From: Mycobacterium cookii
GTDB lineage: Bacteria; Actinomycetota; Actinomycetes; Mycobacteriales; Mycobacteriaceae
Length of the DNA stretch: 64,000 nucleotides
Reading direction: 5' to 3'
NCBI RefSeq assembly: GCF_010727945.1
Contig: NZ_AP022569.1
Coordinates: 2,728,001-2,792,000, forward strand
In this document: positions 1 to 64,000 of the stretch, in pieces
Layout: every line of letters begins with the position of its first letter
Numbering within the stretch: position 1 is the stretch's first letter
The notes under the pieces: generated by a model
Told to the model about the DNA's origin: nothing
Database searches by the model: none
What the model saw: only the letters and a program-made list of their open reading frames with translations
Position numbers and translations under genes: made by a program

Positions 1-22
1 CGCATCGGGACAGCCTAGCCGG

Positions 23-66
23 GTGACGATGCGGGCCACTTAGGCCCGCTGAGGAACCCGGCCATC
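23..66 (+). repeat. Single copy of a dispersed hairpin repeat
   Basis: A perfect 7-bp stem, GCGGGCC (31-37) and GGCCCGC (43-49), encloses a 5-nt loop. It is flanked by GTGACGAT on the left and TGAGGAACCCGGCCATC on the right. The same left and right flanks frame the hairpins at 4306-4443 and, on the opposite strand, at 27358-27630, so this is one member of a dispersed family. It lies upstream of the membrane-protein gene and could act as a terminator or RNA structural element for whatever precedes the window; the role is not known. Confidence 0.7.
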
Positions 67-125
67 CAGCCGAGCGGTCTGCATAAATGCGATCTACAGA
101 CCGACCCTGTGCTGGGATCGAAGGT

Positions 126-746
126 ATGAAGTCGCGGTTTATTCCCTACGCCAATACTCCGGGCCGGCTGCTGGCCCAGTTGTGCGGCGACACCATGGTC
201 GTGATCTGGTCGTTCGTGTGGGCGCTCGTCGGCCTGGCGGTGCACAGCGCGGTGTCGACGATCGCCGACGTGGGTCGACAGGTGCAAGGCGGTGCCGACG
301 GTGTCGCCGACAGCCTGAAGTCGGCAGGCCACAGTGCCGACCGCATCCCGCTGGTCGGCAGCACTGTCAGCGAGCCGCTCACCGCGGCCAGCAAGGCCGC
401 ACTCGATATCGCCGGCGCCGGCCACAACCTGGACACCACCGCGAGCTGGCTGGCGATCGTGCTGGCGCTGGCGGTTGCGGCGCCCCCGACCCTTGGGGTG
501 CTGGTGCCATGGCTGGTGTTACGTATCAGGTTCGTGCGGCGCAAGTTGACCGTGGGCGCGCTGGCCGCCACCCCGGCCGGTGCACAGCTGCTGGCGTTGC
601 GGGCGTTGGCCAACCGGCCCCTCGGCCGGCTCGCAGCCGTCACCCCGGATCCGGTGGGGGCGTGGCGGGCCGGAGATCCGCATGCGATTCACGGCCTCGC
701 AGCCATCGAATTGCGCTCGGCGGGAATGGCGGTCAGGAAGCGTTAG
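126..746 (+). CDS. Conserved mycobacterial membrane protein (Rv0779c-like)
   Basis: A 206-aa protein of unknown function. I chose the ATG at 126 because the product, starting [10 protein letters not shown], then has the length I recall for M. tuberculosis Rv0779c; an in-frame start at 87 would add 13 residues. Two hydrophobic segments are visible at about residues 24-44 and 107-134, separated by a roughly 60-residue Ala/Gly/Ser-rich loop and followed by a basic stretch (RIRFVRRK). This suggests an inner-membrane protein with a cytoplasmic C-terminal tail. Its stop overlaps the stop of the convergent cyp126 homologue by 4 nt. No catalytic motif is seen. Confidence 0.75.
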
Positions 747-1981
747 CGCAGTTCGACGACCAGGTGCCGGATGCCGGTATGGCGGTTGCTGCGAGTCCAT
801 TCCACGTCGCGCACCACCTGCACGGCCTGGAAGCGTGACAACAGTTCCTCGAACAGCACGCGTAGCTCCAGCCGCGCCAGGTTGGCACCCAGGCAGTAAT
901 GGATTCCCTGGCCGAAACCTAAGTGCGGGTTGGGATTCCGGTGGATGTCGAACTCGTCGGCTCGGTCGAATACCTCGGCGTCGCGGTTGGCCGAGCCCTC
1001 CCAGATCTGTACCTTCTGCCCCGCGGCGATCGTCTGTCCGCCGAGTGTGACGTCGCGGGTTGCGGTGCGCCGTTTTGACGGTGATGGCGATGTCCACCGG
1101 ACCATCTCTTCGACGGCGACCGGCAACTCGTCCAGATCGTCACGTAGCGAACGCAATTGGCCAGGATGCTCGGCCAGCGCCAGCAGCCCACCCGCGACCG
1201 CGTTGCGGGTCGTCTCGGCGCCGGCGCTGAACAGCAGACTGAAGAACAGATATAGCTCGAGGTCCGACATGGCCGGCCTGTCGAGATCGTCGAGCGTCGC
1301 ATTGGCGACGACCGACAACATGTCGTCGGTCGGCTCGGCCCGCTTCGAGGCGATCAGTTCCTGGCCGTAGTTGTACATTCGCGAGCCGGCCTCCTCGGCC
1401 GACAGCTGGGACAGCGCCGCCTTGCGCGATCTACCGAAATCGAACTGCGGCTCGATCGCCTCGAACAGCCAATGCCGTTCGGACTCCGGCACTCCCAGCA
1501 GGATGCAGATCATCTGCATCGGCAGTTCGGCGGCGATGTCGACGAGGAAGTCGAACGCTTCGCCGGGCACCACCGCATCGAGCAGTCGGCGGGTGCGGGC
1601 CCGGAGATCGTCCTCGACAGCGGAGATCATTCGCGGCGTCAGCCCCGAGCTGACCAGCCGGCGGATCTGTGAATGCCGCGGATCATCCATCATGTTGAGC
1701 ACTTGGCCCGCGATGGACAGATCCTGCAGAAGCGTGCCGCCGAATGGCCGGTCACCGCCGGTCACCGACGAGAACGTCACCGGATCCTTCAGCACCGCAA
1801 GGGTTTCCGGGTAGCTGGCAACCGACCAGAACCCCTCGTCATCGGGGGTGTTCTCGGTCGGGCGATGCCAGTAGACCGGTGCGTCGCGACGGTGTACCGC
1901 GAAGAGGTCATGCGGAAAGCCGTTGGCGAAGTTGTCCAGATCGGTGAAGTCGATCTGGGAAAGCGCCCCGGCCAGCGTCAC
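743..1981 (-). CDS. cyp126: Cytochrome P450, CYP126 family
   Basis: A 412-aa cytochrome P450, a soluble haem monooxygenase that needs external ferredoxin and reductase partners. The I-helix oxygen-activation motif AGAETT is at residues 253-258, the K-helix ExxR is E292 to R295, and the haem-binding stretch [15 protein letters not shown] carries the proximal Cys at 363. Gene order and length match M. tuberculosis CYP126 (Rv0778), whose natural substrate is not established as far as I know. The GTG start overlaps the purB stop (GTGA), so it is probably translated from the purB message. No ferredoxin gene is adjacent; the nearest is beside cyp51 at 20.6 kb. Confidence 0.93.
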
Positions 1982-3396
1982 AGGATGGCACCCGGTATGT
2001 ACTTGGCCGCATCGGGATAGCGGGCCACCAGCGCGTCGACTTCGGCGACCACCGCGTCGACTTGATCGGCGGCCGCACCGATGAAGGCTTTCCGGTCGGC
2101 GAGTGCGGCGTCGATCTCGGCGCGGTCCAGCGGTAGTCGCGGATCGGCGGCCAGCCGATCCAGCAGATCGGGCTCGGCTCCCTGCTCGCGCATCGCGAGC
2201 GCCGCAGTGACCGCGTGCTCCTTGATCACCTCGTGCGCCGCTTCGCGGCCCACGCCGGCACGCACGGCGGCCATCAACACCTTGGTGGTCGCCAGGAACG
2301 GCAGATAGCGGTCCAACTCACGCTGGATCACCGCCGGGTAGGCGCCGAATTCGTCGAGCACCGTCAGCATGGTCTCGATCTGCCCGTCGACCGCAAAGAA
2401 GCTGTCCGGCAACGTCACTCGGCGCACCACCGAACAGAACACGTCGCCTTCGTTCCACTGCGCACCGGCGAGCTCGGCGGCCATCGAGGCGTAGCCCCGC
2501 AGCACGACCTGCAGCCCGTTGACCCGCTCGCAGCTGCGGGTGTTCATCTTGTGCGGCATCGCCGAGGATCCGACCTGCCCGGCCGCGAAACCTTCGGTCA
2601 CCAGATCGTGGCCGGCCATCAGCCGGATGGTGTGCGCAAGCGACGACGGGCCCGCACCCAGCTGCACCAGAGCCGACACCACGTCGTGGTCCAACGAGCG
2701 TGGATACACCTGCCCGACGCTCGTCAAAACCGTTGCGAAGCCCAAGAACTCAGCGATGCGCTGTTCGAGATCGGTCAGCTTGGCGGTGTCGCCGCCGAGC
2801 AGGTCGAGCATGTCCTGCGCGGTGCCCATCGGGCCCTTGATGCCGCGCAGCGGGTAGCGGTCGATCAATTCCCGCAGCCGGGTCAACGCCAGCAGCGTCT
2901 CCTGCGCCGCTGACGCGAAGCGTTTGCCCAACGTGGTGGCCTGCGCGGCGACGTTGTGGCTGCGCCCGGCCATCACCAGGTCGCGGTAACTCACCGCACG
3001 CTCGGCCAGCCGGGTCACCACCGCGACGCCGTGGGCGAACACCAACTCCAGCGACCGGCGAACCTGTAGCTGCTCGACGTTCTCGGTCAGGTCGCGGCTG
3101 GTCATCCCCTTGTGCACCTGCTCGTGGCCGGCCAACGCATTGAATTCCTCGATGCGGGCCTTGACGTCATGGCGCAGCACCCGTTCGCGGGCGGCGATCG
3201 ACGCGAGATCGACGTCGTCGAGAACGCGTTCGTAGTCGGCGACAGCGGTGGCGGGGACGTTGACTCCCAATTCGGCCTGGGCCCGGAGCACCGCCAGCCA
3301 GAGCCGCCGTTCGGCGACGATCTTGGCCTCCGGCGACCAGATCGCCACCATCTCGGCGCTGGCGTACCGGTTGGCCAGCACATTGGGGATCGTCAC
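1978..3396 (-). CDS. purB: Adenylosuccinate lyase
   Basis: A 472-aa cytoplasmic lyase of the fumarase/aspartase superfamily. It acts twice in purine synthesis: SAICAR to AICAR plus fumarate, and adenylosuccinate to AMP plus fumarate. The signature loop SSAMPHKMN lies at residues 277-285, MTSRDLTEN at 98-106 and [12 protein letters not shown] at 144-155. The GTG at 3396 (reading VTIPNVLA) gives the length I recall for M. tuberculosis PurB; a start at 3402 would add two residues. The P450 gene follows in a GTGA overlap, so this housekeeping gene and an orphan P450 appear to share a transcript. Confidence 0.97.
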
Positions 3397-3450
3397 AAAC
3401 ACACAGCTTAACGGCGCCGCAGTCGACGCGGATCAGGCACAGTGGGGCGC

Positions 3451-4308
3451 ATGCACTTTGTTGGGCTCGATCTCGCCTGGGGCGAGAAGAACAACACCGG
3501 TGTGGCGGTTGTCGACGCCGACGGCCGGCTGCTGCACGTCGGCGCCGCGCACGACGACGAGAGCATCGAGGCCGCAGTGGAGCAATACGTCAGCGACGAC
3601 TGCCTGGTGGCGATCGATGCGCCGCTGATCGTGCGGAACCCGGCCGGAGCCCGGCCCTGCGAGACGGCGTTGAATCGCGATTTCCACCGGTTCGAGGCGG
3701 GGGCGCATCCGGCCAACACCGAGAACCCCGCGTTCCGGAAACCGCGTGGCGCCCGCATCGCGACAGCGTTGACGCTCGACATGGATCCCGCCTCGAGCTC
3801 GCAGCGACGGGCGATCGAGGTCTATCCGCACCCGGCGTCGGTCGTGTTGTTCGGGCTGGACAAGACACTGAAGTACAAGAAGGGTTCGGTCGAGACCCGA
3901 CGCAGTGAGCTGCTGCGCCTGATGACGCTGATCGAGGAGCTCGATAAGGCAACACCGCGGCTACGGGTGAACCACAACGTGTCCTGGGTGGAACTGCGCA
4001 AGCGTGTCGAGGCGGCGACTCGGCCGGTCCAACTCGACCGAGACGAGGATCCCGTCGACGCCGTGCTGTGCGCCTACGTCGCGCTGTATTGGTACCACCG
4101 GCCAGAAGACGTCACGGTGTACGGCGACTTCGCCACCGGGTACATCGTCACGCCGACGCTGCCGGCCAAGCTGGCTCCGACGGGGCGTCATCGCGTCAAG
4201 CCGCAACCCGACACCGAGGAATTGCGTGCGCGAGTCGCGCAAGTGGCTGCGCTACTCGACGAGGCGCAGCGCGAGTTGAGCGTGATCCGCAACGCGCTCG
4301 ACATCTAG
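3451..4308 (+). CDS. DUF429 family protein (Rv0776c-like)
   Basis: A 285-aa protein whose N-terminus (MHFVGLDLAWGEKNNTG) and AIDAPL segment match the DUF429 family, which has an RNase H-like fold with conserved acidic residues. No biochemical function is established that I know of. The ATG at 3451 begins the conserved GLDLAWG strand; an in-frame GTG at 3442 would add three residues. The gene is divergent from purB, with about 54 bp between the starts, and sits where Rv0776c lies in M. tuberculosis. Its stop codon is at the edge of the first unit of a 56-bp repeat array. Confidence 0.85.
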   Translation: MHFVGLDLAWGEKNNTGVAVVDADGRLLHVGAAHDDESIEAAVEQYVSDDCLVAIDAPLIVRNPAGARPCETALNRDFHRFEAGAHPANTENPAFRKPRGARIATALTLDMDPASSSQRRAIEVYPHPASVVLFGLDKTLKYKKGSVETRRSELLRLMTLIEELDKATPRLRVNHNVSWVELRKRVEAATRPVQLDRDEDPVDAVLCAYVALYWYHRPEDVTVYGDFATGYIVTPTLPAKLAPTGRHRVKPQPDTEELRARVAQVAALLDEAQRELSVIRNALDI

Positions 4309-4443
4309 GTCGACGACGATGCACGCGGGAACCGCGTGAGGAGGAGTCGGGCCATCAAAAATAGGTCGATGACGATGCACGCGGGAACCGCGTGAGGAGG
4401 AGTCGAGCCATCAAAAATAGGTCGATGACGATGCACGCGGGAA
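4306..4443 (+). repeat. 56-bp tandem hairpin repeat, about 2.5 copies
   Basis: Units begin at 4306, 4362 and 4418, a 56-bp period. The first two differ at only a few bases; the third is truncated at about 4443. Each complete unit has a perfect 7-bp stem CACGCGG/CCGCGTG with a GAA loop (4322-4338 and 4378-4394). The stem is preceded by GACGATG and followed by AGGAGGAGTCGGGCCATC or a one-base variant. The third copy has lost the 3' arm of its stem. The array lies between the convergent DUF429 and TetR genes. The small minus-strand reading frame across it is repeat-encoded and not a credible gene. Confidence 0.85.
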
Positions 4444-4539
4444 GGCTGCGCATTCACTGTCAAGGCGCTTGAAAAGCCCTGCAAGAATTCACTAATCGCG
4501 CTCGACAGCCGCGTGACAGGCGCAGTCGGCGCAGATGCG

Positions 4540-5295
4540 TCAGATCCGTACCGGTCCCCGGTCGAACGGTGCCACCGCGTCGATGACATCAATCACAGTT
4601 GCGCGCGCGACAGTACGCGGATCCTGGCTGTCGTCCACCAGTGCGGACACCACCGCGCCGTCGACCGTGCAGATCAACGCCGAGACGACCTCGGTGCGTA
4701 CCGAGCGGCCGGAGCGTTCGATGACCTCGGCGACGGCATCGACGCGCTGACGCAAATTGTGGCGTTGTATGTCGCGCAATCCGGGCAGCCGGGCGCAGGC
4801 GATGTGGCGCTCGTATCGCGAGATCAGCTGTTCGGTAAGGCACGGTTCGGATTCACTGCCGACGAGCAGGTCGACGAGGAGATCGGCAGTGGTCTCGGCG
4901 GCGCGGCGCCTGCGAGACAGCGTCGCCACCTGAGCACGCAACCGGGCGACCTCCAGCATCCCGATGTGGTTGACCGCACTGGCGATCAGATCGTCGAGAC
5001 TGGAGAAGTAATACGTGGTCGACGCCAATGGAAGGCCCGCGCGGCGCGCGACGGCGCGATGGCGGACCGCCTCGAATCCGCCCTCACGCAGCAGATCGGC
5101 AGCAGCGTTGACCAGTTCGTACCGCCGTCGTTCACCCTTCGGGGTGACGGCCCCTTTGGGGGTTGCGGCAGGCTTCGGGGTGACGGCAGACGTCGAAGCG
5201 ACCGGTGCCGGCGCGGCGGCAATGGTCGGCGCAGCCACAGCTACCTCAGGAGCAACAGCTCCTTGGGGAGCGACGGCCGCGGTCACCTCAGACAT
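4540..5295 (-). CDS. TetR-family regulator with Ala/Pro-rich N-terminal extension (Rv0775-like)
   Basis: A 251-aa regulator. The helix-turn-helix lies around residues 55-100 (GERRRYELVNAAADLLREGG through STTYYFSSLDDLI), followed by an all-helical ligand/dimer domain ending in EVVSALICTVDGAVVSALV. The first 50 or so residues are almost purely Ala, Pro, Val, Thr and Lys with repeated TPKGAV units, unusual for TetR proteins and possibly disordered. If that extension is an artefact, translation could begin nearer the HTH, but I see no better start with a ribosome binding site. It is divergent from the esterase gene, whose start is about 98 bp away, and may control it. Confidence 0.85.
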   Translation of the reverse strand: MSEVTAAVAPQGAVAPEVAVAAPTIAAAPAPVASTSAVTPKPAATPKGAVTPKGERRRYELVNAAADLLREGGFEAVRHRAVARRAGLPLASTTYYFSSLDDLIASAVNHIGMLEVARLRAQVATLSRRRRAAETTADLLVDLLVGSESEPCLTEQLISRYERHIACARLPGLRDIQRHNLRQRVDAVAEVIERSGRSVRTEVVSALICTVDGAVVSALVDDSQDPRTVARATVIDVIDAVAPFDRGPVRI

Positions 5296-5392
5296 GCTGC
5301 CAGGCAGGCTGGTGCCGCATACCCCTTTCGGACAAACCCCCTCGACCGGCGCAGCGGGGTTTTATGATGCCGCGGCACTTTATGATGACCCG

Positions 5393-6286
5393 ATGCCCGA
5401 GTTGAGTCGTCGCGCCGTGCTGCGCCTGGGCACCGGTGCGGCGGCCGGAGTGTTCGGCGCCTACGCGATGGACCGGTTGCTTGCAGGCCGACCACCGGTG
5501 ACGACGCCGGTGACGATGACCGGCACCGGGATTCCGCTGGCGCCACACCCTCCGCTCGACCCGCCGCCCGTCGCGGCGCCGACGATGATGACCGGCTCAT
5601 TCGTGTCGGCGGCACGTGGTGGGGTCGCCACCAACTGGGCGATCGCCCGGCCGCCGGGCCAAACCAAACCGCTCCGGCCGGTGATCGCACTGCACGGCAA
5701 GGGCAGCAGTGCTGCCACCGTGATGGACGGTGGCGTCGAACAGGGATTGGCCCAGGCAGTGAACGCCGGCCTGCCTCCGTTCGCTGTGGTCGCGGTAGAC
5801 GGTGGCGGAAGCTATTGGCACAGAAGGGCTTCCGGTGAAGATTCCGGCGCCATGGTGCTGAACGAACTCATCCCGATGCTGAACTCTCAGGGACTCGACA
5901 CCTCGCGGGTCGGGTTTCTGGGCTGGTCGATGGGCGGTTACGGCGCCCTGCTGCTAGGTGGTCGACTGGGCCCGGGCCGAACCGCGGCGATCTGTGCGGT
6001 GAGTCCGGCGCTGTGGTTGGCGTCGGGAGCTGCCGCGCCTGGCGCGTTCGACGGCCCTGACGACTTCGCGAGCAACTCGGTGTACGGGATGCCCACGTTG
6101 GCGTCGATCCCGATCAGGGTGGACTGCGGAAACAGCGACCCGTTCTATTCGGCGACCAAGCAGTTCGTGGGCCAGCTACCCAACCCGCCCGCCGGCGGGT
6201 TCTCTCCCGGTGGCCACGACGCGTCGTTCTGGAGTTCGCAACTGCCTGCCGAATTGACCTGGATGGCACCGCTGCTCACTGCGTGA
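5393..6286 (+). CDS. Exported alpha/beta-hydrolase esterase (Rv0774c-like)
   Basis: A 297-aa probable esterase of the esterase-D/antigen-85-like alpha/beta-hydrolase type. The N-terminus carries a twin-arginine motif (SRRAVLRLG, Arg6-Arg7) before a hydrophobic stretch, so Tat export is likely. A Pro/Thr-rich linker follows (about residues 33-65). The nucleophile elbow GWSMGG places Ser179; Asp249 (GNSDPF) and His275 (GGHDASFW) are the likely triad partners. I chose the ATG at 5393 because the signal peptide starts there. It occupies the Rv0774c position, which I recall being described as an extracellular esterase; the natural ester is unknown. Confidence 0.85.
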   Translation: MPELSRRAVLRLGTGAAAGVFGAYAMDRLLAGRPPVTTPVTMTGTGIPLAPHPPLDPPPVAAPTMMTGSFVSAARGGVATNWAIARPPGQTKPLRPVIALHGKGSSAATVMDGGVEQGLAQAVNAGLPPFAVVAVDGGGSYWHRRASGEDSGAMVLNELIPMLNSQGLDTSRVGFLGWSMGGYGALLLGGRLGPGRTAAICAVSPALWLASGAAAPGAFDGPDDFASNSVYGMPTLASIPIRVDCGNSDPFYSATKQFVGQLPNPPAGGFSPGGHDASFWSSQLPAELTWMAPLLTA

Positions 6287-6326
6287 CCGGGCAGCCGATC
6301 AGACCGGCGGCCACTATCAAAAGCCT

Positions 6327-6345
6327 TACGATATTTGATACGATA
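6327..6345 (+). promoter_or_regulatory. Putative operator shared with the thiolase promoter
   Basis: The stretch TACGATATTTGATACGATA lies 42-60 bp upstream of the TetR TTG start. A near-identical stretch (TACGGTAATTGATACGATT on the minus strand) occurs upstream of the divergent thiolase at 8313-8331. They share 16 of 19 positions, including the core TTGATACGAT. The simplest reading is that the adjacent TetR protein binds both, controlling itself and the thiolase. This is inferred from sequence similarity only. Confidence 0.55.
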
Positions 6346-6386
6346 GCCCGCTACATTGCAGGCTGGGAGCACGGAGGTAACCCACA

Positions 6387-7082
6387 TTGGCCAGGCAGGC
6401 CGTCGCGGACAAGCGGCAACGGCGTGAACGTGGATCGATCAGCGTTGACGAGATCATCAACGGCGCCTTCGACGTCGCCGCGGAGGTCTCGGTCGACGGC
6501 TTGAGCATGCCGCTGTTGGCCAAGCACCTCGACGTCGGTGTGACGAGCATCTATTGGTACTTCCGAAAAAAGGACGATCTGCTCAACGCGATGACGGATC
6601 GAGCCCTAGGCCAATACGACTTCGCCACACCCTTTGTCGAGGGCCAAGATTGGCGTGAGTCGTTGCGCGCGCATGCTCGCAAAATGCGCCAGACATTCCG
6701 GGACAACCCGATTCTCTGCGACCTGATCCTGATCCGCGGCACCTTCGGTCGCGAGGCGACACTGGCCGCCTTCCAGAAGTTGGAGAAGGCGATCGCCACG
6801 CTGGTCGAAGCCGGCCTGTCAGCCGAGGACGCGTTCGACACCTACTCCAGCATCTCGGTCCACACCCAGGGTGTCGCGGTGCTGGAGCGACTGAACGACA
6901 AATCGACCGACGCCGAATCCCCGCGCCACAGCGGCATGTCGGTCGTCGACCCTGAAACCATGCCGCTGATCGCGCAGTTGACGCAGAAGGGCCACCGCAT
7001 CGGGGCGGCCGACGACATCAACTTCGAGTACGGGCTGAACTGCATCCTCGATCACGCCAGCCGGCTGATCGACGCAGGCTAG
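6387..7082 (+). CDS. TetR-family regulator next to thiolase
   Basis: A 231-aa regulator starting at TTG 6387, with a good ribosome binding site (GGAGG at 6374-6378). The N-terminal helix-turn-helix covers roughly residues 18-65 (ISVDEIINGAFDVAAEVSVD through GVTSIYWYFRKKDDLL); the C-terminal helical domain would bind an unknown ligand, plausibly an acyl-CoA given the thiolase neighbour. It is convergent with the thiolase gene: only its stop and the thiolase stop face each other at 7082/7083. This TetR-thiolase pair is absent from the equivalent place in M. tuberculosis as I remember it. The shared motif at 6327 and 8313 supports control of both genes. Confidence 0.85.
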   Translation: MARQAVADKRQRRERGSISVDEIINGAFDVAAEVSVDGLSMPLLAKHLDVGVTSIYWYFRKKDDLLNAMTDRALGQYDFATPFVEGQDWRESLRAHARKMRQTFRDNPILCDLILIRGTFGREATLAAFQKLEKAIATLVEAGLSAEDAFDTYSSISVHTQGVAVLERLNDKSTDAESPRHSGMSVVDPETMPLIAQLTQKGHRIGAADDINFEYGLNCILDHASRLIDAG

Positions 7083-8258
7083 TTAGACCTCGATCACGAC
7101 GGCGCCACCCTGGCCGCCACCCGCGCACATCGCCGCCACGCCGATCCCGCCGCCGCGCCGGCCCAGCTCGTACACCAGGGTGGTCAGCATCCGCGCACCG
7201 CTGGCAGCGATGGGGTGGCCCAGGCTGCAGCCGCTGCCGTAAATGTTGACCAGATCCTCGTCGAGCCCGTATTCACGGCACGCGGCGATCGGCACCGACG
7301 CGAACGCCTCGTTGATCTCCCACAGCGTCACATCGCCGGGCGCCAGGCCGGCCCGGTCCAGCACCTTGCCGATCACCTTGACCGCGCCCAGACCGGTGTC
7401 CTTCGGCTCAACCGCGGCCGTGGCCCACGCCTTGACCGAGCCGAGCACCTTCAGCCCACCCGCTCGCGCGAAGTCCGCGTCGGCCAGCGTTAGCGCGGCG
7501 GCCGCGTCATTGGTGCCGCTGCTGTTACCCGCCGTGATCGAGAAGCCCTCGATCTCCGGGTGCAGCACCTTCAGCGAGGCCAGCTTCTCCAGCGTGCTGT
7601 CGCGGCGCGGATGCTCGTCGACGCTGAACTCGATCAGCGCGTCATCGAGGCCTTTGATCTTCAGCGGCACGATCTCCTCGACGAACGCGCCCCTGTCGAT
7701 CGCTCCGATGGCACGTTGGTGCGACCGGAATGCCCAGGCGTCCATCTCTTCGCGGCTGATTCCGACTGACTGCGCGGTGTTCCATCCGACGGTGATCGAC
7801 ATGTCGCGGCCCGGCGCTTCGGGTGTCTCGACGTGAGTCGGCGGAATCCACTTCTCTTCGAATTCCAGGGTCGGGCCCGGGATGCGCCAGTTCATCAGCG
7901 GCGTCATCGACAGCGACTGCACACCGCCACCGACGACGACTTTCTCCGCGCCGGAGCCGATCTGCGCGGCTGCGTTCGCTACTGCGGTGAGGCTGCCGGC
8001 GCAGTGCCTGTTGACCGCCTGACCCGGGACCGTCGACATACCCGAGGCCGACGCCGCATAGCGGGCCATGTCACCGCCGCCGTAGTGCGATTCGGCGAAG
8101 ATCACATCGTCGATGTCGGCCACCTCGACCCCGGACCGCCGCACAGCCTCTTGCAGGATGGTGGTCGCCAGTACCTCGGGCGGAGTGTTGACCAGAGAGC
8201 CTTTGAAAGACGTCGCGATGGCGGTCCGGACAGCGCTGACGATGACGGGCTGGGACAT
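7083..8258 (-). CDS. Thiolase (acetyl-CoA acetyltransferase family)
   Basis: A 391-aa thiolase that would cleave 3-ketoacyl-CoA in beta-oxidation, or condense two acyl-CoAs. The nucleophile is Cys86 (NRHCAGSL), with His348 (GSGCSLGHPIAASGAR) and Cys378 (CAGGGQGG) completing the usual active site. The ATG at 8258 gives standard thiolase length; a longer in-frame reading upstream is not supported because it runs into the promoter and the divergent ggtA gene. The position next to a TetR with a shared operator suggests ligand-inducible catabolic use. Substrate chain length cannot be read from the sequence. Confidence 0.92.
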   Translation of the reverse strand: MSQPVIVSAVRTAIATSFKGSLVNTPPEVLATTILQEAVRRSGVEVADIDDVIFAESHYGGGDMARYAASASGMSTVPGQAVNRHCAGSLTAVANAAAQIGSGAEKVVVGGGVQSLSMTPLMNWRIPGPTLEFEEKWIPPTHVETPEAPGRDMSITVGWNTAQSVGISREEMDAWAFRSHQRAIGAIDRGAFVEEIVPLKIKGLDDALIEFSVDEHPRRDSTLEKLASLKVLHPEIEGFSITAGNSSGTNDAAAALTLADADFARAGGLKVLGSVKAWATAAVEPKDTGLGAVKVIGKVLDRAGLAPGDVTLWEINEAFASVPIAACREYGLDEDLVNIYGSGCSLGHPIAASGARMLTTLVYELGRRGGGIGVAAMCAGGGQGGAVVIEV

Positions 8259-8312
8259 GTGGTCGACCTTCGATTCGGAAGCGTGCGGGTTACAAAATGG
8301 GCGAGAAGCGTA

Positions 8313-8331
8313 AATCGTATCAATTACCGTA
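8313..8331 (-). promoter_or_regulatory. Putative TetR operator upstream of thiolase
   Basis: On the minus strand this reads TACGGTAATTGATACGATT and ends about 55 bp before the thiolase ATG. It is the partner of the motif at 6327-6345 upstream of the TetR gene, sharing the 10-bp core TTGATACGAT. It also falls in the thiolase/ggtA divergent region, so ggtA (start 8379) might be affected as well. Confidence 0.55.
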
Positions 8332-8378
8332 GCGGCGACGATATTGGGCGTCGATCCGCTGCTCCGTAGGCTGATCGG

Positions 8379-9959
8379 GTGCAACCCTTCACCTGGGACC
8401 TGCCCTACGCCTGGCCACGCAAGCCGGTGCTGGCAGCCAATGTGGTGTGCACCACGCAACCGCTGGCGGCTCAGGCCGGTCTGCGGATGCTGGCCGACGG
8501 CGGCAGCGCGGTCGACGCAGCGATCGCCAGCGCGATTGCGCTGACGGTGGTAGAGCCGGTCTCCAACGGCATCGGCTCGGACGCCTTCGCGATCGTGTGG
8601 GACGGCGATGAACTGCACGGGCTCAACGCGTCCGGGCGCTCCCCCGCCGCGTGGACGCCGGAGTATTTCGGCGACAGTGGCGTACCCGCGCTCGGCTGGA
8701 ATTCGGTGACCGTCCCCGGCGCCGTGTCGGCATGGATTGAGATGCATGCGAAATTCGGGAAACTGCCCTTCGATCGGCTCTTCGAGCCGGCGGTCTCCTA
8801 CGCCCGCAACGGCTTTCTGCTCTCGCCGACGATCGCCGAGCAGTGGGCGGCACAAATCCCACTATTCAGGTCCCAGCCCGGCTTCGCCGAGACATTCATG
8901 CCGGCCGGCCGTGCCCCGAAACCCGGCGAGCAGGTCACATTGCCCGACCACGCCGCCACGCTGGAGACGATCGCCGCCACCAACGGCCAGGCCTTCTACC
9001 GCGGCGAGCTGGCCGCCCGGCTCGAGGCGCATTCGATCGCACACGGCGGCGCCATGCGGGCCAGTGACCTTGCCGCACATCACGCCGACTGGGTCGGCAC
9101 CATCTCCGGCGACTACCGCGGGTACACGGTCCACGAAATACCGCCCAACGGCCAGGGCATCGTCGCCCTGGCCGCGCTCGGCATTCTCGAGAACTTCGAC
9201 ATGGCCTCGTACCCAGTCGATTCCGCCGACAGTGTGCATCTGCAGATCGAGGCGTTAAAACTCGCGCTCGCCGACGCGCAGGCCTACGTCGCAGACATCG
9301 ACCACATGCCGGTGCACCCTTACGAGCTCCTGAGCAAGGTGTATCTGCGTGAGCGAGCGGCGTTGATCGACCGGAACAAAGCGCGGCCGGCGACCGCCGG
9401 GACACCGCGCGGCGGAACGGTATACCTCACCGCTGCCGACGCGTCCGGCGTCATGGTGTCGATGATTCAGTCCAACTACATGGGGTTCGGCTCCGGCGTC
9501 GTGGTACCCGGCACCGGCATCGCCTTGCAAAATCGCGGCGCGGATTTCACTGCCGCACAGGGGCATCCGAATCAAGTCGGACCCAACAAGCGGCCCTACC
9601 ACACGATCATCCCAGGCTTTCTGAGTAAAGACGGCGCACCGGTGATGAGCTTCGGGGTGATGGGCGGCCCGATGCAGCCGCAGGGCCATGTCCAGGTCGT
9701 GGGGCGCATCGTCGACCACGGCCAGAATCCGCAAGCAGCCTGCGACGGCCCGCGCTTCCGCTGGGTGCAAGGGTTGGAAGTGTGCTGCGAGAAGGGTTTT
9801 CCGCCATCCACGCTGGACGAACTGCGGCGGCGCGGCCACCAGCTGGTCAGCACCGACGACTACAACCAGTTCGGCAGTTGCCAGGCGATCTGGCGACTCG
9901 ACGGTGGATACCTCGCGGTCAGCGACCCGCGCCGGGACGGCCAGGCGGCCGGCTTCTAG
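8379..9959 (+). CDS. ggtA: Gamma-glutamyltransferase family protein
   Basis: A 526-aa Ntn-hydrolase of the gamma-glutamyltranspeptidase family, normally made as a proenzyme that cleaves itself before a catalytic Thr. The likely nucleophile is Thr347 in [11 protein letters not shown], which would become the N-terminus of the small subunit. Downstream are SNYMGFGSG and the glycine-rich [16 protein letters not shown] segment typical of the family. Position and size fit M. tuberculosis GgtA (Rv0773c). No signal peptide is evident, so the protein is probably cytosolic. Because mycobacteria use mycothiol rather than glutathione, the substrate may not be glutathione. The gene overlaps purD by 4 nt, tail to tail. 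Confidence 0.9.
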
Positions 9960-11224
9960 AGGTGGATCTTGCCTTCGGCGGCCGCCGAACCGATGTCGGT
10001 GCGAAAGTGGCTGCCGGGCAATTTGATCGACGCCAGGATGTCGTATGCGGCCGAACGTGCCGCCGCCAGATCCGGTCCGGTGCCCACCACCGAGAGAACG
10101 CGTCCGCCCGACGAGACCACCGCGCCGTCGTCGCGGCGGACGGTTCCGGCATGCAGAACGCCGTCTGCGTCCGAGCCAACGATGACGTCGCCGACGCGCG
10201 GGCGGCCCGGATAGTTTTCCGCCGCGAGCACCACCGTCACGGCCGCACCGTCGCGCCAACGCAGTTCGCCGAAATCGGCCAGCGTGCCGGTGGCGGCGGC
10301 ATAGAGCAGCTGGCCCAGCGGCGAATCCAGCAGGCCGAGCACCGACTGCGTCTCCGGGTCGCCGAATCGGCAGTTGAACTCGATGACCGCCGGCCCCTGC
10401 GACGTGATCGCCAGTCCAGCGTACAGCAGACCGGAGAAGCCGGCATTGCGCCGAACTAGTTCGGCGGCAACGGGTTCCACGATCTGACTGACGATGCCGC
10501 GGTAGACGTCGTCGGGCAGCCACGGCAACGGCGCGTAGGCACCCATGCCGCCGGTGTTGGGGCCGCTGTCGCCGTCTCCGACGCGCTTGAAGTCTTGCGC
10601 CGCCAACAACGGCACCACAGTCTGGCCGTCGACGACGCAGAACAACGACACCTCGGGGCCGTCCAGGAACGACTCGAGCAGCACCGGGTGGCCGGACTCG
10701 AGCAGGCTCGCCGCATGCGCGCGCGCGACTTCGCGGTCCGGCGTGACCACCACACCTTTGCCGGCGGCCAGCCGGTCGTCTTTCACCACCCAGGCCGCAT
10801 CGCCGGCCCCGGGACCGAACCGGTCCAGGGCGGCGTCCAAATCCGCTGGGCTGTCGACGATCTCACTGGACGCGGTGCGCACGCCGGCGGCCGCCATCAC
10901 GTCTTTGGCGAAGGCCTTGGAACCCTCGATCTGCGCGGCGGCCTTGCTCGGCCCAAAACAGGCAATACCGGCGGCACGCACGGCGTCGGCCACGCCGAGC
11001 ACCAAGGGCACTTCGGGACCGATCACCACCAGGTCGGCGTGAACCTTGCGCGCCAGCGCGACGACGTCATCGCCGGACGAGACGTCGACGTCGTGCTGGT
11101 CGGCTATCGATGCGGTGCCGGCATTGCCCGGGGCGATGGCCAGTGCGTCGACCTGCGGGTCAGCCCGCAACGCCAGCAACAGGGCGTGCTCGCGGGCACC
11201 GGAGCCGATCACCAGGACGCGCAC
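9956..11224 (-). CDS. purD: Phosphoribosylamine-glycine ligase
   Basis: A 422-aa ATP-grasp enzyme of purine synthesis, joining glycine to 5-phosphoribosylamine to form GAR. The N-terminus [19 protein letters not shown] and the GPEVPLVLG segment are diagnostic of PurD. The ATP-grasp region ([31 protein letters not shown]) and C-terminal domain complete the normal length. It faces ggtA, sharing the CTAG at the two stops. In M. tuberculosis Rv0771 lies directly next to purD; here a MarR-aldo/keto reductase pair separates them. Confidence 0.97.
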
Positions 11225-11270
11225 GGAGAGTCACTTTAGCGGGGTGGCGATGCGCGCCGTGCGACGACGG

Positions 11271-11672
11271 TCAGACGATCTTTTCGAGCAGGGTTTTCAG
11301 TTCCTTCTGCTGCGCGGCCGTCAGGCGCCGAAGGCGCTTGTCGAACTCCTCCGACAGCGCCGACATGCCGCCCGTGGCGGCCTTGCGCCCGGTCGCGGTG
11401 AGTAGCAAGCGATGGCGCCGGAGATCGGACGGATCGATCTCGCGACGCACGAAGCCCGACGCCTCGAGTCGCTTCAGGTACACGGTGACCGTCGCCTTGG
11501 GCATGCTCAACGCCGTGGCGAGTTCGGCCGGATAGGGATGCTCATCGATCTCGGCAAGCAGGAACAATTCCTTCGACTCCAGGCCCAACGCGCAGATCTC
11601 GTCCTCGGCGCAGGAGATGACCGACAACAGCACCCGGTAGTTCAGGGACCAGATTCTGGCCGCATCGGACAT
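11271..11672 (-). CDS. MarR-family regulator
   Basis: A 133-aa protein with the MarR winged-helix layout. Recognition-helix sequences (ELATALSMPKATVTVYLKRL) are followed by the wing (ASGFVRREIDPSDLRRHRLLL), which has the conserved D-x-R-R arrangement, and flanking helices form the dimer interface. MarR proteins usually repress a divergent gene and release DNA on binding phenolic or lipophilic ligands. Here the divergent partner is an aldo/keto reductase that starts 83 bp away, and the gap carries inverted repeats (11698-11720). The pair looks like an insertion relative to M. tuberculosis between Rv0771 and purD. Confidence 0.88.
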   Translation of the reverse strand: MSDAARIWSLNYRVLLSVISCAEDEICALGLESKELFLLAEIDEHPYPAELATALSMPKATVTVYLKRLEASGFVRREIDPSDLRRHRLLLTATGRKAATGGMSALSEEFDKRLRRLTAAQQKELKTLLEKIV

Positions 11673-11697
11673 CGACTTGCCAGGTCGTTCAGATACG

Positions 11698-11720
11698 AAC
11701 TAGTTTGAATATGAACAAAC
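11698..11720. promoter_or_regulatory. Putative MarR operator between marR and aldo/keto reductase
   Basis: Two overlapping symmetric elements lie in the divergent promoter: the palindrome AACTAGTT (11698-11705) and the imperfect inverted repeat GTTTG (11703-11707) / CAAAC (11716-11720) around an AT-rich centre. The half-site separation of about 13 bp is compatible with a MarR dimer on one face of the helix. Confidence 0.45.
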
Positions 11721-11754
11721 GCATAATCGAACAATCTACCAGAAAGCCGCCATC

Positions 11755-12840
11755 ATGCCTCTGGATCAATACGTGACACTCGGACGATCTGGCCTGCGCG
11801 TCAGCCCGCTGTGCCTGGGCGCCATGACGTTCGGCGAAGATCTTGGCTGGGGCACCAGTGTCGAAGAGTCCCAACAGATCATCGACCGATACATTGAACT
11901 TGGTGGCAACTTCATCGACACCGCCAACTTCTACACTCGGAGCCACTCCGAGAAGATCCTCGGGGACCACATCGGCCGCCACGCCGCCCGACGCGACCGT
12001 CTGGTGCTGGCAACGAAATTCAGTGGGAACCTGTATCCGGGTGACCCCAATGGTGGCGGCTCGGGCCGCAAGTCGTTGATCAACGCCTGCGAAAACTCCC
12101 TGCGGCGGTTGCAGACCGATTACATCGACCTGTACTGGCTGCATATCTGGGACGCCAACACGCCGATTGAGGAAACGATGGGCGCCCTGGATGACCTGGT
12201 CGCTGCCGGCAAGGTTCGCTATATCGGTGTTTCCGACACCCCGGCGTGGAAGATCGTGGAAGCCAACCTGATTGCCCGCTTCCGCGGCTGGTCAAGCTTC
12301 ATCGGCCTGCAGGTCGAGTACTCGTTGCTCGAACGCGCCATCGAACAAGAACTGGTGCCGATGGCGAGCGAATTCGGCCTCGGCATCACGCCGTGGTCGC
12401 CGCTGAAAAGCGGTGTGCTGAGTGGCAAGTACACCCGCGCCAACGGCGGCGGGGGCAGCGCCGATCGAGGAGCGATGGTCGATGCCTTTCTCAACGACAC
12501 GACCTATGCGCTGATCGATGAATTGGAAGTCATCGCCGAAGCGCATCAGACCAACGTCGCCAGCGTCGCGCTGGCCTGGGTACACGCGCAGGCTGGCGTC
12601 TCGTCCGTGATCATCGGCGCCCGTAGGCTTTCGCAGCTCGACGACAACGTCCGAGCGGTCGACGTAGACCTCAGCGCAGACGAACTGGCCCGACTCGACG
12701 CGCTCACCAAGCCGAGGTTCGGATTCCCCAACAATATGCTGGACATGGCGCCGGGCATTCTCAACGGCGGAACGACAGTCAACGGTGTGACCGCGCCGAC
12801 GTCGGAGTATGTCATGCCGAAAGGCGCTCAGCCGTACTGA
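11755..12840 (+). CDS. Aldo/keto reductase
   Basis: A 361-aa NADPH-dependent aldo/keto reductase, TIM-barrel fold. The catalytic tetrad is recognisable: Asp55 and Tyr60 (FIDTANFY), Lys88 (ATKFS) and His130 (YWLHIWD). The GARRLSQLDDNVRAVD segment near the C-terminus is the nucleotide-binding part of the family. These enzymes reduce aldehydes and ketones to alcohols; the substrate is not predictable here. It starts at ATG 11755 and is divergent from a MarR regulator that probably controls it, perhaps in response to a reactive carbonyl or aromatic compound. Confidence 0.9.
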   Translation: MPLDQYVTLGRSGLRVSPLCLGAMTFGEDLGWGTSVEESQQIIDRYIELGGNFIDTANFYTRSHSEKILGDHIGRHAARRDRLVLATKFSGNLYPGDPNGGGSGRKSLINACENSLRRLQTDYIDLYWLHIWDANTPIEETMGALDDLVAAGKVRYIGVSDTPAWKIVEANLIARFRGWSSFIGLQVEYSLLERAIEQELVPMASEFGLGITPWSPLKSGVLSGKYTRANGGGGSADRGAMVDAFLNDTTYALIDELEVIAEAHQTNVASVALAWVHAQAGVSSVIIGARRLSQLDDNVRAVDVDLSADELARLDALTKPRFGFPNNMLDMAPGILNGGTTVNGVTAPTSEYVMPKGAQPY

Positions 12841-12850
12841 GATTGACGGC

Positions 12851-13279
12851 CTACTCGCCCGAGTGCATCTTCAGCGCGCCCTCGACGTTGGCTTTCTTGT
12901 CCTCACCGACGCCCTTGGCCGCGGCCTTCCTCCGTTTGTTCACCACGGCGTCGACGGCGCCGTTGAGCGCAGAACCCAGCGGAAAGCCGAGGTAGTGGGT
13001 GAGGAAGACGGCCATTTCCTTGAGCTCGGTTTCGCTGAGCTCGCCGTTGAGCAGTGCGGCGTTGATCTGGATCTCGGCCAGGTCGCGATTGCCGATCGCC
13101 GTCACCGCGGTGAGCGTCATGATCCGCTTGTCGCGCATCGACAGCCCGGGTCGGGTCCAGATCGAGCCGAACAGGTGATCGACGGTCAGGTCGAAATAGG
13201 CGTCGCCCTCGATGTTGGGCATCTCCCAGCCGTAGACCTCGTTCATCTTCTCGAGGCCTTTGCGGCGAAGCTCGTCCAT
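12851..13279 (-). CDS. Carboxymuconolactone decarboxylase family protein (Rv0771-like)
   Basis: A 142-aa small all-helical protein of the carboxymuconolactone decarboxylase family. Conserved segments include LTVDHLFGSIWTRPGLSMRD, LTAVTAIGNRDLAEIQI and LTHYLGFPLGSAL. It lacks the Cys-x-x-Cys of AhpD-type peroxidases, so it resembles the decarboxylase branch rather than the antioxidant one. It is the last gene of a four-gene minus-strand run (aldA, SDR, beta-hydroxyacid dehydrogenase, this), which suggests a small-molecule degradation pathway. The start abuts the preceding gene's stop. Confidence 0.87.
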   Translation of the reverse strand: MDELRRKGLEKMNEVYGWEMPNIEGDAYFDLTVDHLFGSIWTRPGLSMRDKRIMTLTAVTAIGNRDLAEIQINAALLNGELSETELKEMAVFLTHYLGFPLGSALNGAVDAVVNKRRKAAAKGVGEDKKANVEGALKMHSGE

Positions 13280-14137
13280 CTAAGCCTCTTTCTCTGTGTG
13301 CGGCAGCCCGAGTCCGGCCGCCAGCCCCTGGTAGGCCAGCCGCGCCAGCGGAAGCTCCACCGACACCGCGTCGCCCAAGGCGAGCGCCAGGCTCAAGTCC
13401 TTCTCCCCAAGCCCGCGGGTGTGCAGGAATGGCTGATACAGGAAGTGTTCCGGCTCAAGGTCTTTCATGTCATCGCGGACCATGATCGCACCGGGACCGC
13501 TGGTCAGTGCGTCGGTGTGACGCACCACCCGGCCAAGTGCTTGCAGATCCAGCCCGGCCGCCTCCGCCAGCTTCATGGCCTCGCACGCCGCGACGTAGGA
13601 GGTGAACGTCAACATGTTGCGGGCCAGCTTCATTCGGGTTCCCGCGCCCGGTTCGCCGGCGTGGACCACCATGCCAGCCCATTGTTTGAACGCCGGCTTG
13701 ATCCGCTCGTACACCTCGCGCTCGGCGCCCACCATAGTGGCGAGCTCACCCTTTTCGGCAGCGGCCGCGCCACCGCTGACCGGAGCGTCCACGATGTGAA
13801 TGCCCTGCGGCTTCAATTCGTTCGCCAGTTCCGCAGCGGTGGTGTCTCTGATCGTGGAGTGGATTGCGATGACGGTGCCTGGCTTCGCGTGGCCGGCGAG
13901 TTCGCCGACGACCTGGCGCACCTGAGCGTCGTCGAGCACAGTGACGTGGACGATATCGGCGGCGGCGACGTCGGCGATGCTGTCGGCCAGGCTCGCCCCG
14001 GCTTCGGCGAGCGGCGTCATCGCCTCGGTGCGGATGTCGTAAACCGTCACACCACCAGGTGATTGGGTCATTCGCTTGGCCATCGGCGCGCCCATGTTGC
14101 CCAGTCCGATGTAGCCCAGTTTCACATGGTCCGTCAT
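13280..14137 (-). CDS. Beta-hydroxyacid dehydrogenase, 3-hydroxyisobutyrate dehydrogenase type (Rv0770-like)
   Basis: A 285-aa NAD(P)-dependent dehydrogenase. The N-terminal dinucleotide motif GLGNMGAPMA (11-20) is followed by the substrate-binding DAPVSGG (Ser121) and the catalytic Lys170 in KLARNMLTF. Family members oxidise beta-hydroxy acids such as 3-hydroxyisobutyrate or tartronate semialdehyde. It overlaps the upstream SDR stop by 4 nt (ATGA) and is followed directly by the decarboxylase-family gene, so the three enzymes are likely made together. The exact substrate is unknown. Confidence 0.9.
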   Translation of the reverse strand: MTDHVKLGYIGLGNMGAPMAKRMTQSPGGVTVYDIRTEAMTPLAEAGASLADSIADVAAADIVHVTVLDDAQVRQVVGELAGHAKPGTVIAIHSTIRDTTAAELANELKPQGIHIVDAPVSGGAAAAEKGELATMVGAEREVYERIKPAFKQWAGMVVHAGEPGAGTRMKLARNMLTFTSYVAACEAMKLAEAAGLDLQALGRVVRHTDALTSGPGAIMVRDDMKDLEPEHFLYQPFLHTRGLGEKDLSLALALGDAVSVELPLARLAYQGLAAGLGLPHTEKEA

Positions 14138-14883
14138 GATCGGATGACCTGTCCGCCGTCGACATTGAAGATCTGACCGGTGATCCAGGACGCCTCATCG
14201 GAAAGCAGGAACAAGCACATGCCGACCAGGTCTTCAGGCTTTCCCATCCGGGATAGCGGAAGACCTTTGACGATGTCTTGGACGATCTCCTGGGGAGTGG
14301 TGGTCCGGTTGGCCTCGGTGTCGATGGGTCCGGGCGCGATCGCATTGATCCGGATGTTCTGGCCACCGAGTTCGCGGGACAGCTGCTGAGTCAGTCCGTT
14401 GATCCCAACTTTGGCCAGACCGTAGAAGTTCGAGTACAGCCACGCCGCGGTCGACGACTGGTTGACGATCGCTCCGCCACCGCGCTTGGCCATCTTCTTG
14501 TAGACAGCGCGAGTGCACCACAACGCGCCATCGAGGTTGACGCTCATGAATTTCTTGTAGTACTCGGGGTCCACGGTGAGCAGGAAATCGAGTTTCATGC
14601 CCCCGAAGATCGCGGCGTTGTTGACCAGGTAGTCGATGCCGCCGAATTCGGCCAGTGTGCGGTCGGCCATCGCTTTGGCCGACGCGGGGTCGGACACGTC
14701 GACCGGAATGCTAATGGCCTTGCCGCCGTCGGCATTGATCTGCTTGGCCACGCCGTCGGCCGCCTCAGCGTTGATATCGGCCACGACGACAGCCGCCCCT
14801 TCGGCGGCCAGCGCCTCGGCATAGGCCTGACCGATACCGCCACCGGATCCGGTGACGATCGCGACCTTGTTTTCGAATCTCAC
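14134..14883 (-). CDS. Short-chain dehydrogenase/reductase (Rv0769-like)
   Basis: A 249-aa classical SDR. The NAD(P) motif TGSGGGIGQAYAEAL is at the N-terminus, NNAAIFGG is in the centre, and the catalytic Ser and Tyr-x-x-x-Lys (SSTAAW, YGLAK) follow, with a C-terminal NVDGGQVI. SDRs of this group interconvert alcohols and ketones. It is the second gene in the aldA operon and overlaps the next gene (ATGA); 14 bp separate it from aldA. Taken with an aldehyde dehydrogenase and a hydroxyacid dehydrogenase, it suggests stepwise oxidation of an alcohol to an acid. Confidence 0.92.
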   Translation of the reverse strand: MRFENKVAIVTGSGGGIGQAYAEALAAEGAAVVVADINAEAADGVAKQINADGGKAISIPVDVSDPASAKAMADRTLAEFGGIDYLVNNAAIFGGMKLDFLLTVDPEYYKKFMSVNLDGALWCTRAVYKKMAKRGGGAIVNQSSTAAWLYSNFYGLAKVGINGLTQQLSRELGGQNIRINAIAPGPIDTEANRTTTPQEIVQDIVKGLPLSRMGKPEDLVGMCLFLLSDEASWITGQIFNVDGGQVIRS

Positions 14884-14897
14884 GCTCTGGGCTCCCT

Positions 14898-16367
14898 CTA
14901 GTTGACCGCTGTCGCAATGGTTTTGGTTTCCAGGTACTCCTCGAAACCGGCCAGACCCATCTCGCGGCCGTTGCCGGACTGCTTGTAGCCGCCGAACGGC
15001 GCATCGGCCGAATACCAGACACCGCCGTTGACGTTGATCGTGCCCGCCCGGATCCGTGCGGCAATTTGTGCAGCCCTGTCCGGGTCGGCGCCGAAAACGG
15101 TGCCGGACAAGCCGTATGGCGAGTCGTTGGCAATCCGCACGGCGTCGTCGTCGCCGTCGTAGGGAATCATCGTCAGGACCGGGCCGAAGATCTCCTCGCG
15201 GGCGCAGCGGGCGTCGTTACCCAACCCCGCGATCACAGTCGGCTCGATGAAGTAGCCGACGTGACGGTCGGCCGGCCTGCCGCCGCCGCATGCGAACGTC
15301 CCGCCCTCAGCGATCGCCGAGTCGAGGTAGCCCTGGATCCGGTCCCTCTGACGCGCCGAAATCACTGGCCCGCAGATGGTTCCGGGATCAGTGGGATCCC
15401 CGGCCTTGATTCCGCCCACCGTTGCGGCCGCGGTGGCGACGGCTTCGTCGTATTTCGCACGGGGCACCAACAGCCGCGTCGTGATCGCGCAGCCCTGCCC
15501 GGCGTGCATGCAAACCGAGAAGCCCGCCATACCCACCGCGCCGGCCAGGTCGGCGTCGTCGAGCACGATGAATGCCGACTTGCCGCCCAATTCGAGGAAC
15601 ACCCTTTTGATCGTCGCGGCCCCGTCGGCCATCACGCTGCGACCGGTTGCCGTCGACCCGGTGAACGAAACCATATCCACCCGAGGGTCTTTGGCCAACA
15701 ACGCGCCGACGCCGTGGTCGCTCGAGGTGACGATGTTGACCACGCCGGGCGGGAAGTCGGTGTGCTCGGTGATGAGCTCGCCGAGTACGGCCGCGCACCA
15801 GGGTGTGTCCGGTGCAGGTTTGAGGACCACGGTGTTCCCCGCGGCCAGGGCGGGTCCGATCTTGGCGAGGTTGATCTGGTGCGGAAAGTTCCATGGGGTG
15901 ATCGCGCCGACGACGCCGACAGCCTCGCTGGCGATCGTGCGCCGGGTAGGGATACCCATAGGCGACGCCAGGCCGAGATCCTGGCTGTACTCATACGATT
16001 CGGCGGTGTCCGCCGCGAACGCCAGATCGTTGACGGGGACCTCGAGCTGAGCGATCGCGGTGAGCATCCGTGGCGCACCGACTTCGGCGATGGTCAGGTC
16101 GCGAAGCTCCTCGAGGTGCTGCTGCATCGCGTCGCGGAGCTGGCGTACGCAGCGCACCCGCAACGCGGTGTCGCGCGACCAGTCGGTGTCGTCGAACGCT
16201 CGCCGGGCCGCCTCGATGGCCTGGCCCATGTCGTCGGCGCCGGCGTCGGCGGCGACGCCCAGAACTTCCTCGGTCGCCGGGTTGACGGTCGTGAACGTGC
16301 CTTGGCTGCCGCTCGTCAGCTTGCCGTCGATGAGCAGGGAGCTCACACCATCGGCCAGCAATGCCAT
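14898..16367 (-). CDS. aldA: NAD-dependent aldehyde dehydrogenase
   Basis: A 489-aa aldehyde dehydrogenase. Catalytic residues are Glu259 (LELGGKSAFI) and Cys293 (GQGCAITTR); NAD-binding segments include ITPWNFPHQINLAK and SFTGSTATG. The ATG at 16367 gives the same length as M. tuberculosis AldA (Rv0768), so the in-frame upstream extension to 16517 is rejected. It leads an operon with an SDR, a hydroxyacid dehydrogenase and a decarboxylase-family protein. A GGACA-N2-TGTCC element sits 25 nt upstream, matching one at the start of the divergent TetR gene, so that TetR probably represses both operons. Confidence 0.94.
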   Translation of the reverse strand: MALLADGVSSLLIDGKLTSGSQGTFTTVNPATEEVLGVAADAGADDMGQAIEAARRAFDDTDWSRDTALRVRCVRQLRDAMQQHLEELRDLTIAEVGAPRMLTAIAQLEVPVNDLAFAADTAESYEYSQDLGLASPMGIPTRRTIASEAVGVVGAITPWNFPHQINLAKIGPALAAGNTVVLKPAPDTPWCAAVLGELITEHTDFPPGVVNIVTSSDHGVGALLAKDPRVDMVSFTGSTATGRSVMADGAATIKRVFLELGGKSAFIVLDDADLAGAVGMAGFSVCMHAGQGCAITTRLLVPRAKYDEAVATAAATVGGIKAGDPTDPGTICGPVISARQRDRIQGYLDSAIAEGGTFACGGGRPADRHVGYFIEPTVIAGLGNDARCAREEIFGPVLTMIPYDGDDDAVRIANDSPYGLSGTVFGADPDRAAQIAARIRAGTINVNGGVWYSADAPFGGYKQSGNGREMGLAGFEEYLETKTIATAVN

Positions 16368-16391
16368 CTCTGCCTCCGCGCCTCGTCGAGT

Positions 16392-16403
16392 GGACACATG
16401 TCC
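16392..16403. promoter_or_regulatory. Putative TetR operator upstream of aldA
   Basis: The 12-bp element GGACACATGTCC has perfect 5-bp arms (GGACA/TGTCC) around two bases and ends 25 nt before the aldA ATG on the minus strand. A twin with the same arms is at 16538-16549 over the TetR start codon. Confidence 0.6.
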
Positions 16404-16537
16404 GGAATTATTTCGTCGAACATAGTCGCCACCGGCCGCGAAGTGCAAGAGCCTGGCTGCCATTGCCCGCAGATGCTGCTGTTCAAGTGCTGTTTTCCGA
16501 AACGGGCTTGCCACCAATCAAGCTCGTCGGATAACTT

Positions 16538-16549
16538 GGACATGTGTCC
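16538..16549. promoter_or_regulatory. Putative TetR operator overlapping the regulator's start codon
   Basis: GGACATGTGTCC has perfect GGACA/TGTCC arms. The GTG start codon of the TetR gene (16544-16546) lies inside it. Binding here would block initiation of the regulator's own message or occlude a leaderless promoter, fitting negative autoregulation. Confidence 0.6.
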
Positions 16550-17161
16550 AGCGACCCAGTGGTCACGATCACTCCCGACGCCGGCGGCCCGGCCCGGGAC
16601 GTACCGCGCAACCGTCGACAAGAAGAAACGTTCCGCAAGGTGCTCACCGCGGGAGTCGATGTCTTGCGTGAGACGTCCTATGCCGACCTGACCGTGCGCG
16701 CGGTCGCCGCGCGGGCCAAAGTGGCCCCGGCGACGGCCTACACCTATTTCTCGTCGAAGAATCACCTGATCGCCGAGGTGTACCTGGACCTGGTGCGACA
16801 GGTGCCCTATTTCACCGATGTCAACGAGCCCATGCCGACTCGGGTCGACAAGGCGCTGCGCCACCTTGCTCTGGTGGTCGCCGACGAACCCGAAGTTGCC
16901 GCGGCTTGCACGACGGCGCTGCTCGGTGGCGGCGGAGACCCGGCGGTCCGGATCGCGCGCGACCGGATCGGCGCCGAGATACACCGCCGCATCACCTCAG
17001 CCATCGGTCCCGACGCCGATCCGCGCACCGTGTCGGTGCTGGAGATGGCGTTCTTCGGGGCACTGGTCAACGCCGCCAGCGGGGCCTACAGCTATCACCA
17101 GATCGCCGACCATCTCGCTTACGCGGTCGGCCTCATTCTCAACAAGGGGGAAACTCGATGA
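16544..17161 (+). CDS. TetR-family regulator of the cyp123-cyp51 and aldA operons (Rv0767c-like)
   Basis: A 205-aa regulator. The helix-turn-helix region lies at about residues 25-70 (RQEETFRKVLTAGVDVLRET through PATAYTYFSSKNHLI), followed by an all-helical ligand domain. It overlaps the next gene, cyp123, by ATGA, so it is the first gene of the P450/sterol demethylase operon. Two GGACA-N2-TGTCC palindromes, one before aldA and one across its own GTG start, are likely its binding sites. The position equals Rv0767c. The start is GTG 16544; no convincing ribosome binding site precedes it, so the message may be leaderless. Confidence 0.88.
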   Translation: MSSDPVVTITPDAGGPARDVPRNRRQEETFRKVLTAGVDVLRETSYADLTVRAVAARAKVAPATAYTYFSSKNHLIAEVYLDLVRQVPYFTDVNEPMPTRVDKALRHLALVVADEPEVAAACTTALLGGGGDPAVRIARDRIGAEIHRRITSAIGPDADPRTVSVLEMAFFGALVNAASGAYSYHQIADHLAYAVGLILNKGETR

Positions 17162-18369
17162 CCCTGCAGGTCGACAAGCCGCTGCTGGATCCCTACGACT
17201 ACGACTTCCACGAAGACCCTTACCCCTATTACCAGCGGCTGCGCGACGAAGCCCCGCTGTATCGCAACGAGGAGTTGGGTTTCTGGGCGCTGTCCCGGCA
17301 CGCCGACGTCCATCAGGGTTTCCGAAACAGCACCACGCTGTCCAACCGCTTCGGCGTTTCGCTTGACCCCGCATCCAGGGGACCGCACGCCTCCAAGACC
17401 ATGTCGTTTCTGGCCATGGACGACCCGGCTCATTTGCGGCTGCGGACGCTGGTGTCGAAAGGCTTCACGCCCAGGCGAATTCGCGAGCTGGAGCCGCGCG
17501 TCACCGAGATCGCGACGCGCCACCTCGACACCATGCTGGAGAAGGCGGCATCGGGCACTGTCGACTACGTTGACGAGTTCGCCGGCAAGCTGCCGATGGA
17601 CGTCATCTCCGAGTTGATGGGAGTCCCCGACCCGGATCGGGCGGAGGTACGCGCCTGGGCCGACGGCGTCATGCACCGCGACGAAGGTGTCACCGATGTG
17701 CCGGCCGCAGCGATCGAGGCATCGCTCAACCTCATCGTGTACTACCAGGCGATGGTCGCCGAGCGTCGCAAGAAGCCGACCGATGATTTGACCACGGCGC
17801 TGCTGGAGGCCGAGATCGACGGCGACCGGCTCACCGACGACGAAGTCCTCGGCTTCATGTTCCTGATGGTGATCGCCGGCAACGAGACCACCACCAAACT
17901 CCTTGCCAATGCTGCATTTTGGGGCCACCGCAACCCCGATCAGCTGACTTCGGTATACGCCGACCCCGCGCGGGTGCCGCTGTGGGTGGAGGAGACGTTG
18001 CGCTACGACACCTCCAGCCAGATCCTGGCCCGCACGGTATCCGGCGATCTCACGCTGTATGACACGACGATCCCGGACGGCGATGTGCTGTTGCTGCTGC
18101 CCGGATCGGGACACCGCGACGAACGCGTATTCGACAAACCCGACGACTTCATCATCGGCCGCGACATCGGTTCCAAGCTCTTGAGTTTCGGCAGCGGTGC
18201 ACACTTCTGCCTGGGTGCCCACCTGGCCAGGATGGAGGCCCGGGTGGCGCTGACCGAGTTGTTCGGGCGGATCAAGGGTTACCAGGTCGACGAGGCCAAT
18301 TCGGTTCGTGTCCATTCCAGTAACGTGCGCGGGTTCGCGCACCTTCCGATGACCCTGGAGGTCTCCTAG
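17158..18369 (+). CDS. cyp123: Cytochrome P450, CYP123 family
   Basis: A 403-aa cytochrome P450. The I-helix AGNETT is at 240-245, ExxR spans E279 to R282, and the haem stretch FGSGAHFCLGAHLAR has its Cys at 351. It occupies the CYP123 (Rv0766c) position between the TetR regulator and an SDR in the cyp51 operon. The substrate is not known to me. The start overlaps the TetR stop (ATGA) and its stop immediately precedes the SDR ATG, so translation is tightly coupled. Electrons probably come from the ferredoxin at 20552. Confidence 0.93.
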   Translation: MTLQVDKPLLDPYDYDFHEDPYPYYQRLRDEAPLYRNEELGFWALSRHADVHQGFRNSTTLSNRFGVSLDPASRGPHASKTMSFLAMDDPAHLRLRTLVSKGFTPRRIRELEPRVTEIATRHLDTMLEKAASGTVDYVDEFAGKLPMDVISELMGVPDPDRAEVRAWADGVMHRDEGVTDVPAAAIEASLNLIVYYQAMVAERRKKPTDDLTTALLEAEIDGDRLTDDEVLGFMFLMVIAGNETTTKLLANAAFWGHRNPDQLTSVYADPARVPLWVEETLRYDTSSQILARTVSGDLTLYDTTIPDGDVLLLLPGSGHRDERVFDKPDDFIIGRDIGSKLLSFGSGAHFCLGAHLARMEARVALTELFGRIKGYQVDEANSVRVHSSNVRGFAHLPMTLEVS

Positions 18370-19190
18370 ATGCCCCGCTTCGCTCCGCTGCCAGAACGTC
18401 GGCCGGCGATCGTGGCGGGCGCCTCCTCCGGTATCGGCGAGGCCACCGCCGTCGAACTCGCCGCGCACGGCTTCCCGGTCGCCTTAGGGGCGCGCCGGGT
18501 TGAGAAGCTCGACGACATCGTCGGCAAGATCAACGCCAACGGCGGCGAAGCTGTCGGATTCCATCTGGACGTCACCGACCCGAACTCGGTCAAAGCCTTT
18601 GTCGCACAGTCGGTCGACGCGCTCGGCGACATCGAGGTGCTGGTGGCCGGCGCGGGCGACACCTACTTCGGCAAGCTTGCGGAGATCGCAGGCGACGAGT
18701 TCGAGTCACAGCTGCAGATCCACCTCGTCGGCGCCTTCCGGTTGGCCTCAGCGGTGCTGCCGGGCATGCTGGACCGGCAGCGCGGCGACCTGATCTTCGT
18801 CGGCTCCGATGTGGCGCTGCGTCAGCGGCCGCACATGGGCGCCTACGGCGCCGCCAAGGCCGCGCTGGTCGCGATGGTCACCAACTTCCAGATGGAGCTC
18901 GAGGGCACCGGCGTGCGGGCCTCGATCGTGCACCCCGGCCCGACGAAGACATCGATGGGCTGGAGCCTGCCGGCCGAGAAAATCGGCCCCGCACTGGAGG
19001 ATTGGGCCAAGTGGGGCCAGGCCCGTCACGACTACTTCCTGCGCGCCGCGGACCTGGGTCGGGCCATCACGTTCGTCGCCGAAACCCCGCGCGGTGGCTT
19101 CATCGCGAACATGGAACTTCAGCCCGAAGCTCCATTGGCCGACAACACGGATCGCCAGAAGCTCGCGCTCGGCGAAGATGGGATGCCTTC

Positions 19191-19194
<4 letters not shown>
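18370..19194 (+). CDS. Short-chain dehydrogenase/reductase (Rv0765c-like)
   Basis: A 274-aa SDR lying between two P450 genes. The nucleotide motif ASSGIGEATAVELA, the central segment AGAGDTYFG and the catalytic Tyr/Lys (AYGAAKAAL) are present, with Ser in FVGSDVAL. The ATG follows the cyp123 stop with no gap, and the stop overlaps the cyp51 ATG by 4 nt. Membership of the cyp123-cyp51-ferredoxin operon suggests that it oxidises or reduces a hydroxyl or keto group on a P450 product, perhaps a sterol, but this is inference. Confidence 0.9.
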
Positions 19195-20758
<1,564 letters not shown>

Positions 20759-20760
20759 CA

Positions 20761-21306
20761 ATGGCGTCACACCCGCGCGAGCAACTCGAGGCTTGGGTCG
20801 ACCGTTGGCTCCAGGCCAACAAGGACTGTGAAAAGGCGGGCGATTGGCGACCGCTGGCAGACTTCTACGCCCCCGAGGCCACCTACGGCTGGAACATCGG
20901 CCCCAAGGAAGACGTGATGTGCGTCGGCGTCGACGAGATCCGCGACGTCGCACTGGGCATGGAGATGGAGGGCCTGGAGAACTGGGTCTACGAGTACCAG
21001 AAGGTGCTGATCGACGACAAGCAAGGCGAGATCGTCGGCTTCTGGAAGCAGATCGTCAACAAGAACGATGGCAGCCAGGACGAGATCTACGGCATCGGCG
21101 GCAGCTGGTTCCGGCTCAACGACGACCAGCTCATCGAGTGGCAGCGGGACTTCTTCGACTTCGGGCACGTCGCCAAGATGTTCGCCAACCTGATCGAGTC
21201 CGGCGACTTGAGCACCGGCATGCAGAACCGGATCCAACGCAGCATCGCCGGCGAGAAGCTGCCTGGCTACTACCCGCTCGGCCAGGCTCCGGTGCCGATC
21301 TGGTGA
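20761..21306 (+). CDS. NTF2/SnoaL-like protein of the cyp51 operon (Rv0762c-like)
   Basis: A 181-aa protein two bases downstream of the ferredoxin stop. The layout (helical N-terminus, FYAPEATYGWNIGPKEDVM, repeated beta strands ending in WQRDFFDFGH) fits the cone-shaped NTF2-like fold, which includes SnoaL cyclases and ketosteroid isomerases. No catalytic residues can be assigned with confidence. The length equals the figure I recall for Rv0762c. As the last gene of the cyp123-cyp51 operon it may bind or isomerise a sterol-like product. Confidence 0.8.
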   Translation: MASHPREQLEAWVDRWLQANKDCEKAGDWRPLADFYAPEATYGWNIGPKEDVMCVGVDEIRDVALGMEMEGLENWVYEYQKVLIDDKQGEIVGFWKQIVNKNDGSQDEIYGIGGSWFRLNDDQLIEWQRDFFDFGHVAKMFANLIESGDLSTGMQNRIQRSIAGEKLPGYYPLGQAPVPIW

Positions 21307-21323
21307 TCGGGTACCGCTCCCCT

Positions 21324-21371
21324 GGTGACCGGGATCACCCACTGACCTACACTCAACCAAGCGGTTGCTTG
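21324..21371. promoter_or_regulatory. Two inverted repeats upstream of adhB
   Basis: GGTGACCGGGATCACC (21324-21339; 5-bp arms around six bases) and CAAGCGGTTGCTTG (21358-21371; 5-bp arms around four bases) lie between the last cyp51-operon gene and adhB. The 118-bp gap suggests that adhB has its own promoter, and the second palindrome is a plausible operator. The first could instead be part of a weak terminator, but no T-run follows. Confidence 0.4.
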
Positions 21372-21424
21372 CGTGGAGCTCGGGCCGTTCACAACCGACG
21401 TTCAATGACGAAAGCAGGTTCACG

Positions 21425-22552
21425 GTGAAGACCAAAGGCGCGCTGATCTGGGAGTTCAACCAGCCGTGGTCGATCGAGGAAATCGAGATCGGCGACCCCC
21501 AGAAAGACGAAGTCAAGATCCAGATGGAAGCGGCCGGGATGTGCCACTCCGACCACCACCTGGTCACCGGCGGCATTCCGATGGGTGGCTTTCCGGTTCT
21601 CGGCGGACACGAGGGCGCCGGCATCGTCACTGAAGTAGGCCCCGGCGTCGAGGACATCGCACCGGGCGACCACGTGGTGCTGTCGTTCATCCCGTCCTGT
21701 GGGCAGTGTCCGACGTGCCAGTCCGGCCTGCGTAACCTCTGCGACCTGGGCGCCGGGCTGCTCGGCGGCGCAGCGGTATCCGACGGCACGTTCCGCATCC
21801 AGGCCCGTGGCGAAAACGTCTTCCCGATGACGCTGCTGGGCACGTTCTCGCCGTACATGGTCGTGCACCGCAGCTCTGTGGTGAAGATCGACGAGTCCAT
21901 CCCCTTCGAGGTCGCCGCGCTGGTCGGCTGCGGTGTCACCACCGGTTACGGTTCAGCGGTCCGCACCGCCGACATCCGCCCGGGAGAGGACGTCGCGATC
22001 GTCGGTATCGGCGGTGTCGGCATGGCAGCGTTGCAGGGCGCGGTGACCGCCGGAGCGCGCAACGTCTTCGCGATCGACCCGGTCGAGTGGAAACGCGACC
22101 AGGCGCTCAAATTCGGCGCGACGCACGTCTACCCCGACATCTTCGCCGCCATGGGCGGGATTATGGAAGTGACGCACGGCCTGATGGCCCACAAAGTCGT
22201 GGTCACCGTCGGCGAGCTGCACGGCGCCGACGTGGAGAACTACATGATCTTGACCGCCAAGGGTGGCACCTGCGTGCTGACCGCGATCGGCAGTCTGCTG
22301 GACAACAACGTCCAACTGAACCTGGCGATGCTGACCCTGATGCAGAAGACGATCAAGGGCACCATCTTCGGTGGCGGCAACCCGCAGTTCGACATCCCGC
22401 AGCTGTTGACGATGTACAAGGCGGGCAAGCTCAACCTCGACGACATGATCACCCGGCAGTACAAGTTGGAGCAGATCAACGACGGCTACAAGGACATGTT
22501 GGACGGCAAGAACATTCGCGGCGTGATCCGTTACACCGACGCCGACCGGTAA
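21425..22552 (+). CDS. adhB: Zinc-dependent alcohol dehydrogenase
   Basis: A 375-aa medium-chain dehydrogenase. Catalytic zinc ligands are likely Cys40 and His62 with a later Cys; the structural zinc is held by Cys92, Cys95, Cys98 and Cys106. The NAD motif is VGIGGVG. The GTG start at 21425 gives the length of M. tuberculosis AdhB (Rv0761c). Six bases separate it from the NTF2-like gene downstream. The family oxidises alcohols to aldehydes; some actinobacterial relatives use mycothiol adducts, but nothing here proves that for this protein. Confidence 0.93.
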   Translation: MKTKGALIWEFNQPWSIEEIEIGDPQKDEVKIQMEAAGMCHSDHHLVTGGIPMGGFPVLGGHEGAGIVTEVGPGVEDIAPGDHVVLSFIPSCGQCPTCQSGLRNLCDLGAGLLGGAAVSDGTFRIQARGENVFPMTLLGTFSPYMVVHRSSVVKIDESIPFEVAALVGCGVTTGYGSAVRTADIRPGEDVAIVGIGGVGMAALQGAVTAGARNVFAIDPVEWKRDQALKFGATHVYPDIFAAMGGIMEVTHGLMAHKVVVTVGELHGADVENYMILTAKGGTCVLTAIGSLLDNNVQLNLAMLTLMQKTIKGTIFGGGNPQFDIPQLLTMYKAGKLNLDDMITRQYKLEQINDGYKDMLDGKNIRGVIRYTDADR

Positions 22553-22557
22553 TCCCC

Positions 22558-22983
22558 ATGTCCGCCGAAACCGTTGAGCAGTCCCCCGCGTTGACGGCGT
22601 CGCAGTCGTCGTGGCGCTGCGTGCACGCCCACGACCGGGAGGGCTGGCTGGCGTTGATGGCCGACGACGTCGTCATCGAGGATCCGATCGGCAAATCGAT
22701 CACCAATCCCGGCGGCAACGGCGTGCGGGGCAAGGACGCCGTCGGCGAGTTCTACGACACCAACATCGCCACCAACCAGTTGACGATCACTTGCGAGGAG
22801 ACGTTTCCGTCCAGCGATCCCGCCGAGATCGCGCATATCTTGGTGCTGCGCAGCAAGTTTGACAACGGCATTACCAGCAAGGTGCGTGGTGTGTTCACCT
22901 ACCGGGTCGATGACGCCGGGCGGATCGCGAACATGCGCGGCTACTGGAACCTCGAGGCGATGACCTTCGGCAACGAGGAGTGA
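22558..22983 (+). CDS. Ketosteroid isomerase-like NTF2 protein (Rv0760c-like)
   Basis: A 141-aa NTF2-fold protein. Features are the N-terminal helix SQSSWRCVHAHDREGWLALM, the strand pair DDVVIEDPIG, and a C-terminal RGVFTYRVDDAGRIANMRGYW. It corresponds to Rv0760c, which I recall as a structurally characterised ketosteroid-isomerase-like protein with weak or no isomerase activity. It sits six bases after adhB and its stop overlaps the SDR GTG start downstream (GTGA), forming a three-gene unit. Confidence 0.85.
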   Translation: MSAETVEQSPALTASQSSWRCVHAHDREGWLALMADDVVIEDPIGKSITNPGGNGVRGKDAVGEFYDTNIATNQLTITCEETFPSSDPAEIAHILVLRSKFDNGITSKVRGVFTYRVDDAGRIANMRGYWNLEAMTFGNEE

Positions 22984-23858
22984 GCCCACTGCTCGCTGGC
23001 CGCGGCGCGGTCGTGGTCGGCGGGTCGCGGGGCATCGGTGCGGCGGTCGCGCGGCTGTTGGCGCGGCACGGCGCCGCCGTAGTGGTCAACGGTCGAGACA
23101 TCGACGCCGCCGAGTCCACCACGGCGGACATCACCGCTGTCGGTGGGCGGGCGGTCGCCCATACCGGTTCACCGTCCGATCAGCGGGCCGCAGAGTCGTT
23201 GGTGGACAGGTGTATTGAAGAATTCGGCCGCATCGACATCTTGATCAACTGCGCGGGCATCGCCGAGCCGCCGGGCTCGTCGATCCTCGACATCACCGCC
23301 GCCCAGTTCGCCGCTCTGCTCGACGCGCACTTGGGCACGGTGTTCGCGACCTGCCGCGCCGCGGCGCCCAAGATGGTCGCGCGGGGCAGCGGCAGCATCG
23401 TCAACACCAGCTCGTTCGCGTTCCTCGGCGACTACGGCGGCACGGGATATCCGGCCGGCAAGGGGGCAGTCAACAGCCTGACACTGTCGATCGCGGCCGA
23501 GCTGAAAGAGCATGGCGTGCGGGCGAATGTCGTGTGCCCGGGCGCCAAGACGCGGCTGTCGACCGGGCCGGAGTACGTCGCCCACATCACCGAGCTGAAT
23601 CGCCGCGGCCTGCTCGACGACGTCTCGATGCAGGGCTCGCTGGACGTCGCCGAACCGGACTACGCCGCCCCGATCTACGTCTACCTGGCCAGCGAGCTCG
23701 CCCGGCACCGGACCGGTGAGATCTTCGCCGCCTCGGGCGGATTCGTCGGTCGGTTCCCCAAACCCGCGCCGACACTGCTCGCTTACCGGGACCACCACGA
23801 TTCGCCGCCGTGGTCGGTGGCCGAGCTTTCGGCGTTGCTCGACGGCGGCACTGACTAG
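22980..23858 (+). CDS. Short-chain dehydrogenase/reductase, lineage-specific insertion
   Basis: A 292-aa SDR. The nucleotide motif [16 protein letters not shown] is close to the N-terminus, the central motif reads NCAGIA, the catalytic Ser is in NTSSFAF, and the Tyr-x-x-x-Lys is YPAGK. A C-terminal extension of about 30 residues ([19 protein letters not shown]) resembles SDRs related to multifunctional beta-oxidation proteins. The GTG overlaps the previous stop. In M. tuberculosis Rv0760c and Rv0759c are neighbours as I recall, so this gene looks like an addition here. Substrate unknown. Confidence 0.87.
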
Positions 23859-23887
23859 CCGCTCGCAGCACAACCTATGCTGAAGCG

Positions 23888-24295
23888 ATGCCCACCCTTT
23901 TCAGCAGGATCATCAACGGCGAACTGCCGGGCCGGTTCGTGTACTCCGACGACGACGTCGTCGCGTTCTTGACCATCGAGCCGATGACCCAGGGACACAC
24001 GCTGGTGGTGCCGCGAGCAGAAATCGATCAATGGCAGAACGTCGATCCGGCAGTGTTCGGCTGGATCATGTCGGTCGCCCAATTGATCGGCAAGGCTGTC
24101 ACGAAAGCGTTCGAGGCTGACCGGGCCGGGGTGATCATCGCCGGACTCGAGGTCCCGCACTTGCACGTCCACGTCTTCCCGGCGAAGAGCCTGAGCGACT
24201 TCGGCTTCGCCAACGTCGACCGCAACCCGTCCGCGGAATCCCTTGACGAGGCGCAGCGCAAGATCAAGGCGGCCATCGCCGAGCTAACCGACTGA
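23888..24295 (+). CDS. HIT-family nucleotide hydrolase (Rv0759c-like)
   Basis: A 135-aa histidine-triad protein. The triad PHLHVHVFP (H-x-H-x-H) is near residue 98, following GLEVP; the N-terminus [15 protein letters not shown] is typical of the HIT branch that hydrolyses nucleoside phosphoramidates and similar compounds. It is preceded by a 29-bp gap after the SDR and runs tail to tail into phoR, overlapping it by 12 nt. Its physiological substrate is unknown. Confidence 0.93.
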
Positions 24296-25723
24296 ATCAG
24301 CGCGCGCGGCCACGTCGACGATCCGCGGGAGGCTGACGAAGAAGCGGCAGCCCTGACCGGGTGCGGTCGTCACTGCGACGGTGCCGCCATGCGCGCGGAC
24401 GAGTGAGTCGACGATGGACAATCCCAGGCCCGAACCGCCGCTGCTGCGGGCTCGCGAGGTGTCCGCGCGATAGAACCGCTCGAAAACGCGTTGCGCGTCC
24501 TGCTCGGCCATGCCGGGCCCGTCGTCGATCACTTCCAGTACCGCGGAGCCGTCCCGCGTGCCGACCCGCACCGCGATGTCGGCGGTATCCGGGGTGTGCT
24601 GGACGGCGTTGACCATCAGATTGCTGAGCACTTGGCGCAGCCTCGCCTCGTCGCCGATCACTTCTGGAATCCCCGGCCCGTCAACCACATCCAGCGTGAT
24701 CTTGCGCTGCGGTGCGATCGCTCGGGTGTTGTGCACTGTGTCGGCGGCCAGCGCCAGCAAGTCCACTCGTTGGCTTTCCAGCGGGCGTTGTGCATCCAAC
24801 CGCGCCAGCAGCAGCAGATCTTCGACCAGCAGGCCCATCCGGCGCGCTTCGCTCTCGATCCGTGCCATCGTCTGTTCCGTATCGCGGGCCGCACCTTGGC
24901 GATACAACTCGGCGAAGCCACGGATGGTGGTCAGCGGAGTTCGCAGCTCGTGGCTGGCGTCGGTGATGAACCGGCGCATCCGCTCCTCGGACCGGCGGGC
25001 CAATCCTGCCGATGACTCCGACGACGCCACCGCCGTCTGGATCTGCGCCAGCATGCCGTTCAGCGCTGAGGACAGCCGGCCCACTTCAGTCCGCGGATCA
25101 CGTTCGGGCACACGGCGATCCAACTGACCGCGAGCGATTGCCGCAGCGGTCTTCTCGACTTCCGCCAGTGGCCGCAGGCTGTGCGACACCACCGCATAGC
25201 TGGCCAGGCCCAGCACCAACAGAACCGCCACGCCGATGCCCAGCTGCAGCCATCCCAGCGCCCGGTCGGTCTGCAGAAAATCCGACAGGTCGTAGGCGAC
25301 AGTCATCACCCGCCCTTGCCCACTATGCACCGAGACCGCACGCCATTTCGTGCCGGAATGATCGACCGAGCCAACGGTCACCGGCACAGCACCGACGTCG
25401 TTGTTCGCCGGCAGTGCCGGTTCTGCTCTCCTGTCGTTGACCACCGACCAGGTTCGGCCGTCCGGAAACGTACTGCGCAGGTAGTAGTTCGACGGCGGGC
25501 GATCGGCGGTGGGACTGTGCCGCCCCGGCAATGTCGTTCGGGCGGCCAGCGCCCAGCCGCGGCTGGCATCGAGCAGGTTGCGGTCGACGCGGTGGATCTG
25601 GCTGTTGCGCAAGATCGCCTCGACCGCGACGCCCGAGACCGCGAGACCACAGGCCGCCAGCACCAGGGTCGCCGCGACCAGGCTCACCCGCAGCGGCACT
25701 GCGGCCCGCAATCGCTTCAGCAT
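24284..25723 (-). CDS. phoR: Sensor histidine kinase of the PhoPR system
   Basis: A 479-aa membrane sensor kinase. TM1 is at about residues 13-34, an extracytoplasmic sensor loop spans 35-156, and TM2 is at about 157-180. A HAMP region follows ([20 protein letters not shown]), then the phospho-acceptor His258 ([10 protein letters not shown]), the N-box [16 protein letters not shown] and [10 protein letters not shown]. It closely follows M. tuberculosis PhoR in the kinase core, while the sensor loop is more divergent. PhoR responds to acidic pH and related signals and phosphorylates PhoP. The ATG at 25723 gives the expected membrane topology; a longer in-frame reading lacks support. Confidence 0.97.
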
Positions 25724-25775
25724 CAGAACATTATTCGACGGAACGTCGTGGGTGGTGCAGACAACCGCGCGTTTC

Positions 25776-26492
25776 CTATCGTGGCTCCCGCAGCACGTAG
25801 CCCACGCCACGCAGGGTGTGCAGCAGGCGTTTCTCGCCGGTGTCGACCTTGCGACGCAGGTATGACACATACGATTCGACGACGTTGACGTCACCGCCGA
25901 AGTCGTAGCGCCAGACGTGGTCCAGGATCTTCGGCTTGCTCAACACTGTGCCCGCATTGATCACGAAATAGCGCAGCAGCGTGAATTCGGTGGGCGACAA
26001 CGAAACCGGCTCGCCGGCCTTCCACACCTCGTGGGTTTCTTCGTCGAGCTCGATGTCGGCGAAGGCCAGCCGGGCATTGCGGTTCTCCACGACGCCTCTG
26101 CCGGTGCGCCGCAAGATGACTCGTAATCGGGCCACGACCTCTTCCAGGCTGAACGGCTTGGTGACGTAGTCGTCGCCGCCGAGCGTCAGCCCGGCGATCT
26201 TGTCCTGCAACGAGTCACGCGCGGTGAGGAACAGGGCCGGCGCGTCAATGCCGTCAGCCCGCAGCCGGCGCAGCACCCCGAAGCCGTCCATTCCGGGCAT
26301 CATCACGTCGAGGATCACCGCATCTGGTTTGACCTCACGGGCCAGGTCCAGCGCCGCCGCTCCGTTGGTGGCGGTGTGGACCTCGAAGCCCTGGAATTTG
26401 AGGCTCACCGACAGCAATTCAACGATGTTGTCCTCGTCATCGACGACGAGGACCCGTGCTTCCGGTAGCGATTCGTGCATTGCTGCTGACAT
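25776..26492 (-). CDS. phoP: Response regulator PhoP (OmpR family)
   Basis: A 238-aa OmpR/PhoB-type regulator. The receiver domain has the acidic pair Asp18-Asp19, phospho-acceptor Asp62 (ILDVMMPG), Thr90 and Lys112 (TKPF). The C-terminal winged helix contains LSPTEFTLLRYF and RYDFGGDVNVVESYVSYLRRK. From the receiver onward it is almost the same as M. tuberculosis PhoP, with a shorter N-terminus. PhoP controls lipid, ESX-1-linked and stress genes in mycobacteria. phoR follows after 52 bp. A PhoP-type direct repeat (26537-26554) upstream suggests autoregulation. Confidence 0.98.
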   Translation of the reverse strand: MSAAMHESLPEARVLVVDDEDNIVELLSVSLKFQGFEVHTATNGAAALDLAREVKPDAVILDVMMPGMDGFGVLRRLRADGIDAPALFLTARDSLQDKIAGLTLGGDDYVTKPFSLEEVVARLRVILRRTGRGVVENRNARLAFADIELDEETHEVWKAGEPVSLSPTEFTLLRYFVINAGTVLSKPKILDHVWRYDFGGDVNVVESYVSYLRRKVDTGEKRLLHTLRGVGYVLREPR

Positions 26493-26536
26493 GACGTCAA
26501 TTCCCTCGCACTTAGCTAAGGGAATCCTCCAAGCTA

Positions 26537-26554
26537 GCTGTGCTCAGGCTGAGA
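26537..26554 (-). promoter_or_regulatory. PhoP-box-like direct repeat upstream of phoP
   Basis: Read on the minus strand, TCTCAGC and GCACAGC are separated by exactly four bases. The consensus I recall for mycobacterial PhoP is two TCACAGC heptamers with a 4-bp gap; each half-site here matches six of seven. It lies 45-62 bp upstream of the phoP ATG, where autoregulatory binding would be expected. Confidence 0.7.
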
Positions 26555-26619
26555 GTTAGTTGGAAGCCGGTTGACAATAATCACCACGGATTTCTGTAAC
26601 GCCTGAATAGACTCGGGGG

Positions 26620-27348
26620 ATGAACCTCGGCAAAAGTCTGGCGAACCTCGCTACCGCACCGGTGCGGGTCGGCCTGGCGGCTGCCGACGCGGGCCTCGGC
26701 GTCGCCACCACGGCACTCGGCATGGCGCATCGCAGCCTCGGCGAAGCGGGCACGGAGGGGCGGTCCAACGCCGTCACGCACATGCTGGGCATCGACGATG
26801 CGATCACCCGGGCCAACCGGCTGGCCCGACTGCTGGACGACGACGCGCCGCTGGGCCGTGCCCTGGCCACCGACGGGCCGATCGATCGGCTGCTGCGCCC
26901 GGGCGGCGTCGTCGACATGCTGACTCAGGAAGGCGGCCTGCTCGACCGGCTGACCGCCGAGGGCGGCGGGCTGGAGCGAGCTCTCAAGCCGGGCGGGCTC
27001 GCGGATCAGCTGGTCGCCGACGACGGGCTGATCGACCGGCTGCTCGCCGAGGACGGGCTGGCCGACCGCCTGCTCGCCGAGGGCGGTCTCATCGACAAGC
27101 TGACCGCCCGCAACGGGCCGCTCGAGCAGCTGGCCGCGGTCGCCGACACGCTGAGCCGGCTTGCGCCCGGGATGGAGGCGTTGGAGCCTGCCATCGCCAC
27201 GCTGCAGGACGCGGTGACGTCGCTGACCTTGGTCGTCAACCCGCTGAGCAATATCGCCGACCGGATTCCGCTGCCGGGCCGTCGCCCCCGACGGACCGGG
27301 CCGCCGCGGACCGTGCGTTCCCAGCGCATCATCGAGCACGACGAGTAG
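26620..27348 (+). CDS. Decapeptide-repeat protein (Rv0756c-like)
   Basis: A 242-aa protein of unknown function, divergent from phoP with 127 bp between starts. Residues about 85-175 are nine tandem repeats of roughly ten residues with the pattern G-G/D-L-x-D-R-L-x-A-E. They probably form an amphipathic helical or solenoid array. The N-terminus is helical and Ala-rich (LANLATAPVRVGLAAADAG). The C-terminus is basic and Pro-rich (LPGRRPRRTGPPRTVR). There is no signal peptide. Length and position match Rv0756c, so it is a stable neighbour of phoPR. The repeats could mediate membrane-surface or protein binding, but nothing identifies a partner. Confidence 0.8.
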   Translation: MNLGKSLANLATAPVRVGLAAADAGLGVATTALGMAHRSLGEAGTEGRSNAVTHMLGIDDAITRANRLARLLDDDAPLGRALATDGPIDRLLRPGGVVDMLTQEGGLLDRLTAEGGGLERALKPGGLADQLVADDGLIDRLLAEDGLADRLLAEGGLIDKLTARNGPLEQLAAVADTLSRLAPGMEALEPAIATLQDAVTSLTLVVNPLSNIADRIPLPGRRPRRTGPPRTVRSQRIIEHDE

Positions 27349-27357
27349 TTCGGACCT

Positions 27358-27630
27358 GATGGCGCGGCTTCTCAGCGGGCCGTTCCGGCCCGCATCGTCG
27401 CCCCGCAGAGCCCGATCGCGCGGCTCCTCAGCGGGCCGTTCCGGCCCGCATCGTCGCCCCGCAGAGCCCGATCGCGCGGCTCCTCAGCGGGCCGTTCCGG
27501 CCCGCATCGTCGCCCCGCAGAGCCCGATCGCGCGGCTCCTCAGCGGGCCGTTCCGGCCCGCATCGTCGCCCCGCAGAGCCCGATCGCGCGGCTCCTCAGC
27601 GGGCCGTTCCGGCCCGCATCGTCGCCCCGC
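27358..27630 (-). repeat. Five-copy 56-bp tandem hairpin repeat
   Basis: Units start at 27358, 27414, 27470, 27526 and 27582. The copies are nearly identical apart from a few changes in the first. Each has a perfect 8-bp stem GCGGGCCG/CGGCCCGC with a GAA loop. On the minus strand the flanks read GACGAT before the stem and TGAGGAGCCGCGCGATC after it. Those flanks and the 56-bp period match the array at 4306-4443 although the stem bases differ. The array fills the gap between the Rv0756c-like gene and tRNA-Thr. A 96-aa reading frame across it is encoded by the repeat and is not a credible gene. Confidence 0.9.
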
Positions 27631-27654
27631 TAGGCTTGTCACCGGTTAAAACCG

Positions 27655-27726
27655 GCCTCCTTAGCTCAGTGGTAGAGCACTCGCCTTGTAAGCGAGCGGT
27701 CGTCAGTTCAATCCTGACAGGGGGCT
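27655..27726 (+). tRNA. tRNA-Thr (UGU anticodon)
   Basis: A 72-nt cloverleaf. The acceptor stem pairs GCCTCCT (27655-27661) with AGGGGGC (27719-27725) including one G-U pair. The D-loop region reads TAGCTCAGTGGTAGAGCA. The anticodon stem CTCGC/GCGAG encloses loop CTTGTAA, giving anticodon TGT for ACA codons. The T-arm contains GTTCAATCC. CCA is not encoded. It begins 25 bp after the repeat array. Confidence 0.93.
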
Positions 27727-27746
27727 CAAGGATCAAAGGAGTTCTC

Positions 27747-28181
27747 ATGAGCTATCGCCGGCTTGCCTGGATGCTCGGCACTGTATTGGTGGCCGCCGTC
27801 GCCCCGCTCCCAGCTCACGCCGATCCATCGGTGCCGCCGGGTCAACCGGTGAAGTGTGTGAGCAACACCCAAAAAGGCAAGCAGGTCCTCGTTCCCTGCG
27901 ACCTGCTCAACGCTGGCGCCAACTTTCCGCCGGGGTACCGCTGCCCTCCTCCGCTCGACCAGTACCCGAAGGATGTGGCCGACTGGTGCGGCGAGGGGCC
28001 AGGCCTGGCGAGCACGACGCCGGCGAGTCCAACCACCCCAACGAGCCCGACCAGCCCTACGACGCCGACGAGCCCCGCACGTCCTACGAGTCCTACGAGT
28101 CCTACGAGTCCTACGAGTCCTACGACCCCAACGAGCTCGACGAGTCCTACAACTCCGACAAGTCCAGGCAGCCGATCGTGA
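27747..28181 (+). CDS. Small secreted Pro-Thr-Ser-rich protein
   Basis: A 144-aa exported protein. A Sec signal peptide (about residues 1-25, [20 protein letters not shown], with a likely cut after AHA) is followed by a roughly 60-residue folded part with four Cys (CVSN, VPCDLL, YRCPPP, DWCGEG). A C-terminal tail of about 55 residues of Thr, Ser and Pro follows. The tail DNA includes a 9-bp tandem repeat. The start has AAAGGAG (27735-27741) six bases upstream. It lies just after tRNA-Thr. Such tails often act as cell-wall spacers or O-glycosylation sites in mycobacteria; function otherwise unknown. Confidence 0.8.
28082..28126 (+). repeat. 9-bp tandem repeat encoding Pro-Thr-Ser
   Basis: Four perfect copies of TCCTACGAG (28082-28117) and one imperfect copy follow one another inside the secreted-protein gene. 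The unit length is a multiple of three, so slippage would lengthen or shorten the Pro-Thr-Ser tail without a frameshift. Confidence 0.85.
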
Positions 28182-28193
28182 GGGCGTGACCTG

Positions 28194-28595
28194 CTAACTA
28201 CGGCGTCGGTGGGCCGAAGCACCAGGGTGACGGATGGTCTGGCGATTGTGCGTGGGCGCGTGCGTTGACTTCTGATGTTCCAACTGCCGGATCAACTCGT
28301 GTTTGGCGTCGTGCAGCGCGCGCGTGATGTCGGGATGACCGGCGACCGCGACGAGCGGGCTGAGCCCGGGCAGGGTCGTCCGCAGCGTGACGCGCTGTTC
28401 CCTACGGCCCCGGTCCTGCAGCGACACTTCGAGTTTGACGTCCAGCGGGTCCCACCGGCCGAGATGCGGCGCGAGGGTGGCCAACGTCCGCAGCACGTGC
28501 GGACGTTCCTTTGCGACGAAACCCGCGCCCATGTGCAGGACGTACTCTCCTAGCGGGTTGGACACGTCGTCAGTGGCCCGTTTCGTCGTACTCAC
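28194..28595 (-). CDS. S30AE/HPF-like ribosome-associated protein
   Basis: A 133-aa protein. Residues about 15-105 follow the pattern of the S30AE (sigma-54 modulation, ribosome hibernation) domain: a first strand [12 protein letters not shown], a basic helix, the strand pair [23 protein letters not shown], and the terminal helix [22 protein letters not shown] His/Arg-rich tail follows. The GTG at 28595 overlaps the GH130-like stop (GTGA), so it is the last gene of the glycan operon. HPF-type proteins bind the 30S decoding centre and stall translation in stationary phase; here expression would be tied to sugar metabolism. The domain call is from pattern only. Confidence 0.65.
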
Positions 28596-30073
28596 AGTGA
28601 CCTCATGTCGGCAAGCAACTCTGGAAGTGGCACGGTGGCAAGGCCGATGGCGCTGTCGGCGATCCCGTACGGGATCACCAAGGTGTCGGCGTGAACGAGT
28701 GCGCCGCACGAGTACACGACGTTGGGCACGTAGCCGTTCTGTTCGTCGGGCGCAGGGCTGAGCAGCGGGCGACGCAACCGGCCGACTATTGTCGTCGGGT
28801 CGTCGAGGTCGAGCAGGATCGCACCGATGCTGTAGGTGCGCATAGGCCCGACGCCGTGGGTGAGTACCAGCCAGCCCGCGTCGGTTTCGATTGGCGGACC
28901 GCAGTTTCCGAGTTGCAGCGCCTCCCAGGATTCGATCGGCCGCTGGCAGGGCGACGCGGTGGTCCAGACCGCGAGATGATCGGCGAAGGCGACGGTGTTG
29001 GTCTCGCGGTCAGAACGCGACATGGCGGCGTAGCGACCGTTGATGCGACGCGGGAACAACGCCAAGCCCTTGTTGGCCGCGGCCCTTCCAACCAGCGGCC
29101 TCGAGCTGAAGGACTGAAAATCCCTGGTATCGAGCAACTGCTGGCTGATATGTGACCCGCTGTAGGCCGTGTAGGTGGCGTAGTAGGTGACCGAGCCGTC
29201 GTCGTCGACGAAGCGGACGAACCGGGCGTCCTCCATGCCGGCCTGCTCGGCTTCCATCGCAGGCCACAGGACGCGTTCGGAAAGCGCAGCGCCACTAGGG
29301 AATTCGATTGAGTAGAAGCGGTCGGCGATGGTGCGGATCAGGGCAGCCGTGCGTTCCCCGTGTCCACGGGTGCGCATGTGGCGGCGAAGGTCGGCGAGTC
29401 GCTCGTCGAGGTCGGAGCGCGTGAAGCGGTCGTCGAGTGCGTCGAAGACGTAGTCCGCGGCCTCGCCGACGTCGCCGAGGCACGCGAATTCACCACGGAA
29501 CACCGCCGCGTCGAGCAGCGCCCCCGATGCGCGGCCCTTCGCCGCGAATGGTGCGGGCTCGTCGATCCGGGCCCGGCCCGCGGCGTCGACGACGCCGGTG
29601 CGGAATCCAATGGACGAGCGGTGGCCTTCCCCGATTCCCCGCACGCTCATGGCGAAGCGCAAGCTCCCCGCCGCCGTGCCGGTCTGATCGGGATGGACGA
29701 CGATGCTCGGATTGCATAACGCCGCCCCTTCGATGGCGTACTCGCTGGTAAACGTGGCACCCAGCAAGAGCATTCGCGCATCGGAGAGCGTGATGGTCGG
29801 ATCAAGCCGATCGGCGAGTTCGTTGGCGTGCCGGCGGAAGGTGCCCGCGAGGTCGCGGTGGCGTCCGTCGAAGCGAACGATGACGTCGTCCAAGGCCGAG
29901 TGCACGTCGTCGTCGGTCAGGGCGAGGATGCGCTTGAGCACCACGCCCGCACGGGACTCCTGAAGCTCGAAGCCCTCCTGCCCGGGCACGAAGAGCTGCG
30001 CGATCACTCGCGCCGGGTTCGCCGCCATCCGCTCCGGGTTGCGGGTGACCAGTCCGGCGTGTGTCAAAGTCAT
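28592..30073 (-). CDS. GH130-like glycoside phosphorylase/hydrolase
   Basis: A 493-aa protein. The C-terminal 320 residues look like a five-bladed beta-propeller of the GH130 family, whose members phosphorolyse or hydrolyse beta-mannosides. Supporting stretches are EFPSGAALSERVLWPAMEAE, MEDARFVRF, YYATYTAYSG, SRPLVGRAAANKGLALFPR, TDAGWLVLTHGVG and a late LVIPYGIADSAIGLATV. About 170 residues precede the propeller. The ATG at 30073 overlaps the upstream stop (ATGA) and the stop overlaps the HPF-like start (GTGA). With a GT4 and an alpha/alpha-barrel protein it suggests synthesis and turnover of a mannose-type oligosaccharide. Substrate and phosphorylase versus hydrolase activity are unknown. 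Confidence 0.75.
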   Translation of the reverse strand: MTLTHAGLVTRNPERMAANPARVIAQLFVPGQEGFELQESRAGVVLKRILALTDDDVHSALDDVIVRFDGRHRDLAGTFRRHANELADRLDPTITLSDARMLLLGATFTSEYAIEGAALCNPSIVVHPDQTGTAAGSLRFAMSVRGIGEGHRSSIGFRTGVVDAAGRARIDEPAPFAAKGRASGALLDAAVFRGEFACLGDVGEAADYVFDALDDRFTRSDLDERLADLRRHMRTRGHGERTAALIRTIADRFYSIEFPSGAALSERVLWPAMEAEQAGMEDARFVRFVDDDGSVTYYATYTAYSGSHISQQLLDTRDFQSFSSRPLVGRAAANKGLALFPRRINGRYAAMSRSDRETNTVAFADHLAVWTTASPCQRPIESWEALQLGNCGPPIETDAGWLVLTHGVGPMRTYSIGAILLDLDDPTTIVGRLRRPLLSPAPDEQNGYVPNVVYSCGALVHADTLVIPYGIADSAIGLATVPLPELLADMRSL

Positions 30074-31092
30074 TGCGGCACAGGTGAGAAGCGCTGAGCA
30101 TGCTGCAGCGTGGAGATCACCGACACCGTCGACTCCGCGCCCTGGTTGAGGTTGACGCAGTCGGCGAGCAACCCGTCGTACCCCCCGCCGGCCTCCGGCT
30201 CCCACATCTGCAGCCCAGCGTCGTTGGCGCCTTCGAACCAGGCGGCGGCCAACCGGATACCGTCGGGCCAGAGTGCGCGCGGGTCGGTGGCCGCGGCGCG
30301 TGCGCAGGCGTCGGCGAGGGAGGCCACCTCGGTGGGCTGCTGGTCGAAGGCGGGCTTATCGTCGTGCGGTCCCCGACCGCCGACGGGGGTGGGCGACAGG
30401 TGGCCGTCGGCGGTTTCGCAGTCGAGCAACCACTCCAGCAGATCGAGGCCACATTGTTTCAGGTCGGCGTCCTCGAGTGCGACGCCGGCGGCAATCATCG
30501 CCTCCGGGAGAACCGCGTTCGCATAGGTCAGTCTTGGCTCGGGCCAAGGCCATTCGGGCGTACTGCTGGGTTGTGCGACGGTGGCGGCGTAGTCACCGAG
30601 CAATCGCAGGGCGGCCGGGTTACCCGGCTCGAAGGTGAGGAGTTCGGCGGCGCCGATGGCGGCGTGCGCCATCGCCCGCGGCCACGGCGACCTGGCCTTG
30701 GCGGCGCGCTCGAACTGAATGACCGCAAGCCGGCGCACCAGGCTCACGTCGCTGTGGGCGGCAGCCGTGCCGAGCCCCCAGATGCAACGGCCCCAGTGGT
30801 CGCCCGTGGTGGGCTGGTCGGTCCAATTGCCCGCGCTGTCCATCCGGTTGCGGCAGGAGCCGTTGTGGGACTGCGCGTCGTTCAGGAACTGCAGGGCCTT
30901 GCCGGCGAGCCCGTTCACCAGACCCGGTGCGTCGGATTCGCGGGTAGCGACGACGAGCACCCTGGCCATGTCGTCGGTGCAGTACCCGTGTTCGCGGCGG
31001 GGTGCCGCCATGCAGGCGTGCTCGAAGGTGGCGCGATGGTCCGTCATGCGAAGCAGGTGTGCGAAGACCGGACGGGGCGCGGGGCCGGTCAT
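30070..31092 (-). CDS. Alpha/alpha-barrel glycosidase-like protein
   Basis: A 340-aa protein with repeated helical hairpins resembling six-hairpin glycosidase folds. Conserved-looking stretches are REHGYCTDDMARVLVVA, DHWGRCIWGLGTAA, WPWPEPRLTYANAVLPEAM, WLLDCETADGHLSPTPVGG and LNQGAESTVSVISTL. It lies between a GT4 and a GH130-like gene, overlapping both by ATGA, so all are probably translated as one unit. The acidic and aromatic groove motifs suggest oligosaccharide binding or cleavage. I cannot place it in a defined glycoside hydrolase family. The ATG at 31092 was chosen from the overlap. Confidence 0.65.
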   Translation of the reverse strand: MTGPAPRPVFAHLLRMTDHRATFEHACMAAPRREHGYCTDDMARVLVVATRESDAPGLVNGLAGKALQFLNDAQSHNGSCRNRMDSAGNWTDQPTTGDHWGRCIWGLGTAAAHSDVSLVRRLAVIQFERAAKARSPWPRAMAHAAIGAAELLTFEPGNPAALRLLGDYAATVAQPSSTPEWPWPEPRLTYANAVLPEAMIAAGVALEDADLKQCGLDLLEWLLDCETADGHLSPTPVGGRGPHDDKPAFDQQPTEVASLADACARAAATDPRALWPDGIRLAAAWFEGANDAGLQMWEPEAGGGYDGLLADCVNLNQGAESTVSVISTLQHAQRFSPVPQ

Positions 31093-32267
31093 GCCACGGC
31101 CAAGCGGGCGGCAACCAGCCGTTGCGCGAGCTCGATGTACGTGCCGGCGACCACGGGCCACGCCATTGCCGGGGCCAACTCGCGGGCGCGCGTCGCCATG
31201 GCGCCGGCCGCGTGCGGATCGGTCAGAAGTCGCGACAGCGCGGTGACGAGGGCATCCGGATCGTCGTGGGCCACGACGGTACCCGCGCCGCTACCCAGCA
31301 GCTCGACAGCGTGCGGAAAGGCGGTGGCGACGATGGGGCGACCGCTGGCGACGGAGTCGACCAGTACGCCAGAGGTGACCTGGTCTTTCGAGTCGTAGGG
31401 CAGCACGACGACGGCGGCAGCCTGGATGAGCTCGGTGATGGCGGCTGGACTGCGGTACTCCGCATCGAACGACACCGAGTCGGCGACGCCGAGGCGCCGG
31501 GCTTGGGCGCCGAGCGCCTCGCGGTATGCCTCACCCTGGGAGGCGAGCACCTTGGGGTGGGTGCGGCCGGCGATCAGGTAGCGCGGGGGGTTCGTCAGGT
31601 CCTTCAGCGACGTCATAGCGTCGATGACGCGTTCAACGCCCTTGCCCGGGCCGATCAGTCCCCACGTCAGAATGCTGGGTCTGTCCTGATGCCGCACATC
31701 GGTGGTGGCGGGCAGGACCGCCCCGTGCGGGATGATGGTGACTTTGCGATGGTCGACGACGAAGCCGTCGCACAGCCGTTGGCGTGCCCCTTCCGACATC
31801 ACGACCACTTGGTCGGTCAGGGCCATCACTCGTTCGAGCACCGAACGTTGTTGCGGCGTCGGGTGTTTGAGCACCGTGTGAGCGACGACGATGGACGGCA
31901 CCCGCAGCGCCGCCATGATCTGCACGACCTCGTCCCCGTCGAGTCCACCGTAGAGGCCGTACTCATGCTGGATGAGCGCGATGTCGGCACGGTTGAGCAT
32001 TTCGGCGGCGGCGGTGGCGGACGCGGGGTCTCCATTGACGAGTTCCCCGACGACGAGGGACTCCGTCGAGGGCTGATCGTCAGCGATGCGTACGACACGG
32101 ACGTCGACGCCTCGAGCGGTCAAACTGTCCGCCAACGCGGCAGTGAATGTCGCGAGCCCGCACGCCGTCGGCGAATAGGTGCTGAGGATGCCGAACCGCG
32201 GCACATACGAGAAGTGTTGCGCCCCAAAGGGTGCGATCAACGATTGGGCCAAAGATGAAGCATTCAA
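31089..32267 (-). CDS. GT4-family glycosyltransferase
   Basis: A protein of about 392 aa with the two Rossmann-like domains of GT-B retaining glycosyltransferases. The N-terminal domain begins FGILSTYSPTACGLATFTAA. The C-terminal domain has LTWGLIGPGKGVERVIDAM and the donor-site region LPYDSKDQVTSGVLVDSVASGRPIVAT, where the GT4 E-x7-E motif would lie. A mannosyl- or glucosyltransferase is plausible given the GH130-like partner. The start is uncertain: TTG 32267 has a weak GGGA upstream, while GTG 32294 and TTG 32348 are in frame. It leads a four-gene operon (GT4, alpha/alpha-barrel, GH130-like, HPF-like). Confidence 0.83.
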   Translation of the reverse strand: MNASSLAQSLIAPFGAQHFSYVPRFGILSTYSPTACGLATFTAALADSLTARGVDVRVVRIADDQPSTESLVVGELVNGDPASATAAAEMLNRADIALIQHEYGLYGGLDGDEVVQIMAALRVPSIVVAHTVLKHPTPQQRSVLERVMALTDQVVVMSEGARQRLCDGFVVDHRKVTIIPHGAVLPATTDVRHQDRPSILTWGLIGPGKGVERVIDAMTSLKDLTNPPRYLIAGRTHPKVLASQGEAYREALGAQARRLGVADSVSFDAEYRSPAAITELIQAAAVVVLPYDSKDQVTSGVLVDSVASGRPIVATAFPHAVELLGSGAGTVVAHDDPDALVTALSRLLTDPHAAGAMATRARELAPAMAWPVVAGTYIELAQRLVAARLAVA

Positions 32268-32288
32268 AGTGTTATCCCGACTGGCAGT

Positions 32289-32323
32289 TGCCACATGTGT
32301 CTGTGGCGAGTGCCACGTGTGTC
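32289..32323. promoter_or_regulatory. Direct repeat and hairpin upstream of the GT4 operon
   Basis: TGCCACATGTGTC (32289-32301) and TGCCACGTGTGTC (32311-32323) repeat with a 22-bp offset, about two helical turns. Between them GCCACA/TGTGGC (32290-32307) forms a 6-bp inverted repeat. If the GT4 gene starts at 32267 these lie in its promoter, compatible with a cooperative activator or repressor site. If translation starts at 32348 they would be coding. Confidence 0.35.
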
Positions 32324-32491
32324 CGGTGTGAGCAGATGCTCGGGCCAATCAGCGAGAGAAACTGAGCCATTCCGGATGCGCTGGTGAGCACCAGCACTGA
32401 CAACGTTACACCCGCGTCGACCGAACCGTGTGGTCGCGGGCCCGAAGACCGATCATCTGCCCACTCGGGCAGGTCCGAATGGTCCGAAATG

Positions 32492-33622
32492 CTATTCGCG
32501 TATGACCCCACGCAAGGGCATCAGCCCGAGTTCGTTGTGGCTCATGAACCCTGGCGGTGCATCCACGACGGCGGGTATCGCGTTCGCAGGTCCCATCGCG
32601 GTCCAGGTGTACCCGGGAAGTGCGTAACCGCCGTCGGGATCCGCGGCCCCCTGGAGGATGAGCTCGGTGGATGAGTCACCCTCGATCACGATGCGGTAGT
32701 GGTAGTGCTGCGGCCAGTCCTCTTGCGGCTCAATAGCATCGAATGTGTCCATCGTGTAGATCTCGTGAAAGACGACAAGCGGCCTGTTGTTCACCCACGC
32801 CGTCCACTTATGATGCTGCCGCGCCACGGTGCCTGCCTTGATCACACCTTTGAACCCCGGCATATCGCTGGTCTCGCCGCCTTCGAACGGGATGTCGCGG
32901 GTGGCGACCCCGAGCTCGACCTCGGTGGTGTACCTGTCGACTGTCTTGCCCATTCCCTCGACGATCATGGCCATCGACTGTGCGAACAACGGCCATGCCT
33001 GCCCCAGCAGATTGGGGCCGTCTTCGAAACCGGCCGGATCACTGCCCATGCCCATCTCGTACAGATACTTCAAGGTGTCTCTGCCGAAATTCACCACCTC
33101 GTAGATGTGGATGGTGTCGATCTGGCTGACGATTCGCGCCAGCGTCAGAACGAGCAGGTCTCCAGCGAAACCGGGGTTGACGCCCCCGGCGTGAAACGAT
33201 GTCCCGCCCTCGATACACGCCGCGTGGATCTTGTCGATATCAGCTTGACTGTGTTCGGTCCGATACCACCATGCGCCCCCAGAGGCGACGACGTTCTTGC
33301 CTCCGCGCAGCAGTCGGCAGACCTCGTCGGGGTCAGACCACAGCGGCGCATAGAAGACGCAGTCGGCTTCCAATGCCTCGATAGCATCCTTGTCATTGGT
33401 GGCGCGCACACCGGTCGGTGCCTTACCGCAGAGTTCGCCGGCATCTTTGCCGACCTTCTCTGGACGGTTGCAGAGCACCCCGACCAATTCGTAGGCGGGG
33501 TTATGGGCAAAATGGCGAAGCGCTATCGTTCCGACGTTTCCGACGCCCCACTGGATTACGCGATACTTCTTGTCGACCGGGGACCTGGTTGCGTTTGCGT
33601 GACCTTGCTCGACCGTCGTCAT
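32492..33622 (-). CDS. DapB-fold NAD(P)-dependent oxidoreductase, paralogue 1
   Basis: A 376-aa protein of the dihydrodipicolinate-reductase-like superfamily (the group that includes 2,4-diaminopentanoate dehydrogenase). The Rossmann motif VIQWGVGNVGTIALRHF is near residue 20; NPGFAGDLLVLTLARI and a C-terminal PPGFMSHNELGLMPLRGVI are shared with the two paralogues at 34469 and 42333. The ATG at 33622 has a strong AAGGAGGAG just upstream. The family reduces imines or oxidises amines or carbonyls; these actinobacterial members are uncharacterised to my knowledge. It closes a minus-strand operon with two SDRs and a second paralogue. Confidence 0.8.
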   Translation of the reverse strand: MTTVEQGHANATRSPVDKKYRVIQWGVGNVGTIALRHFAHNPAYELVGVLCNRPEKVGKDAGELCGKAPTGVRATNDKDAIEALEADCVFYAPLWSDPDEVCRLLRGGKNVVASGGAWWYRTEHSQADIDKIHAACIEGGTSFHAGGVNPGFAGDLLVLTLARIVSQIDTIHIYEVVNFGRDTLKYLYEMGMGSDPAGFEDGPNLLGQAWPLFAQSMAMIVEGMGKTVDRYTTEVELGVATRDIPFEGGETSDMPGFKGVIKAGTVARQHHKWTAWVNNRPLVVFHEIYTMDTFDAIEPQEDWPQHYHYRIVIEGDSSTELILQGAADPDGGYALPGYTWTAMGPANAIPAVVDAPPGFMSHNELGLMPLRGVIRE

Positions 33623-33647
33623 TGCTCCTCCTTCGGTTTCATGATCA

Positions 33648-34475
33648 CTAGTTGATCGACACTCCCGCATCGACTTTGAACTGCAGTCCGGTGACAAAAC
33701 GCGATTCGTCCGAGATCAGGAACAGCACCGCGTTGCTGACGTCCACGGGTTCGATGCATGGCGTGGGCATGGCGTTGACGAACATCGGTATCAGGTCCGG
33801 ACGTTCCTCGCCGAGAGTGGCGCCGAACGACGGCGGCACCATACCGGTGGGCGTCCCGGTAGGATGCACCGAATTGACCCGGATACTCTGTGCAGCAAGC
33901 TCATTGGCGAGCGCAATCGTTAAGCCCGTAACACCGTACTTGGTTGCGGTGTAGGGAATTTGAAGCGGGAATCCCTTCATCGCACCCGCCGAGCTGATGT
34001 TGACCAAGCTGCCGCCTCCTTGGGCGAGCAGATGCGGGATCGCCGCGACGCAGGTGTTCCACGTCCCGATGAGGTTCACATCGACGACTGTGCGCCAGTG
34101 ATCGGAAGTTGTTCTGTCCCAAGGTGCGACGGTGAGCACACCGGCGTTGGCGACGGCGCCGTCCAATCCGCCCAGTTCGTCCACGCCTTCGTCGACAGCT
34201 GAGCGCAATGCCGCTTCGTCGCGGACATCAGCGACTCGGCTCACGCAGCGGCCGCCGTGCTCGGCGACCAAGCGCACCGTCTCTGCCAAATCGTCCTTTG
34301 TGGCCAAGTCGTATTCGAGCGCCGGCAGGGACTCACAGAGGTCGACGAGAATGAGATCGGCACCCTCCTCGGCGAGTCTGAGCGCGTGACTGCGCCCCAA
34401 ACCGCGTGCGGCACCGGTGATCAGGACTCGTTTGCCTGCGACCCGTCCGATCGACGGTCTAGGTCCAGTCACCAC
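33648..34475 (-). CDS. Mycofactocin-coupled SDR family oxidoreductase
   Basis: A 275-aa SDR. After the nucleotide motif TGAARGLGRSHALRLA it has the segment DLCESLPALEYDLATKDDLA, an insertion typical of SDRs that hold NAD(H) tightly and exchange electrons with the peptide cofactor mycofactocin. The catalytic Tyr/Lys is YTATK, Ser is in NISSAG, and the C-terminus reads FKVDAGVSIN. The start is GTG 34475 or 34472; the latter overlaps the upstream stop. Mycofactocin SDRs oxidise alcohols, often terpenoid or aromatic ones, so the operon probably handles a small hydrophobic alcohol. No mycofactocin biosynthesis genes are in the window. Confidence 0.85.
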   Translation of the reverse strand: MVTGPRPSIGRVAGKRVLITGAARGLGRSHALRLAEEGADLILVDLCESLPALEYDLATKDDLAETVRLVAEHGGRCVSRVADVRDEAALRSAVDEGVDELGGLDGAVANAGVLTVAPWDRTTSDHWRTVVDVNLIGTWNTCVAAIPHLLAQGGGSLVNISSAGAMKGFPLQIPYTATKYGVTGLTIALANELAAQSIRVNSVHPTGTPTGMVPPSFGATLGEERPDLIPMFVNAMPTPCIEPVDVSNAVLFLISDESRFVTGLQFKVDAGVSIN

Positions 34476-35542
34476 ATCAGTCCGCTGATAATTTCTGCCG
34501 CAGGGATGTCTTCGACGGCGATCAGCCCTGCCGGCGCGCGGCAGACCCAGTCGATCGCATTGACTACCCGAGCTGCGGTGGAAAGACATCCCGCCTCGGT
34601 GACGTCAAGCCCCGGGTGTGACACGTGCGTGTTCAGCTCGACGCGAGGATCCCCGTCAACGACGACTCGGTGTACGCCCGGACGGCCGTCGGGCGGATAG
34701 GGCCAGCCCGGGGCCGAGTCGGCGGTGAGTCGCGTGATGTGTTCCATGGTGATCACCGGAACTTCGTCACGAACCCCTTCGACCGCGAACTTCACCGCGG
34801 CCATTTGACCCGGCTCCACCGTCGCCATCTTGCATTCGATCCGTTTGTCGGTGTACCACGGCTCGATGCGTTGCCTCACCTCGTCGAGTTGCACTCCCAG
34901 CTGCTCGGCGAGGTTGCGAACCGCGCCGCCCCACATCGTGGTCAGGACGCCCGGCAGGAACAGCATCGGCGTATCATCCTCGGCGCTGACACCGAAACCC
35001 ATTTGTTTGCCAGTGAATTCGTAATCGTCGTAGTTGGCGTAGTCGAAGATTTCCTGCACGGTGATCGCCCGGGCGCGGGTGACCAGGCTCAGCGCGGAGT
35101 GCACCTCGGTGTCGCCGGAGTAGCCAGGGTCGATGCCGTTGACATACAGCGAAGCGTTGCCGGCCTCGCAGGCTTGTTGCAGCGGCACCCGTAGCCAGTC
35201 GTCGGCCTGGCGAGGCGTGACCAGCCACACCATCGATGTCGCCACGATATTGATGCCCGCAGAAAGGAACTTCGACATCTGCTCGATGACTTCCATCGGC
35301 CGCGTCTCACCCTGTGCGGTGTAGACGACACAGTCCGGCTTCAGCGCAATGAGCGCGTCGATGTCATCGGTCGCAATGATGCCGGTCGGCTCGCTCAGCC
35401 CGCACAGATCGGCGGCGTCACGACCGATCTTGTCCGGGCTGGCGGCGTGCACGCCGACCAATTCTAGATCCGGGCGCCCGATGATCGCCGGTAGCGAATG
35501 GACCCCGACATTACCGGTCGAAAATTGAACTACCCTGCGCAT
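34469..35542 (-). CDS. DapB-fold NAD(P)-dependent oxidoreductase, paralogue 2
   Basis: A 357-aa relative of the proteins at 32492 and 42333. The N-terminal motif VVQFSTGNVGVHSLPAII, the segment VGVHAASPDKIGRDAADLCG and the downstream NGIDPGYSGDTEVHSAL are conserved. The ATG at 35542 begins the conserved strand; a longer in-frame reading to 35998 is antisense to the next gene and is rejected. The stop overlaps the mycofactocin-type SDR start. The upstream SDR ends 17 bp before it. Probably reduces or oxidises a small carbonyl or imine; substrate unknown. Confidence 0.8.
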   Translation of the reverse strand: MRRVVQFSTGNVGVHSLPAIIGRPDLELVGVHAASPDKIGRDAADLCGLSEPTGIIATDDIDALIALKPDCVVYTAQGETRPMEVIEQMSKFLSAGINIVATSMVWLVTPRQADDWLRVPLQQACEAGNASLYVNGIDPGYSGDTEVHSALSLVTRARAITVQEIFDYANYDDYEFTGKQMGFGVSAEDDTPMLFLPGVLTTMWGGAVRNLAEQLGVQLDEVRQRIEPWYTDKRIECKMATVEPGQMAAVKFAVEGVRDEVPVITMEHITRLTADSAPGWPYPPDGRPGVHRVVVDGDPRVELNTHVSHPGLDVTEAGCLSTAARVVNAIDWVCRAPAGLIAVEDIPAAEIISGLMW

Positions 35543-35559
35543 CCCGCGTCCGTCCTTGA

Positions 35560-36348
35560 TCAGTAGTCGGGAATCGGCAACGGCGAGTTGTTCGAGTCGA
35601 TGCCGCCGTCCACATGAAAGATCGCGTTGGTTGCGTAACAATCCCGGGTGGACAGATAAACGCACAGCCGCCCGAGGTCGGCGACGTCGCCCAGGCGATG
35701 CAGCGGTGTCGTCTCCTCCATCTTTTCTCGCGATCCAGGCATCAGGTCGAGGCTTCCCTGCAAGCCATCGGTGGCGAACGAGCCCAGGGCTATCGCGTTG
35801 ACGCGGATCTTCGGCGCCAGTTCCTGCGCCATTGCACGGGTAAGGGCCTCGAGTCCGCCCTTGGCGACGCAGTACGCCGTCAGCGCGCGGATACCGAAAC
35901 GGGCTGAGCCAGAGGAAATGTTGACGATGTTGCCGTGGCCTGCCTCGATCATGTGCGGCGCCACGAGCTGGCTCATGATGAACGCCGACGTCACACACCA
36001 GTCGAAGGTGTGCCGGAAGTCCTCGTCGGTGATGTCGAGAAATCGTGCATAAGTCGAGCCGCCGACATTGTTGATCAGAATATCAACGCGCCCAAAGTGT
36101 TCCATGGCCGCAGCGACGACCCGCTCACCGTCAGGGCGGCTCATGGCATCGGCGGTCATCGCCAGTCCGCTGCCACCGGCATCTTCGATACCGGCAATCG
36201 TTGCGCGGATATCGGATTCAGTACGTGCGGTCCCGACCACTGTTGCGCCCGCCTCCGCCAGGACTCTCGCAATGCCCTGCCCGACGCCCTTCCCCGCGCC
36301 GGTGACGATCGCGACTTGTCCGTCCAGATTGAACTGCTCAAGCGCCAT
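35560..36348 (-). CDS. Short-chain dehydrogenase/reductase
   Basis: A 262-aa classical SDR. The nucleotide motif TGAGKGVGQGIARVLAEAG is at residue 16, the centre has NNVGGSTYARF, Ser is in NISSGSARF, and the catalytic Tyr/Lys is YCVAK. The C-terminus ends FHVDGGIDSNNSPLP. It is the first gene of the minus-strand operon with two DapB-fold paralogues and the mycofactocin-type SDR. Its promoter faces that of the TetR gene at 36490, and the shared region holds a TGACT-N2-AGTCA palindrome, so it is probably in that regulon. Confidence 0.88.
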   Translation of the reverse strand: MALEQFNLDGQVAIVTGAGKGVGQGIARVLAEAGATVVGTARTESDIRATIAGIEDAGGSGLAMTADAMSRPDGERVVAAAMEHFGRVDILINNVGGSTYARFLDITDEDFRHTFDWCVTSAFIMSQLVAPHMIEAGHGNIVNISSGSARFGIRALTAYCVAKGGLEALTRAMAQELAPKIRVNAIALGSFATDGLQGSLDLMPGSREKMEETTPLHRLGDVADLGRLCVYLSTRDCYATNAIFHVDGGIDSNNSPLPIPDY

Positions 36349-36396
36349 CCCGATCCTCTCGTCGGCATTACGTGGTCCTCATCTAACAAACAAAAC

Positions 36397-36408
36397 TGAC
36401 TTTAGTCA
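36397..36408. promoter_or_regulatory. TGACT-N2-AGTCA operator, copy 1
   Basis: The 12-bp sequence TGACTTTAGTCA has perfect 5-bp arms and sits in the 141-bp divergent promoter between the SDR operon (start 36348) and the first TetR gene (36490). The same arms recur at 37873-37884 and, with one mismatch, at 37095-37106. Confidence 0.65.
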
Positions 36409-36489
36409 ACGGAATGAAAGGGTGCCCGCGGCCGCGGCTGCAGCTATCCTGCAGATCGGGCGGGGTACGGGGATCAGAGGAAACGGACC

Positions 36490-37089
36490 ATGGCAACGGT
36501 GGAAAAGCCTTCGGCGCGAGAGGCGAAGCGCCTGCAGACGCGCGAGCGCTTGCTGGGAGCTGCTATCGCCGAGTTCAAGCGTGCCGGCATGGCAGACGCC
36601 GACGTCGGTTCGATCGTTGCGGCTGCAGGAGTTGCGCACGGCACGTTCTTCTTTCACTTCCCGACCAAGGAACACGTGTTGCTGGAACTCGAACGGCGCG
36701 AAGAGGAGCGCATCGCCAAACAGCTCGATCGCTACCTTGACGCTGCCCCCGATCTGTCCTCCACCCTCAAGGAGGCGGTTCGTCTCGTCGTGGGCCTCGA
36801 GCGTCGGCTCGGCGCGAGCCTGTTCAAAGACTTTCTTGCTCTGCATTTCTCACAGACCCGCCCCACCGACGAGAGCAAAGAACATCCGGTCATCGTCCGG
36901 GTCGCACAGGAGATCGAGCGGGCCCAGCAATTGGGTCGCGTTGCACCGCAGGTTGTTCCGGTCAATAGTGCCGTGTTCTTCCTGCTGGGCCTCTATGCGT
37001 TGCTGACCACCACGCACGACTGGCCCACCCAGAGCGCGATGCTCGACGACTACGTCGCCAGCGCGCTGCGGAGTCTTGAAACGCGGTAG
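36490..37089 (+). CDS. TetR-family regulator, paralogue 1
   Basis: A 199-aa regulator. The HTH spans residues about 12-60 (LQTRERLLGAAIAEFKRAGM through GTFFFHFPTKEHVLLEL), followed by a helical domain ending LLGLYALLTTTHDWPTQSAML. It is a clear paralogue of the TetR at 37911; both share IVAAAGVAHGTFFFHFP and the closing LLG-YG/A-LTTT region. The DNA-recognition helices are nearly identical, so both probably read the same TGACT-N2-AGTCA operator while their ligand domains differ. The ATG at 36490 follows a GGAAACGGACC stretch. Confidence 0.88.
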   Translation: MATVEKPSAREAKRLQTRERLLGAAIAEFKRAGMADADVGSIVAAAGVAHGTFFFHFPTKEHVLLELERREEERIAKQLDRYLDAAPDLSSTLKEAVRLVVGLERRLGASLFKDFLALHFSQTRPTDESKEHPVIVRVAQEIERAQQLGRVAPQVVPVNSAVFFLLGLYALLTTTHDWPTQSAMLDDYVASALRSLETR

Positions 37090-37094
37090 CTGAT

Positions 37095-37106
37095 TGACGA
37101 GAGTCA
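37095..37106. promoter_or_regulatory. TGACT-N2-AGTCA operator, copy 2 (one mismatch)
   Basis: TGACGAGAGTCA lies five bases after the first TetR stop and 45 bp before the membrane-protein start. It matches the other copies apart from one arm position, and an extra GTCA follows directly. It suggests that the membrane-protein gene has its own regulated promoter. Confidence 0.5.
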
Positions 37107-37150
37107 GTCATTTCGGGAGGATCGGGCCAGCCGACCGGTAGGAGGGATCC

Positions 37151-37846
37151 TTGAGTTCGCCCACGATGACCACCACAGGCAGCCAGCTCGACGAACACTT
37201 CGAGCAGTCTCACCTCGCCCAGCGGCAAGCCGACAAGTGGCTCATCTCGGGAAGCATCCTCATCGGTACCGCGGCTCTCGGTATCTTCGGCCTCCCGCTG
37301 TTTCTCCGAGGGGTGTGGCTGCTGCGCAAGGCGCAACGCGACGGCCTGGCGGTCCGGCCGATGCTGGTGACGCTACTTGGTTACCTGGTCATCATCGACG
37401 CCGCCATCAACACGGTGGGGTGGGCGCTCGACCTGGTGGCCAATCACACCATCCTGGCCCGAATCCTGTTGAACGGCTGGGGTGCAATGTTCGATGCCGG
37501 CTACTTCTGGCACTACAACGAGCTGTGGGTCGGTGGCGCGGCGGGGCCGGGCGAGAAAGCCCTCGAAGTCGGCCTGATCCTCACGGTGTTCACCATGCGG
37601 ATCGCGGCCGCGATCGGCTTCCTGCAGATGAAGCGGTGGGGCCACCAATGGATGGTCATCACCTGCTGGATGGGCGTGCTGATCTGGTGCGTCTACGTCT
37701 TCAACATGACGATGTTCGCCGACGTCCGCTATGCCGGTGTCATCTTCCCCGTCGTCGGCTGGTGGCTCTACGACATCTTCTACATCACGCCGTTTCTGGC
37801 CATCCCGTATCTGCACACGGTCAACCGCGAGATCTTCACCGACTGA
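37151..37846 (+). CDS. Polytopic membrane protein of unknown function, paralogue 1
   Basis: A 231-aa integral membrane protein. Six hydrophobic segments are visible: about residues 30-58, 66-92, 100-122, 134-158, 166-190 and 192-222. Polar signatures lie at their edges ([38 protein letters not shown]), with His and acidic residues that could bind metal. The TTG start at 37151 has GGAGG five bases upstream. The last 90 residues match the paralogue at 41177 at 83 positions. I recognise no family. The location beside VWA and AAA+ chaperone genes suggests a metalloenzyme subunit. Confidence 0.75.
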   Translation: MSSPTMTTTGSQLDEHFEQSHLAQRQADKWLISGSILIGTAALGIFGLPLFLRGVWLLRKAQRDGLAVRPMLVTLLGYLVIIDAAINTVGWALDLVANHTILARILLNGWGAMFDAGYFWHYNELWVGGAAGPGEKALEVGLILTVFTMRIAAAIGFLQMKRWGHQWMVITCWMGVLIWCVYVFNMTMFADVRYAGVIFPVVGWWLYDIFYITPFLAIPYLHTVNREIFTD

Positions 37847-37859
37847 CTTGACCAGCTAT

Positions 37860-37884
37860 TGACTTAAATCATTGACTCTAGTCA
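37860..37884. promoter_or_regulatory. TGACT-N2-AGTCA operator, copy 3, with an adjacent degenerate copy
   Basis: TGACTCTAGTCA (37873-37884) has perfect arms. Immediately upstream TGACTTAAATCA (37860-37871) matches all but one arm base, so two sites sit in tandem one base apart, ending 26 bp before the second TetR ATG. Confidence 0.65.
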
Positions 37885-37910
37885 GTAATCACTGCTAGAA
37901 AGGCTAGACC

Positions 37911-38513
37911 ATGACGCCACAGGTCAAGGCCACCGCACGCGAGATGCGTCGACGACAAACCCGGGAGCGCATACTCGGCGCGGCGATCGCCGAGTTCAAG
38001 CGCTCGGGGATGACGGGCGCCGACGTGAATGCGATCGTCGCAGCCGCGGGAGTCGCCCACGGGACGTTCTTCTTCCACTTCCCCAGCAAGGAACATGTAC
38101 TGCTTGAGCTGGAACGTAGCGAAGAAGCAGGCATCGCCGCGGCATTCGCAGAATATCTCGAGGACCCACACGGACTTCCTGACGCGTTGACCGAAGTGGT
38201 CGGTCTTGTGACCGCCCTGGAGCGGCGACTCGGTCCGCTGCTGTTCAAAGAGCTTTTAGCGCTGCATTTCTCGCCGACACGTCCCACTAAAGACGACTGG
38301 AGCGATCATCCTGTGATCGTGCTTTTGGTCGACGAGATCGAACGGGCGCGAGGCGACGGGCATGTGCATCCGGAAGTGGACGCCTTCTACAGCGCGACGT
38401 TCTTTCTGCTGGGCATCTACGGCGTCCTCACCACGACCGACAGTGCCGACACGCGCGCCACGATGCTGGCGAATTTGATTGCCACAGCCGTGCGAGGTTT
38501 GGAGATCCGGTGA
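37911..38513 (+). CDS. TetR-family regulator, paralogue 2
   Basis: A 200-aa regulator paralogous to the one at 36490. HTH residues about 12-60 (RRRQTRERILGAAIAEFKRS through GTFFFHFPSKEHVLLEL) are nearly the same; the ligand domain differs more (YLEDPHGLPDALTEVVGLVT, DEIERARGDGHVHPEVDAF). Tandem TGACT-N2-AGTCA sites lie just upstream, so autoregulation is likely. It heads the run 34-aa peptide, VWA protein, AAA+ ATPase, 42-aa peptide, membrane protein 2, 144-aa protein. Two regulators with one operator type could integrate two ligands. Confidence 0.88.
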   Translation: MTPQVKATAREMRRRQTRERILGAAIAEFKRSGMTGADVNAIVAAAGVAHGTFFFHFPSKEHVLLELERSEEAGIAAAFAEYLEDPHGLPDALTEVVGLVTALERRLGPLLFKELLALHFSPTRPTKDDWSDHPVIVLLVDEIERARGDGHVHPEVDAFYSATFFLLGIYGVLTTTDSADTRATMLANLIATAVRGLEIR

Positions 38514-38555
38514 CGTCAAGGAGCATGCCACAGCACATCGACAAGGAGGCCTGAC

Positions 38556-38660
38556 ATGGATTGGATCTGGGAGATACTGCGTTACGTCGCAGCGTGGGGA
38601 GGCACGGGCCTGGTCATCTGGTTCTGGTACTGGATGTTCTCGAACCTCGGCACATTCTGA
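38556..38660 (+). CDS. 34-aa single-span membrane peptide
   Basis: A short gene encoding 34 residues, starting MDWIWEILRYVAAWGG with a Trp- and Tyr-rich transmembrane stretch (LVIWFWYWMF). It has a strong ribosome binding site (AAGGAGG at 38543-38549) six bases before the ATG, and its stop abuts the GTG of the VWA gene. Such tiny hydrophobic proteins are often accessory subunits of membrane oxidases or oxygenases. Confidence rests on the ribosome binding site, exact spacing and the similar 42-aa peptide before the second membrane protein. Confidence 0.7.
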   Translation: MDWIWEILRYVAAWGGTGLVIWFWYWMFSNLGTF

Positions 38661-40199
38661 GTGTCGATGATCGAACTCTCCGACGCACATGCAATGGCGG
38701 TCGAACGCAGTTGCGCAGTGACGGCTGTCGCCCTGAGCGGGCGCCGTCGCGAGGGCGTGCGTCTGGTGACCGGTGAGCGTCGTGAGTTCGGCTTGAGCAC
38801 CACACTGGATTTTGTACACGTTCCGTATCCCCTGATCGCACGGCACTGGACACGCAGGACACTGACATGCGGTGTGGCATTTCAATGTTCGCCATCCAAG
38901 GAGAAGATCACCGAATATCGGCTCGGCGAGCTGTCGGCCCGCGAACTGCGCGCAGTCACACTCGTCGAGGCCGGTGTGGCCCTGGGGTGGATCGCATCGA
39001 ACTGGCCCGGATTGCTCGAGGAAGCACGCCGGATGCTGCCGGAGCTGACCGCGTTGCCAGCCGACACCGATGCCGTCGAGATCATCAACCGGGCGATCTC
39101 GATGTCACGCACCTCGGCTGCGCTGAAAGTTGACCCGCTCCTGGGTAAATTGCCCCTGGCCTACACGGCGCCGCAGGGCTTGACCGAGAAGCTGCGTCGC
39201 AGCCTCGGCCGAATGCCCTGGACGACAACGCAAAAGCGCCTGCCGCGGCCCTACTCGGTGCCGGTCGGCGGCGACGGCGGCGTGCGTAACCCCAACCTGC
39301 CACCACCCAGCCGGCCTCAGGACAACGACCTCGATGTCACTCCAGAGCACCGGCCGGGCATCCCCTACCCCGAGTGGAATTCCTGGACAAACAGCTTCAT
39401 GCGCGACCATGTCGCCGTCGTCGAGCGCACGCATGCCACCGCGACGCGCGCGCCGGAGCCGGTGTCCGCAGAGCTGCGAAAGTGGTTCGAAGAACACACC
39501 CACCGGGCGATGACGAACCGCCTCGAGGACGGCTCAGACCTGGACGTCGAGCAGTACGTGCGCCACTACATTGACCTGGCGACCGGAGAGGCGATCGAAC
39601 CGCGTATCTTCCGCGACTTGTTGCCCGCCAGCCGCGACGTCACCACCGCGCTATTGCTGGATGGCAGTTCATCTTTGGGTGTGCACGGCGGACGGATCTT
39701 CAAGCTGGAGTTGACCTGCGCCGATGCGCTGTCCAAAGCGATGACCCTGGCCCGGGAGCGCCACGGAATATTCGTATTCACCGGCAACACCCGACACCGC
39801 GTCGAAGTCAGTTGCCTCAAGGATTTCCAGGATCGGCGTTTCGTGCCGCCAGGCCGGCTCGGTCTGGTGACCGGCGGTTACACCAGACTCGGCGCGCCGT
39901 TGCGCCACTTGACCAGTCGGCTTCTTGCCCAGCCCTCCGAGCGGCGACTGCTCATCGTGATCGGCGACGGGCTGATCTCCGACGAGGGCTACGAGGGTCG
40001 CTATGCGTGGGCCGATGTCGCGCACGCGGTCGAGGAAGCCAACGACGCGGGCGTATCCATCTACTACCTGGGTGTCGGACCGACCCGCGTTGACCCACTG
40101 CCCGAGGTCTTCGGACCCCTTCGCTCCCAACGCATCCGGAGAGTCGAAGAACTTCCGCGGGTGTTGGCCCACGTTCACCGTGAGCTGGTAACCGCATGA
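38661..40199 (+). CDS. NorD/CoxE-like VWA-domain protein
   Basis: A 512-aa protein with a C-terminal von Willebrand A domain (about residues 325-512). The metal-ion-dependent adhesion site is complete: Asp334-x-Ser336-x-Ser338 (LLLDGSSSLG), Thr408 (TGGYTRLG) and Asp436 (VIGDGLISDEG). The N-terminal 230 residues are helical. An acidic/Pro linker (about 210-235) and PYPEWNSWTNSFMRDHVAVVE resemble NorD/CbbO-type proteins. With the AAA+ gene 22 bp downstream it should form a chaperone pair that remodels a target enzyme, as NorQ-NorD do for nitric oxide reductase. The target here is probably the adjacent membrane proteins. Start GTG 38661; ATG 38667 is an alternative. Confidence 0.82.
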   Translation: MSMIELSDAHAMAVERSCAVTAVALSGRRREGVRLVTGERREFGLSTTLDFVHVPYPLIARHWTRRTLTCGVAFQCSPSKEKITEYRLGELSARELRAVTLVEAGVALGWIASNWPGLLEEARRMLPELTALPADTDAVEIINRAISMSRTSAALKVDPLLGKLPLAYTAPQGLTEKLRRSLGRMPWTTTQKRLPRPYSVPVGGDGGVRNPNLPPPSRPQDNDLDVTPEHRPGIPYPEWNSWTNSFMRDHVAVVERTHATATRAPEPVSAELRKWFEEHTHRAMTNRLEDGSDLDVEQYVRHYIDLATGEAIEPRIFRDLLPASRDVTTALLLDGSSSLGVHGGRIFKLELTCADALSKAMTLARERHGIFVFTGNTRHRVEVSCLKDFQDRRFVPPGRLGLVTGGYTRLGAPLRHLTSRLLAQPSERRLLIVIGDGLISDEGYEGRYAWADVAHAVEEANDAGVSIYYLGVGPTRVDPLPEVFGPLRSQRIRRVEELPRVLAHVHRELVTA

Positions 40200-40221
40200 T
40201 CGCCAACACGCTGAGGACCAG

Positions 40222-41010
40222 ATGATCACCAACACGTATTTCGCGAACGGCAACGAAGTCCAGTTGTTCGAGCAGGCCTACCAGCAGCGGCTGCCGGTGA
40301 TGCTCACCGGCCCGACCGGCTGCGGCAAGACCCGGCTTGTCGAGCACATGGGCCTGCTGCTGAACCGACCCGTCGTCACCATCAGCTGCCACGACGACCT
40401 GACCAGCTCCGACCTCGTCGGCCGGTTCATGGTGACCGGCGGCGACGTGGTGTGGACCGACGGCCCGCTCACCAGGGCCGTCAAGGCCGGCGCCATCTGC
40501 TATCTCGACGAAGTCGTCGAAGCACGCCACGACTCGCTGGCGATCCTGCATTCGTTGACCGACCACCGCCGCGCTCTCTACCTCGACCGGGCAGGCGAAG
40601 TCGTCACAGCGCCGGACACTTTCATGCTGGCCTGTTCCTACAACCCGGCCTACCGCAGCTCACTGAAGGAGCTCAAGCCGTCCTTCCGTCAGCGGTTCGT
40701 CACTCTTGCGATGAGATACCTGCCCGCGGTCCGAGAAGCCGAGGTCGTCGTTGCCGAAGCGGGCATCAATCCGTCGACCGCGACAAGACTGGTCGCCTGC
40801 GCCACCGCCATCCGCACCGCCGACCACGCCTTTCACTTCGAACCGCCGTCGACCCGTGTGCTGGTCACCGCCGCGCAGCTGATCGCCTCCGGCGCAAGCG
40901 AATTAGAGGCTGCCGAGGCCTGCATCCTCGCGCCACTGTCGACCGACGGCGCCATCAACGACGGCTTACGCGAGGTCGCGGTCGCCAGCCTCGCCACCGC
41001 CGACGCCTGA
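40222..41010 (+). CDS. MoxR-type AAA+ ATPase (NorQ/CbbQ/NirQ-like)
   Basis: A 262-aa AAA+ ATPase. Walker A GPTGCGKT is at 30-37, Walker B ICYLDE at 92-97, sensor 1 in ACSYNPAY, and the Arg-finger region is SLKELKPSFRQRFV. The compact size and the SCHDDLTSSDLVGRFM segment fit the NirQ/NorQ/CbbQ branch, hexamers that work with VWA partners to insert metal or reactivate enzymes. It follows the VWA gene by 22 bp and precedes a 42-aa membrane peptide and a polytopic membrane protein. This pairing is the best clue that the membrane proteins form a cofactor-bearing complex. Confidence 0.9.
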   Translation: MITNTYFANGNEVQLFEQAYQQRLPVMLTGPTGCGKTRLVEHMGLLLNRPVVTISCHDDLTSSDLVGRFMVTGGDVVWTDGPLTRAVKAGAICYLDEVVEARHDSLAILHSLTDHRRALYLDRAGEVVTAPDTFMLACSYNPAYRSSLKELKPSFRQRFVTLAMRYLPAVREAEVVVAEAGINPSTATRLVACATAIRTADHAFHFEPPSTRVLVTAAQLIASGASELEAAEACILAPLSTDGAINDGLREVAVASLATADA

Positions 41011-41051
41011 CGCACCCCTTAACAGAGAAACTGGGAAAGGAGCCAACCACC

Positions 41052-41180
41052 GTGGATCAGAAGGAACGACAGCGCAAGAAGGCGCTCATCATCCTGCAGA
41101 TCGTCATCTACGGCTACCTGTTGCTGATGTTCGGCATCCAGCTCTACATGTCCTTCGCGCGCGGCTGGTGGGAGTTGTGA
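41052..41180 (+). CDS. 42-aa single-span membrane peptide
   Basis: A short gene starting at GTG 41052 with AAAGGAG (41036-41042) nine bases upstream. The product has a charged N-terminus (MDQKERQRKK), one transmembrane stretch (ALIILQIVIYGYLLLMFGIQ) and a C-terminal FARGWWEL. Its stop overlaps the GTG of the second polytopic membrane protein (GTGA), so the two are translationally coupled and probably assemble together. It is analogous in size and position to the 34-aa peptide at 38556. Confidence 0.75.
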   Translation: MDQKERQRKKALIILQIVIYGYLLLMFGIQLYMSFARGWWEL

Positions 41181-41881
41181 ATCTTCCGCTACTGAACCGG
41201 TCCTCTGACAACCCGGTCAGCCTCGAGGACCATCACGACGAATCTCGTCTAGCACAGCGCCGGGCCGACAAATGGATGATCGTCGGCGCCGCTCTGATGG
41301 GGATGTGGGCGCCGGGCCTGATCGGCTTCCCCATCTTCATGCGCGGAGTCTGGCTGCAGCGCCAGGCTTTACGAGCAGGCCTGTCGGTGCGGCCGATGAT
41401 CGTGACCTTGATCGGTTATCTGGTGCTGATCGACGGAGCACTCAACAGCCTGGGGTGGGCGTTGGATCTGGTTGCCAATCACACGTTGATCAACCGGGTG
41501 CTGATGGTCGGCTGGGGCAACATGTTCGATGCCGGTTATTTCTGGCACTACAACGAACTGTGGGTTGGCGGCGCCGCAGGCCCCGGCGAGAAAGCGTATG
41601 TGGCGGGGCTGATCCTGACGGTGTTCGCAATGCGCTGTGCCGCGGCGATCGGCTTCTTGCAGATGAAGCGGTGGGGCCACCAATGGATGGTCATCACCTG
41701 CTGGATGGGCGTGGTGATCTGGTGCGCCTACGTGTTCAACATGACCATGTACGCCGACGTGCGCTACGCGGGCGTGGTATTCCCCGTCATCGGCTGGTGG
41801 CTCTACGACATCTTCTACATCACGCCGTTCCTGGCCATCCCGTACCTGCACACGGTCAACCGCGAAATCTTCACCGACTGA
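41177..41881 (+). CDS. Polytopic membrane protein of unknown function, paralogue 2
   Basis: A 234-aa integral membrane protein with the same six-segment layout as the protein at 37151. Invariant polar stretches are [39 protein letters not shown] and [12 protein letters not shown]. The N-terminal halves have diverged while the C-terminal 90 residues match at 83 positions and are also close at DNA level. The GTG at 41177 overlaps the 42-aa peptide stop; GTG 41168 is an alternative. No known family is recognised; it is not evidently PmoA, PmoC or AlkB. It is probably a subunit of a membrane enzyme served by the VWA/AAA+ pair. Confidence 0.75.
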
Positions 41882-41901
41882 ACACTTTAAGGAGCACAGT
41901 T

Positions 41902-42336
41902 GTGACTTCACCACTACCCGCACCGGCGTCCACCGAAGACACGGATCCCGGCGAGGACTTACCGCCTGGCACCACGCCGTACTACGCCCGGATGCACAAG
42001 TACATCAAACGGGCCGTCATCGTCTGTCTGGTCGCCCTCGTGATCGAAGGTGCCTTCACGCTGCCCTTCATGGCGGTTTACTACGGCTATCCGACGCTGA
42101 GCCTGACTCAGATCTGCAGCGAACTGCTCAAGGTCCGCTACTCCGACGACACCTTGGAGTGCAAAGTTCCGTATCCCATGTTCGGGCCACCCGAGGGCGC
42201 CGAGGGTAAGGACACCGCCCGCGACCAATGGGGCATCCAGCCGGTTCCGAAATATCACCGGCTGAAATTCCGCGAACTGGTGCGCATCCACGACGCGCGG
42301 GTAGCCCGGCAGCAGCAAGGTGCTCAGCATCCGTGA
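41902..42336 (+). CDS. 144-aa single-span membrane protein
   Basis: A 144-aa protein with a Pro/acid-rich N-terminal tail, one transmembrane helix (about residues 38-62, [20 protein letters not shown]), and an 80-residue C-terminal domain. That domain carries two Cys (QICSELL, LECKVPY) and a Pro-rich [10 protein letters not shown] segment. GTG 41902 has AAGGAG seven bases upstream. It follows membrane protein 2 by 20 bp, and its stop overlaps the next gene's GTG. It may be a third subunit, with the C-terminal domain outside the membrane. I do not recognise a family. Confidence 0.72.
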
Positions 42337-43424
42337 CCGCCGTAATCGACGGTAGGCCGAAAAGTGCTGAGCGGCAGACCTATCGGGTAGTTCAATGGAC
42401 GACCGGCAACATCGGCACGAAGTCGGTGCACGCGATCGTCGAGAACTCACTGCTCGAGCTTGTCGGATGCTACGCGTGGTCGCCGGACAAGGTCGGCCGC
42501 GACGTCGGGGAACTATGCGGGATCGCGCCACTCGGCGTGCGGGCCACCCACGACATCGACGCGCTGATCGGCCTCGAGCCTGATTGTGTGGTGTACAACC
42601 AGATGTTCGCCGACGTCGACGATCTGGTCCGCGTTCTCGAAGCGGGCATCAACGTTGTCACCACGTCCGAGTTCATCACCGGCCATCGACTCGGCGAAGG
42701 GCGCGGACGCATCCTGCAGGCCTGCGAACGCGGTGGCTCTACGATCTTCGGCAGTGGCCTGAACCCCGGCTTCATCGAACTCTTCGCGATCGTTTCTGCC
42801 GGACTCTCGGACAGGATCGAGAGGGTGCGCATCGTGGAATCGTTTGATACCACGATCTACAACTCACCGGAGACCGAGAAGATCATGGGATTCGGATACC
42901 CGATCGACTACCCGGACCTGCCGGCGGTGACTGAGGAAGGGTCGGGGATATTTCGCGAGGCCGTTCTCATCGTCGCCGATGCATTGGGGGTTGAGCTCGA
43001 CGAGATTCGTTGCGAGGCACAGTATGCTCAGGCCACCGAAGACGTTCACCTTCCCGGGGACTGGGTGATCGCCAAGGGCTGTGTGGCCGGAATCGACGTG
43101 AGCTGGAAGGGCTTTGTCGGTGAGCGTGACGTCGTCGAGGTACGTGGCGTGTGGACCAAGGGACAATCGCTGGAGCCGACGTGGACGATGGGCTTCGGAT
43201 ACAACGTCACGGTCGAGGGTCGGCCGACGATCAAGACCACGCTGGCGTTCGAGCCGCCCGCAGATTTCGTAGCGGAGACGATCGAGGAATACATCCTGCT
43301 CGGTCTGACCATCACAGCCGTGCCGGCCATCACCGCGATACCGGCCGTCGTCGCAGCGCCACCCGGCATCGCGACCTACAACGATCTGCCCCTGCTACTT
43401 CCGCGCGGAGTCCTGCGAACATGA
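42333..43424 (+). CDS. DapB-fold NAD(P)-dependent oxidoreductase, paralogue 3
   Basis: A 363-aa protein related to those at 32492 and 34469. It has the Rossmann motif [53 protein letters not shown], and a C-terminal [23 protein letters not shown] 42333 overlaps the membrane-protein stop (GTGA), and the stop overlaps the VOC gene (ATGA), tying the oxidoreductase to the membrane cluster. It likely acts on a carbonyl or imine intermediate in the same pathway as the P450 downstream. Confidence 0.8.
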
Positions 43425-43840
43425 CCGAACGGGAGACGCAGCTTCATCACGTGGTGTTCGCCGTCGCGCCGGAGCGCCAGGCGGCCGTCGCGAAGATGTT
43501 CACCGAACTCGGCTTCAGCTTCGACAGCACCGAGCTGACTGAACTCGGTTTGACGATTTATCTGGATTGGAGCGGCGGCATCGAACTGATCAGCGCGGTG
43601 CCCGGCGCCAAAGCCGACGTGGCGGCGTCGGTCAGCGACTTCGTGGAGCGCAACGGCGACGGCGTGTACACCGTGGTGCTCCGCGTCCCGGGGGCATCCG
43701 ACGCCGAAGCCGTCGCCGAACGCTACGGGTCGAAAATTCGTTTCCGGCAGAGCATTTCCGGCGAGGGTTCGTATCTCGACGAAATCGACCTGTCAGTACT
43801 CGGCCTGCCGTTGACCCTACTGTCGACCAACATCCCGTGA
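43421..43840 (+). CDS. VOC (glyoxalase/bleomycin-resistance fold) protein
   Basis: A 139-aa protein. The N-terminal LHHVVFAVAPERQAAVAKMF strand-helix and a later second half with EGSYLDEIDLSVLGLPLTLL resemble one vicinal-oxygen-chelate module pair. Metal ligands cannot be assigned securely beyond His in LHHVVF and acidic residues late in the chain. The ATG at 43421 overlaps the preceding stop, and 24 bp separate it from the P450. It may bind or isomerise a pathway intermediate. Confidence 0.65.
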   Translation: MTERETQLHHVVFAVAPERQAAVAKMFTELGFSFDSTELTELGLTIYLDWSGGIELISAVPGAKADVAASVSDFVERNGDGVYTVVLRVPGASDAEAVAERYGSKIRFRQSISGEGSYLDEIDLSVLGLPLTLLSTNIP

Positions 43841-43864
43841 CGAGCCGATCAGCGAGGAGATGTC

Positions 43865-45091
43865 GTGACCATTGACGCCGTCAGGCCGAGCGTCTTCGAC
43901 GCTGAACTACCGACTCTGAGTTATGACCTCACCGACACACCACAGCAGATCTATCCGCAGTTCCGAGCAGCGCAGCAGCAGGCGCCGATCGCTCTGGGAC
44001 CCATTGGGCCCGAGATACTTTCGTACGAGCTGGCCCGAACCGTGCTCCGTGATCCACGATTCGTGATTCCTCCGGGAATACATCTCTCAGCCCACGGGAT
44101 CACGTCGGGACCGCTGTGGGACAGAGTTACGCACAGCATCTTGAACATGGAGGGCGACGAGCATCGCCGGCTGCGCGGCCTGGTGTCCAAGGCGTTCACA
44201 CCGCGGGCGACAGCGCGCATGGACGAGACGATCCAGGTCGTCGTCAACGAGCTCGTCGATCACGTCGCGGACTCGGGCCGTTGCGAGTTCGTCGCCGACA
44301 TCGCGCGGCCCTACCCGATACCGATCATCTGCGCGCTGCTCGGTGCGCCTCGTGAGGATTGGCAACAATTCTCACGGTGGGCCGAGGACATCTTCAAAAT
44401 CGTGAGCTTCGACTGCGATCTCGCCAAAGAGGAGCCTGTCGTCCTGAAAGCGTGGGCCGAGTTCGACGACTACATCGACGACATGGTCGCGCGCAGGCGT
44501 CAACGCCTGACCGAAGATCTGCTATCCGAGCTGATCGCCATCGAGGACGCGGGTGACCGCCTCAACGCCGGCGAATTGCGCATGTTGGCGTTCAGCATTC
44601 TGGTGGCCGGCACCGATACGACGCGCAGCCAACTCGCCGCATCCATGCAGGTGCTCTGCGATCACCCCGAGCAGTGGGCACTGCTGCGCGATCAACCCCA
44701 ACTGGCAATGCGTGCCGTCGAGGAAACGATGCGACATTCACCATCGATGTGCAGCACCGTACGCAGCGTCAACAGCGACGTCGAGATCGGCGACTACACC
44801 TTCCCCGCAAGCACTTTCATCTTGGTGAACACCTACGCGGCCAATCGTGATTGCGCGGTCTACGACGATCCGACGCGCTTCGACATCACTCGAGACGAGC
44901 CACCCCCCATCTTGACCTTCGGCGGAGGAGTGCATTACTGCCTGGGCGCCAACCTGGCGCGGCGAGAACTCGCCGAAGCGCTCAAAATCCTCTCCCAGCG
45001 CCTGCCCAACCCACGGCGAATCGGAACGACGCCGTGGAAGCCGTTGCTCGGCATGAGTGGGCCGACCAGCCTGCCCATCGAATTCGGCTGA
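43865..45091 (+). CDS. Cytochrome P450
   Basis: A 408-aa P450. The I-helix AGTDTT is at 248-253, ExxR spans E287 to R290 (EETMR), and the haem stretch [15 protein letters not shown] has Cys359. GTG 43865 has GAGGAG a few bases upstream. It is the last gene of the plus-strand run that contains the membrane proteins, a DapB-fold oxidoreductase and the VOC protein, so it probably hydroxylates a substrate of that pathway. No redox partner gene is nearby. Family assignment is not possible by eye. Confidence 0.93.
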   Translation: MTIDAVRPSVFDAELPTLSYDLTDTPQQIYPQFRAAQQQAPIALGPIGPEILSYELARTVLRDPRFVIPPGIHLSAHGITSGPLWDRVTHSILNMEGDEHRRLRGLVSKAFTPRATARMDETIQVVVNELVDHVADSGRCEFVADIARPYPIPIICALLGAPREDWQQFSRWAEDIFKIVSFDCDLAKEEPVVLKAWAEFDDYIDDMVARRRQRLTEDLLSELIAIEDAGDRLNAGELRMLAFSILVAGTDTTRSQLAASMQVLCDHPEQWALLRDQPQLAMRAVEETMRHSPSMCSTVRSVNSDVEIGDYTFPASTFILVNTYAANRDCAVYDDPTRFDITRDEPPPILTFGGGVHYCLGANLARRELAEALKILSQRLPNPRRIGTTPWKPLLGMSGPTSLPIEFG

Positions 45092-45093
45092 TG

Positions 45094-45732
45094 CTAGCCA
45101 CTCCGGGCCCGAAGGAGTTGCACGCCTGGACCTTTGAGCTCATCGACATAGGCCATGCGTCCGGCCATGCCCATCACGAGGGCCAGCGTTGACCCGGTGA
45201 CCAGAGCGCCGCTGCCCGCGCGGAACAGTCCGTCGTCGGCCTCGACCCGGAGATCGGCGATGCGACTACGGCTGGGCACGGCGAAGTTTCGCTGAGCGAA
45301 GAACTCCGCCGCCGCCGTCAGTGCTCCGAGGCTCGGTGTTCGCTCCAGCCCCAGCGGCTGACGGATGTCCTGGGCATGGACAACCACCTCACCCAGGTAA
45401 GCGGGGAGATGCGGCGACGGTGCGACGGTGCTTGCGACGACCGCACGGAACCGGTCCAGCGTCTCGGCGGCAGTATCGCCGCGATGCTCTGCCAGCCGAC
45501 GACGGTTGTGGACATCGGGACGAAAGCGCGCCCAGAACATACTGCGCAACCATCGCCATTGATTCAGGCTCGCCGCGGCCGTCAGGTGGGCGACGACCTC
45601 CTCGACGTTCCACGAACCACACAGCGTCTCGTGCCGCCACTGCTCAGCGTCAAGGCCTGCCAGGTCCCCGGCGAGCGCTGCCCGCTCGGTGTGCACCAGC
45701 GCCCACAGGTCGTCGTGCTCGGACTTCGCCAT
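45094..45732 (-). CDS. DinB/MDMPI-like mycothiol-dependent family protein
   Basis: A 212-aa protein resembling mycothiol-dependent maleylpyruvate isomerase-type proteins with an N-terminal DinB-like helical bundle. Likely metal-binding His residues are in NVEEVVAHLTAAA and VVVHAQDIRQPLG; WNVEEVVAHL is characteristic. The ATG at 45732 (MAKSEHDDLWALV) was chosen over upstream in-frame starts. It is convergent with the P450, 2 bp from its stop. It could conjugate or isomerise a product with mycothiol; no substrate can be assigned. Confidence 0.78.
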   Translation of the reverse strand: MAKSEHDDLWALVHTERAALAGDLAGLDAEQWRHETLCGSWNVEEVVAHLTAAASLNQWRWLRSMFWARFRPDVHNRRRLAEHRGDTAAETLDRFRAVVASTVAPSPHLPAYLGEVVVHAQDIRQPLGLERTPSLGALTAAAEFFAQRNFAVPSRSRIADLRVEADDGLFRAGSGALVTGSTLALVMGMAGRMAYVDELKGPGVQLLRARSG

Positions 45733-45797
45733 ATCCCTGTACTCCATCACATCGAGTTAGACAGGCGTCGGACGCCAAACTCATCGGGCCGTCACGC

Positions 45798-45825
45798 CTT
45801 TACAGATCAGTTCCGTCTTGTAAAG
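45798..45825. promoter_or_regulatory. Inverted repeat CTTTACA-N14-TGTAAAG
   Basis: Perfect 7-bp arms at 45798-45804 and 45819-45825 are centred 21 bp apart, two helical turns. They lie in the 101-bp divergent region between the DinB-like gene (45732) and the kinase-like gene (45834). The right arm ends eight bases before the GTG at 45834, so it may also overlap the ribosome-binding region. Confidence 0.5.
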
Positions 45826-45833
45826 ATGCATCG

Positions 45834-46955
45834 GTGGCTTACACATCGCGGCGGGTGGTGCCGGTCCTCGGGCTGGCAGCCCACCTCGGCCGTGGAATGC
45901 AGCGCGTCGCAACCGATACCGTGATCGGCCGGATGCGGACGCTGCCACGAACGATCGCCGACCTCGACGCCCGGTCGCTCTCGCAGATCATCGGGCGACC
46001 GGTGACGTCGATATCGATGATCGGCGGCGACGCGGGCACGTCGTCCCGGGCAAGGCTCGCGCTGACCGGCGACGGCGTTCCCGAGTCGGTCTTCGTCAAG
46101 ATGCCCGCCGAAACCGTTGCCACCCGGCTGATGGGCGAACTCGGTCGGCTCGCCCAGACCGAGGTGCTGTTCTATCGCGACCTGGCGCCGCAGCTCACCG
46201 GCTTACCCGTGGCATACGGGTCGGCATTCGACTCGCTGACCGGACGCTTCGTGCTCGTCCTGGAGGACTTGGCGGTCGATCCGTGCGTGTTTCCCGACAC
46301 CCTGCATCCGCTCGACATAGACCAGGCGAGCCAGATCGTCGAGCTGTTGGCCCGGCTGCATGCGGCCTTCTGGGAACGACTGCCCGCCTGGACTTACTCC
46401 GCGTCCGGCGATCACACTTCGCTGTTGACCGCACCGCTGCTGAACACCTCGGCCCGTCGGCTGGCCGAGCGAACCGACATCGGGGTCGAGGACGGTCGCT
46501 TCATCATCGAGAAATATCGAGCGGTCGCCGAACTCATTGACCGACAGCCGAATACGGTCATGCACGGCGATGCGCATCCCGGCAATGTCTACTTCCGCAA
46601 CGATGAGGCCGGTTTGCTCGACTGGCAGGCCGTTCGCCGCGGACATCCGGGCCGCGAGTTGGCTTACACGCTCATCACCGGCATGACGCCCGCCGACCGG
46701 CAGGCCGCCGAGCGTGACCTCCTCACCGACTACCGGCGTGCTCTGGTCGCCGCCGGTGGCCCCGAACTCGATGCCGACGAACTGTGGCTGCACTACCGGC
46801 AAGGCGCGCTGTACGCCTACGTCGCACCCCTGATCACCGCCGGGATGGGCGGAATGCAGGTGGAAAGCATTGCACTGGAGGGTGTTCGACGTGGCGTCGC
46901 GGCGCTCGGCGATCTGGAGACGGTAGCCGCCCTGCAGCAGGGGTTGTCGCCGTAA
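45834..46955 (+). CDS. Aminoglycoside-phosphotransferase-like (APH) kinase
   Basis: A 373-aa protein with the APH/choline-kinase fold. The Brenner motif HGDAHPGN is at 244-251 (catalytic Asp246), the metal-binding DW at 263-264, and the ATP-site Lys is probably Lys89 (VFVKMP). Mycobacterial relatives are often annotated as phosphotransferases linked to acyl-CoA dehydrogenases, with unknown substrates. The GTG at 45834 is a guess; ATG 45897 is an alternative. The MBL-fold gene follows after 11 bp. Confidence 0.82.
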   Translation: MAYTSRRVVPVLGLAAHLGRGMQRVATDTVIGRMRTLPRTIADLDARSLSQIIGRPVTSISMIGGDAGTSSRARLALTGDGVPESVFVKMPAETVATRLMGELGRLAQTEVLFYRDLAPQLTGLPVAYGSAFDSLTGRFVLVLEDLAVDPCVFPDTLHPLDIDQASQIVELLARLHAAFWERLPAWTYSASGDHTSLLTAPLLNTSARRLAERTDIGVEDGRFIIEKYRAVAELIDRQPNTVMHGDAHPGNVYFRNDEAGLLDWQAVRRGHPGRELAYTLITGMTPADRQAAERDLLTDYRRALVAAGGPELDADELWLHYRQGALYAYVAPLITAGMGGMQVESIALEGVRRGVAALGDLETVAALQQGLSP

Positions 46956-46966
46956 GTTCAGTAACC

Positions 46967-47713
46967 ATGCGGATGACAGTTCTCGGCAGCGGCGGATGGA
47001 TCCCGACCAGCTCCCGGCAGACCAGCTGTTATCTGATCACCGCCGGCACCGAGGCGTTGATCCTCGACGCCGGAACCGGTTTGGGCGCCCTGCACATCGA
47101 CCCGTCGCTGCTCGACGGCGTCGACACGGTGACCGTGGCGCTCAGCCACTTCCACCTCGATCACGTGACGGGCCTCGCTTTCGTCAGCGGGCGAGCCCTG
47201 GGAGGACGGGAACTCACCATCGCCGGCCCCGGCTCGCTGTCCTACGGCCGGCCCACCCGAACCATCGTCGAGGCCCAGTTGCTGGCCGCCCCGCTGCAGA
47301 CGACGTCGCCGCTGGCGTCGGCACGCTGGGCGGAGCTGGGCTGGGACACCGTGAGCTTCGCCGGCCACGAGGTGCAGATATGGGAACAGACCCGGCACCC
47401 CCTGCCGTCGGCCGGGTTCCGCATCGGCGGCAGCGTCGCTTATTGCACCGACACCGAATTCGACCCGCAGACCATCCGGCAGGTCGCGGGGGTATCGACG
47501 CTGCTGCACGAGGCCTGGGAACCCGTCAACGCCGAGCGCGGACACACCTCCGGCGACGAGGCCGGCGTCATCGCCGCTGAGTCCGGTGTGTCACGGCTGG
47601 TACTCACCCACAGTCACCCCCTGCCGGACGTGGCCGAGCACACGCAAACGGCCGCTCAGGCACGGTTCGCGGCTGTTACTACTGCGACCGATGGGGCAGT
47701 TTTAGACCTGTAG
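46967..47713 (+). CDS. Metallo-beta-lactamase-fold hydrolase (RNase Z/arylsulfatase-like group)
   Basis: A 248-aa MBL-fold protein. The zinc motif H61-x-H63-x-D65-H66 (SHFHLDHVTGL) is intact, Asp is present in YCTDTEFD, and a closing His is in LTHSHPLPD. The N-terminus TVLGSGGWIPTSSRQTS resembles the RNase Z/PqsE-type subgroup, which includes cyclic-nucleotide phosphodiesterases and arylsulfatases. The ATG at 46967 begins that strand; longer in-frame readings overlap the kinase gene. Substrate unknown. Confidence 0.85.
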   Translation: MRMTVLGSGGWIPTSSRQTSCYLITAGTEALILDAGTGLGALHIDPSLLDGVDTVTVALSHFHLDHVTGLAFVSGRALGGRELTIAGPGSLSYGRPTRTIVEAQLLAAPLQTTSPLASARWAELGWDTVSFAGHEVQIWEQTRHPLPSAGFRIGGSVAYCTDTEFDPQTIRQVAGVSTLLHEAWEPVNAERGHTSGDEAGVIAAESGVSRLVLTHSHPLPDVAEHTQTAAQARFAAVTTATDGAVLDL

Positions 47714-47940
47714 CGGCACGATTTGGCCACAAATTGACGGCCCCGCCAGTCCGCAAAGTCAGCGGCGCCGAGCGTATCGTCGCAGGTGGGGGCACTTTTG
47801 ACAGCGAGCACCCTGCGTGAGCGGTTAGATGGGCCACAGCGCGTTCTTCAGCAAGCTGCCGCATACTAGGCCACAAGTAGTCTTTGAGCGCGCATCGCAT
47901 CCCGGGTCAGGCGCACACCCCGAATACCACCAAGATTGTC

Positions 47941-49497
47941 ATGGGAGACCAGCAGCTTTCCAGCTCTTCACACCGCCACCGTGCGACACCGGTCAGGGCC
48001 CGGCGCCGCAGGTTGGCGCATGCCTGCTGGACGCTGGTAGCCGTCGGGGCGATGGCCGCGACCGGGTCGGGATATTGGATGGCCCACGGCGTGCTCAAAG
48101 GGATCACCGTCTCGCAGGCTCTGAGTGCCGAAGACCCGAAGTCCACCGGCGACGGACAGAACATTCTGCTCATCGGCCTCGACTCGCGGAAAGACCAGAA
48201 CGGCGATGATTTGCCGTGGTCGGTGCTCAAGCATCTGCACGCCGGCGATTCCGACGACGGTGGCTACAACACCAACACGCTGATCCTCGCGCACATCAGC
48301 GCCGACGACAAAGTGACCGCATTCTCCATCCCGCGTGACGACTGGGTGTCATTCAACGGCGTGCCCGGCTACAACCACATCAAGATCAAAGAGGCCTACG
48401 GTCTCACCAAGCAGTACGTCGAGCAGAAGATGATCAACAAGGGCGTCAGCGACCAAAAGGAACTCGAGACCAAGGGCCGCGAAGCCGCCCGGGCCGCCAC
48501 CTTGAAGGCGGTGCGCAAGCTGACCGGGGTGCCGATCGACTACTTCGCCGAAGTCAATCTGGCCGGCTTCTACGATCTCGCCCAAAGTCTGGGCGGTGTC
48601 GACGTGTGCTTGAAGCACGCCGTGTACGACTCGTACTCCGGCGCCGACTTCCCGGCGGGACGCCAGACGCTGGACGCCGAGCAGGCGCTGGCCTTCGTCC
48701 GGCAGCGCCACGGCCTCGAGAACGGCGACCTCGACCGCACTCACCGTCAGCAGGCGTTCCTGTCGGCGGTCATGCATCAACTCCAGGATTCGGGCACCTT
48801 CACCGACATCGGCAAACTCAAAGGCCTGATGGCGGTGGCACGCAAAGACGTCGTCTTGTCGTCAGGCTGGGACGAGGACCAGTTCCGCCGGATGGGCGCC
48901 CTGGCCGGCGGGTCCATCGAATACCGGACCCTGCCCGTCGTGCGTTACGACAACATCAACGGTCAGGACGTCAACATCATCGATCCCGCCGCGATCAAGG
49001 CCGAAGTGGCCGCGGCCTTCGGAAGCTCGTCGTCCACGCCGTCGACGATTGCGGAATCGCCCAGCCCGTCAACGGTTGTCGACGTGATCAACGCCAGCAG
49101 CACCAGCGGGCTCGCAACCAAAGTGGCGCGCACGTTGAAGCATGACGGCTACACCACCGGCTCGGTCCGCGACCGGGTCAAAGGCGAACCCAGCACGACG
49201 ACGATCGAGTACGCCCCCGGCGCCGAGTCCGATGCCAAGGAAGTGGCAAGCATGCTCGGCATCGACCCGCCTGACCACCCCAACCGCACGCTGCAATACG
49301 GCCACGTCGAGGTCATCGTCGACGACAACTTCTCGGCGCCCTCGCAGGACGAATCCACCACGCCGTCAACGGTTTCCGGCTTCTCAGGTAGCTGGGGCAA
49401 CTGGGACTACAAGTCGGGCAAGCAGACGGACACCACCGAGGCGACCCCCGATCAGGGAGTGCCGATCGACGGTGGCGGCGTGCCCTGCGTCAACTGA
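47941..49497 (+). CDS. LytR-CpsA-Psr (LCP) cell-wall ligase (Rv0822c-like)
   Basis: A 518-aa protein. A cytoplasmic Arg-rich start (RARRRRLAHACW) and one TM helix (about residues 26-46) lead to an extracellular LCP domain (about 85-300) with NILLIGLDSR, NTLILAHISADD, SIPRDDWV and the Arg-rich loop VRQRHGLENGDLDRTHRQQ. A C-terminal LytR_C domain follows (about 375-460, VVDVINASSTSGLATKVA). LCP enzymes transfer polyprenyl-linked glycans, in mycobacteria arabinogalactan, to peptidoglycan. ATG 47941 was preferred to TTG 47884. The 227-bp gap upstream contains no other gene that I can support. The 3' end overlaps the convergent hydrolase by 46 nt. Confidence 0.9.
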   Translation: MGDQQLSSSSHRHRATPVRARRRRLAHACWTLVAVGAMAATGSGYWMAHGVLKGITVSQALSAEDPKSTGDGQNILLIGLDSRKDQNGDDLPWSVLKHLHAGDSDDGGYNTNTLILAHISADDKVTAFSIPRDDWVSFNGVPGYNHIKIKEAYGLTKQYVEQKMINKGVSDQKELETKGREAARAATLKAVRKLTGVPIDYFAEVNLAGFYDLAQSLGGVDVCLKHAVYDSYSGADFPAGRQTLDAEQALAFVRQRHGLENGDLDRTHRQQAFLSAVMHQLQDSGTFTDIGKLKGLMAVARKDVVLSSGWDEDQFRRMGALAGGSIEYRTLPVVRYDNINGQDVNIIDPAAIKAEVAAAFGSSSSTPSTIAESPSPSTVVDVINASSTSGLATKVARTLKHDGYTTGSVRDRVKGEPSTTTIEYAPGAESDAKEVASMLGIDPPDHPNRTLQYGHVEVIVDDNFSAPSQDESTTPSTVSGFSGSWGNWDYKSGKQTDTTEATPDQGVPIDGGGVPCVN

Positions 49498-50363
49498 TCC
49501 TTCCGGAGCAGGAACGCCGACACCGCGCTTTCGAAAGCTTCTTTCGCCTCGATCATCGTCCAGTGGCCGCAGTTGGGGAACACGTGCAACTCGGCATTCG
49601 GGATGGTGCGCATCGGGATCAACGCCATATCCAGCGGGCTGACCCGGTCGTCGAGGCCCCAGGTGATCAGCGTCGGCGCCTTCACCCGGTGCATCGCCGC
49701 CCATGGCTGCGGCCCCTTGGACGACTCGAGAGCCTTCATCATCTGAGCGAACGCTTCCCTGCTGTACATCCGCCGCGCGCCGGCCAGCGTCTGCGGATCG
49801 GTGGCGTGACTCCAGCGCTCCTCGATGAGCTCGTCGGTTACCGTCGCGGGGTCGTACACCATCGAATGCAACCAGCGCACCAGGCGATCCCGGGTCGGTT
49901 CCTCGGTGAACTCCTGCAGTAGCCGAATCCCTTCGGAGGGAGCGGGAGTCAGGATGTTCCGGCCGATCCCGCCGATGGTCACGATGCGGCGCACCCGTTC
50001 GGGGTAGGCGATGGCAAAGTTGAGCGCAACGCCGCCGCCCATCGAATTGCCGATGATGTCGACGGTGTCCAACTCCAGCGCATCCACGAAGCGCACCACT
50101 GCGTCCAGGGCGGTGATCATCGGGTGACCGCCGAAGTCGTCGCTCACGCCGAAACCCGGGAATTCCAGAATCAGGCAGCGGAAGTGTTCGGCGAACGCGC
50201 CCAGCACGCCGCGGAAGTTGCGCCATCCCGTCACGCCGGGGCCGGAGCCGTGCAGCAGCAGCAACGGCGGCCCCGAGTCGATCAACCCCGCTTCGTGGTA
50301 GCGCAGAACGCCTGCATCGGTGGTGATTTCGCGCAAGGTCTCGTCATAACTCAGGTGCGTCAC
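49452..50363 (-). CDS. Meta-cleavage-product hydrolase, HsaD/BphD-like
   Basis: A 303-aa alpha/beta hydrolase of the C-C bond hydrolase group. The oxyanion region LLLLHGSGPGVTGWRNF is at about 34-50; nucleophile Ser107 is in GNSMGG; Asp239 (WGLDDRVSP) and His267 (PNCGHW) complete the triad. HsaD and BphD cleave the ring-opened dienoate produced by an extradiol dioxygenase; an HsaC-like dioxygenase is encoded at 54951. GTG 50363 overlaps the SDR stop upstream (GTGA). It is the last gene of the minus-strand arm of the catabolic cluster. Confidence 0.87.
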   Translation of the reverse strand: MTHLSYDETLREITTDAGVLRYHEAGLIDSGPPLLLLHGSGPGVTGWRNFRGVLGAFAEHFRCLILEFPGFGVSDDFGGHPMITALDAVVRFVDALELDTVDIIGNSMGGGVALNFAIAYPERVRRIVTIGGIGRNILTPAPSEGIRLLQEFTEEPTRDRLVRWLHSMVYDPATVTDELIEERWSHATDPQTLAGARRMYSREAFAQMMKALESSKGPQPWAAMHRVKAPTLITWGLDDRVSPLDMALIPMRTIPNAELHVFPNCGHWTMIEAKEAFESAVSAFLLRKDQLTQGTPPPSIGTP

Positions 50364-51151
50364 GCATGGGTCCCGCCGTCGATGCGGATCTCGGTGCCGG
50401 TGATGAACGCGCCGTCCTCGGACACCAGCATCGCGATCACACCGGCGACCGCCGACGGGGATGCCATGCCGGTGCCGCTGGATTCCTCGGTGGTCGGCAT
50501 GATCGGCATCAGCCTGCCGAACAGCGACCAGTCGGAGTCCTGCGGGAGGTATCCGGCTGTGGCATCGGTGATTCCGGATTTGATGCTGCCGGGTGCAACG
50601 CACACCGCGCGCACTCCCTTGCTCGCGTACTCCAGCGCCACCGCGTGCGTGAAGGACTGCACGCCGCCCTTGCTCGCCGCGTAGGCCGCCATGTAGGGGT
50701 GCGCGAAGGACGCCGATGTCGAACTGAAGTTTACGATCGCGCTGCGGGTGTTCTTCAGCAGGCTCGGCAGCGCTTCCCGGACCACCAAAAAAGTTCCAGT
50801 CAAGTTGATTCCGATGATCTGATTCCACTGATCCAGACTCATCTGGTCGGTGTGAGTGGCGCGCAAGATCCCGGCCGCGTTCACCAACGAGTCCAACCCG
50901 CCGAGCGTCTCCACCGCCGAGCGCACCCCGTCGGCGACCGACTGCTCGTCGCCGACGTTCATCTCGAGCGTTGTCAGGCGCTCCGCACAGCCGGCTTCCT
51001 GCGCCTTGGCGCGGGTCTTCTCCAAGCCGTCGGCGGCGATGTCGGCGGCGACGACGGCGGCGCCCTCGTCGAGCAGTCGCAGCGCGGTTGCTTGTCCGAT
51101 CCCCGAGGCGGCACCGGTCACCAGGATCCGGTTGCGGTCGAGTCGCTTCAT
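50360..51151 (-). CDS. Short-chain dehydrogenase/reductase
   Basis: A 263-aa classical SDR. The motif TGAASGIGQATALRLL is at residue 12, NAAGILRATH is central, Ser is in NFSSTSASF, the catalytic Tyr/Lys is YAASK, and the C-terminus reads IRIDGGTHA. It lies between a second SDR (18-bp gap) and the HsaD-like hydrolase (GTGA overlap). Likely oxidises a hydroxyl or reduces a keto group on the cluster's substrate. Confidence 0.88.
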   Translation of the reverse strand: MKRLDRNRILVTGAASGIGQATALRLLDEGAAVVAADIAADGLEKTRAKAQEAGCAERLTTLEMNVGDEQSVADGVRSAVETLGGLDSLVNAAGILRATHTDQMSLDQWNQIIGINLTGTFLVVREALPSLLKNTRSAIVNFSSTSASFAHPYMAAYAASKGGVQSFTHAVALEYASKGVRAVCVAPGSIKSGITDATAGYLPQDSDWSLFGRLMPIMPTTEESSGTGMASPSAVAGVIAMLVSEDGAFITGTEIRIDGGTHA

Positions 51152-51169
51152 CTGTACTCCTGTCGGATT

Positions 51170-53588
<2,419 letters not shown>

Positions 53589-53752
53589 AAGCAATCACTG
53601 TAGATAAGCCTGCCCGCCCGCCGCGTTGGTTTCCCGGTCATTGGACACCGGCGATCGACGCAAGGATTTTCGCCCGCTCATCGGGATCGGCAGCGGACAG
53701 GCCTTCGACTGCGGTAGACCATCAGTAAGCCCAGCGACTTAAGGACGACATC

Positions 53753-54937
53753 ATGAGCGAACGTGTTATCGACCGCGTGGTGGACTTGGCCGACCAGTTA
53801 CGCGACCAAGCGGCCGAAGCCGAGCAGATCGGACGACTCACCGACGACACCGTCAAGCTCATGAAGGCAGCCGGCCTGATCCGGCTTCTGCAGCCCAAGA
53901 GCTATCAGGGGTTCGAGGTCCATCCCCGCGAGTTCGCCGAGACCGTGATGGCCACCGCAGCGCTCGACCCGGCCGCCGGCTGGATCGTGGGTGTGGTGGG
54001 AGTGCACCCCTACCAGCTGGCCTACGCAGACCCCAGGGTGGCCGCCGAGGTCTGGGCCGACGACGCCGACACCTGGATGGCCTCACCGTACGCACCGCAA
54101 GGGGTTGCCCGGCCCGTCGACGGCGGCTACATCTTCAACGGCCGCTGGGGGTTCAGCTCGGGCACCGACCACTGCGACTGGATCATCCTGGGCGCCATGC
54201 TCGGCGACGCCAACGGTGCACCGGTGATGCCGCCGCAGATGCTGCACATGATCCTGCCGCGCAAGGATTATGAGATCGTCGAAGACTCGTGGAATGTGGT
54301 GGGGCTGCGCGGAACCGGCTCCAAGGACGTGATCGTCAAAGACGCGTTCGTGCCCGCGTATCGGACGATGGACGCGGCCAAGGTGATGGACGGTACCGCG
54401 CAGCGCGAGGCCGGCATGACCGAAACGCTGTATCTGATGCCGTGGTCGACCATGTTCCCGCTGGGTATCTCGGCGGCGACCATCGGCATTGCCGAGGGCG
54501 CGCTCGCGGCGCATCTGGACTACCAACGGGAGCGTGTCGCCGCTACCGGGACCGCGATCAAGGACGACCCCTACGTCCTGTACGGCATCGGTGAGGCCGC
54601 CGCCGACATCAACGCGGCCCGCCAGGAATTACTGGCCAACGCCGACCGCATCTACGACATCGTGGCGTCCGGCAAGGAGGTGTCCTTCGCCGACCGTGCC
54701 GCCGGCCGCCGCACCCAGATTCGCGCGGTGTGGCGCGCGGTCTCCGCGGTCGACGAGATCTTCGCCCGATCGGGCGGGAACGCGGCGCGGATGGACAAAC
54801 CGCTGCAGCGGTATTGGCGCGATGTGCACGTCGGCCAGGCGCACGCCATCCATGTCCCCGGCACTGCTTACCACGCGTCGGCGCTCAGTTCGCTGGGCAT
54901 CGATCCACCCGAGGGCCCGCTGCGGGCGTTGATCTAG
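53753..54937 (+). CDS. HsaA-like flavin-dependent hydroxylase (acyl-CoA dehydrogenase fold)
   Basis: A 394-aa protein with an acyl-CoA dehydrogenase fold but motifs of the HsaA/HpaB-like reduced-flavin monooxygenases: GLIRLLQPKSYQGFEVHP, AAGWIVGVVGVHPYQLA, FNGRWGFSSGTDHCDW and WNVVGLRGTGSKDV. It has the length of M. tuberculosis HsaA as I recall it. HsaA hydroxylates a phenolic seco-steroid to a catechol before extradiol cleavage. It needs a flavin reductase (HsaB), and none is encoded in this window. The extradiol dioxygenase follows after 13 bp. Confidence 0.87.
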   Translation: MSERVIDRVVDLADQLRDQAAEAEQIGRLTDDTVKLMKAAGLIRLLQPKSYQGFEVHPREFAETVMATAALDPAAGWIVGVVGVHPYQLAYADPRVAAEVWADDADTWMASPYAPQGVARPVDGGYIFNGRWGFSSGTDHCDWIILGAMLGDANGAPVMPPQMLHMILPRKDYEIVEDSWNVVGLRGTGSKDVIVKDAFVPAYRTMDAAKVMDGTAQREAGMTETLYLMPWSTMFPLGISAATIGIAEGALAAHLDYQRERVAATGTAIKDDPYVLYGIGEAAADINAARQELLANADRIYDIVASGKEVSFADRAAGRRTQIRAVWRAVSAVDEIFARSGGNAARMDKPLQRYWRDVHVGQAHAIHVPGTAYHASALSSLGIDPPEGPLRALI

Positions 54938-54950
54938 AGAGACACCGACC

Positions 54951-55859
54951 GTGAGCGATCTGAAAAGCCTTGGTTACATCACTATTTCGACCAATGACAT
55001 CGAGCGCTGGCGGCAGTTCGCGTTCGGGGTCCTCGGTTTTGCAGAAGGCAAGGGACCAGACACGTCTGCGCTGTATCTGCGGATGGACGAGCGTGCAGCC
55101 CGCATGATCGTCGTGCCAGGGGATTCCGACCGGGTGCTCGCCGTCGGTTGGGAGGTACGGGATCACCCGGCATTGCAGCGGGTCAAATCAGCCCTGGACG
55201 GCGCAGGGGTGCCCTTCAAACAATTGTCGACAGACGAGGCCGAGGCCCGTCGGGTGGAAGAAGTCATTACCTTTGACGATCCGGCCGGCACCGCCCTGGA
55301 GGTGTTCCACGGTGCGGTGCTCGACCACAGCCCGGTGGTCACACCGTTCGGCGCGACGTTCGTGACTGGTGACCAAGGTATGGGTCACGTCGTCTTGCCG
55401 GCAACCGATCCCAACGGTCTGTTCGACTTCTACACCGAGGTGCTGGGGTTCCGGTCTCGCGGCGCGTTCCGTGTTCCGCTACCCAAGGAATTCGGCCCGG
55501 TCCGCGTCCGCTTCCTCGGCATCAACGAACGCCACCACAGCTTGGCGGTCGTGCCGGCCGCACACCAGCGCGATCCGCGCCTGGTTCACATCATGGTCGA
55601 GGTCGACACACTCGACGCGGTCGGCCAGGCCCTGGATCGGGTCAACGCCGAGGGCTTCCAACTGTCCTCCACGCTCGGCCGTCACACCAACGACAAGATG
55701 GTGTCGTTCTACGTTCGCGCTCCAGGCGACTGGGATATCGAATTCGGCACCGACGGTATGCGGGTCGACGAAACCTTCTACACCGCTGAGGAAATCACCG
55801 CCGACAGCTATTGGGGCCATCAATGGATCGGTGAGATGCCAGCGGCCATGCGGCTATGA
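54951..55859 (+). CDS. Extradiol ring-cleavage dioxygenase, HsaC/BphC-like
   Basis: A 302-aa two-domain VOC-fold type I extradiol dioxygenase. Fe(II) ligands are His146 (MGHVVLP), His213 (LVHIMVEV) and Glu264 (DIEFG), with catalytic His195 (ERHHS) and Tyr254 (FYVRAP). These positions coincide with those of BphC-type enzymes. It opens a catechol next to the hydroxyls to give the substrate of the HsaD-like hydrolase at 49452. Start GTG 54951; its stop overlaps the next ATG. Confidence 0.92.
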   Translation: MSDLKSLGYITISTNDIERWRQFAFGVLGFAEGKGPDTSALYLRMDERAARMIVVPGDSDRVLAVGWEVRDHPALQRVKSALDGAGVPFKQLSTDEAEARRVEEVITFDDPAGTALEVFHGAVLDHSPVVTPFGATFVTGDQGMGHVVLPATDPNGLFDFYTEVLGFRSRGAFRVPLPKEFGPVRVRFLGINERHHSLAVVPAAHQRDPRLVHIMVEVDTLDAVGQALDRVNAEGFQLSSTLGRHTNDKMVSFYVRAPGDWDIEFGTDGMRVDETFYTAEEITADSYWGHQWIGEMPAAMRL

Positions 55860-57322
55860 CACCCGACGACGACGTCACGCCGATCCCCGCGTCATCGATC
55901 GGGTCGTGGGATCACGAGGCTGACGTCGTGATCGCGGGTTACGGAGTCGCCGGCGCGGCAGCGGCGGTCGAGGCCGCGCGGTCAGGCGCCGACGTCCTGG
56001 TCCTCGAGCGCACCGGATCCTGGGGCGGTGCAGCGGCGATGGCCGGTGGATTCATCTATCTCGGCGGTGGAACGGCGCTGCAAAAAGCCTGCGGGTTCAC
56101 CGATTCCGTTGACAACATGGCGGCGTTTCTCAATGTCGCCATGGGCCCCGGCGCCGACGAGAATCGCATAGGCGACTACTGCGAAGGCAGCGTCGCGCAC
56201 TTCGACTGGCTCATCGGCTGCGGCGTTCCGTTCAAAGCGGAATTCTTCGCCGAACCGGGCTGGGAGCCGATGGGCGATCAGGGATTGATGTACAGCGGAG
56301 GCGAAAATTCGTTCCCGTTCAACACCATTGCCACGCCGGCCCCACGCGGTCACGTGCCGCAGATGCAGAACAAGAAGCAGGGCGAAGCCAGCGCCGGCTA
56401 CATGCTGATGAAGCCGCTCGTCGAGACGGCGACGGCGGCCGGGGCGCGGGCGCTTTACGACGCGCGGGTGCAGTGCCTGGTTGTGGAATCCGACGGCAGG
56501 GTGGTCGGCGTCCGCGCCCGGCAGTACGGCACCCAGATGACGATCCGGGCCCGCAGCGGGGTTGTCCTTGCGACGGGAAGCTTCGCCTACAACGACGCGA
56601 TGGTAAAACGCTTCGCCCCACGGATCGCCGGCCGTCCGGCAGCATCGATCGAACAGCACGACGGTCAGGCCATCCGGATGGCCCAGGCACTTGGTGCGGA
56701 CCTGGCCCACATGGACGCGACCGAGGTCGCGATCTTCATCGACCCCCAGCAACTGGTCCGCGGCATCTTGGTCAACGGCCGCGGTCAGCGTTACGTCGCC
56801 GAGGACACCTACCCCGGCCGCGTCGGCCAGCTCACCCTCTACCAGCAGGACAACATCGCCTACCTGATCATCGACGGCGAAGCCCAGGATGAGGCGATGG
56901 CGTCCTGGTCACCGAAACTCATGCTGCGACCGGCGACGTGGGTGGCCGACATCGTTGCCGACCTGGAACGCGAGATCGATCTGCCGGCCGGTTCACTGCA
57001 GGCGACCGTGGCCGCCTACAACGAAAGTGCGGCTCGCGGCGAAGATCCGCTGCTGCACAAGAAGAAGGAGTGGGTCAAGCCGATCGGCTCACCGGTCGGC
57101 GCCGTCGATCTCCGAGAAAGCACCGGCGGCTTCACCCTGGGTGGGCTCGCGACCACGTTGGACGCCGAGGTGCTGCACGTCAGCGACCAGCCGATTCCGG
57201 GGCTTTTTGCAGCGGGCCGATCGACCGCCGGCCTGGCCGCGTGGGGCTACGCCAGCGGTGTCTCGCTGGGTGACGGCAGCTTCTACGGTCGGCGGGCGGG
57301 GCGGTCCGCAGTCAAGGGCTGA
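55856..57322 (+). CDS. FAD-dependent dehydrogenase, 3-ketosteroid Delta4-dehydrogenase-like
   Basis: A 488-aa flavoprotein of the fumarate reductase/KSTD superfamily. The FAD motif is VVIAGYGVAGAAAAVEAARS, with the second flavin region at PGLFAAGRSTAGLAAWGYAS. The C-terminal GYASGVSLGDGSF places Tyr465 and Ser467 where, from memory, 3-ketosteroid Delta4-(5alpha)-dehydrogenases carry catalytic Tyr and Ser. A Delta1-KSTD or another enoate-forming dehydrogenase is the alternative. ATGA overlap with the dioxygenase gene shows co-translation. Confidence 0.8.
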   Translation: MTPDDDVTPIPASSIGSWDHEADVVIAGYGVAGAAAAVEAARSGADVLVLERTGSWGGAAAMAGGFIYLGGGTALQKACGFTDSVDNMAAFLNVAMGPGADENRIGDYCEGSVAHFDWLIGCGVPFKAEFFAEPGWEPMGDQGLMYSGGENSFPFNTIATPAPRGHVPQMQNKKQGEASAGYMLMKPLVETATAAGARALYDARVQCLVVESDGRVVGVRARQYGTQMTIRARSGVVLATGSFAYNDAMVKRFAPRIAGRPAASIEQHDGQAIRMAQALGADLAHMDATEVAIFIDPQQLVRGILVNGRGQRYVAEDTYPGRVGQLTLYQQDNIAYLIIDGEAQDEAMASWSPKLMLRPATWVADIVADLEREIDLPAGSLQATVAAYNESAARGEDPLLHKKKEWVKPIGSPVGAVDLRESTGGFTLGGLATTLDAEVLHVSDQPIPGLFAAGRSTAGLAAWGYASGVSLGDGSFYGRRAGRSAVKG

Positions 57323-57410
57323 CCTGCGCCGATCCGTTTTCGCCATCGGAAATCGTCTCGACTTGTGGCGCCTTTGGTGACATCGGCCACACCTCTGTGC
57401 TACAACTCAT

Positions 57411-57427
57411 TATGACTAATAGTCATA
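57411..57427. promoter_or_regulatory. Perfect 17-bp palindrome upstream of the IclR gene
   Basis: TATGACTAATAGTCATA has 8-bp arms around one base. It lies 33-49 bp upstream of the ATG chosen for the IclR regulator. It is a strong candidate autoregulatory operator, and it resembles the TGACT/AGTCA half-sites of the 36-38 kb locus with a different spacer. Confidence 0.65.
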
Positions 57428-57459
57428 TGCCGCTCAGGTATGCAACGGTTGGAGAAACG

Positions 57460-58308
57460 ATGCCCAAAGCCGTCAGCGTCAGCGAGGCCGCCGAGTCGGC
57501 CACCCCAAGTGCCGTCATCGACCGCATCTCACTGGTCCTCGATGCGTTCGACGGGCCCGGGCGGCTGACGCTGGCGCAACTCGTCCGCCGCACCGGCCTG
57601 CCGCGCTCGTCGGCGCACCGGATGCTCGAGCGCCTGGTGCAACTGCGCTGGCTGCGCCGCAGCGGTCGCGACTACGAGCTCGGCATGCGCCTGGTGGAGC
57701 TGGGCTCACTCGCGGTGCACCAGGACCGTCTGGTGCGGGCAGCCGGCCCGCTGTTGGGCGAATTACACCGCGCCACAGGACTTGTCGCACACCTTGCAGT
57801 TTTGGACGGGCCCGACGTGGTCTATTTGGAGAAGGTCGGTGACCGGTTGATGTCGGCGATCCCCTCCCGGGTCGGCGGCCGCCAACCCGCACATTGCACG
57901 GCAGTCGGCAAAGCGATCATGGCTTTCTGTGACGACGATTCAGCGGTGGATCTTGACATCCGCAAGACCAAATACTCGATCTTCAGCAGCTCTCAGCTCG
58001 CTGCCGAACTGGCCAAGGTTCGCGCACACGGCGTCGCATTCGAGCGCGAAGAGTCGCAACTCGGGTTTGGCTGTGTCGCAGCACCAATCGGCTGCCCGGG
58101 CGAAGCGGTTGCGGCGGTGTCCGTGTGCGGCCCGATGAATCGGATGATGTTCGACCAACGGCTGGTTGCCCCGGTGAGGATGACGGCGATGCGGATTTGG
58201 CGCAGTGTCGAAGACGGGCCCGTTCGGGTTGCCCCGACCTTGCAACCGGTCCGGCCGCTGCGCCGGTGTCCCGCGGGGCCGCCGTGGCCGGCCGTGCAAT
58301 ACGCGTGA
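57460..58308 (+). CDS. IclR-family regulator
   Basis: A 282-aa regulator. The winged helix at about residues 18-80 (VIDRISLVLDAFDGPGRLT, LPRSSAHRMLERLVQLRWL) is followed by the IclR ligand-binding domain with VVYLEKVGDRLMSAIPSRVG and HCTAVGKAIMAF. The ATG at 57460 has GGAG six bases upstream; an in-frame start at 57397 would place coding sequence across a perfect palindrome, so I prefer the downstream start. The Pro/Arg-rich C-terminus is unusual. GTGA overlap with the esterase gene. Likely regulates the catabolic cluster in response to an aromatic or acidic intermediate. Confidence 0.88.
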   Translation: MPKAVSVSEAAESATPSAVIDRISLVLDAFDGPGRLTLAQLVRRTGLPRSSAHRMLERLVQLRWLRRSGRDYELGMRLVELGSLAVHQDRLVRAAGPLLGELHRATGLVAHLAVLDGPDVVYLEKVGDRLMSAIPSRVGGRQPAHCTAVGKAIMAFCDDDSAVDLDIRKTKYSIFSSSQLAAELAKVRAHGVAFEREESQLGFGCVAAPIGCPGEAVAAVSVCGPMNRMMFDQRLVAPVRMTAMRIWRSVEDGPVRVAPTLQPVRPLRRCPAGPPWPAVQYA

Positions 58309-59231
58309 GCCTCGATCCGCAGCTCGCCCCGCTGATCGAGGACCTGGACGCCGGCTTTCCGCCCGTCCACACCATGACCGGGGCGCAGGCCAGAGCGACC
58401 ATCCGGTCACGGTTTGTGCCGCCGCCCGCACCCGAAGCGGTCGCCGAGGTCCGCAACACGACTATCCCGGGGCCGGGCGGCGATATCCCGATCCGGATCT
58501 ATGTCCCGCTCGACGATCGTCGCCTGCCGATAGTGGTCTACGCCCACGGGGGCGGGTTCGTCTTCTGCGACCTCGACAGCCACGACGGGCTGTGTCGGAA
58601 TATCGCCAATCGCGTTCCTGCCTTGGTGATTTCGGTGGCGTATCGGCTGGCTCCAGAGAATCAGTGGCCCGACGCGGCCGAGGATGTCTATGCGGTAACC
58701 CGATGGGCCGCGGAGAACGCCGGCGCCATCGGTGGCGACGCGAATCGCATCGTGGTGGGCGGCGACAGCGCGGGCGGAAACCTGGCCGCCGTCACAACCT
58801 TGATGGCACGCGACCGCGAGGGTCCGCCGCTCGCGGGTCAGCTGCTGCTGTACCCGGTGATCGCGGCCGACTTCGACACCGAGTCCTATCGCTTGTTCGG
58901 CGAGGGCTTCTACAACCCTAGGCCTGCGATGCAGTGGTACTGGGACCAGTACGTGCCGGCAACCGGTGATCGGGACCATCCGTACGCCTCGCCGCTCCGG
59001 GCTGACCTGGTGGGGCTGCCGCCCGCGATTGTCGTTGTCGCCGGCCATGATCCACTCCGCGACGAAGGCATCGCCTACGCGCACGCGCTGGAGGCGGCGG
59101 GCGTCGAGACGGTTCGCTGCCTGTTCGAGGGCGGCGTGCACGGGTTCATGACAATGCCGATGCTCGATATTGCTCATGAGGCCAGACGACAGGCCTGCGT
59201 GGAATTGGACCGGTTGCTCGGCCATGGCTGA
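58305..59231 (+). CDS. HSL-family esterase/lipase
   Basis: A 308-aa hormone-sensitive-lipase-type hydrolase. The oxyanion motif HGGGF is at 81-85, nucleophile Ser155 is in GDSAGG, Asp249 in GHDPLRDE and His279 in GVHGF. GTG 58305 overlaps the IclR stop. In a cluster with two Baeyer-Villiger monooxygenases, an esterase is the natural next step to open the ester or lactone. It overlaps the next gene by 8 nt. Confidence 0.92.
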   Translation: MSLDPQLAPLIEDLDAGFPPVHTMTGAQARATIRSRFVPPPAPEAVAEVRNTTIPGPGGDIPIRIYVPLDDRRLPIVVYAHGGGFVFCDLDSHDGLCRNIANRVPALVISVAYRLAPENQWPDAAEDVYAVTRWAAENAGAIGGDANRIVVGGDSAGGNLAAVTTLMARDREGPPLAGQLLLYPVIAADFDTESYRLFGEGFYNPRPAMQWYWDQYVPATGDRDHPYASPLRADLVGLPPAIVVVAGHDPLRDEGIAYAHALEAAGVETVRCLFEGGVHGFMTMPMLDIAHEARRQACVELDRLLGHG

Positions 59232-59571
59232 CGGTCGAGTATTCGTCATCGACAGGGTGGTGACCAAGGCTGGGTGTGCCAGACAATTCGTCGATGCCTA
59301 TCTCGCCGACTACGCGCCCGGCGCCCGCGCGCGAGGCATGACGTTGCGCGACGTTCTTGTCAGCCCGCCGATCTGGTCGGAGGACCAGGTCAACACCGTC
59401 ACGGTCATCTGGACGCTGCCTGGCCCGCAGGCGTGGTGGGAGATGACTTGGAAGGGTCGGCCGGACCCGGCTCTGGGTGAATGGTGGTCGCGGATCAGCG
59501 ACTTGGTTGACGAGCGGACCCGTTCAGTCGCCGCTGCCACCGCCGACGTCGACGTGCTCTGCGATGTATAG
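59224..59571 (+). CDS. Small cluster-associated protein, possible alpha/beta-barrel (Dabb/EthD-like)
   Basis: A 115-aa protein. The start MADGRVFVIDRVVTKAGCAR and the pattern of strand, helix (QFVDAYLADYAPGARAR), strand (TLRDVLVSPP), strand (TVTVIWTLPGPQAWWEM), helix fits a ferredoxin-like alpha/beta barrel such as EthD or antibiotic-biosynthesis monooxygenases. No family motif is certain. It overlaps the esterase stop and the following gene start, so it belongs to the operon. Such proteins often assist ring or ester chemistry in degradative clusters. Confidence 0.65.
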   Translation: MADGRVFVIDRVVTKAGCARQFVDAYLADYAPGARARGMTLRDVLVSPPIWSEDQVNTVTVIWTLPGPQAWWEMTWKGRPDPALGEWWSRISDLVDERTRSVAAATADVDVLCDV

Positions 59572-60196
59572 CGTCACCCGGCTTCTCGACGTCACCGTCG
59601 AAGAACGGGACCGCGTCGTCGCGTCTGTCCGATCAGGGGCCGAGACGACCCGCGCGCGCCATCGCCTCGTGGAGCCGACGCTACCGGGGTCGCGGAACGG
59701 CGGCGACGTGCTGATCCACCTTCGGTTCACCTCCAAGCGTGACTGGCTTTCCGCCGCTTCGTATTTCACCGACTTGTTGGCGGACCGCGCGATCACCCGA
59801 ATCAACGGCGCCGGTTACTCGGGCAGGCCGACGCGGGGCAGCGGCGGCCCGGGCACGGTCTATCGCACCTTGTTGCTCAGTGTGTCGCCCGAGACCGATG
59901 CGGACACCGTCGCGCGATTCGAGGACGAACTGCGGTCGATGCCGCATTACATACCGGCGATCAAGGCTTGGCAGCTGAGCCGGGTGGACGATGCGATCGG
60001 GGACTCGCCGTGGACGCATGTGTTCGAGCAGGAGTTCAGTGACGTCGCCGGACTGATGGGACCATATTTGATGCATCCGATCCACTGGGCGGTGGTAGAC
60101 CGCTGGTTCGATCCGGAATGCCCCGATCTGATCGTTCGAGATCGTTTGTGCCACAGCTTTTGTCACGTCGGTCAGCACGATGCCCTGGGGATGTGA
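59564..60196 (+). CDS. Dabb-domain protein
   Basis: A 210-aa protein. The C-terminal half matches the stress-responsive alpha/beta-barrel (Dabb) pattern: TVYRTLLLSVSPETDADTVA, LRSMPHYIPAIKAWQLSRV, WTHVFEQEFSDVAGLMG, PYLMHPIHWAVVDRWF. The N-terminal half resembles a degenerate second module, so a fused dimer is possible. Bacterial Dabb proteins include small cyclases and stress proteins; role here unknown. It overlaps the preceding gene by 8 nt and is convergent with an SDR. Confidence 0.72.
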   Translation: MYSVTRLLDVTVEERDRVVASVRSGAETTRARHRLVEPTLPGSRNGGDVLIHLRFTSKRDWLSAASYFTDLLADRAITRINGAGYSGRPTRGSGGPGTVYRTLLLSVSPETDADTVARFEDELRSMPHYIPAIKAWQLSRVDDAIGDSPWTHVFEQEFSDVAGLMGPYLMHPIHWAVVDRWFDPECPDLIVRDRLCHSFCHVGQHDALGM

Positions 60197-60206
60197 CGGC
60201 GCCGGC

Positions 60207-61094
60207 TCAAACCCCGGCCGCGACGATGTTGGGGTTCGCACTGGCCGGCGGATCCAACGATGGCAGGACGATCCTGCCGTCAAGGCTGTGCACCGGCAAC
60301 TGCTGCGACGACGGGTAATGCAGGCTGAACGCCACCAAGCCGGTGCGCTCGACGGCCGGACGATGACACATCGCCAGCACGGTCTCGGCCAGATACTCCA
60401 CCGGCTCGGTGGGAAAGTCGTCCGGAATCAATTGTGCTGCACCAGGTGTGCGTATTGCTGTCGATGGCCCAACACAGTTCACGGCGATGTTGGCGTCAAC
60501 CAACTCTGCGGCGACTCCCTGGGTGAAACGGTGTAGAGCGGCCTTGCACGACGCGTAGATGACGTCGCCCGCGGTCTTGTTGTAATCGCGGTACGGCCTG
60601 ACCGGGGCGACACCGGTGACCGACCCGATGTTGACGATCCAGCCGGCGCCTTGTCTGCGCATGTGCGGCACGGCGAGCTTGGTCAGTACGAACGGTGTCC
60701 GCAGATAGTGGTCGACAGTCCTGTCGAAAGTGTCCAGCGACATCTTCTCGACGACCGCGTAATCGGCGAAACCGGCGTTGTTGACCAGGATGTCGATCCG
60801 ACCGGTGCGGGCCAGCACGGCCTCGATCATGCGGTTGCGCGCGGCGGCGTCCTCGAGGTCGGCGGTGATGCCGAACGCCGATCCACCCGCGGCTTCGATC
60901 AGCGCTACGGTCTCGACGATCGTGCCCGGCACCGTCGATGCCGCGCCGGACCGGATCGAGGGCGACGGGTGGTGGGCACGCGCCGTCACGGCCACAGTCG
61001 CACCCTCTGCCGCGAGACGTTGGGCGATCGAGCGCCCGATGCCGCGGCTGCTGCCGGTGACCAAAGCTGTTTTACCGGAGAGTAATTGGTTCAC
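60207..61094 (-). CDS. Short-chain dehydrogenase/reductase with an internal insertion
   Basis: A 295-aa SDR. The nucleotide motif VTGSSRGIGRSIAQRLA is followed by an insertion of about 20 residues after the second strand (HHPSPSIRSGAASTVPGTI) not present in the other SDRs here. NNAGFADYAVVE is central, Ser is in NIGSVTG, and the catalytic Tyr/Lys is YASCK. GTG 61094 overlaps the BVMO stop (GTGA). It likely supplies or removes the ketone for the upstream Baeyer-Villiger enzyme. Confidence 0.87.
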   Translation of the reverse strand: MNQLLSGKTALVTGSSRGIGRSIAQRLAAEGATVAVTARAHHPSPSIRSGAASTVPGTIVETVALIEAAGGSAFGITADLEDAAARNRMIEAVLARTGRIDILVNNAGFADYAVVEKMSLDTFDRTVDHYLRTPFVLTKLAVPHMRRQGAGWIVNIGSVTGVAPVRPYRDYNKTAGDVIYASCKAALHRFTQGVAAELVDANIAVNCVGPSTAIRTPGAAQLIPDDFPTEPVEYLAETVLAMCHRPAVERTGLVAFSLHYPSSQQLPVHSLDGRIVLPSLDPPASANPNIVAAGV

Positions 61095-62998
61095 CGCAGG
61101 ACGAAATCCTCTTCGTCCGGCGCGCGATGCTGCTGCCAGACGTCGACCAGTCGGTAGGGTGTAGCCACCACGACGCGGCCCGACCCGGATCGGTAATAGG
61201 TGTGCGCGCTCGGCGTGTGACACCACACGGTACGGCTCATCGCCTGATCGATCTCGGCCACGTATTTCTCATACGCTCGCTGGGTGACTTCGATGGTGCT
61301 GGTGCCGCGCAGCGCCATCAACTGCAGACACTCGATGATGTAGTGCGCAAGCACCTCCATCGAGAAGTTCGCTCCCGCACCGTGGCCGGGGCTGTAATTC
61401 GGTGCCGACATCGTGAACAAGTTCGGAAAGCCGGGTACGGTCCCGCCGCGGTAAGCGCGAGGGCTGTCGCCCCATTCGTCGACCAGCTTCTTTCCGTCGC
61501 GGCCCCTGATGTCGATGGTGGACAGGAAGTCCAGGTGATAACCGGTGGCATAGATGATGACATCGAGATCGATCTGCCGACCACTCTGGGTGACAATGCC
61601 TTTGGTGTTGACTTCGGCTGGCTCGCTGGCCTCGACATCGACGTGCTCGCGGGTCAGGGCCGCGTAATAGCCGCCAGGATCGCGGATGATCCGCTTGCCG
61701 TATGGCGCGAAGTCCGGGGTGACCTTCTTAGCCAGTGCGGTGTCTTTGCCGAACATTCGCTCGATGTATTCCAGACACATCTGCAACAGAACGTCGTTGG
61801 CCGCGGAGATGGACAGGTGGTTCTCCGCCCACTCCGGATCTTGCAGAATCACTGGGTAGTTGTTGTCCGCAGTGCCCCAATAGGACTTGAGTCGATTCCA
61901 TTTGGCGTAGTACGGCAGGTGCCTGCCCAGGTAACGCTTGTGCGCCGGCACATCGTCGGTGAGCCGTTTCCGCGGCGCCACCCAATGCGGCTGGCGTTGG
62001 AACACCGTCAGGTGATCCACCTGGTCGACGCAGGCGTCGACGATCTGCACGGCGGTACAACCGGCTCCGATGATCGCCACCCTCTTTCCCGCGAGATTCA
62101 GCGACGAATCCCACAGCGCCGAGTGAACACTGATGCCCGCGAACGTTTCCCGGCCTTTGATGTCGGGCCAGCGCGGGCGGTTCAAGTAGCCTGTCGCGGT
62201 CACCACCACGCTGGCGAAGCTGACACCGCGACGGCCGTCGGCGTCCACCGAATGGATCTGCCACTGCCTGCGGCCTTCGTCCCACCACAGTGCCTGCACC
62301 TCGGTGCCGAACCGGGTGCACTCGCGCAGTTTGTGCTTGTCGGCCAACGTAACCAGATAACTTTGGTACTCCGCACCTGCGGGGTAGTAACTGCTCCAGT
62401 CCGGATTGACCTCACGCGACAGTGAGTAGTACGCCGACGGCGTGTCCACCCCGATGCCCGGATAGGTTGTGGTGCACCATGTTCCACCTACCTCCGCGTT
62501 TCGATCGAAGATCTGGTAGCGCACGCCTTCTTCGGCGGCCGCCAGCGCGAGGCTGATCCCGGCGATGCCCGCCCCGATGATGGCGATCTCCACGCTGTCC
62601 GGGATCGGCACGGTGCGAGGCAGCGTCGGCTGCGACCGTTGGAAACCGCCCTGCTCGAGCAACAGATCCACCTGTTCGTCGTCGACCTTCGAACCCAGTG
62701 CGATCGGCAGCAGTCGCGCGAAGAATTCGCGGTCGTCAGCAGGTGTCGCCTGGGCACGCCGCGGCGTGCCCAGTGCGTCGATGACGGCGTCGACCAACGC
62801 CGCGGCCGTATCGGGATCGGTCGCACCGGCCCGCTCGGGCGGATCGGGGATGTATGAGATTTTCGCGGCGTACGCCTCGATCACAGCCGGGTCACCGGTG
62901 AGCTGGGCCAGGACTGCCGTCAAAACTCCAGGGTCGGCCTGTCGCAGGTTTTCGCGCAGCTCATCGTGTTCGGGCGCGGCGGGCCCGCCCACCGGCAT
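61091..62998 (-). CDS. Baeyer-Villiger monooxygenase, 4-hydroxyacetophenone monooxygenase-like
   Basis: A 635-aa flavin monooxygenase. It has an extra N-terminal helical region of about 130 residues, typical of the HAPMO group, then FAD motif GAGIAG at 142-147, BVMO fingerprint FAGISVHSALWD at 286-297, and NADPH motif IIGAGCTAVQ. ATG 62998 is preceded by AGGGA; an in-frame TTG at 63040 would add 14 residues. It is the second BVMO in the cluster and is co-translated with an SDR. Substrate, aromatic or aliphatic ketone, cannot be decided. Confidence 0.92.
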   Translation of the reverse strand: MPVGGPAAPEHDELRENLRQADPGVLTAVLAQLTGDPAVIEAYAAKISYIPDPPERAGATDPDTAAALVDAVIDALGTPRRAQATPADDREFFARLLPIALGSKVDDEQVDLLLEQGGFQRSQPTLPRTVPIPDSVEIAIIGAGIAGISLALAAAEEGVRYQIFDRNAEVGGTWCTTTYPGIGVDTPSAYYSLSREVNPDWSSYYPAGAEYQSYLVTLADKHKLRECTRFGTEVQALWWDEGRRQWQIHSVDADGRRGVSFASVVVTATGYLNRPRWPDIKGRETFAGISVHSALWDSSLNLAGKRVAIIGAGCTAVQIVDACVDQVDHLTVFQRQPHWVAPRKRLTDDVPAHKRYLGRHLPYYAKWNRLKSYWGTADNNYPVILQDPEWAENHLSISAANDVLLQMCLEYIERMFGKDTALAKKVTPDFAPYGKRIIRDPGGYYAALTREHVDVEASEPAEVNTKGIVTQSGRQIDLDVIIYATGYHLDFLSTIDIRGRDGKKLVDEWGDSPRAYRGGTVPGFPNLFTMSAPNYSPGHGAGANFSMEVLAHYIIECLQLMALRGTSTIEVTQRAYEKYVAEIDQAMSRTVWCHTPSAHTYYRSGSGRVVVATPYRLVDVWQQHRAPDEEDFVLR

Positions 62999-63120
62999 CG
63001 ATTCCCTGGCTGCGGTCACGGTGACGAGTATCGAAGCCAATGGCCACCTCTGGCAGACGATGTTCCACTGACCGGGCGACCGGGCGATCGGCGAGACGAC
63101 AACGGAGTTGACTGGCCGGC

Positions 63121-63600
63121 ATGACCAACGACATCACACTGTCGGAACTGCAGGAATTCATCGCCGGCTTCTGGTACCACTACGACGAAGCGCTCTACGA
63201 CGATCTGGCCGCCAGCTTCGCTGAGGACGTGCACTATCTGACTCGAAGCGACACCGGAACCAGCCCGTTCGAGAACCTGATGTCCCCCGAGATCCACGGA
63301 CGCGACGCGGTGATGACGTGGCTGATGCAGCATCGCCAGGAAAGCCCCTACCCGTTACGACACCACGCCACCAACATCCACCGGACGGGCGCCGACGGCG
63401 CAATCACCAACGCCCACTTCTACATTCTCGTCAACCAGATCGCCAACTTCGTGCCGTTCGCGGTGTCCAGTGGTGTGGTCAGCGTGGGCGTTCGCCGCGG
63501 CCGGGACGGCTTGGAGTTCACCACGATGGACGTGGTGCTGGACACCCAGAATTCGGTCCCGCAGTCCGAGCTCACCGCTGACAGCGCCGCGGGGTCGTGA
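63121..63600 (+). CDS. SnoaL/NTF2-like protein
   Basis: A 159-aa NTF2-fold protein. The helix LQEFIAGFWYHYDEALYDDL, DVHYLTRSDTG, the HGRDAVMTWLMQHRQES helix and later strands (HHATNIHRTGADGAITNAHF) fit the SnoaL-like group that includes small-subunit-like or cyclase proteins. It is divergent from the HAPMO-like gene (122-bp gap) and overlaps the next SDR start (GTGA). Probably acts on the same substrate family. Confidence 0.78.
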   Translation: MTNDITLSELQEFIAGFWYHYDEALYDDLAASFAEDVHYLTRSDTGTSPFENLMSPEIHGRDAVMTWLMQHRQESPYPLRHHATNIHRTGADGAITNAHFYILVNQIANFVPFAVSSGVVSVGVRRGRDGLEFTTMDVVLDTQNSVPQSELTADSAAGS

Positions 63601-64000
63601 ACGCGCGGCAGACCTTTTCCGGTGGCGTCGCCGTCATCACCGGGGCCGGTGCCGGTATCGGCGCGGGTATCGCCCGATACGCAAGTCGGTTGGGAATGAC
63701 CGTCGTACTGGCCGATGTCGATGCCGGCGCCATCGCTGCCCTGCGTGACGAGCTGTCCATGACGGGCGGTGTCGCCCTTGACGTGGCTTGCGACGTGCGC
63801 GATGTCGACGCCGTCCAAGATCTCGCCGACAAGACGTACCAGGACCTCGGCCCAGTGCGCCTGTTGGTCAACAACGCCGGCATCGAGCAGTTCGGCTATC
63901 TATGGGACACTCCGGTCGCCAATTGGCAACGCGTGGTGGATATCAACGTCAGCGGGGTTTTCCATGGCGTGCGCGCGTTCGTGCCGAAGATGATCGCCGC
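63597..64000 (+). CDS. Short-chain dehydrogenase/reductase, truncated by the window end
   Basis: The first 134 codons of an SDR that runs off the window. GTG 63597 overlaps the previous stop. Visible are the nucleotide motif VITGAGAGIGAGIARYA, the strand TVVLADVDAGAIAAL, the central VNNAGIEQFG and the helix start NVSGVFHGVRAF. The catalytic Tyr/Lys would lie beyond 64000. Part of the catabolic cluster. Confidence 0.88.
   Translation, partial: MNARQTFSGGVAVITGAGAGIGAGIARYASRLGMTVVLADVDAGAIAALRDELSMTGGVALDVACDVRDVDAVQDLADKTYQDLGPVRLLVNNAGIEQFGYLWDTPVANWQRVVDINVSGVFHGVRAFVPKMIA

Follow-up and report, generated by a model that had tools for sequence, protein, structure and literature searches.

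What would a Mycobacterium cookii gene cluster make in which two paralogous polytopic membrane proteins (A and B), three single-span membrane proteins, a VWA protein and a AAA+ ATPase are encoded side by side, and what would the last two do there? The cluster lies in a window of 64,000 nucleotides, the whole stretch of DNA that was analysed, to which all positions refer. The open reading frames listed in an earlier sequence-only reading were all recovered at their positions, all on the + strand, with gaps that are short or replaced by overlaps.

Gene order and conservation

36490-37089, + strand: TetR-family regulator 1 (TetR1), 199 aa (Pfam TetR_N, E 7.3e-10)
37151-37846, + strand: polytopic protein A, 231 aa, TTG start, EXPERA/EBP-like fold (AlphaFold and VIA-align)
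37911-38513, + strand: TetR-family regulator 2 (TetR2), 200 aa, optional (Pfam TetR_N, E 5.2e-12)
38556-38660, + strand: p34, single-span membrane protein, 34 aa (kept in relatives)
38661-40199, + strand: VWA protein with MIDAS, 512 aa, C-terminal part NorD-like (Pfam VWA and NorD profile match)
40222-41010, + strand: NorQ/CbbQ-type MoxR AAA+ ATPase, 262 aa (AAA_5, CbbQ_C and NorQ matches)
41052-41180, + strand: p42, single-span membrane protein, 42 aa, start chosen (kept in relatives)
41177-41881, + strand: polytopic protein B, 234 aa, paralogue of A, start chosen (75% identity with A)
41902-42336, + strand: p144, single-span protein, 144 aa, start chosen (24-sequence alignment, kept in relatives)
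42333-43424, + strand: DapB-fold/diaminopentanoate-dehydrogenase-like oxidoreductase (DAP_DH_C, E 2e-7)
43865-45091, + strand: cytochrome P450 (NCBIfam P450 models, scores below cut-offs)

Upstream of the starts given here, the p42, B, p144 and DapB-fold frames stay open; these four starts were chosen by gene order and by conservation in relatives. With them, the p34 and VWA genes abut, and there are overlaps of 4 nt between p42 and B and between p144 and the DapB-fold gene (42333-43424); on this spacing, the unit probably extends as far as the P450 gene (45091).

For comparison, the best 80 of 314 matches were used, so that close kin are over-represented among these relatives. In 78 of the 80, A, B, p34, p42, p144, VWA and AAA+ are all present, i.e. 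a neighbourhood survey finds A/B together with VWA/AAA+, and the VWA gene adjoins the AAA+ gene in the same number of loci; the remaining two (L015 and L057) are broken by contig ends. Thus, the gene set is not a chance association, and the combination of membrane proteins and VWA/AAA+ genes that the sequence-only reading picked out is real and strongly conserved. Among these best 80 of 314, the seven genes are co-oriented and in unchanged order in 77 relatives, p34 is on the same strand in 79, and p42, B and p144 each in 77. The flanking genes vary more: at 60% identity or higher, TetR1 is found near A on the same strand in 62/80 relatives and TetR2 on the same strand in 34/80, and the P450 and DapB-fold genes occur in the fetched flanks of 48/80 and 46/80 loci, respectively (all best 80 of 314). 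The DapB-fold and P450 genes are, accordingly, frequent but not fixed neighbours.

A NorQ/NorD-type pair beside EXPERA-like proteins

The AAA+ protein matches Pfam AAA_5 (E 2.9e-35) and CbbQ_C (E 5.4e-22), its closest solved relative is NorQ (E 6.2e-75; E 5.1e-67 for the solved CbbQ structure), and the Walker A and B motifs, GPTGCGKT and CYLDE, each occur in 97% or more of 77 relatives, in agreement with the NorQ/CbbQ-type assignment made from the DNA. The VWA protein scores 21.3 bits against Pfam VWA (E 3.4e-4; cut-off 23.8) and has no NCBIfam match at E up to 0.01; its closest solved relative is NorD (profile E 4.9e-44). The MIDAS (DxSxS-T-D) is complete, as previously proposed, with DGSSS, the T in GGYTRLG and the D in IGDG. 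With NorQ and NorD as the closest solved relatives, the idea of a membrane set with an assembly-type pair gains weight, and the best reading of the VWA/AAA+ genes is a putative dedicated assembly or metal-loading pair.

The NorQ/NorD pair loads iron into nitric oxide reductase in an ATP-driven manner. The present cluster resembles Paracoccus NorQ/NorD with cNOR in its AAA+ and VWA proteins, for which these are the nearest solved structures, in the adjoining position of the two genes and in the membrane location of the client; the nor cluster likewise includes small membrane proteins, NorE/NorF (PMC13036017). However, NorD has 638-646 aa compared to 512 aa for the VWA protein and matches only about the second half of the latter, and the membrane proteins here are EXPERA-like. 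The scan of ORFs around the core gave no match to NorB/NorC or to a haem-copper oxidase or cytochrome c family, and identity with a cNOR system was rejected for want of these client subunits. As far as we know, CbbQ/CbbO and RavA/ViaA serve other clients and have no EXPERA-like partner. Their likeness to the pair described here consists in the MoxR AAA+ protein with a VWA partner, a combination that the available text of PMC9976466 gives as common to CbbQ/CbbO (Rubisco activase) and RavA/ViaA.

A and B share 75% identity. Six membrane-length helices are seen when A is modelled with AlphaFold (pLDDT 88.2), and the best fold matches of the model in VIA-align are EBP and sigma-2/TMEM97, over 148-171 residues, with NACHO also among the nearest folds; as far as the fold goes, the word 'undescribed' of the sequence-only reading is not supported. 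The four-helix EXPERA core of EBP and TMEM97 is present in the model of A which, judging by the aligned ranges, has one extra N-terminal helix compared to EBP and two compared to TMEM97. None of the 17 sequences in the family alignment, A and B included, matches PF05241, and we therefore label A and B EXPERA-like and do not file them in the EXPERA superfamily. A sequence-based family search against solved structures gave a single match that is not meaningful (E 2). A genome scan with PF05241 found two other loci, not the A/B locus; the bacterial EBP-like proteins encoded elsewhere in the genome show weak profile kinship with the A/B family, and the L106-type protein matches human EBP at E 2.7e-4. 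No relative of VWA/AAA+ was detected in the 16-kb regions of these EBP-like genes (L105 and L106), nor were relatives of the small subunits, so that an EXPERA protein needs no such neighbour as a rule. In sum, A and B share with the EBP/EXPERA superfamily (Delta8-Delta7 sterol isomerase, TMEM97/sigma-2, TM6SF2) the fold, the key acidic residue and a Tyr, but differ in their constant small-protein neighbours, in the AAA+/VWA pair and in several EBP catalytic residues that are not in place.

The previously noted lack of resemblance to PmoA/PmoC or AlkB holds: the AMO/PmoA, PmoC and FA_desaturase families of Pfam match neither the 17 aligned sequences (A, B and 15 relatives; E up to 10) nor p34, p42 and p144 (E up to 1), and these identities were ruled out on that basis.

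Conserved residues and distant copies

Counting distinct alignment rows, D28, R69, D83, N87, D94, D115, N123, E135 and R193 are identical in 201/201; one further copy (G612 contig 23) differs at three of these nine polar positions. H121, E124 and H222 are fixed in all 168 distinct rows of A, B and minimal cassettes, whereas of 29 distant rows only 1, 1 and 4, respectively, keep them, and some distant members that have lost them still adjoin VWA/AAA+ (G121 and G612 contig 23). Thus, of the conserved His and acidic residues invoked in the sequence-only reading, D83, D115 and E135 are kept throughout, and H121, E124 and H222 are mostly gone in the distant rows. The conserved His were accordingly rejected as a metal site, and the conserved D, N and E residues are only candidates for such a site.

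The most conserved acidic residue of the EXPERA superfamily is D108 in EBP and D56 in TMEM97, and the EBP alanine-scan residues are H76, E80, W101, Y104, D108, R110, Y111, E122, T125, N193 and W196, in the available text of PMC4263179. D115 (201/201 distinct rows) aligns in hhalign with an Asp of the bacterial EBP-like proteins which, in turn, aligns with human EBP D108; D115 and Y118 thus occupy the D108 and Y111 positions. Via the same proteins, the E122 position corresponds to a Glu in A (E139, 80/80 rows) and to Val in B (76/77 rows). EBP H76 and E80 align with N87 and W91 in the profile alignment, the R110 position is not Arg, and T125 and W196 have no evident counterpart; for N193, the profile alignment and the structural end-of-range offset differ by about one turn. 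The full residue set of the EBP Delta8-Delta7 sterol isomerase is, then, not present in the A/B family, in which D108 and Y111 are kept.

These residues bear on three other explanations. A rather unlikely one is that the complex is an EXPERA isomerase that contains no metal, or a binding protein of the sterol type, which the AAA+/VWA pair remodels or reactivates, as CbbQ/CbbO does with Rubisco, inserting no metal. The fold match of A, D115 and Y118 at the positions listed in the available text of PMC4263179, E139 of A and the loss of most His in distant members with VWA/AAA+ still in place in G121 are all consistent with this; the apparent loss of H76, E80, T125 and W196, the role of the nearest known relatives, NorQ/NorD, in metal insertion, and the EBP-like genes without a VWA/AAA+ relative in their 16-kb regions argue against it. 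An improbable explanation, that of the sequence-only reading, is a metal-dependent membrane oxygenase supplying the adjacent P450, SDR and DapB-fold enzymes. The NorQ/NorD-type pair, the three residues fixed in 168/168 distinct rows and the nearby P450 and oxidoreductase genes would suit an oxygenase, but none of the AMO/PmoA, PmoC and FA_desaturase families was matched in Pfam, the leading fold matches of A are not oxygenases, the core contains no ferredoxin or reductase gene, and the His set is missing from distant members that have VWA/AAA+. No test favours an oxygenase, and its supposed partners, P450 and DapB-fold, are found at 60% identity or higher in the fetched flanks of 48/80 and 46/80 loci. 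Similarly doubtful is a complex for membrane transport, lipid binding or signalling, not an enzyme, whose ligand the TetR pair would sense. To our knowledge, sigma-2/TMEM97 and NACHO, both among the nearest folds of A, are non-enzymes, and TetR genes adjoin the cluster; however, nine polar residues identical in 201/201 distinct rows, from which G612 contig 23 departs at three, are more typical of an active site, and the gene setting is catabolic.

With an M. branderi homologue as the query, the A/B family was matched in 107/198 genomes of the genus, two of the matches being fragments. Of these 107 genomes, 104 also encode the cognate VWA. A further hit, in G207 (E 0.0068), contains one internal stop and shows no more than weak similarity over 50 residues. 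Among 20 A/B-family loci picked by eye as copies unlike the ordinary A/B pairs, a non-random part of such copies, 11 have no VWA/AAA+ in the locus, seven have both, and the other two (L141 and L142), which belong to the M. branderi type, do not have them. Hence, the pair is not always in the locus; homologous loci that lack it, which the sequence-only reading had taken to speak against its proposal, exist at the locus level but largely not at the genome level. The p34 and p42 genes are also present in 11 minimal cassettes. In the 24-sequence alignment of p144, C42 within the helix and C72 and C87 in the probable extracytoplasmic part are invariant; the AlphaFold model is poor (pLDDT 59.5).

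A proposed membrane complex and its meaning

The computations show which genes form the set and how well they are conserved, the kinship with NorQ/NorD, the match of the fold and the co-occurrence across genomes; from these we infer a complex, metal insertion into it, a substrate and a reaction. With a probability of roughly 0.6, the cluster encodes an EXPERA/EBP-like membrane complex that is matured or reactivated by a NorQ/NorD-type pair and acts on a hydrophobic ring compound. The two six-helix proteins A and B would probably form a heterodimer, with p34, p42 and p144 as three single-span subunits of the same integral-membrane complex. The cytosolic AAA+/VWA pair would mature or reactivate this complex with ATP: the VWA MIDAS may dock onto the membrane complex at an acidic patch, and the AAA+ ring may pull on the VWA protein, remodelling the complex and possibly allowing insertion of a cofactor, for which a metal is the likeliest candidate. 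Once matured, the complex would act on a steroid- or terpenoid-like ring compound inside the membrane, and the product would pass to the soluble SDR, DapB-fold and P450 enzymes. More tentatively, the cluster might represent a new metalloenzyme class, an EXPERA heterodimer of sterol-isomerase fold that became metal-dependent in mycobacteria and their relatives, with three micro-subunits and its own NorQ/NorD pair that serves several genome-wide copies in trans.

In the available text of the open-access literature, we found neither a description of the A/B and VWA/AAA+ cluster nor a named EXPERA-fold client class of AAA+/VWA pairs; EBP-like proteins in mycobacteria are mentioned in passing in the available parts of PMC4818103 and PMC9903846. 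Roughly every second species sampled in the genus (107/198) has a match to the A/B family and, therefore, a general function in bacteria of the genus is likely. If the proposal is correct, a fold whose known examples, such as EBP and sigma-2, come mainly from cholesterol metabolism and drug binding in eukaryotes would be a client of a bacterial AAA+/VWA pair, and NorQ/NorD-type chaperones would gain a small, genetically tractable client. Two questions would then become testable: by which features AAA+/VWA pairs recognise a membrane client, and what reaction is catalysed by the EXPERA-like proteins of bacteria.

Gene order and conservation of the cluster

The window genome is a single contig of 5.3 Mb. 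An ORF check recovered every gene that the sequence-only reading had placed in the cluster, all on the plus strand, in the order TetR1, A, TetR2, p34, VWA, AAA+, p42, B and p144; A (231 aa) and B (234 aa) are paralogous six-helix membrane proteins, p34, p42 and p144 are single-span proteins named for their length, VWA is a 512-aa MIDAS protein and AAA+ is a 262-aa NorQ/CbbQ-type ATPase. Given the start codons that we chose for p42, B, p144 and the DapB-fold gene, the cluster genes abut or overlap (by 4 nt between p144 and the DapB-fold gene); therefore, the transcription unit probably extends into the DapB-fold gene, the glyoxalase-like ORF that follows it (under the Pfam cut-off) and the P450 gene. 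Three DapB/diaminopentanoate-dehydrogenase-like oxidoreductase genes lie around the cluster, and such genes were found again in many related loci:

32495-33697, minus strand
34472-35998, minus strand
42333-43424, plus strand

Among the best 80 of 314 relatives (mostly Mycobacterium and Mycolicibacterium, also Mycolicibacter and Aldersonia), the seven genes A, p34, VWA, AAA+, p42, B and p144 were complete in 78 (tblastn, at least 60% identity), the two incomplete loci, L015 and L057, being cut by contig ends, and the core genes kept a single strand and a fixed order in 77. TetR1 was present in 62/80 relatives and TetR2 in 34/80. At the same identity threshold, the neighbouring SDR, P450 and DapB-fold genes were found in at least 59, 48 and 46 of the 80, respectively, these counts being lower bounds because no fetched flank exceeds 10 kb and several end early. 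Thus, the seven-gene core is fixed, and the neighbouring enzymes are common, not obligatory. In two genomes (L158, L159), A is divergent from TetR, p34, VWA, AAA+, p42, B and p144, and is therefore separable from the rest of the cluster; in L145, A lies about 4 kb beyond the cluster on the opposite strand.

Co-occurrence of the membrane family with the AAA+/VWA pair

A search that started from the M. branderi protein matched the A/B family in 107 of 198 genus genomes. The VWA profile separated cognate matches (E < 1e-180) from other VWA proteins (1.2e-45 for the best among the matches listed). Both the membrane family and the cognate VWA were present in 104 genomes, the membrane family alone in 3, VWA alone in 0 and neither in 91 (Fisher p about 1e-53, with no correction for relatedness); the three membrane-only cases are a fragment at a contig start (G399), a 73-residue frame (G545) and an intact M. 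branderi-type protein (G453).

We fetched 20 regions around family copies unlike ordinary A/B pairs. Eleven (L143, L146-L151, L154, L156, L157, L160) are four-gene cassettes, p34-p42-EXPERA-p144, seven have the pair between p34 and p42, and the remaining two, which are M. branderi-type loci, lack it. No VWA/AAA+ relatives were detected within about 13-15 kb at the eleven minimal-cassette loci, and the cognate VWA is encoded elsewhere in all 11 genomes; therefore, the p34-p42-EXPERA-p144 quartet is the constant core, and a single pair may serve several client copies. Genome G575 has six matches to the family; in its locus L144, an M. branderi-type EXPERA gene and its fused small subunit lie directly downstream of a VWA/AAA+ cluster.

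Beyond the genus, the family was matched in 10 of 396 sampled genomes of the phylum at E 0.01 (G207 marginal) and in 24 of 394 sampled genomes of the class at E 0.001. G050, from a different genus within the family, has a single-copy p34-VWA-AAA+-p42-EXPERA-p144 cluster, as do G784, G809 and G859 from another family. In G121, which shares only the phylum (40% identity), genes for small TM proteins, EXPERA, VWA and AAA+ are consecutive, with a P450 gene at one end and an APH/EcKL-type kinase gene at the opposite end; downstream of the window cluster, a P450 and an EcKL/APH kinase are likewise encoded. The kinase genes (two cases only) are:

window 45321-46952, ecdysteroid-kinase-like/APH-type kinase
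L101:12163-13368 (G121), ecdysteroid-kinase-like/APH-type kinase

Kinship and conserved residues

The nearest solved relatives of AAA+ are NorQ (E 6.2e-75 and 5.1e-69), a CbbQ/NirQ/NorQ-type protein (1.8e-68) and CbbQ (5.1e-67), with midasin ranking between them (about 3e-68, over several repeats); those of VWA are NorD (E 4.9e-44 and 6e-39, about residues 219-499), followed by CobT (2.5e-4). The MIDAS (79 aligned) and Walker (77 aligned) motifs are kept in at least 97% of aligned relatives. The proposal that the pair acts as a chaperone is thus supported and narrowed to the NorQ/NorD type. According to PMC13036017 and PMC9976466, insertion of non-haem iron into membrane cNOR requires NorQ/NorD, and their authors propose that the MIDAS docks on acidic NorB residues and that the NorD linker is remodelled.

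Two further genes of the window genome match PF05241, the Pfam family of EBP (human Delta8-Delta7 sterol isomerase, of the EXPERA superfamily), one slightly above the cut-off and one, in L106, below it. The L106 protein matches human EBP (E 2.7e-4 in the solved-structure set), and several of its homologues carry the name emopamil-binding protein. This bacterial EBP-like gene (L106:7280-8065; G000:C1 near 4780288-4781058) lies directly upstream of an apparent mtrA-mtrB two-component pair, as judged by eye; the other PF05241 gene (L105, about 7107-7886) lies elsewhere in the genome. No VWA/AAA+ relatives were detected in the 16-kb region of either gene. Comparison by hhalign of 20 L106-type proteins with 29 distant A/B-family members gave E 0.0015 (probability 16%); alignment A2 gave E 0.0048 (7%). 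Under slightly altered settings, the score was 36.7 (E 1.7e-4, 49%), compared to 15.8 for a reversed alignment and a mean of 17.2 (s.d. 3.5, maximum 26.5) for 60 window-shuffled alignments. The alignment is colinear. Judging from these sequence comparisons, the A/B family is probably a distant EXPERA-like relative, not filed as a member; the suggestion of an undescribed fold is unsupported.

The residue table has 204 rows, of which 201 are distinct because three B rows duplicate the A row of their own locus: 80 A, 77 B, 11 minimal-cassette, 4 M. branderi-type and 29 distant rows (residues in A numbering). Eleven catalytic positions of EBP are given in PMC4263179, which describes D108 as the most conserved position of the superfamily; its equivalent, D115, is present in all 201 rows, as are D28, G39, G65, R69, P70, D83, N87, W91, D94, N123, G128, G129, E135, W163, Y182, R193, W205 and P219. 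Y118 (EBP Y111) is Phe in three M. branderi-type rows, and E139, aligned with EBP E122, is Glu in 80/80 A rows and Val in 76/77 B rows. EBP has H76 and E80, whereas the A/B family has N87 and W91 at the aligned positions. By the positive-inside rule, segment 97-132 (with D115, H121 and N123) would be outside, and the K161-R162 loop and the C-terminus cytosolic.

H121, E124 and H222 are fixed in all 168 A, B and minimal-cassette rows, and H165 nearly so; none of the four is kept in the M. branderi-type rows (0/4), and the 29 distant rows keep H121 in 1, E124 in 1, H222 in 4 and H165 in 0. The cognate VWA was sought and not found in the genomes of G593 and G641 (the latter 94% complete, 380 contigs). 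In the three genomes that have an intact copy and no VWA (G453, G593, G641), the members are without H121 and E124, G593 retaining the C-terminal His; with so few cases, a link between absence of VWA and absence of H121/E124 is suggestive only. G612 has two family copies, one with VWA/AAA+ and one without the pair nearby; its contig 23 copy (outside the 201-row table, beside VWA and AAA+) deviates at D28, D94, N123 and G128 and keeps D83, D115 and E135. Position 208, which lies near EBP N193 by structural end-of-range offset (uncertain by about a turn), is Asp in 80/80 A and 77/77 distinct B rows and Asn in 11/11 minimal cassettes, a clean marker of paired versus solitary forms.

Metabolic setting

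The right part of the window encodes a possible second ring-cleavage cluster, followed by a regulator:

49455-57322, HsaD-, HsaA- and HsaC-like genes (none reaching the equivalog cut-off for its Hsa name), flavoprotein, FMO-like monooxygenase and SDRs
57397, IclR regulator

The HsaC-like gene passes the cut-off as biphenyl-2,3-diol 1,2-dioxygenase. Ten neighbour genes scanned at 5 of the 11 minimal-cassette loci encode four AMP-ligases, two acyl-CoA dehydrogenases and one each of enoyl-CoA hydratase, SDR, NAD-dependent epimerase and amidohydrolase; similar genes and a Rieske protein surround the copy on the M. branderi plasmid. A hydrophobic ring compound would be a reasonable candidate substrate. 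The idea that the membrane proteins form an oxygenase found no support; most likely, the cluster encodes a membrane complex, EXPERA-like and possibly metal-containing, together with the AAA+/VWA pair dedicated to its maturation.
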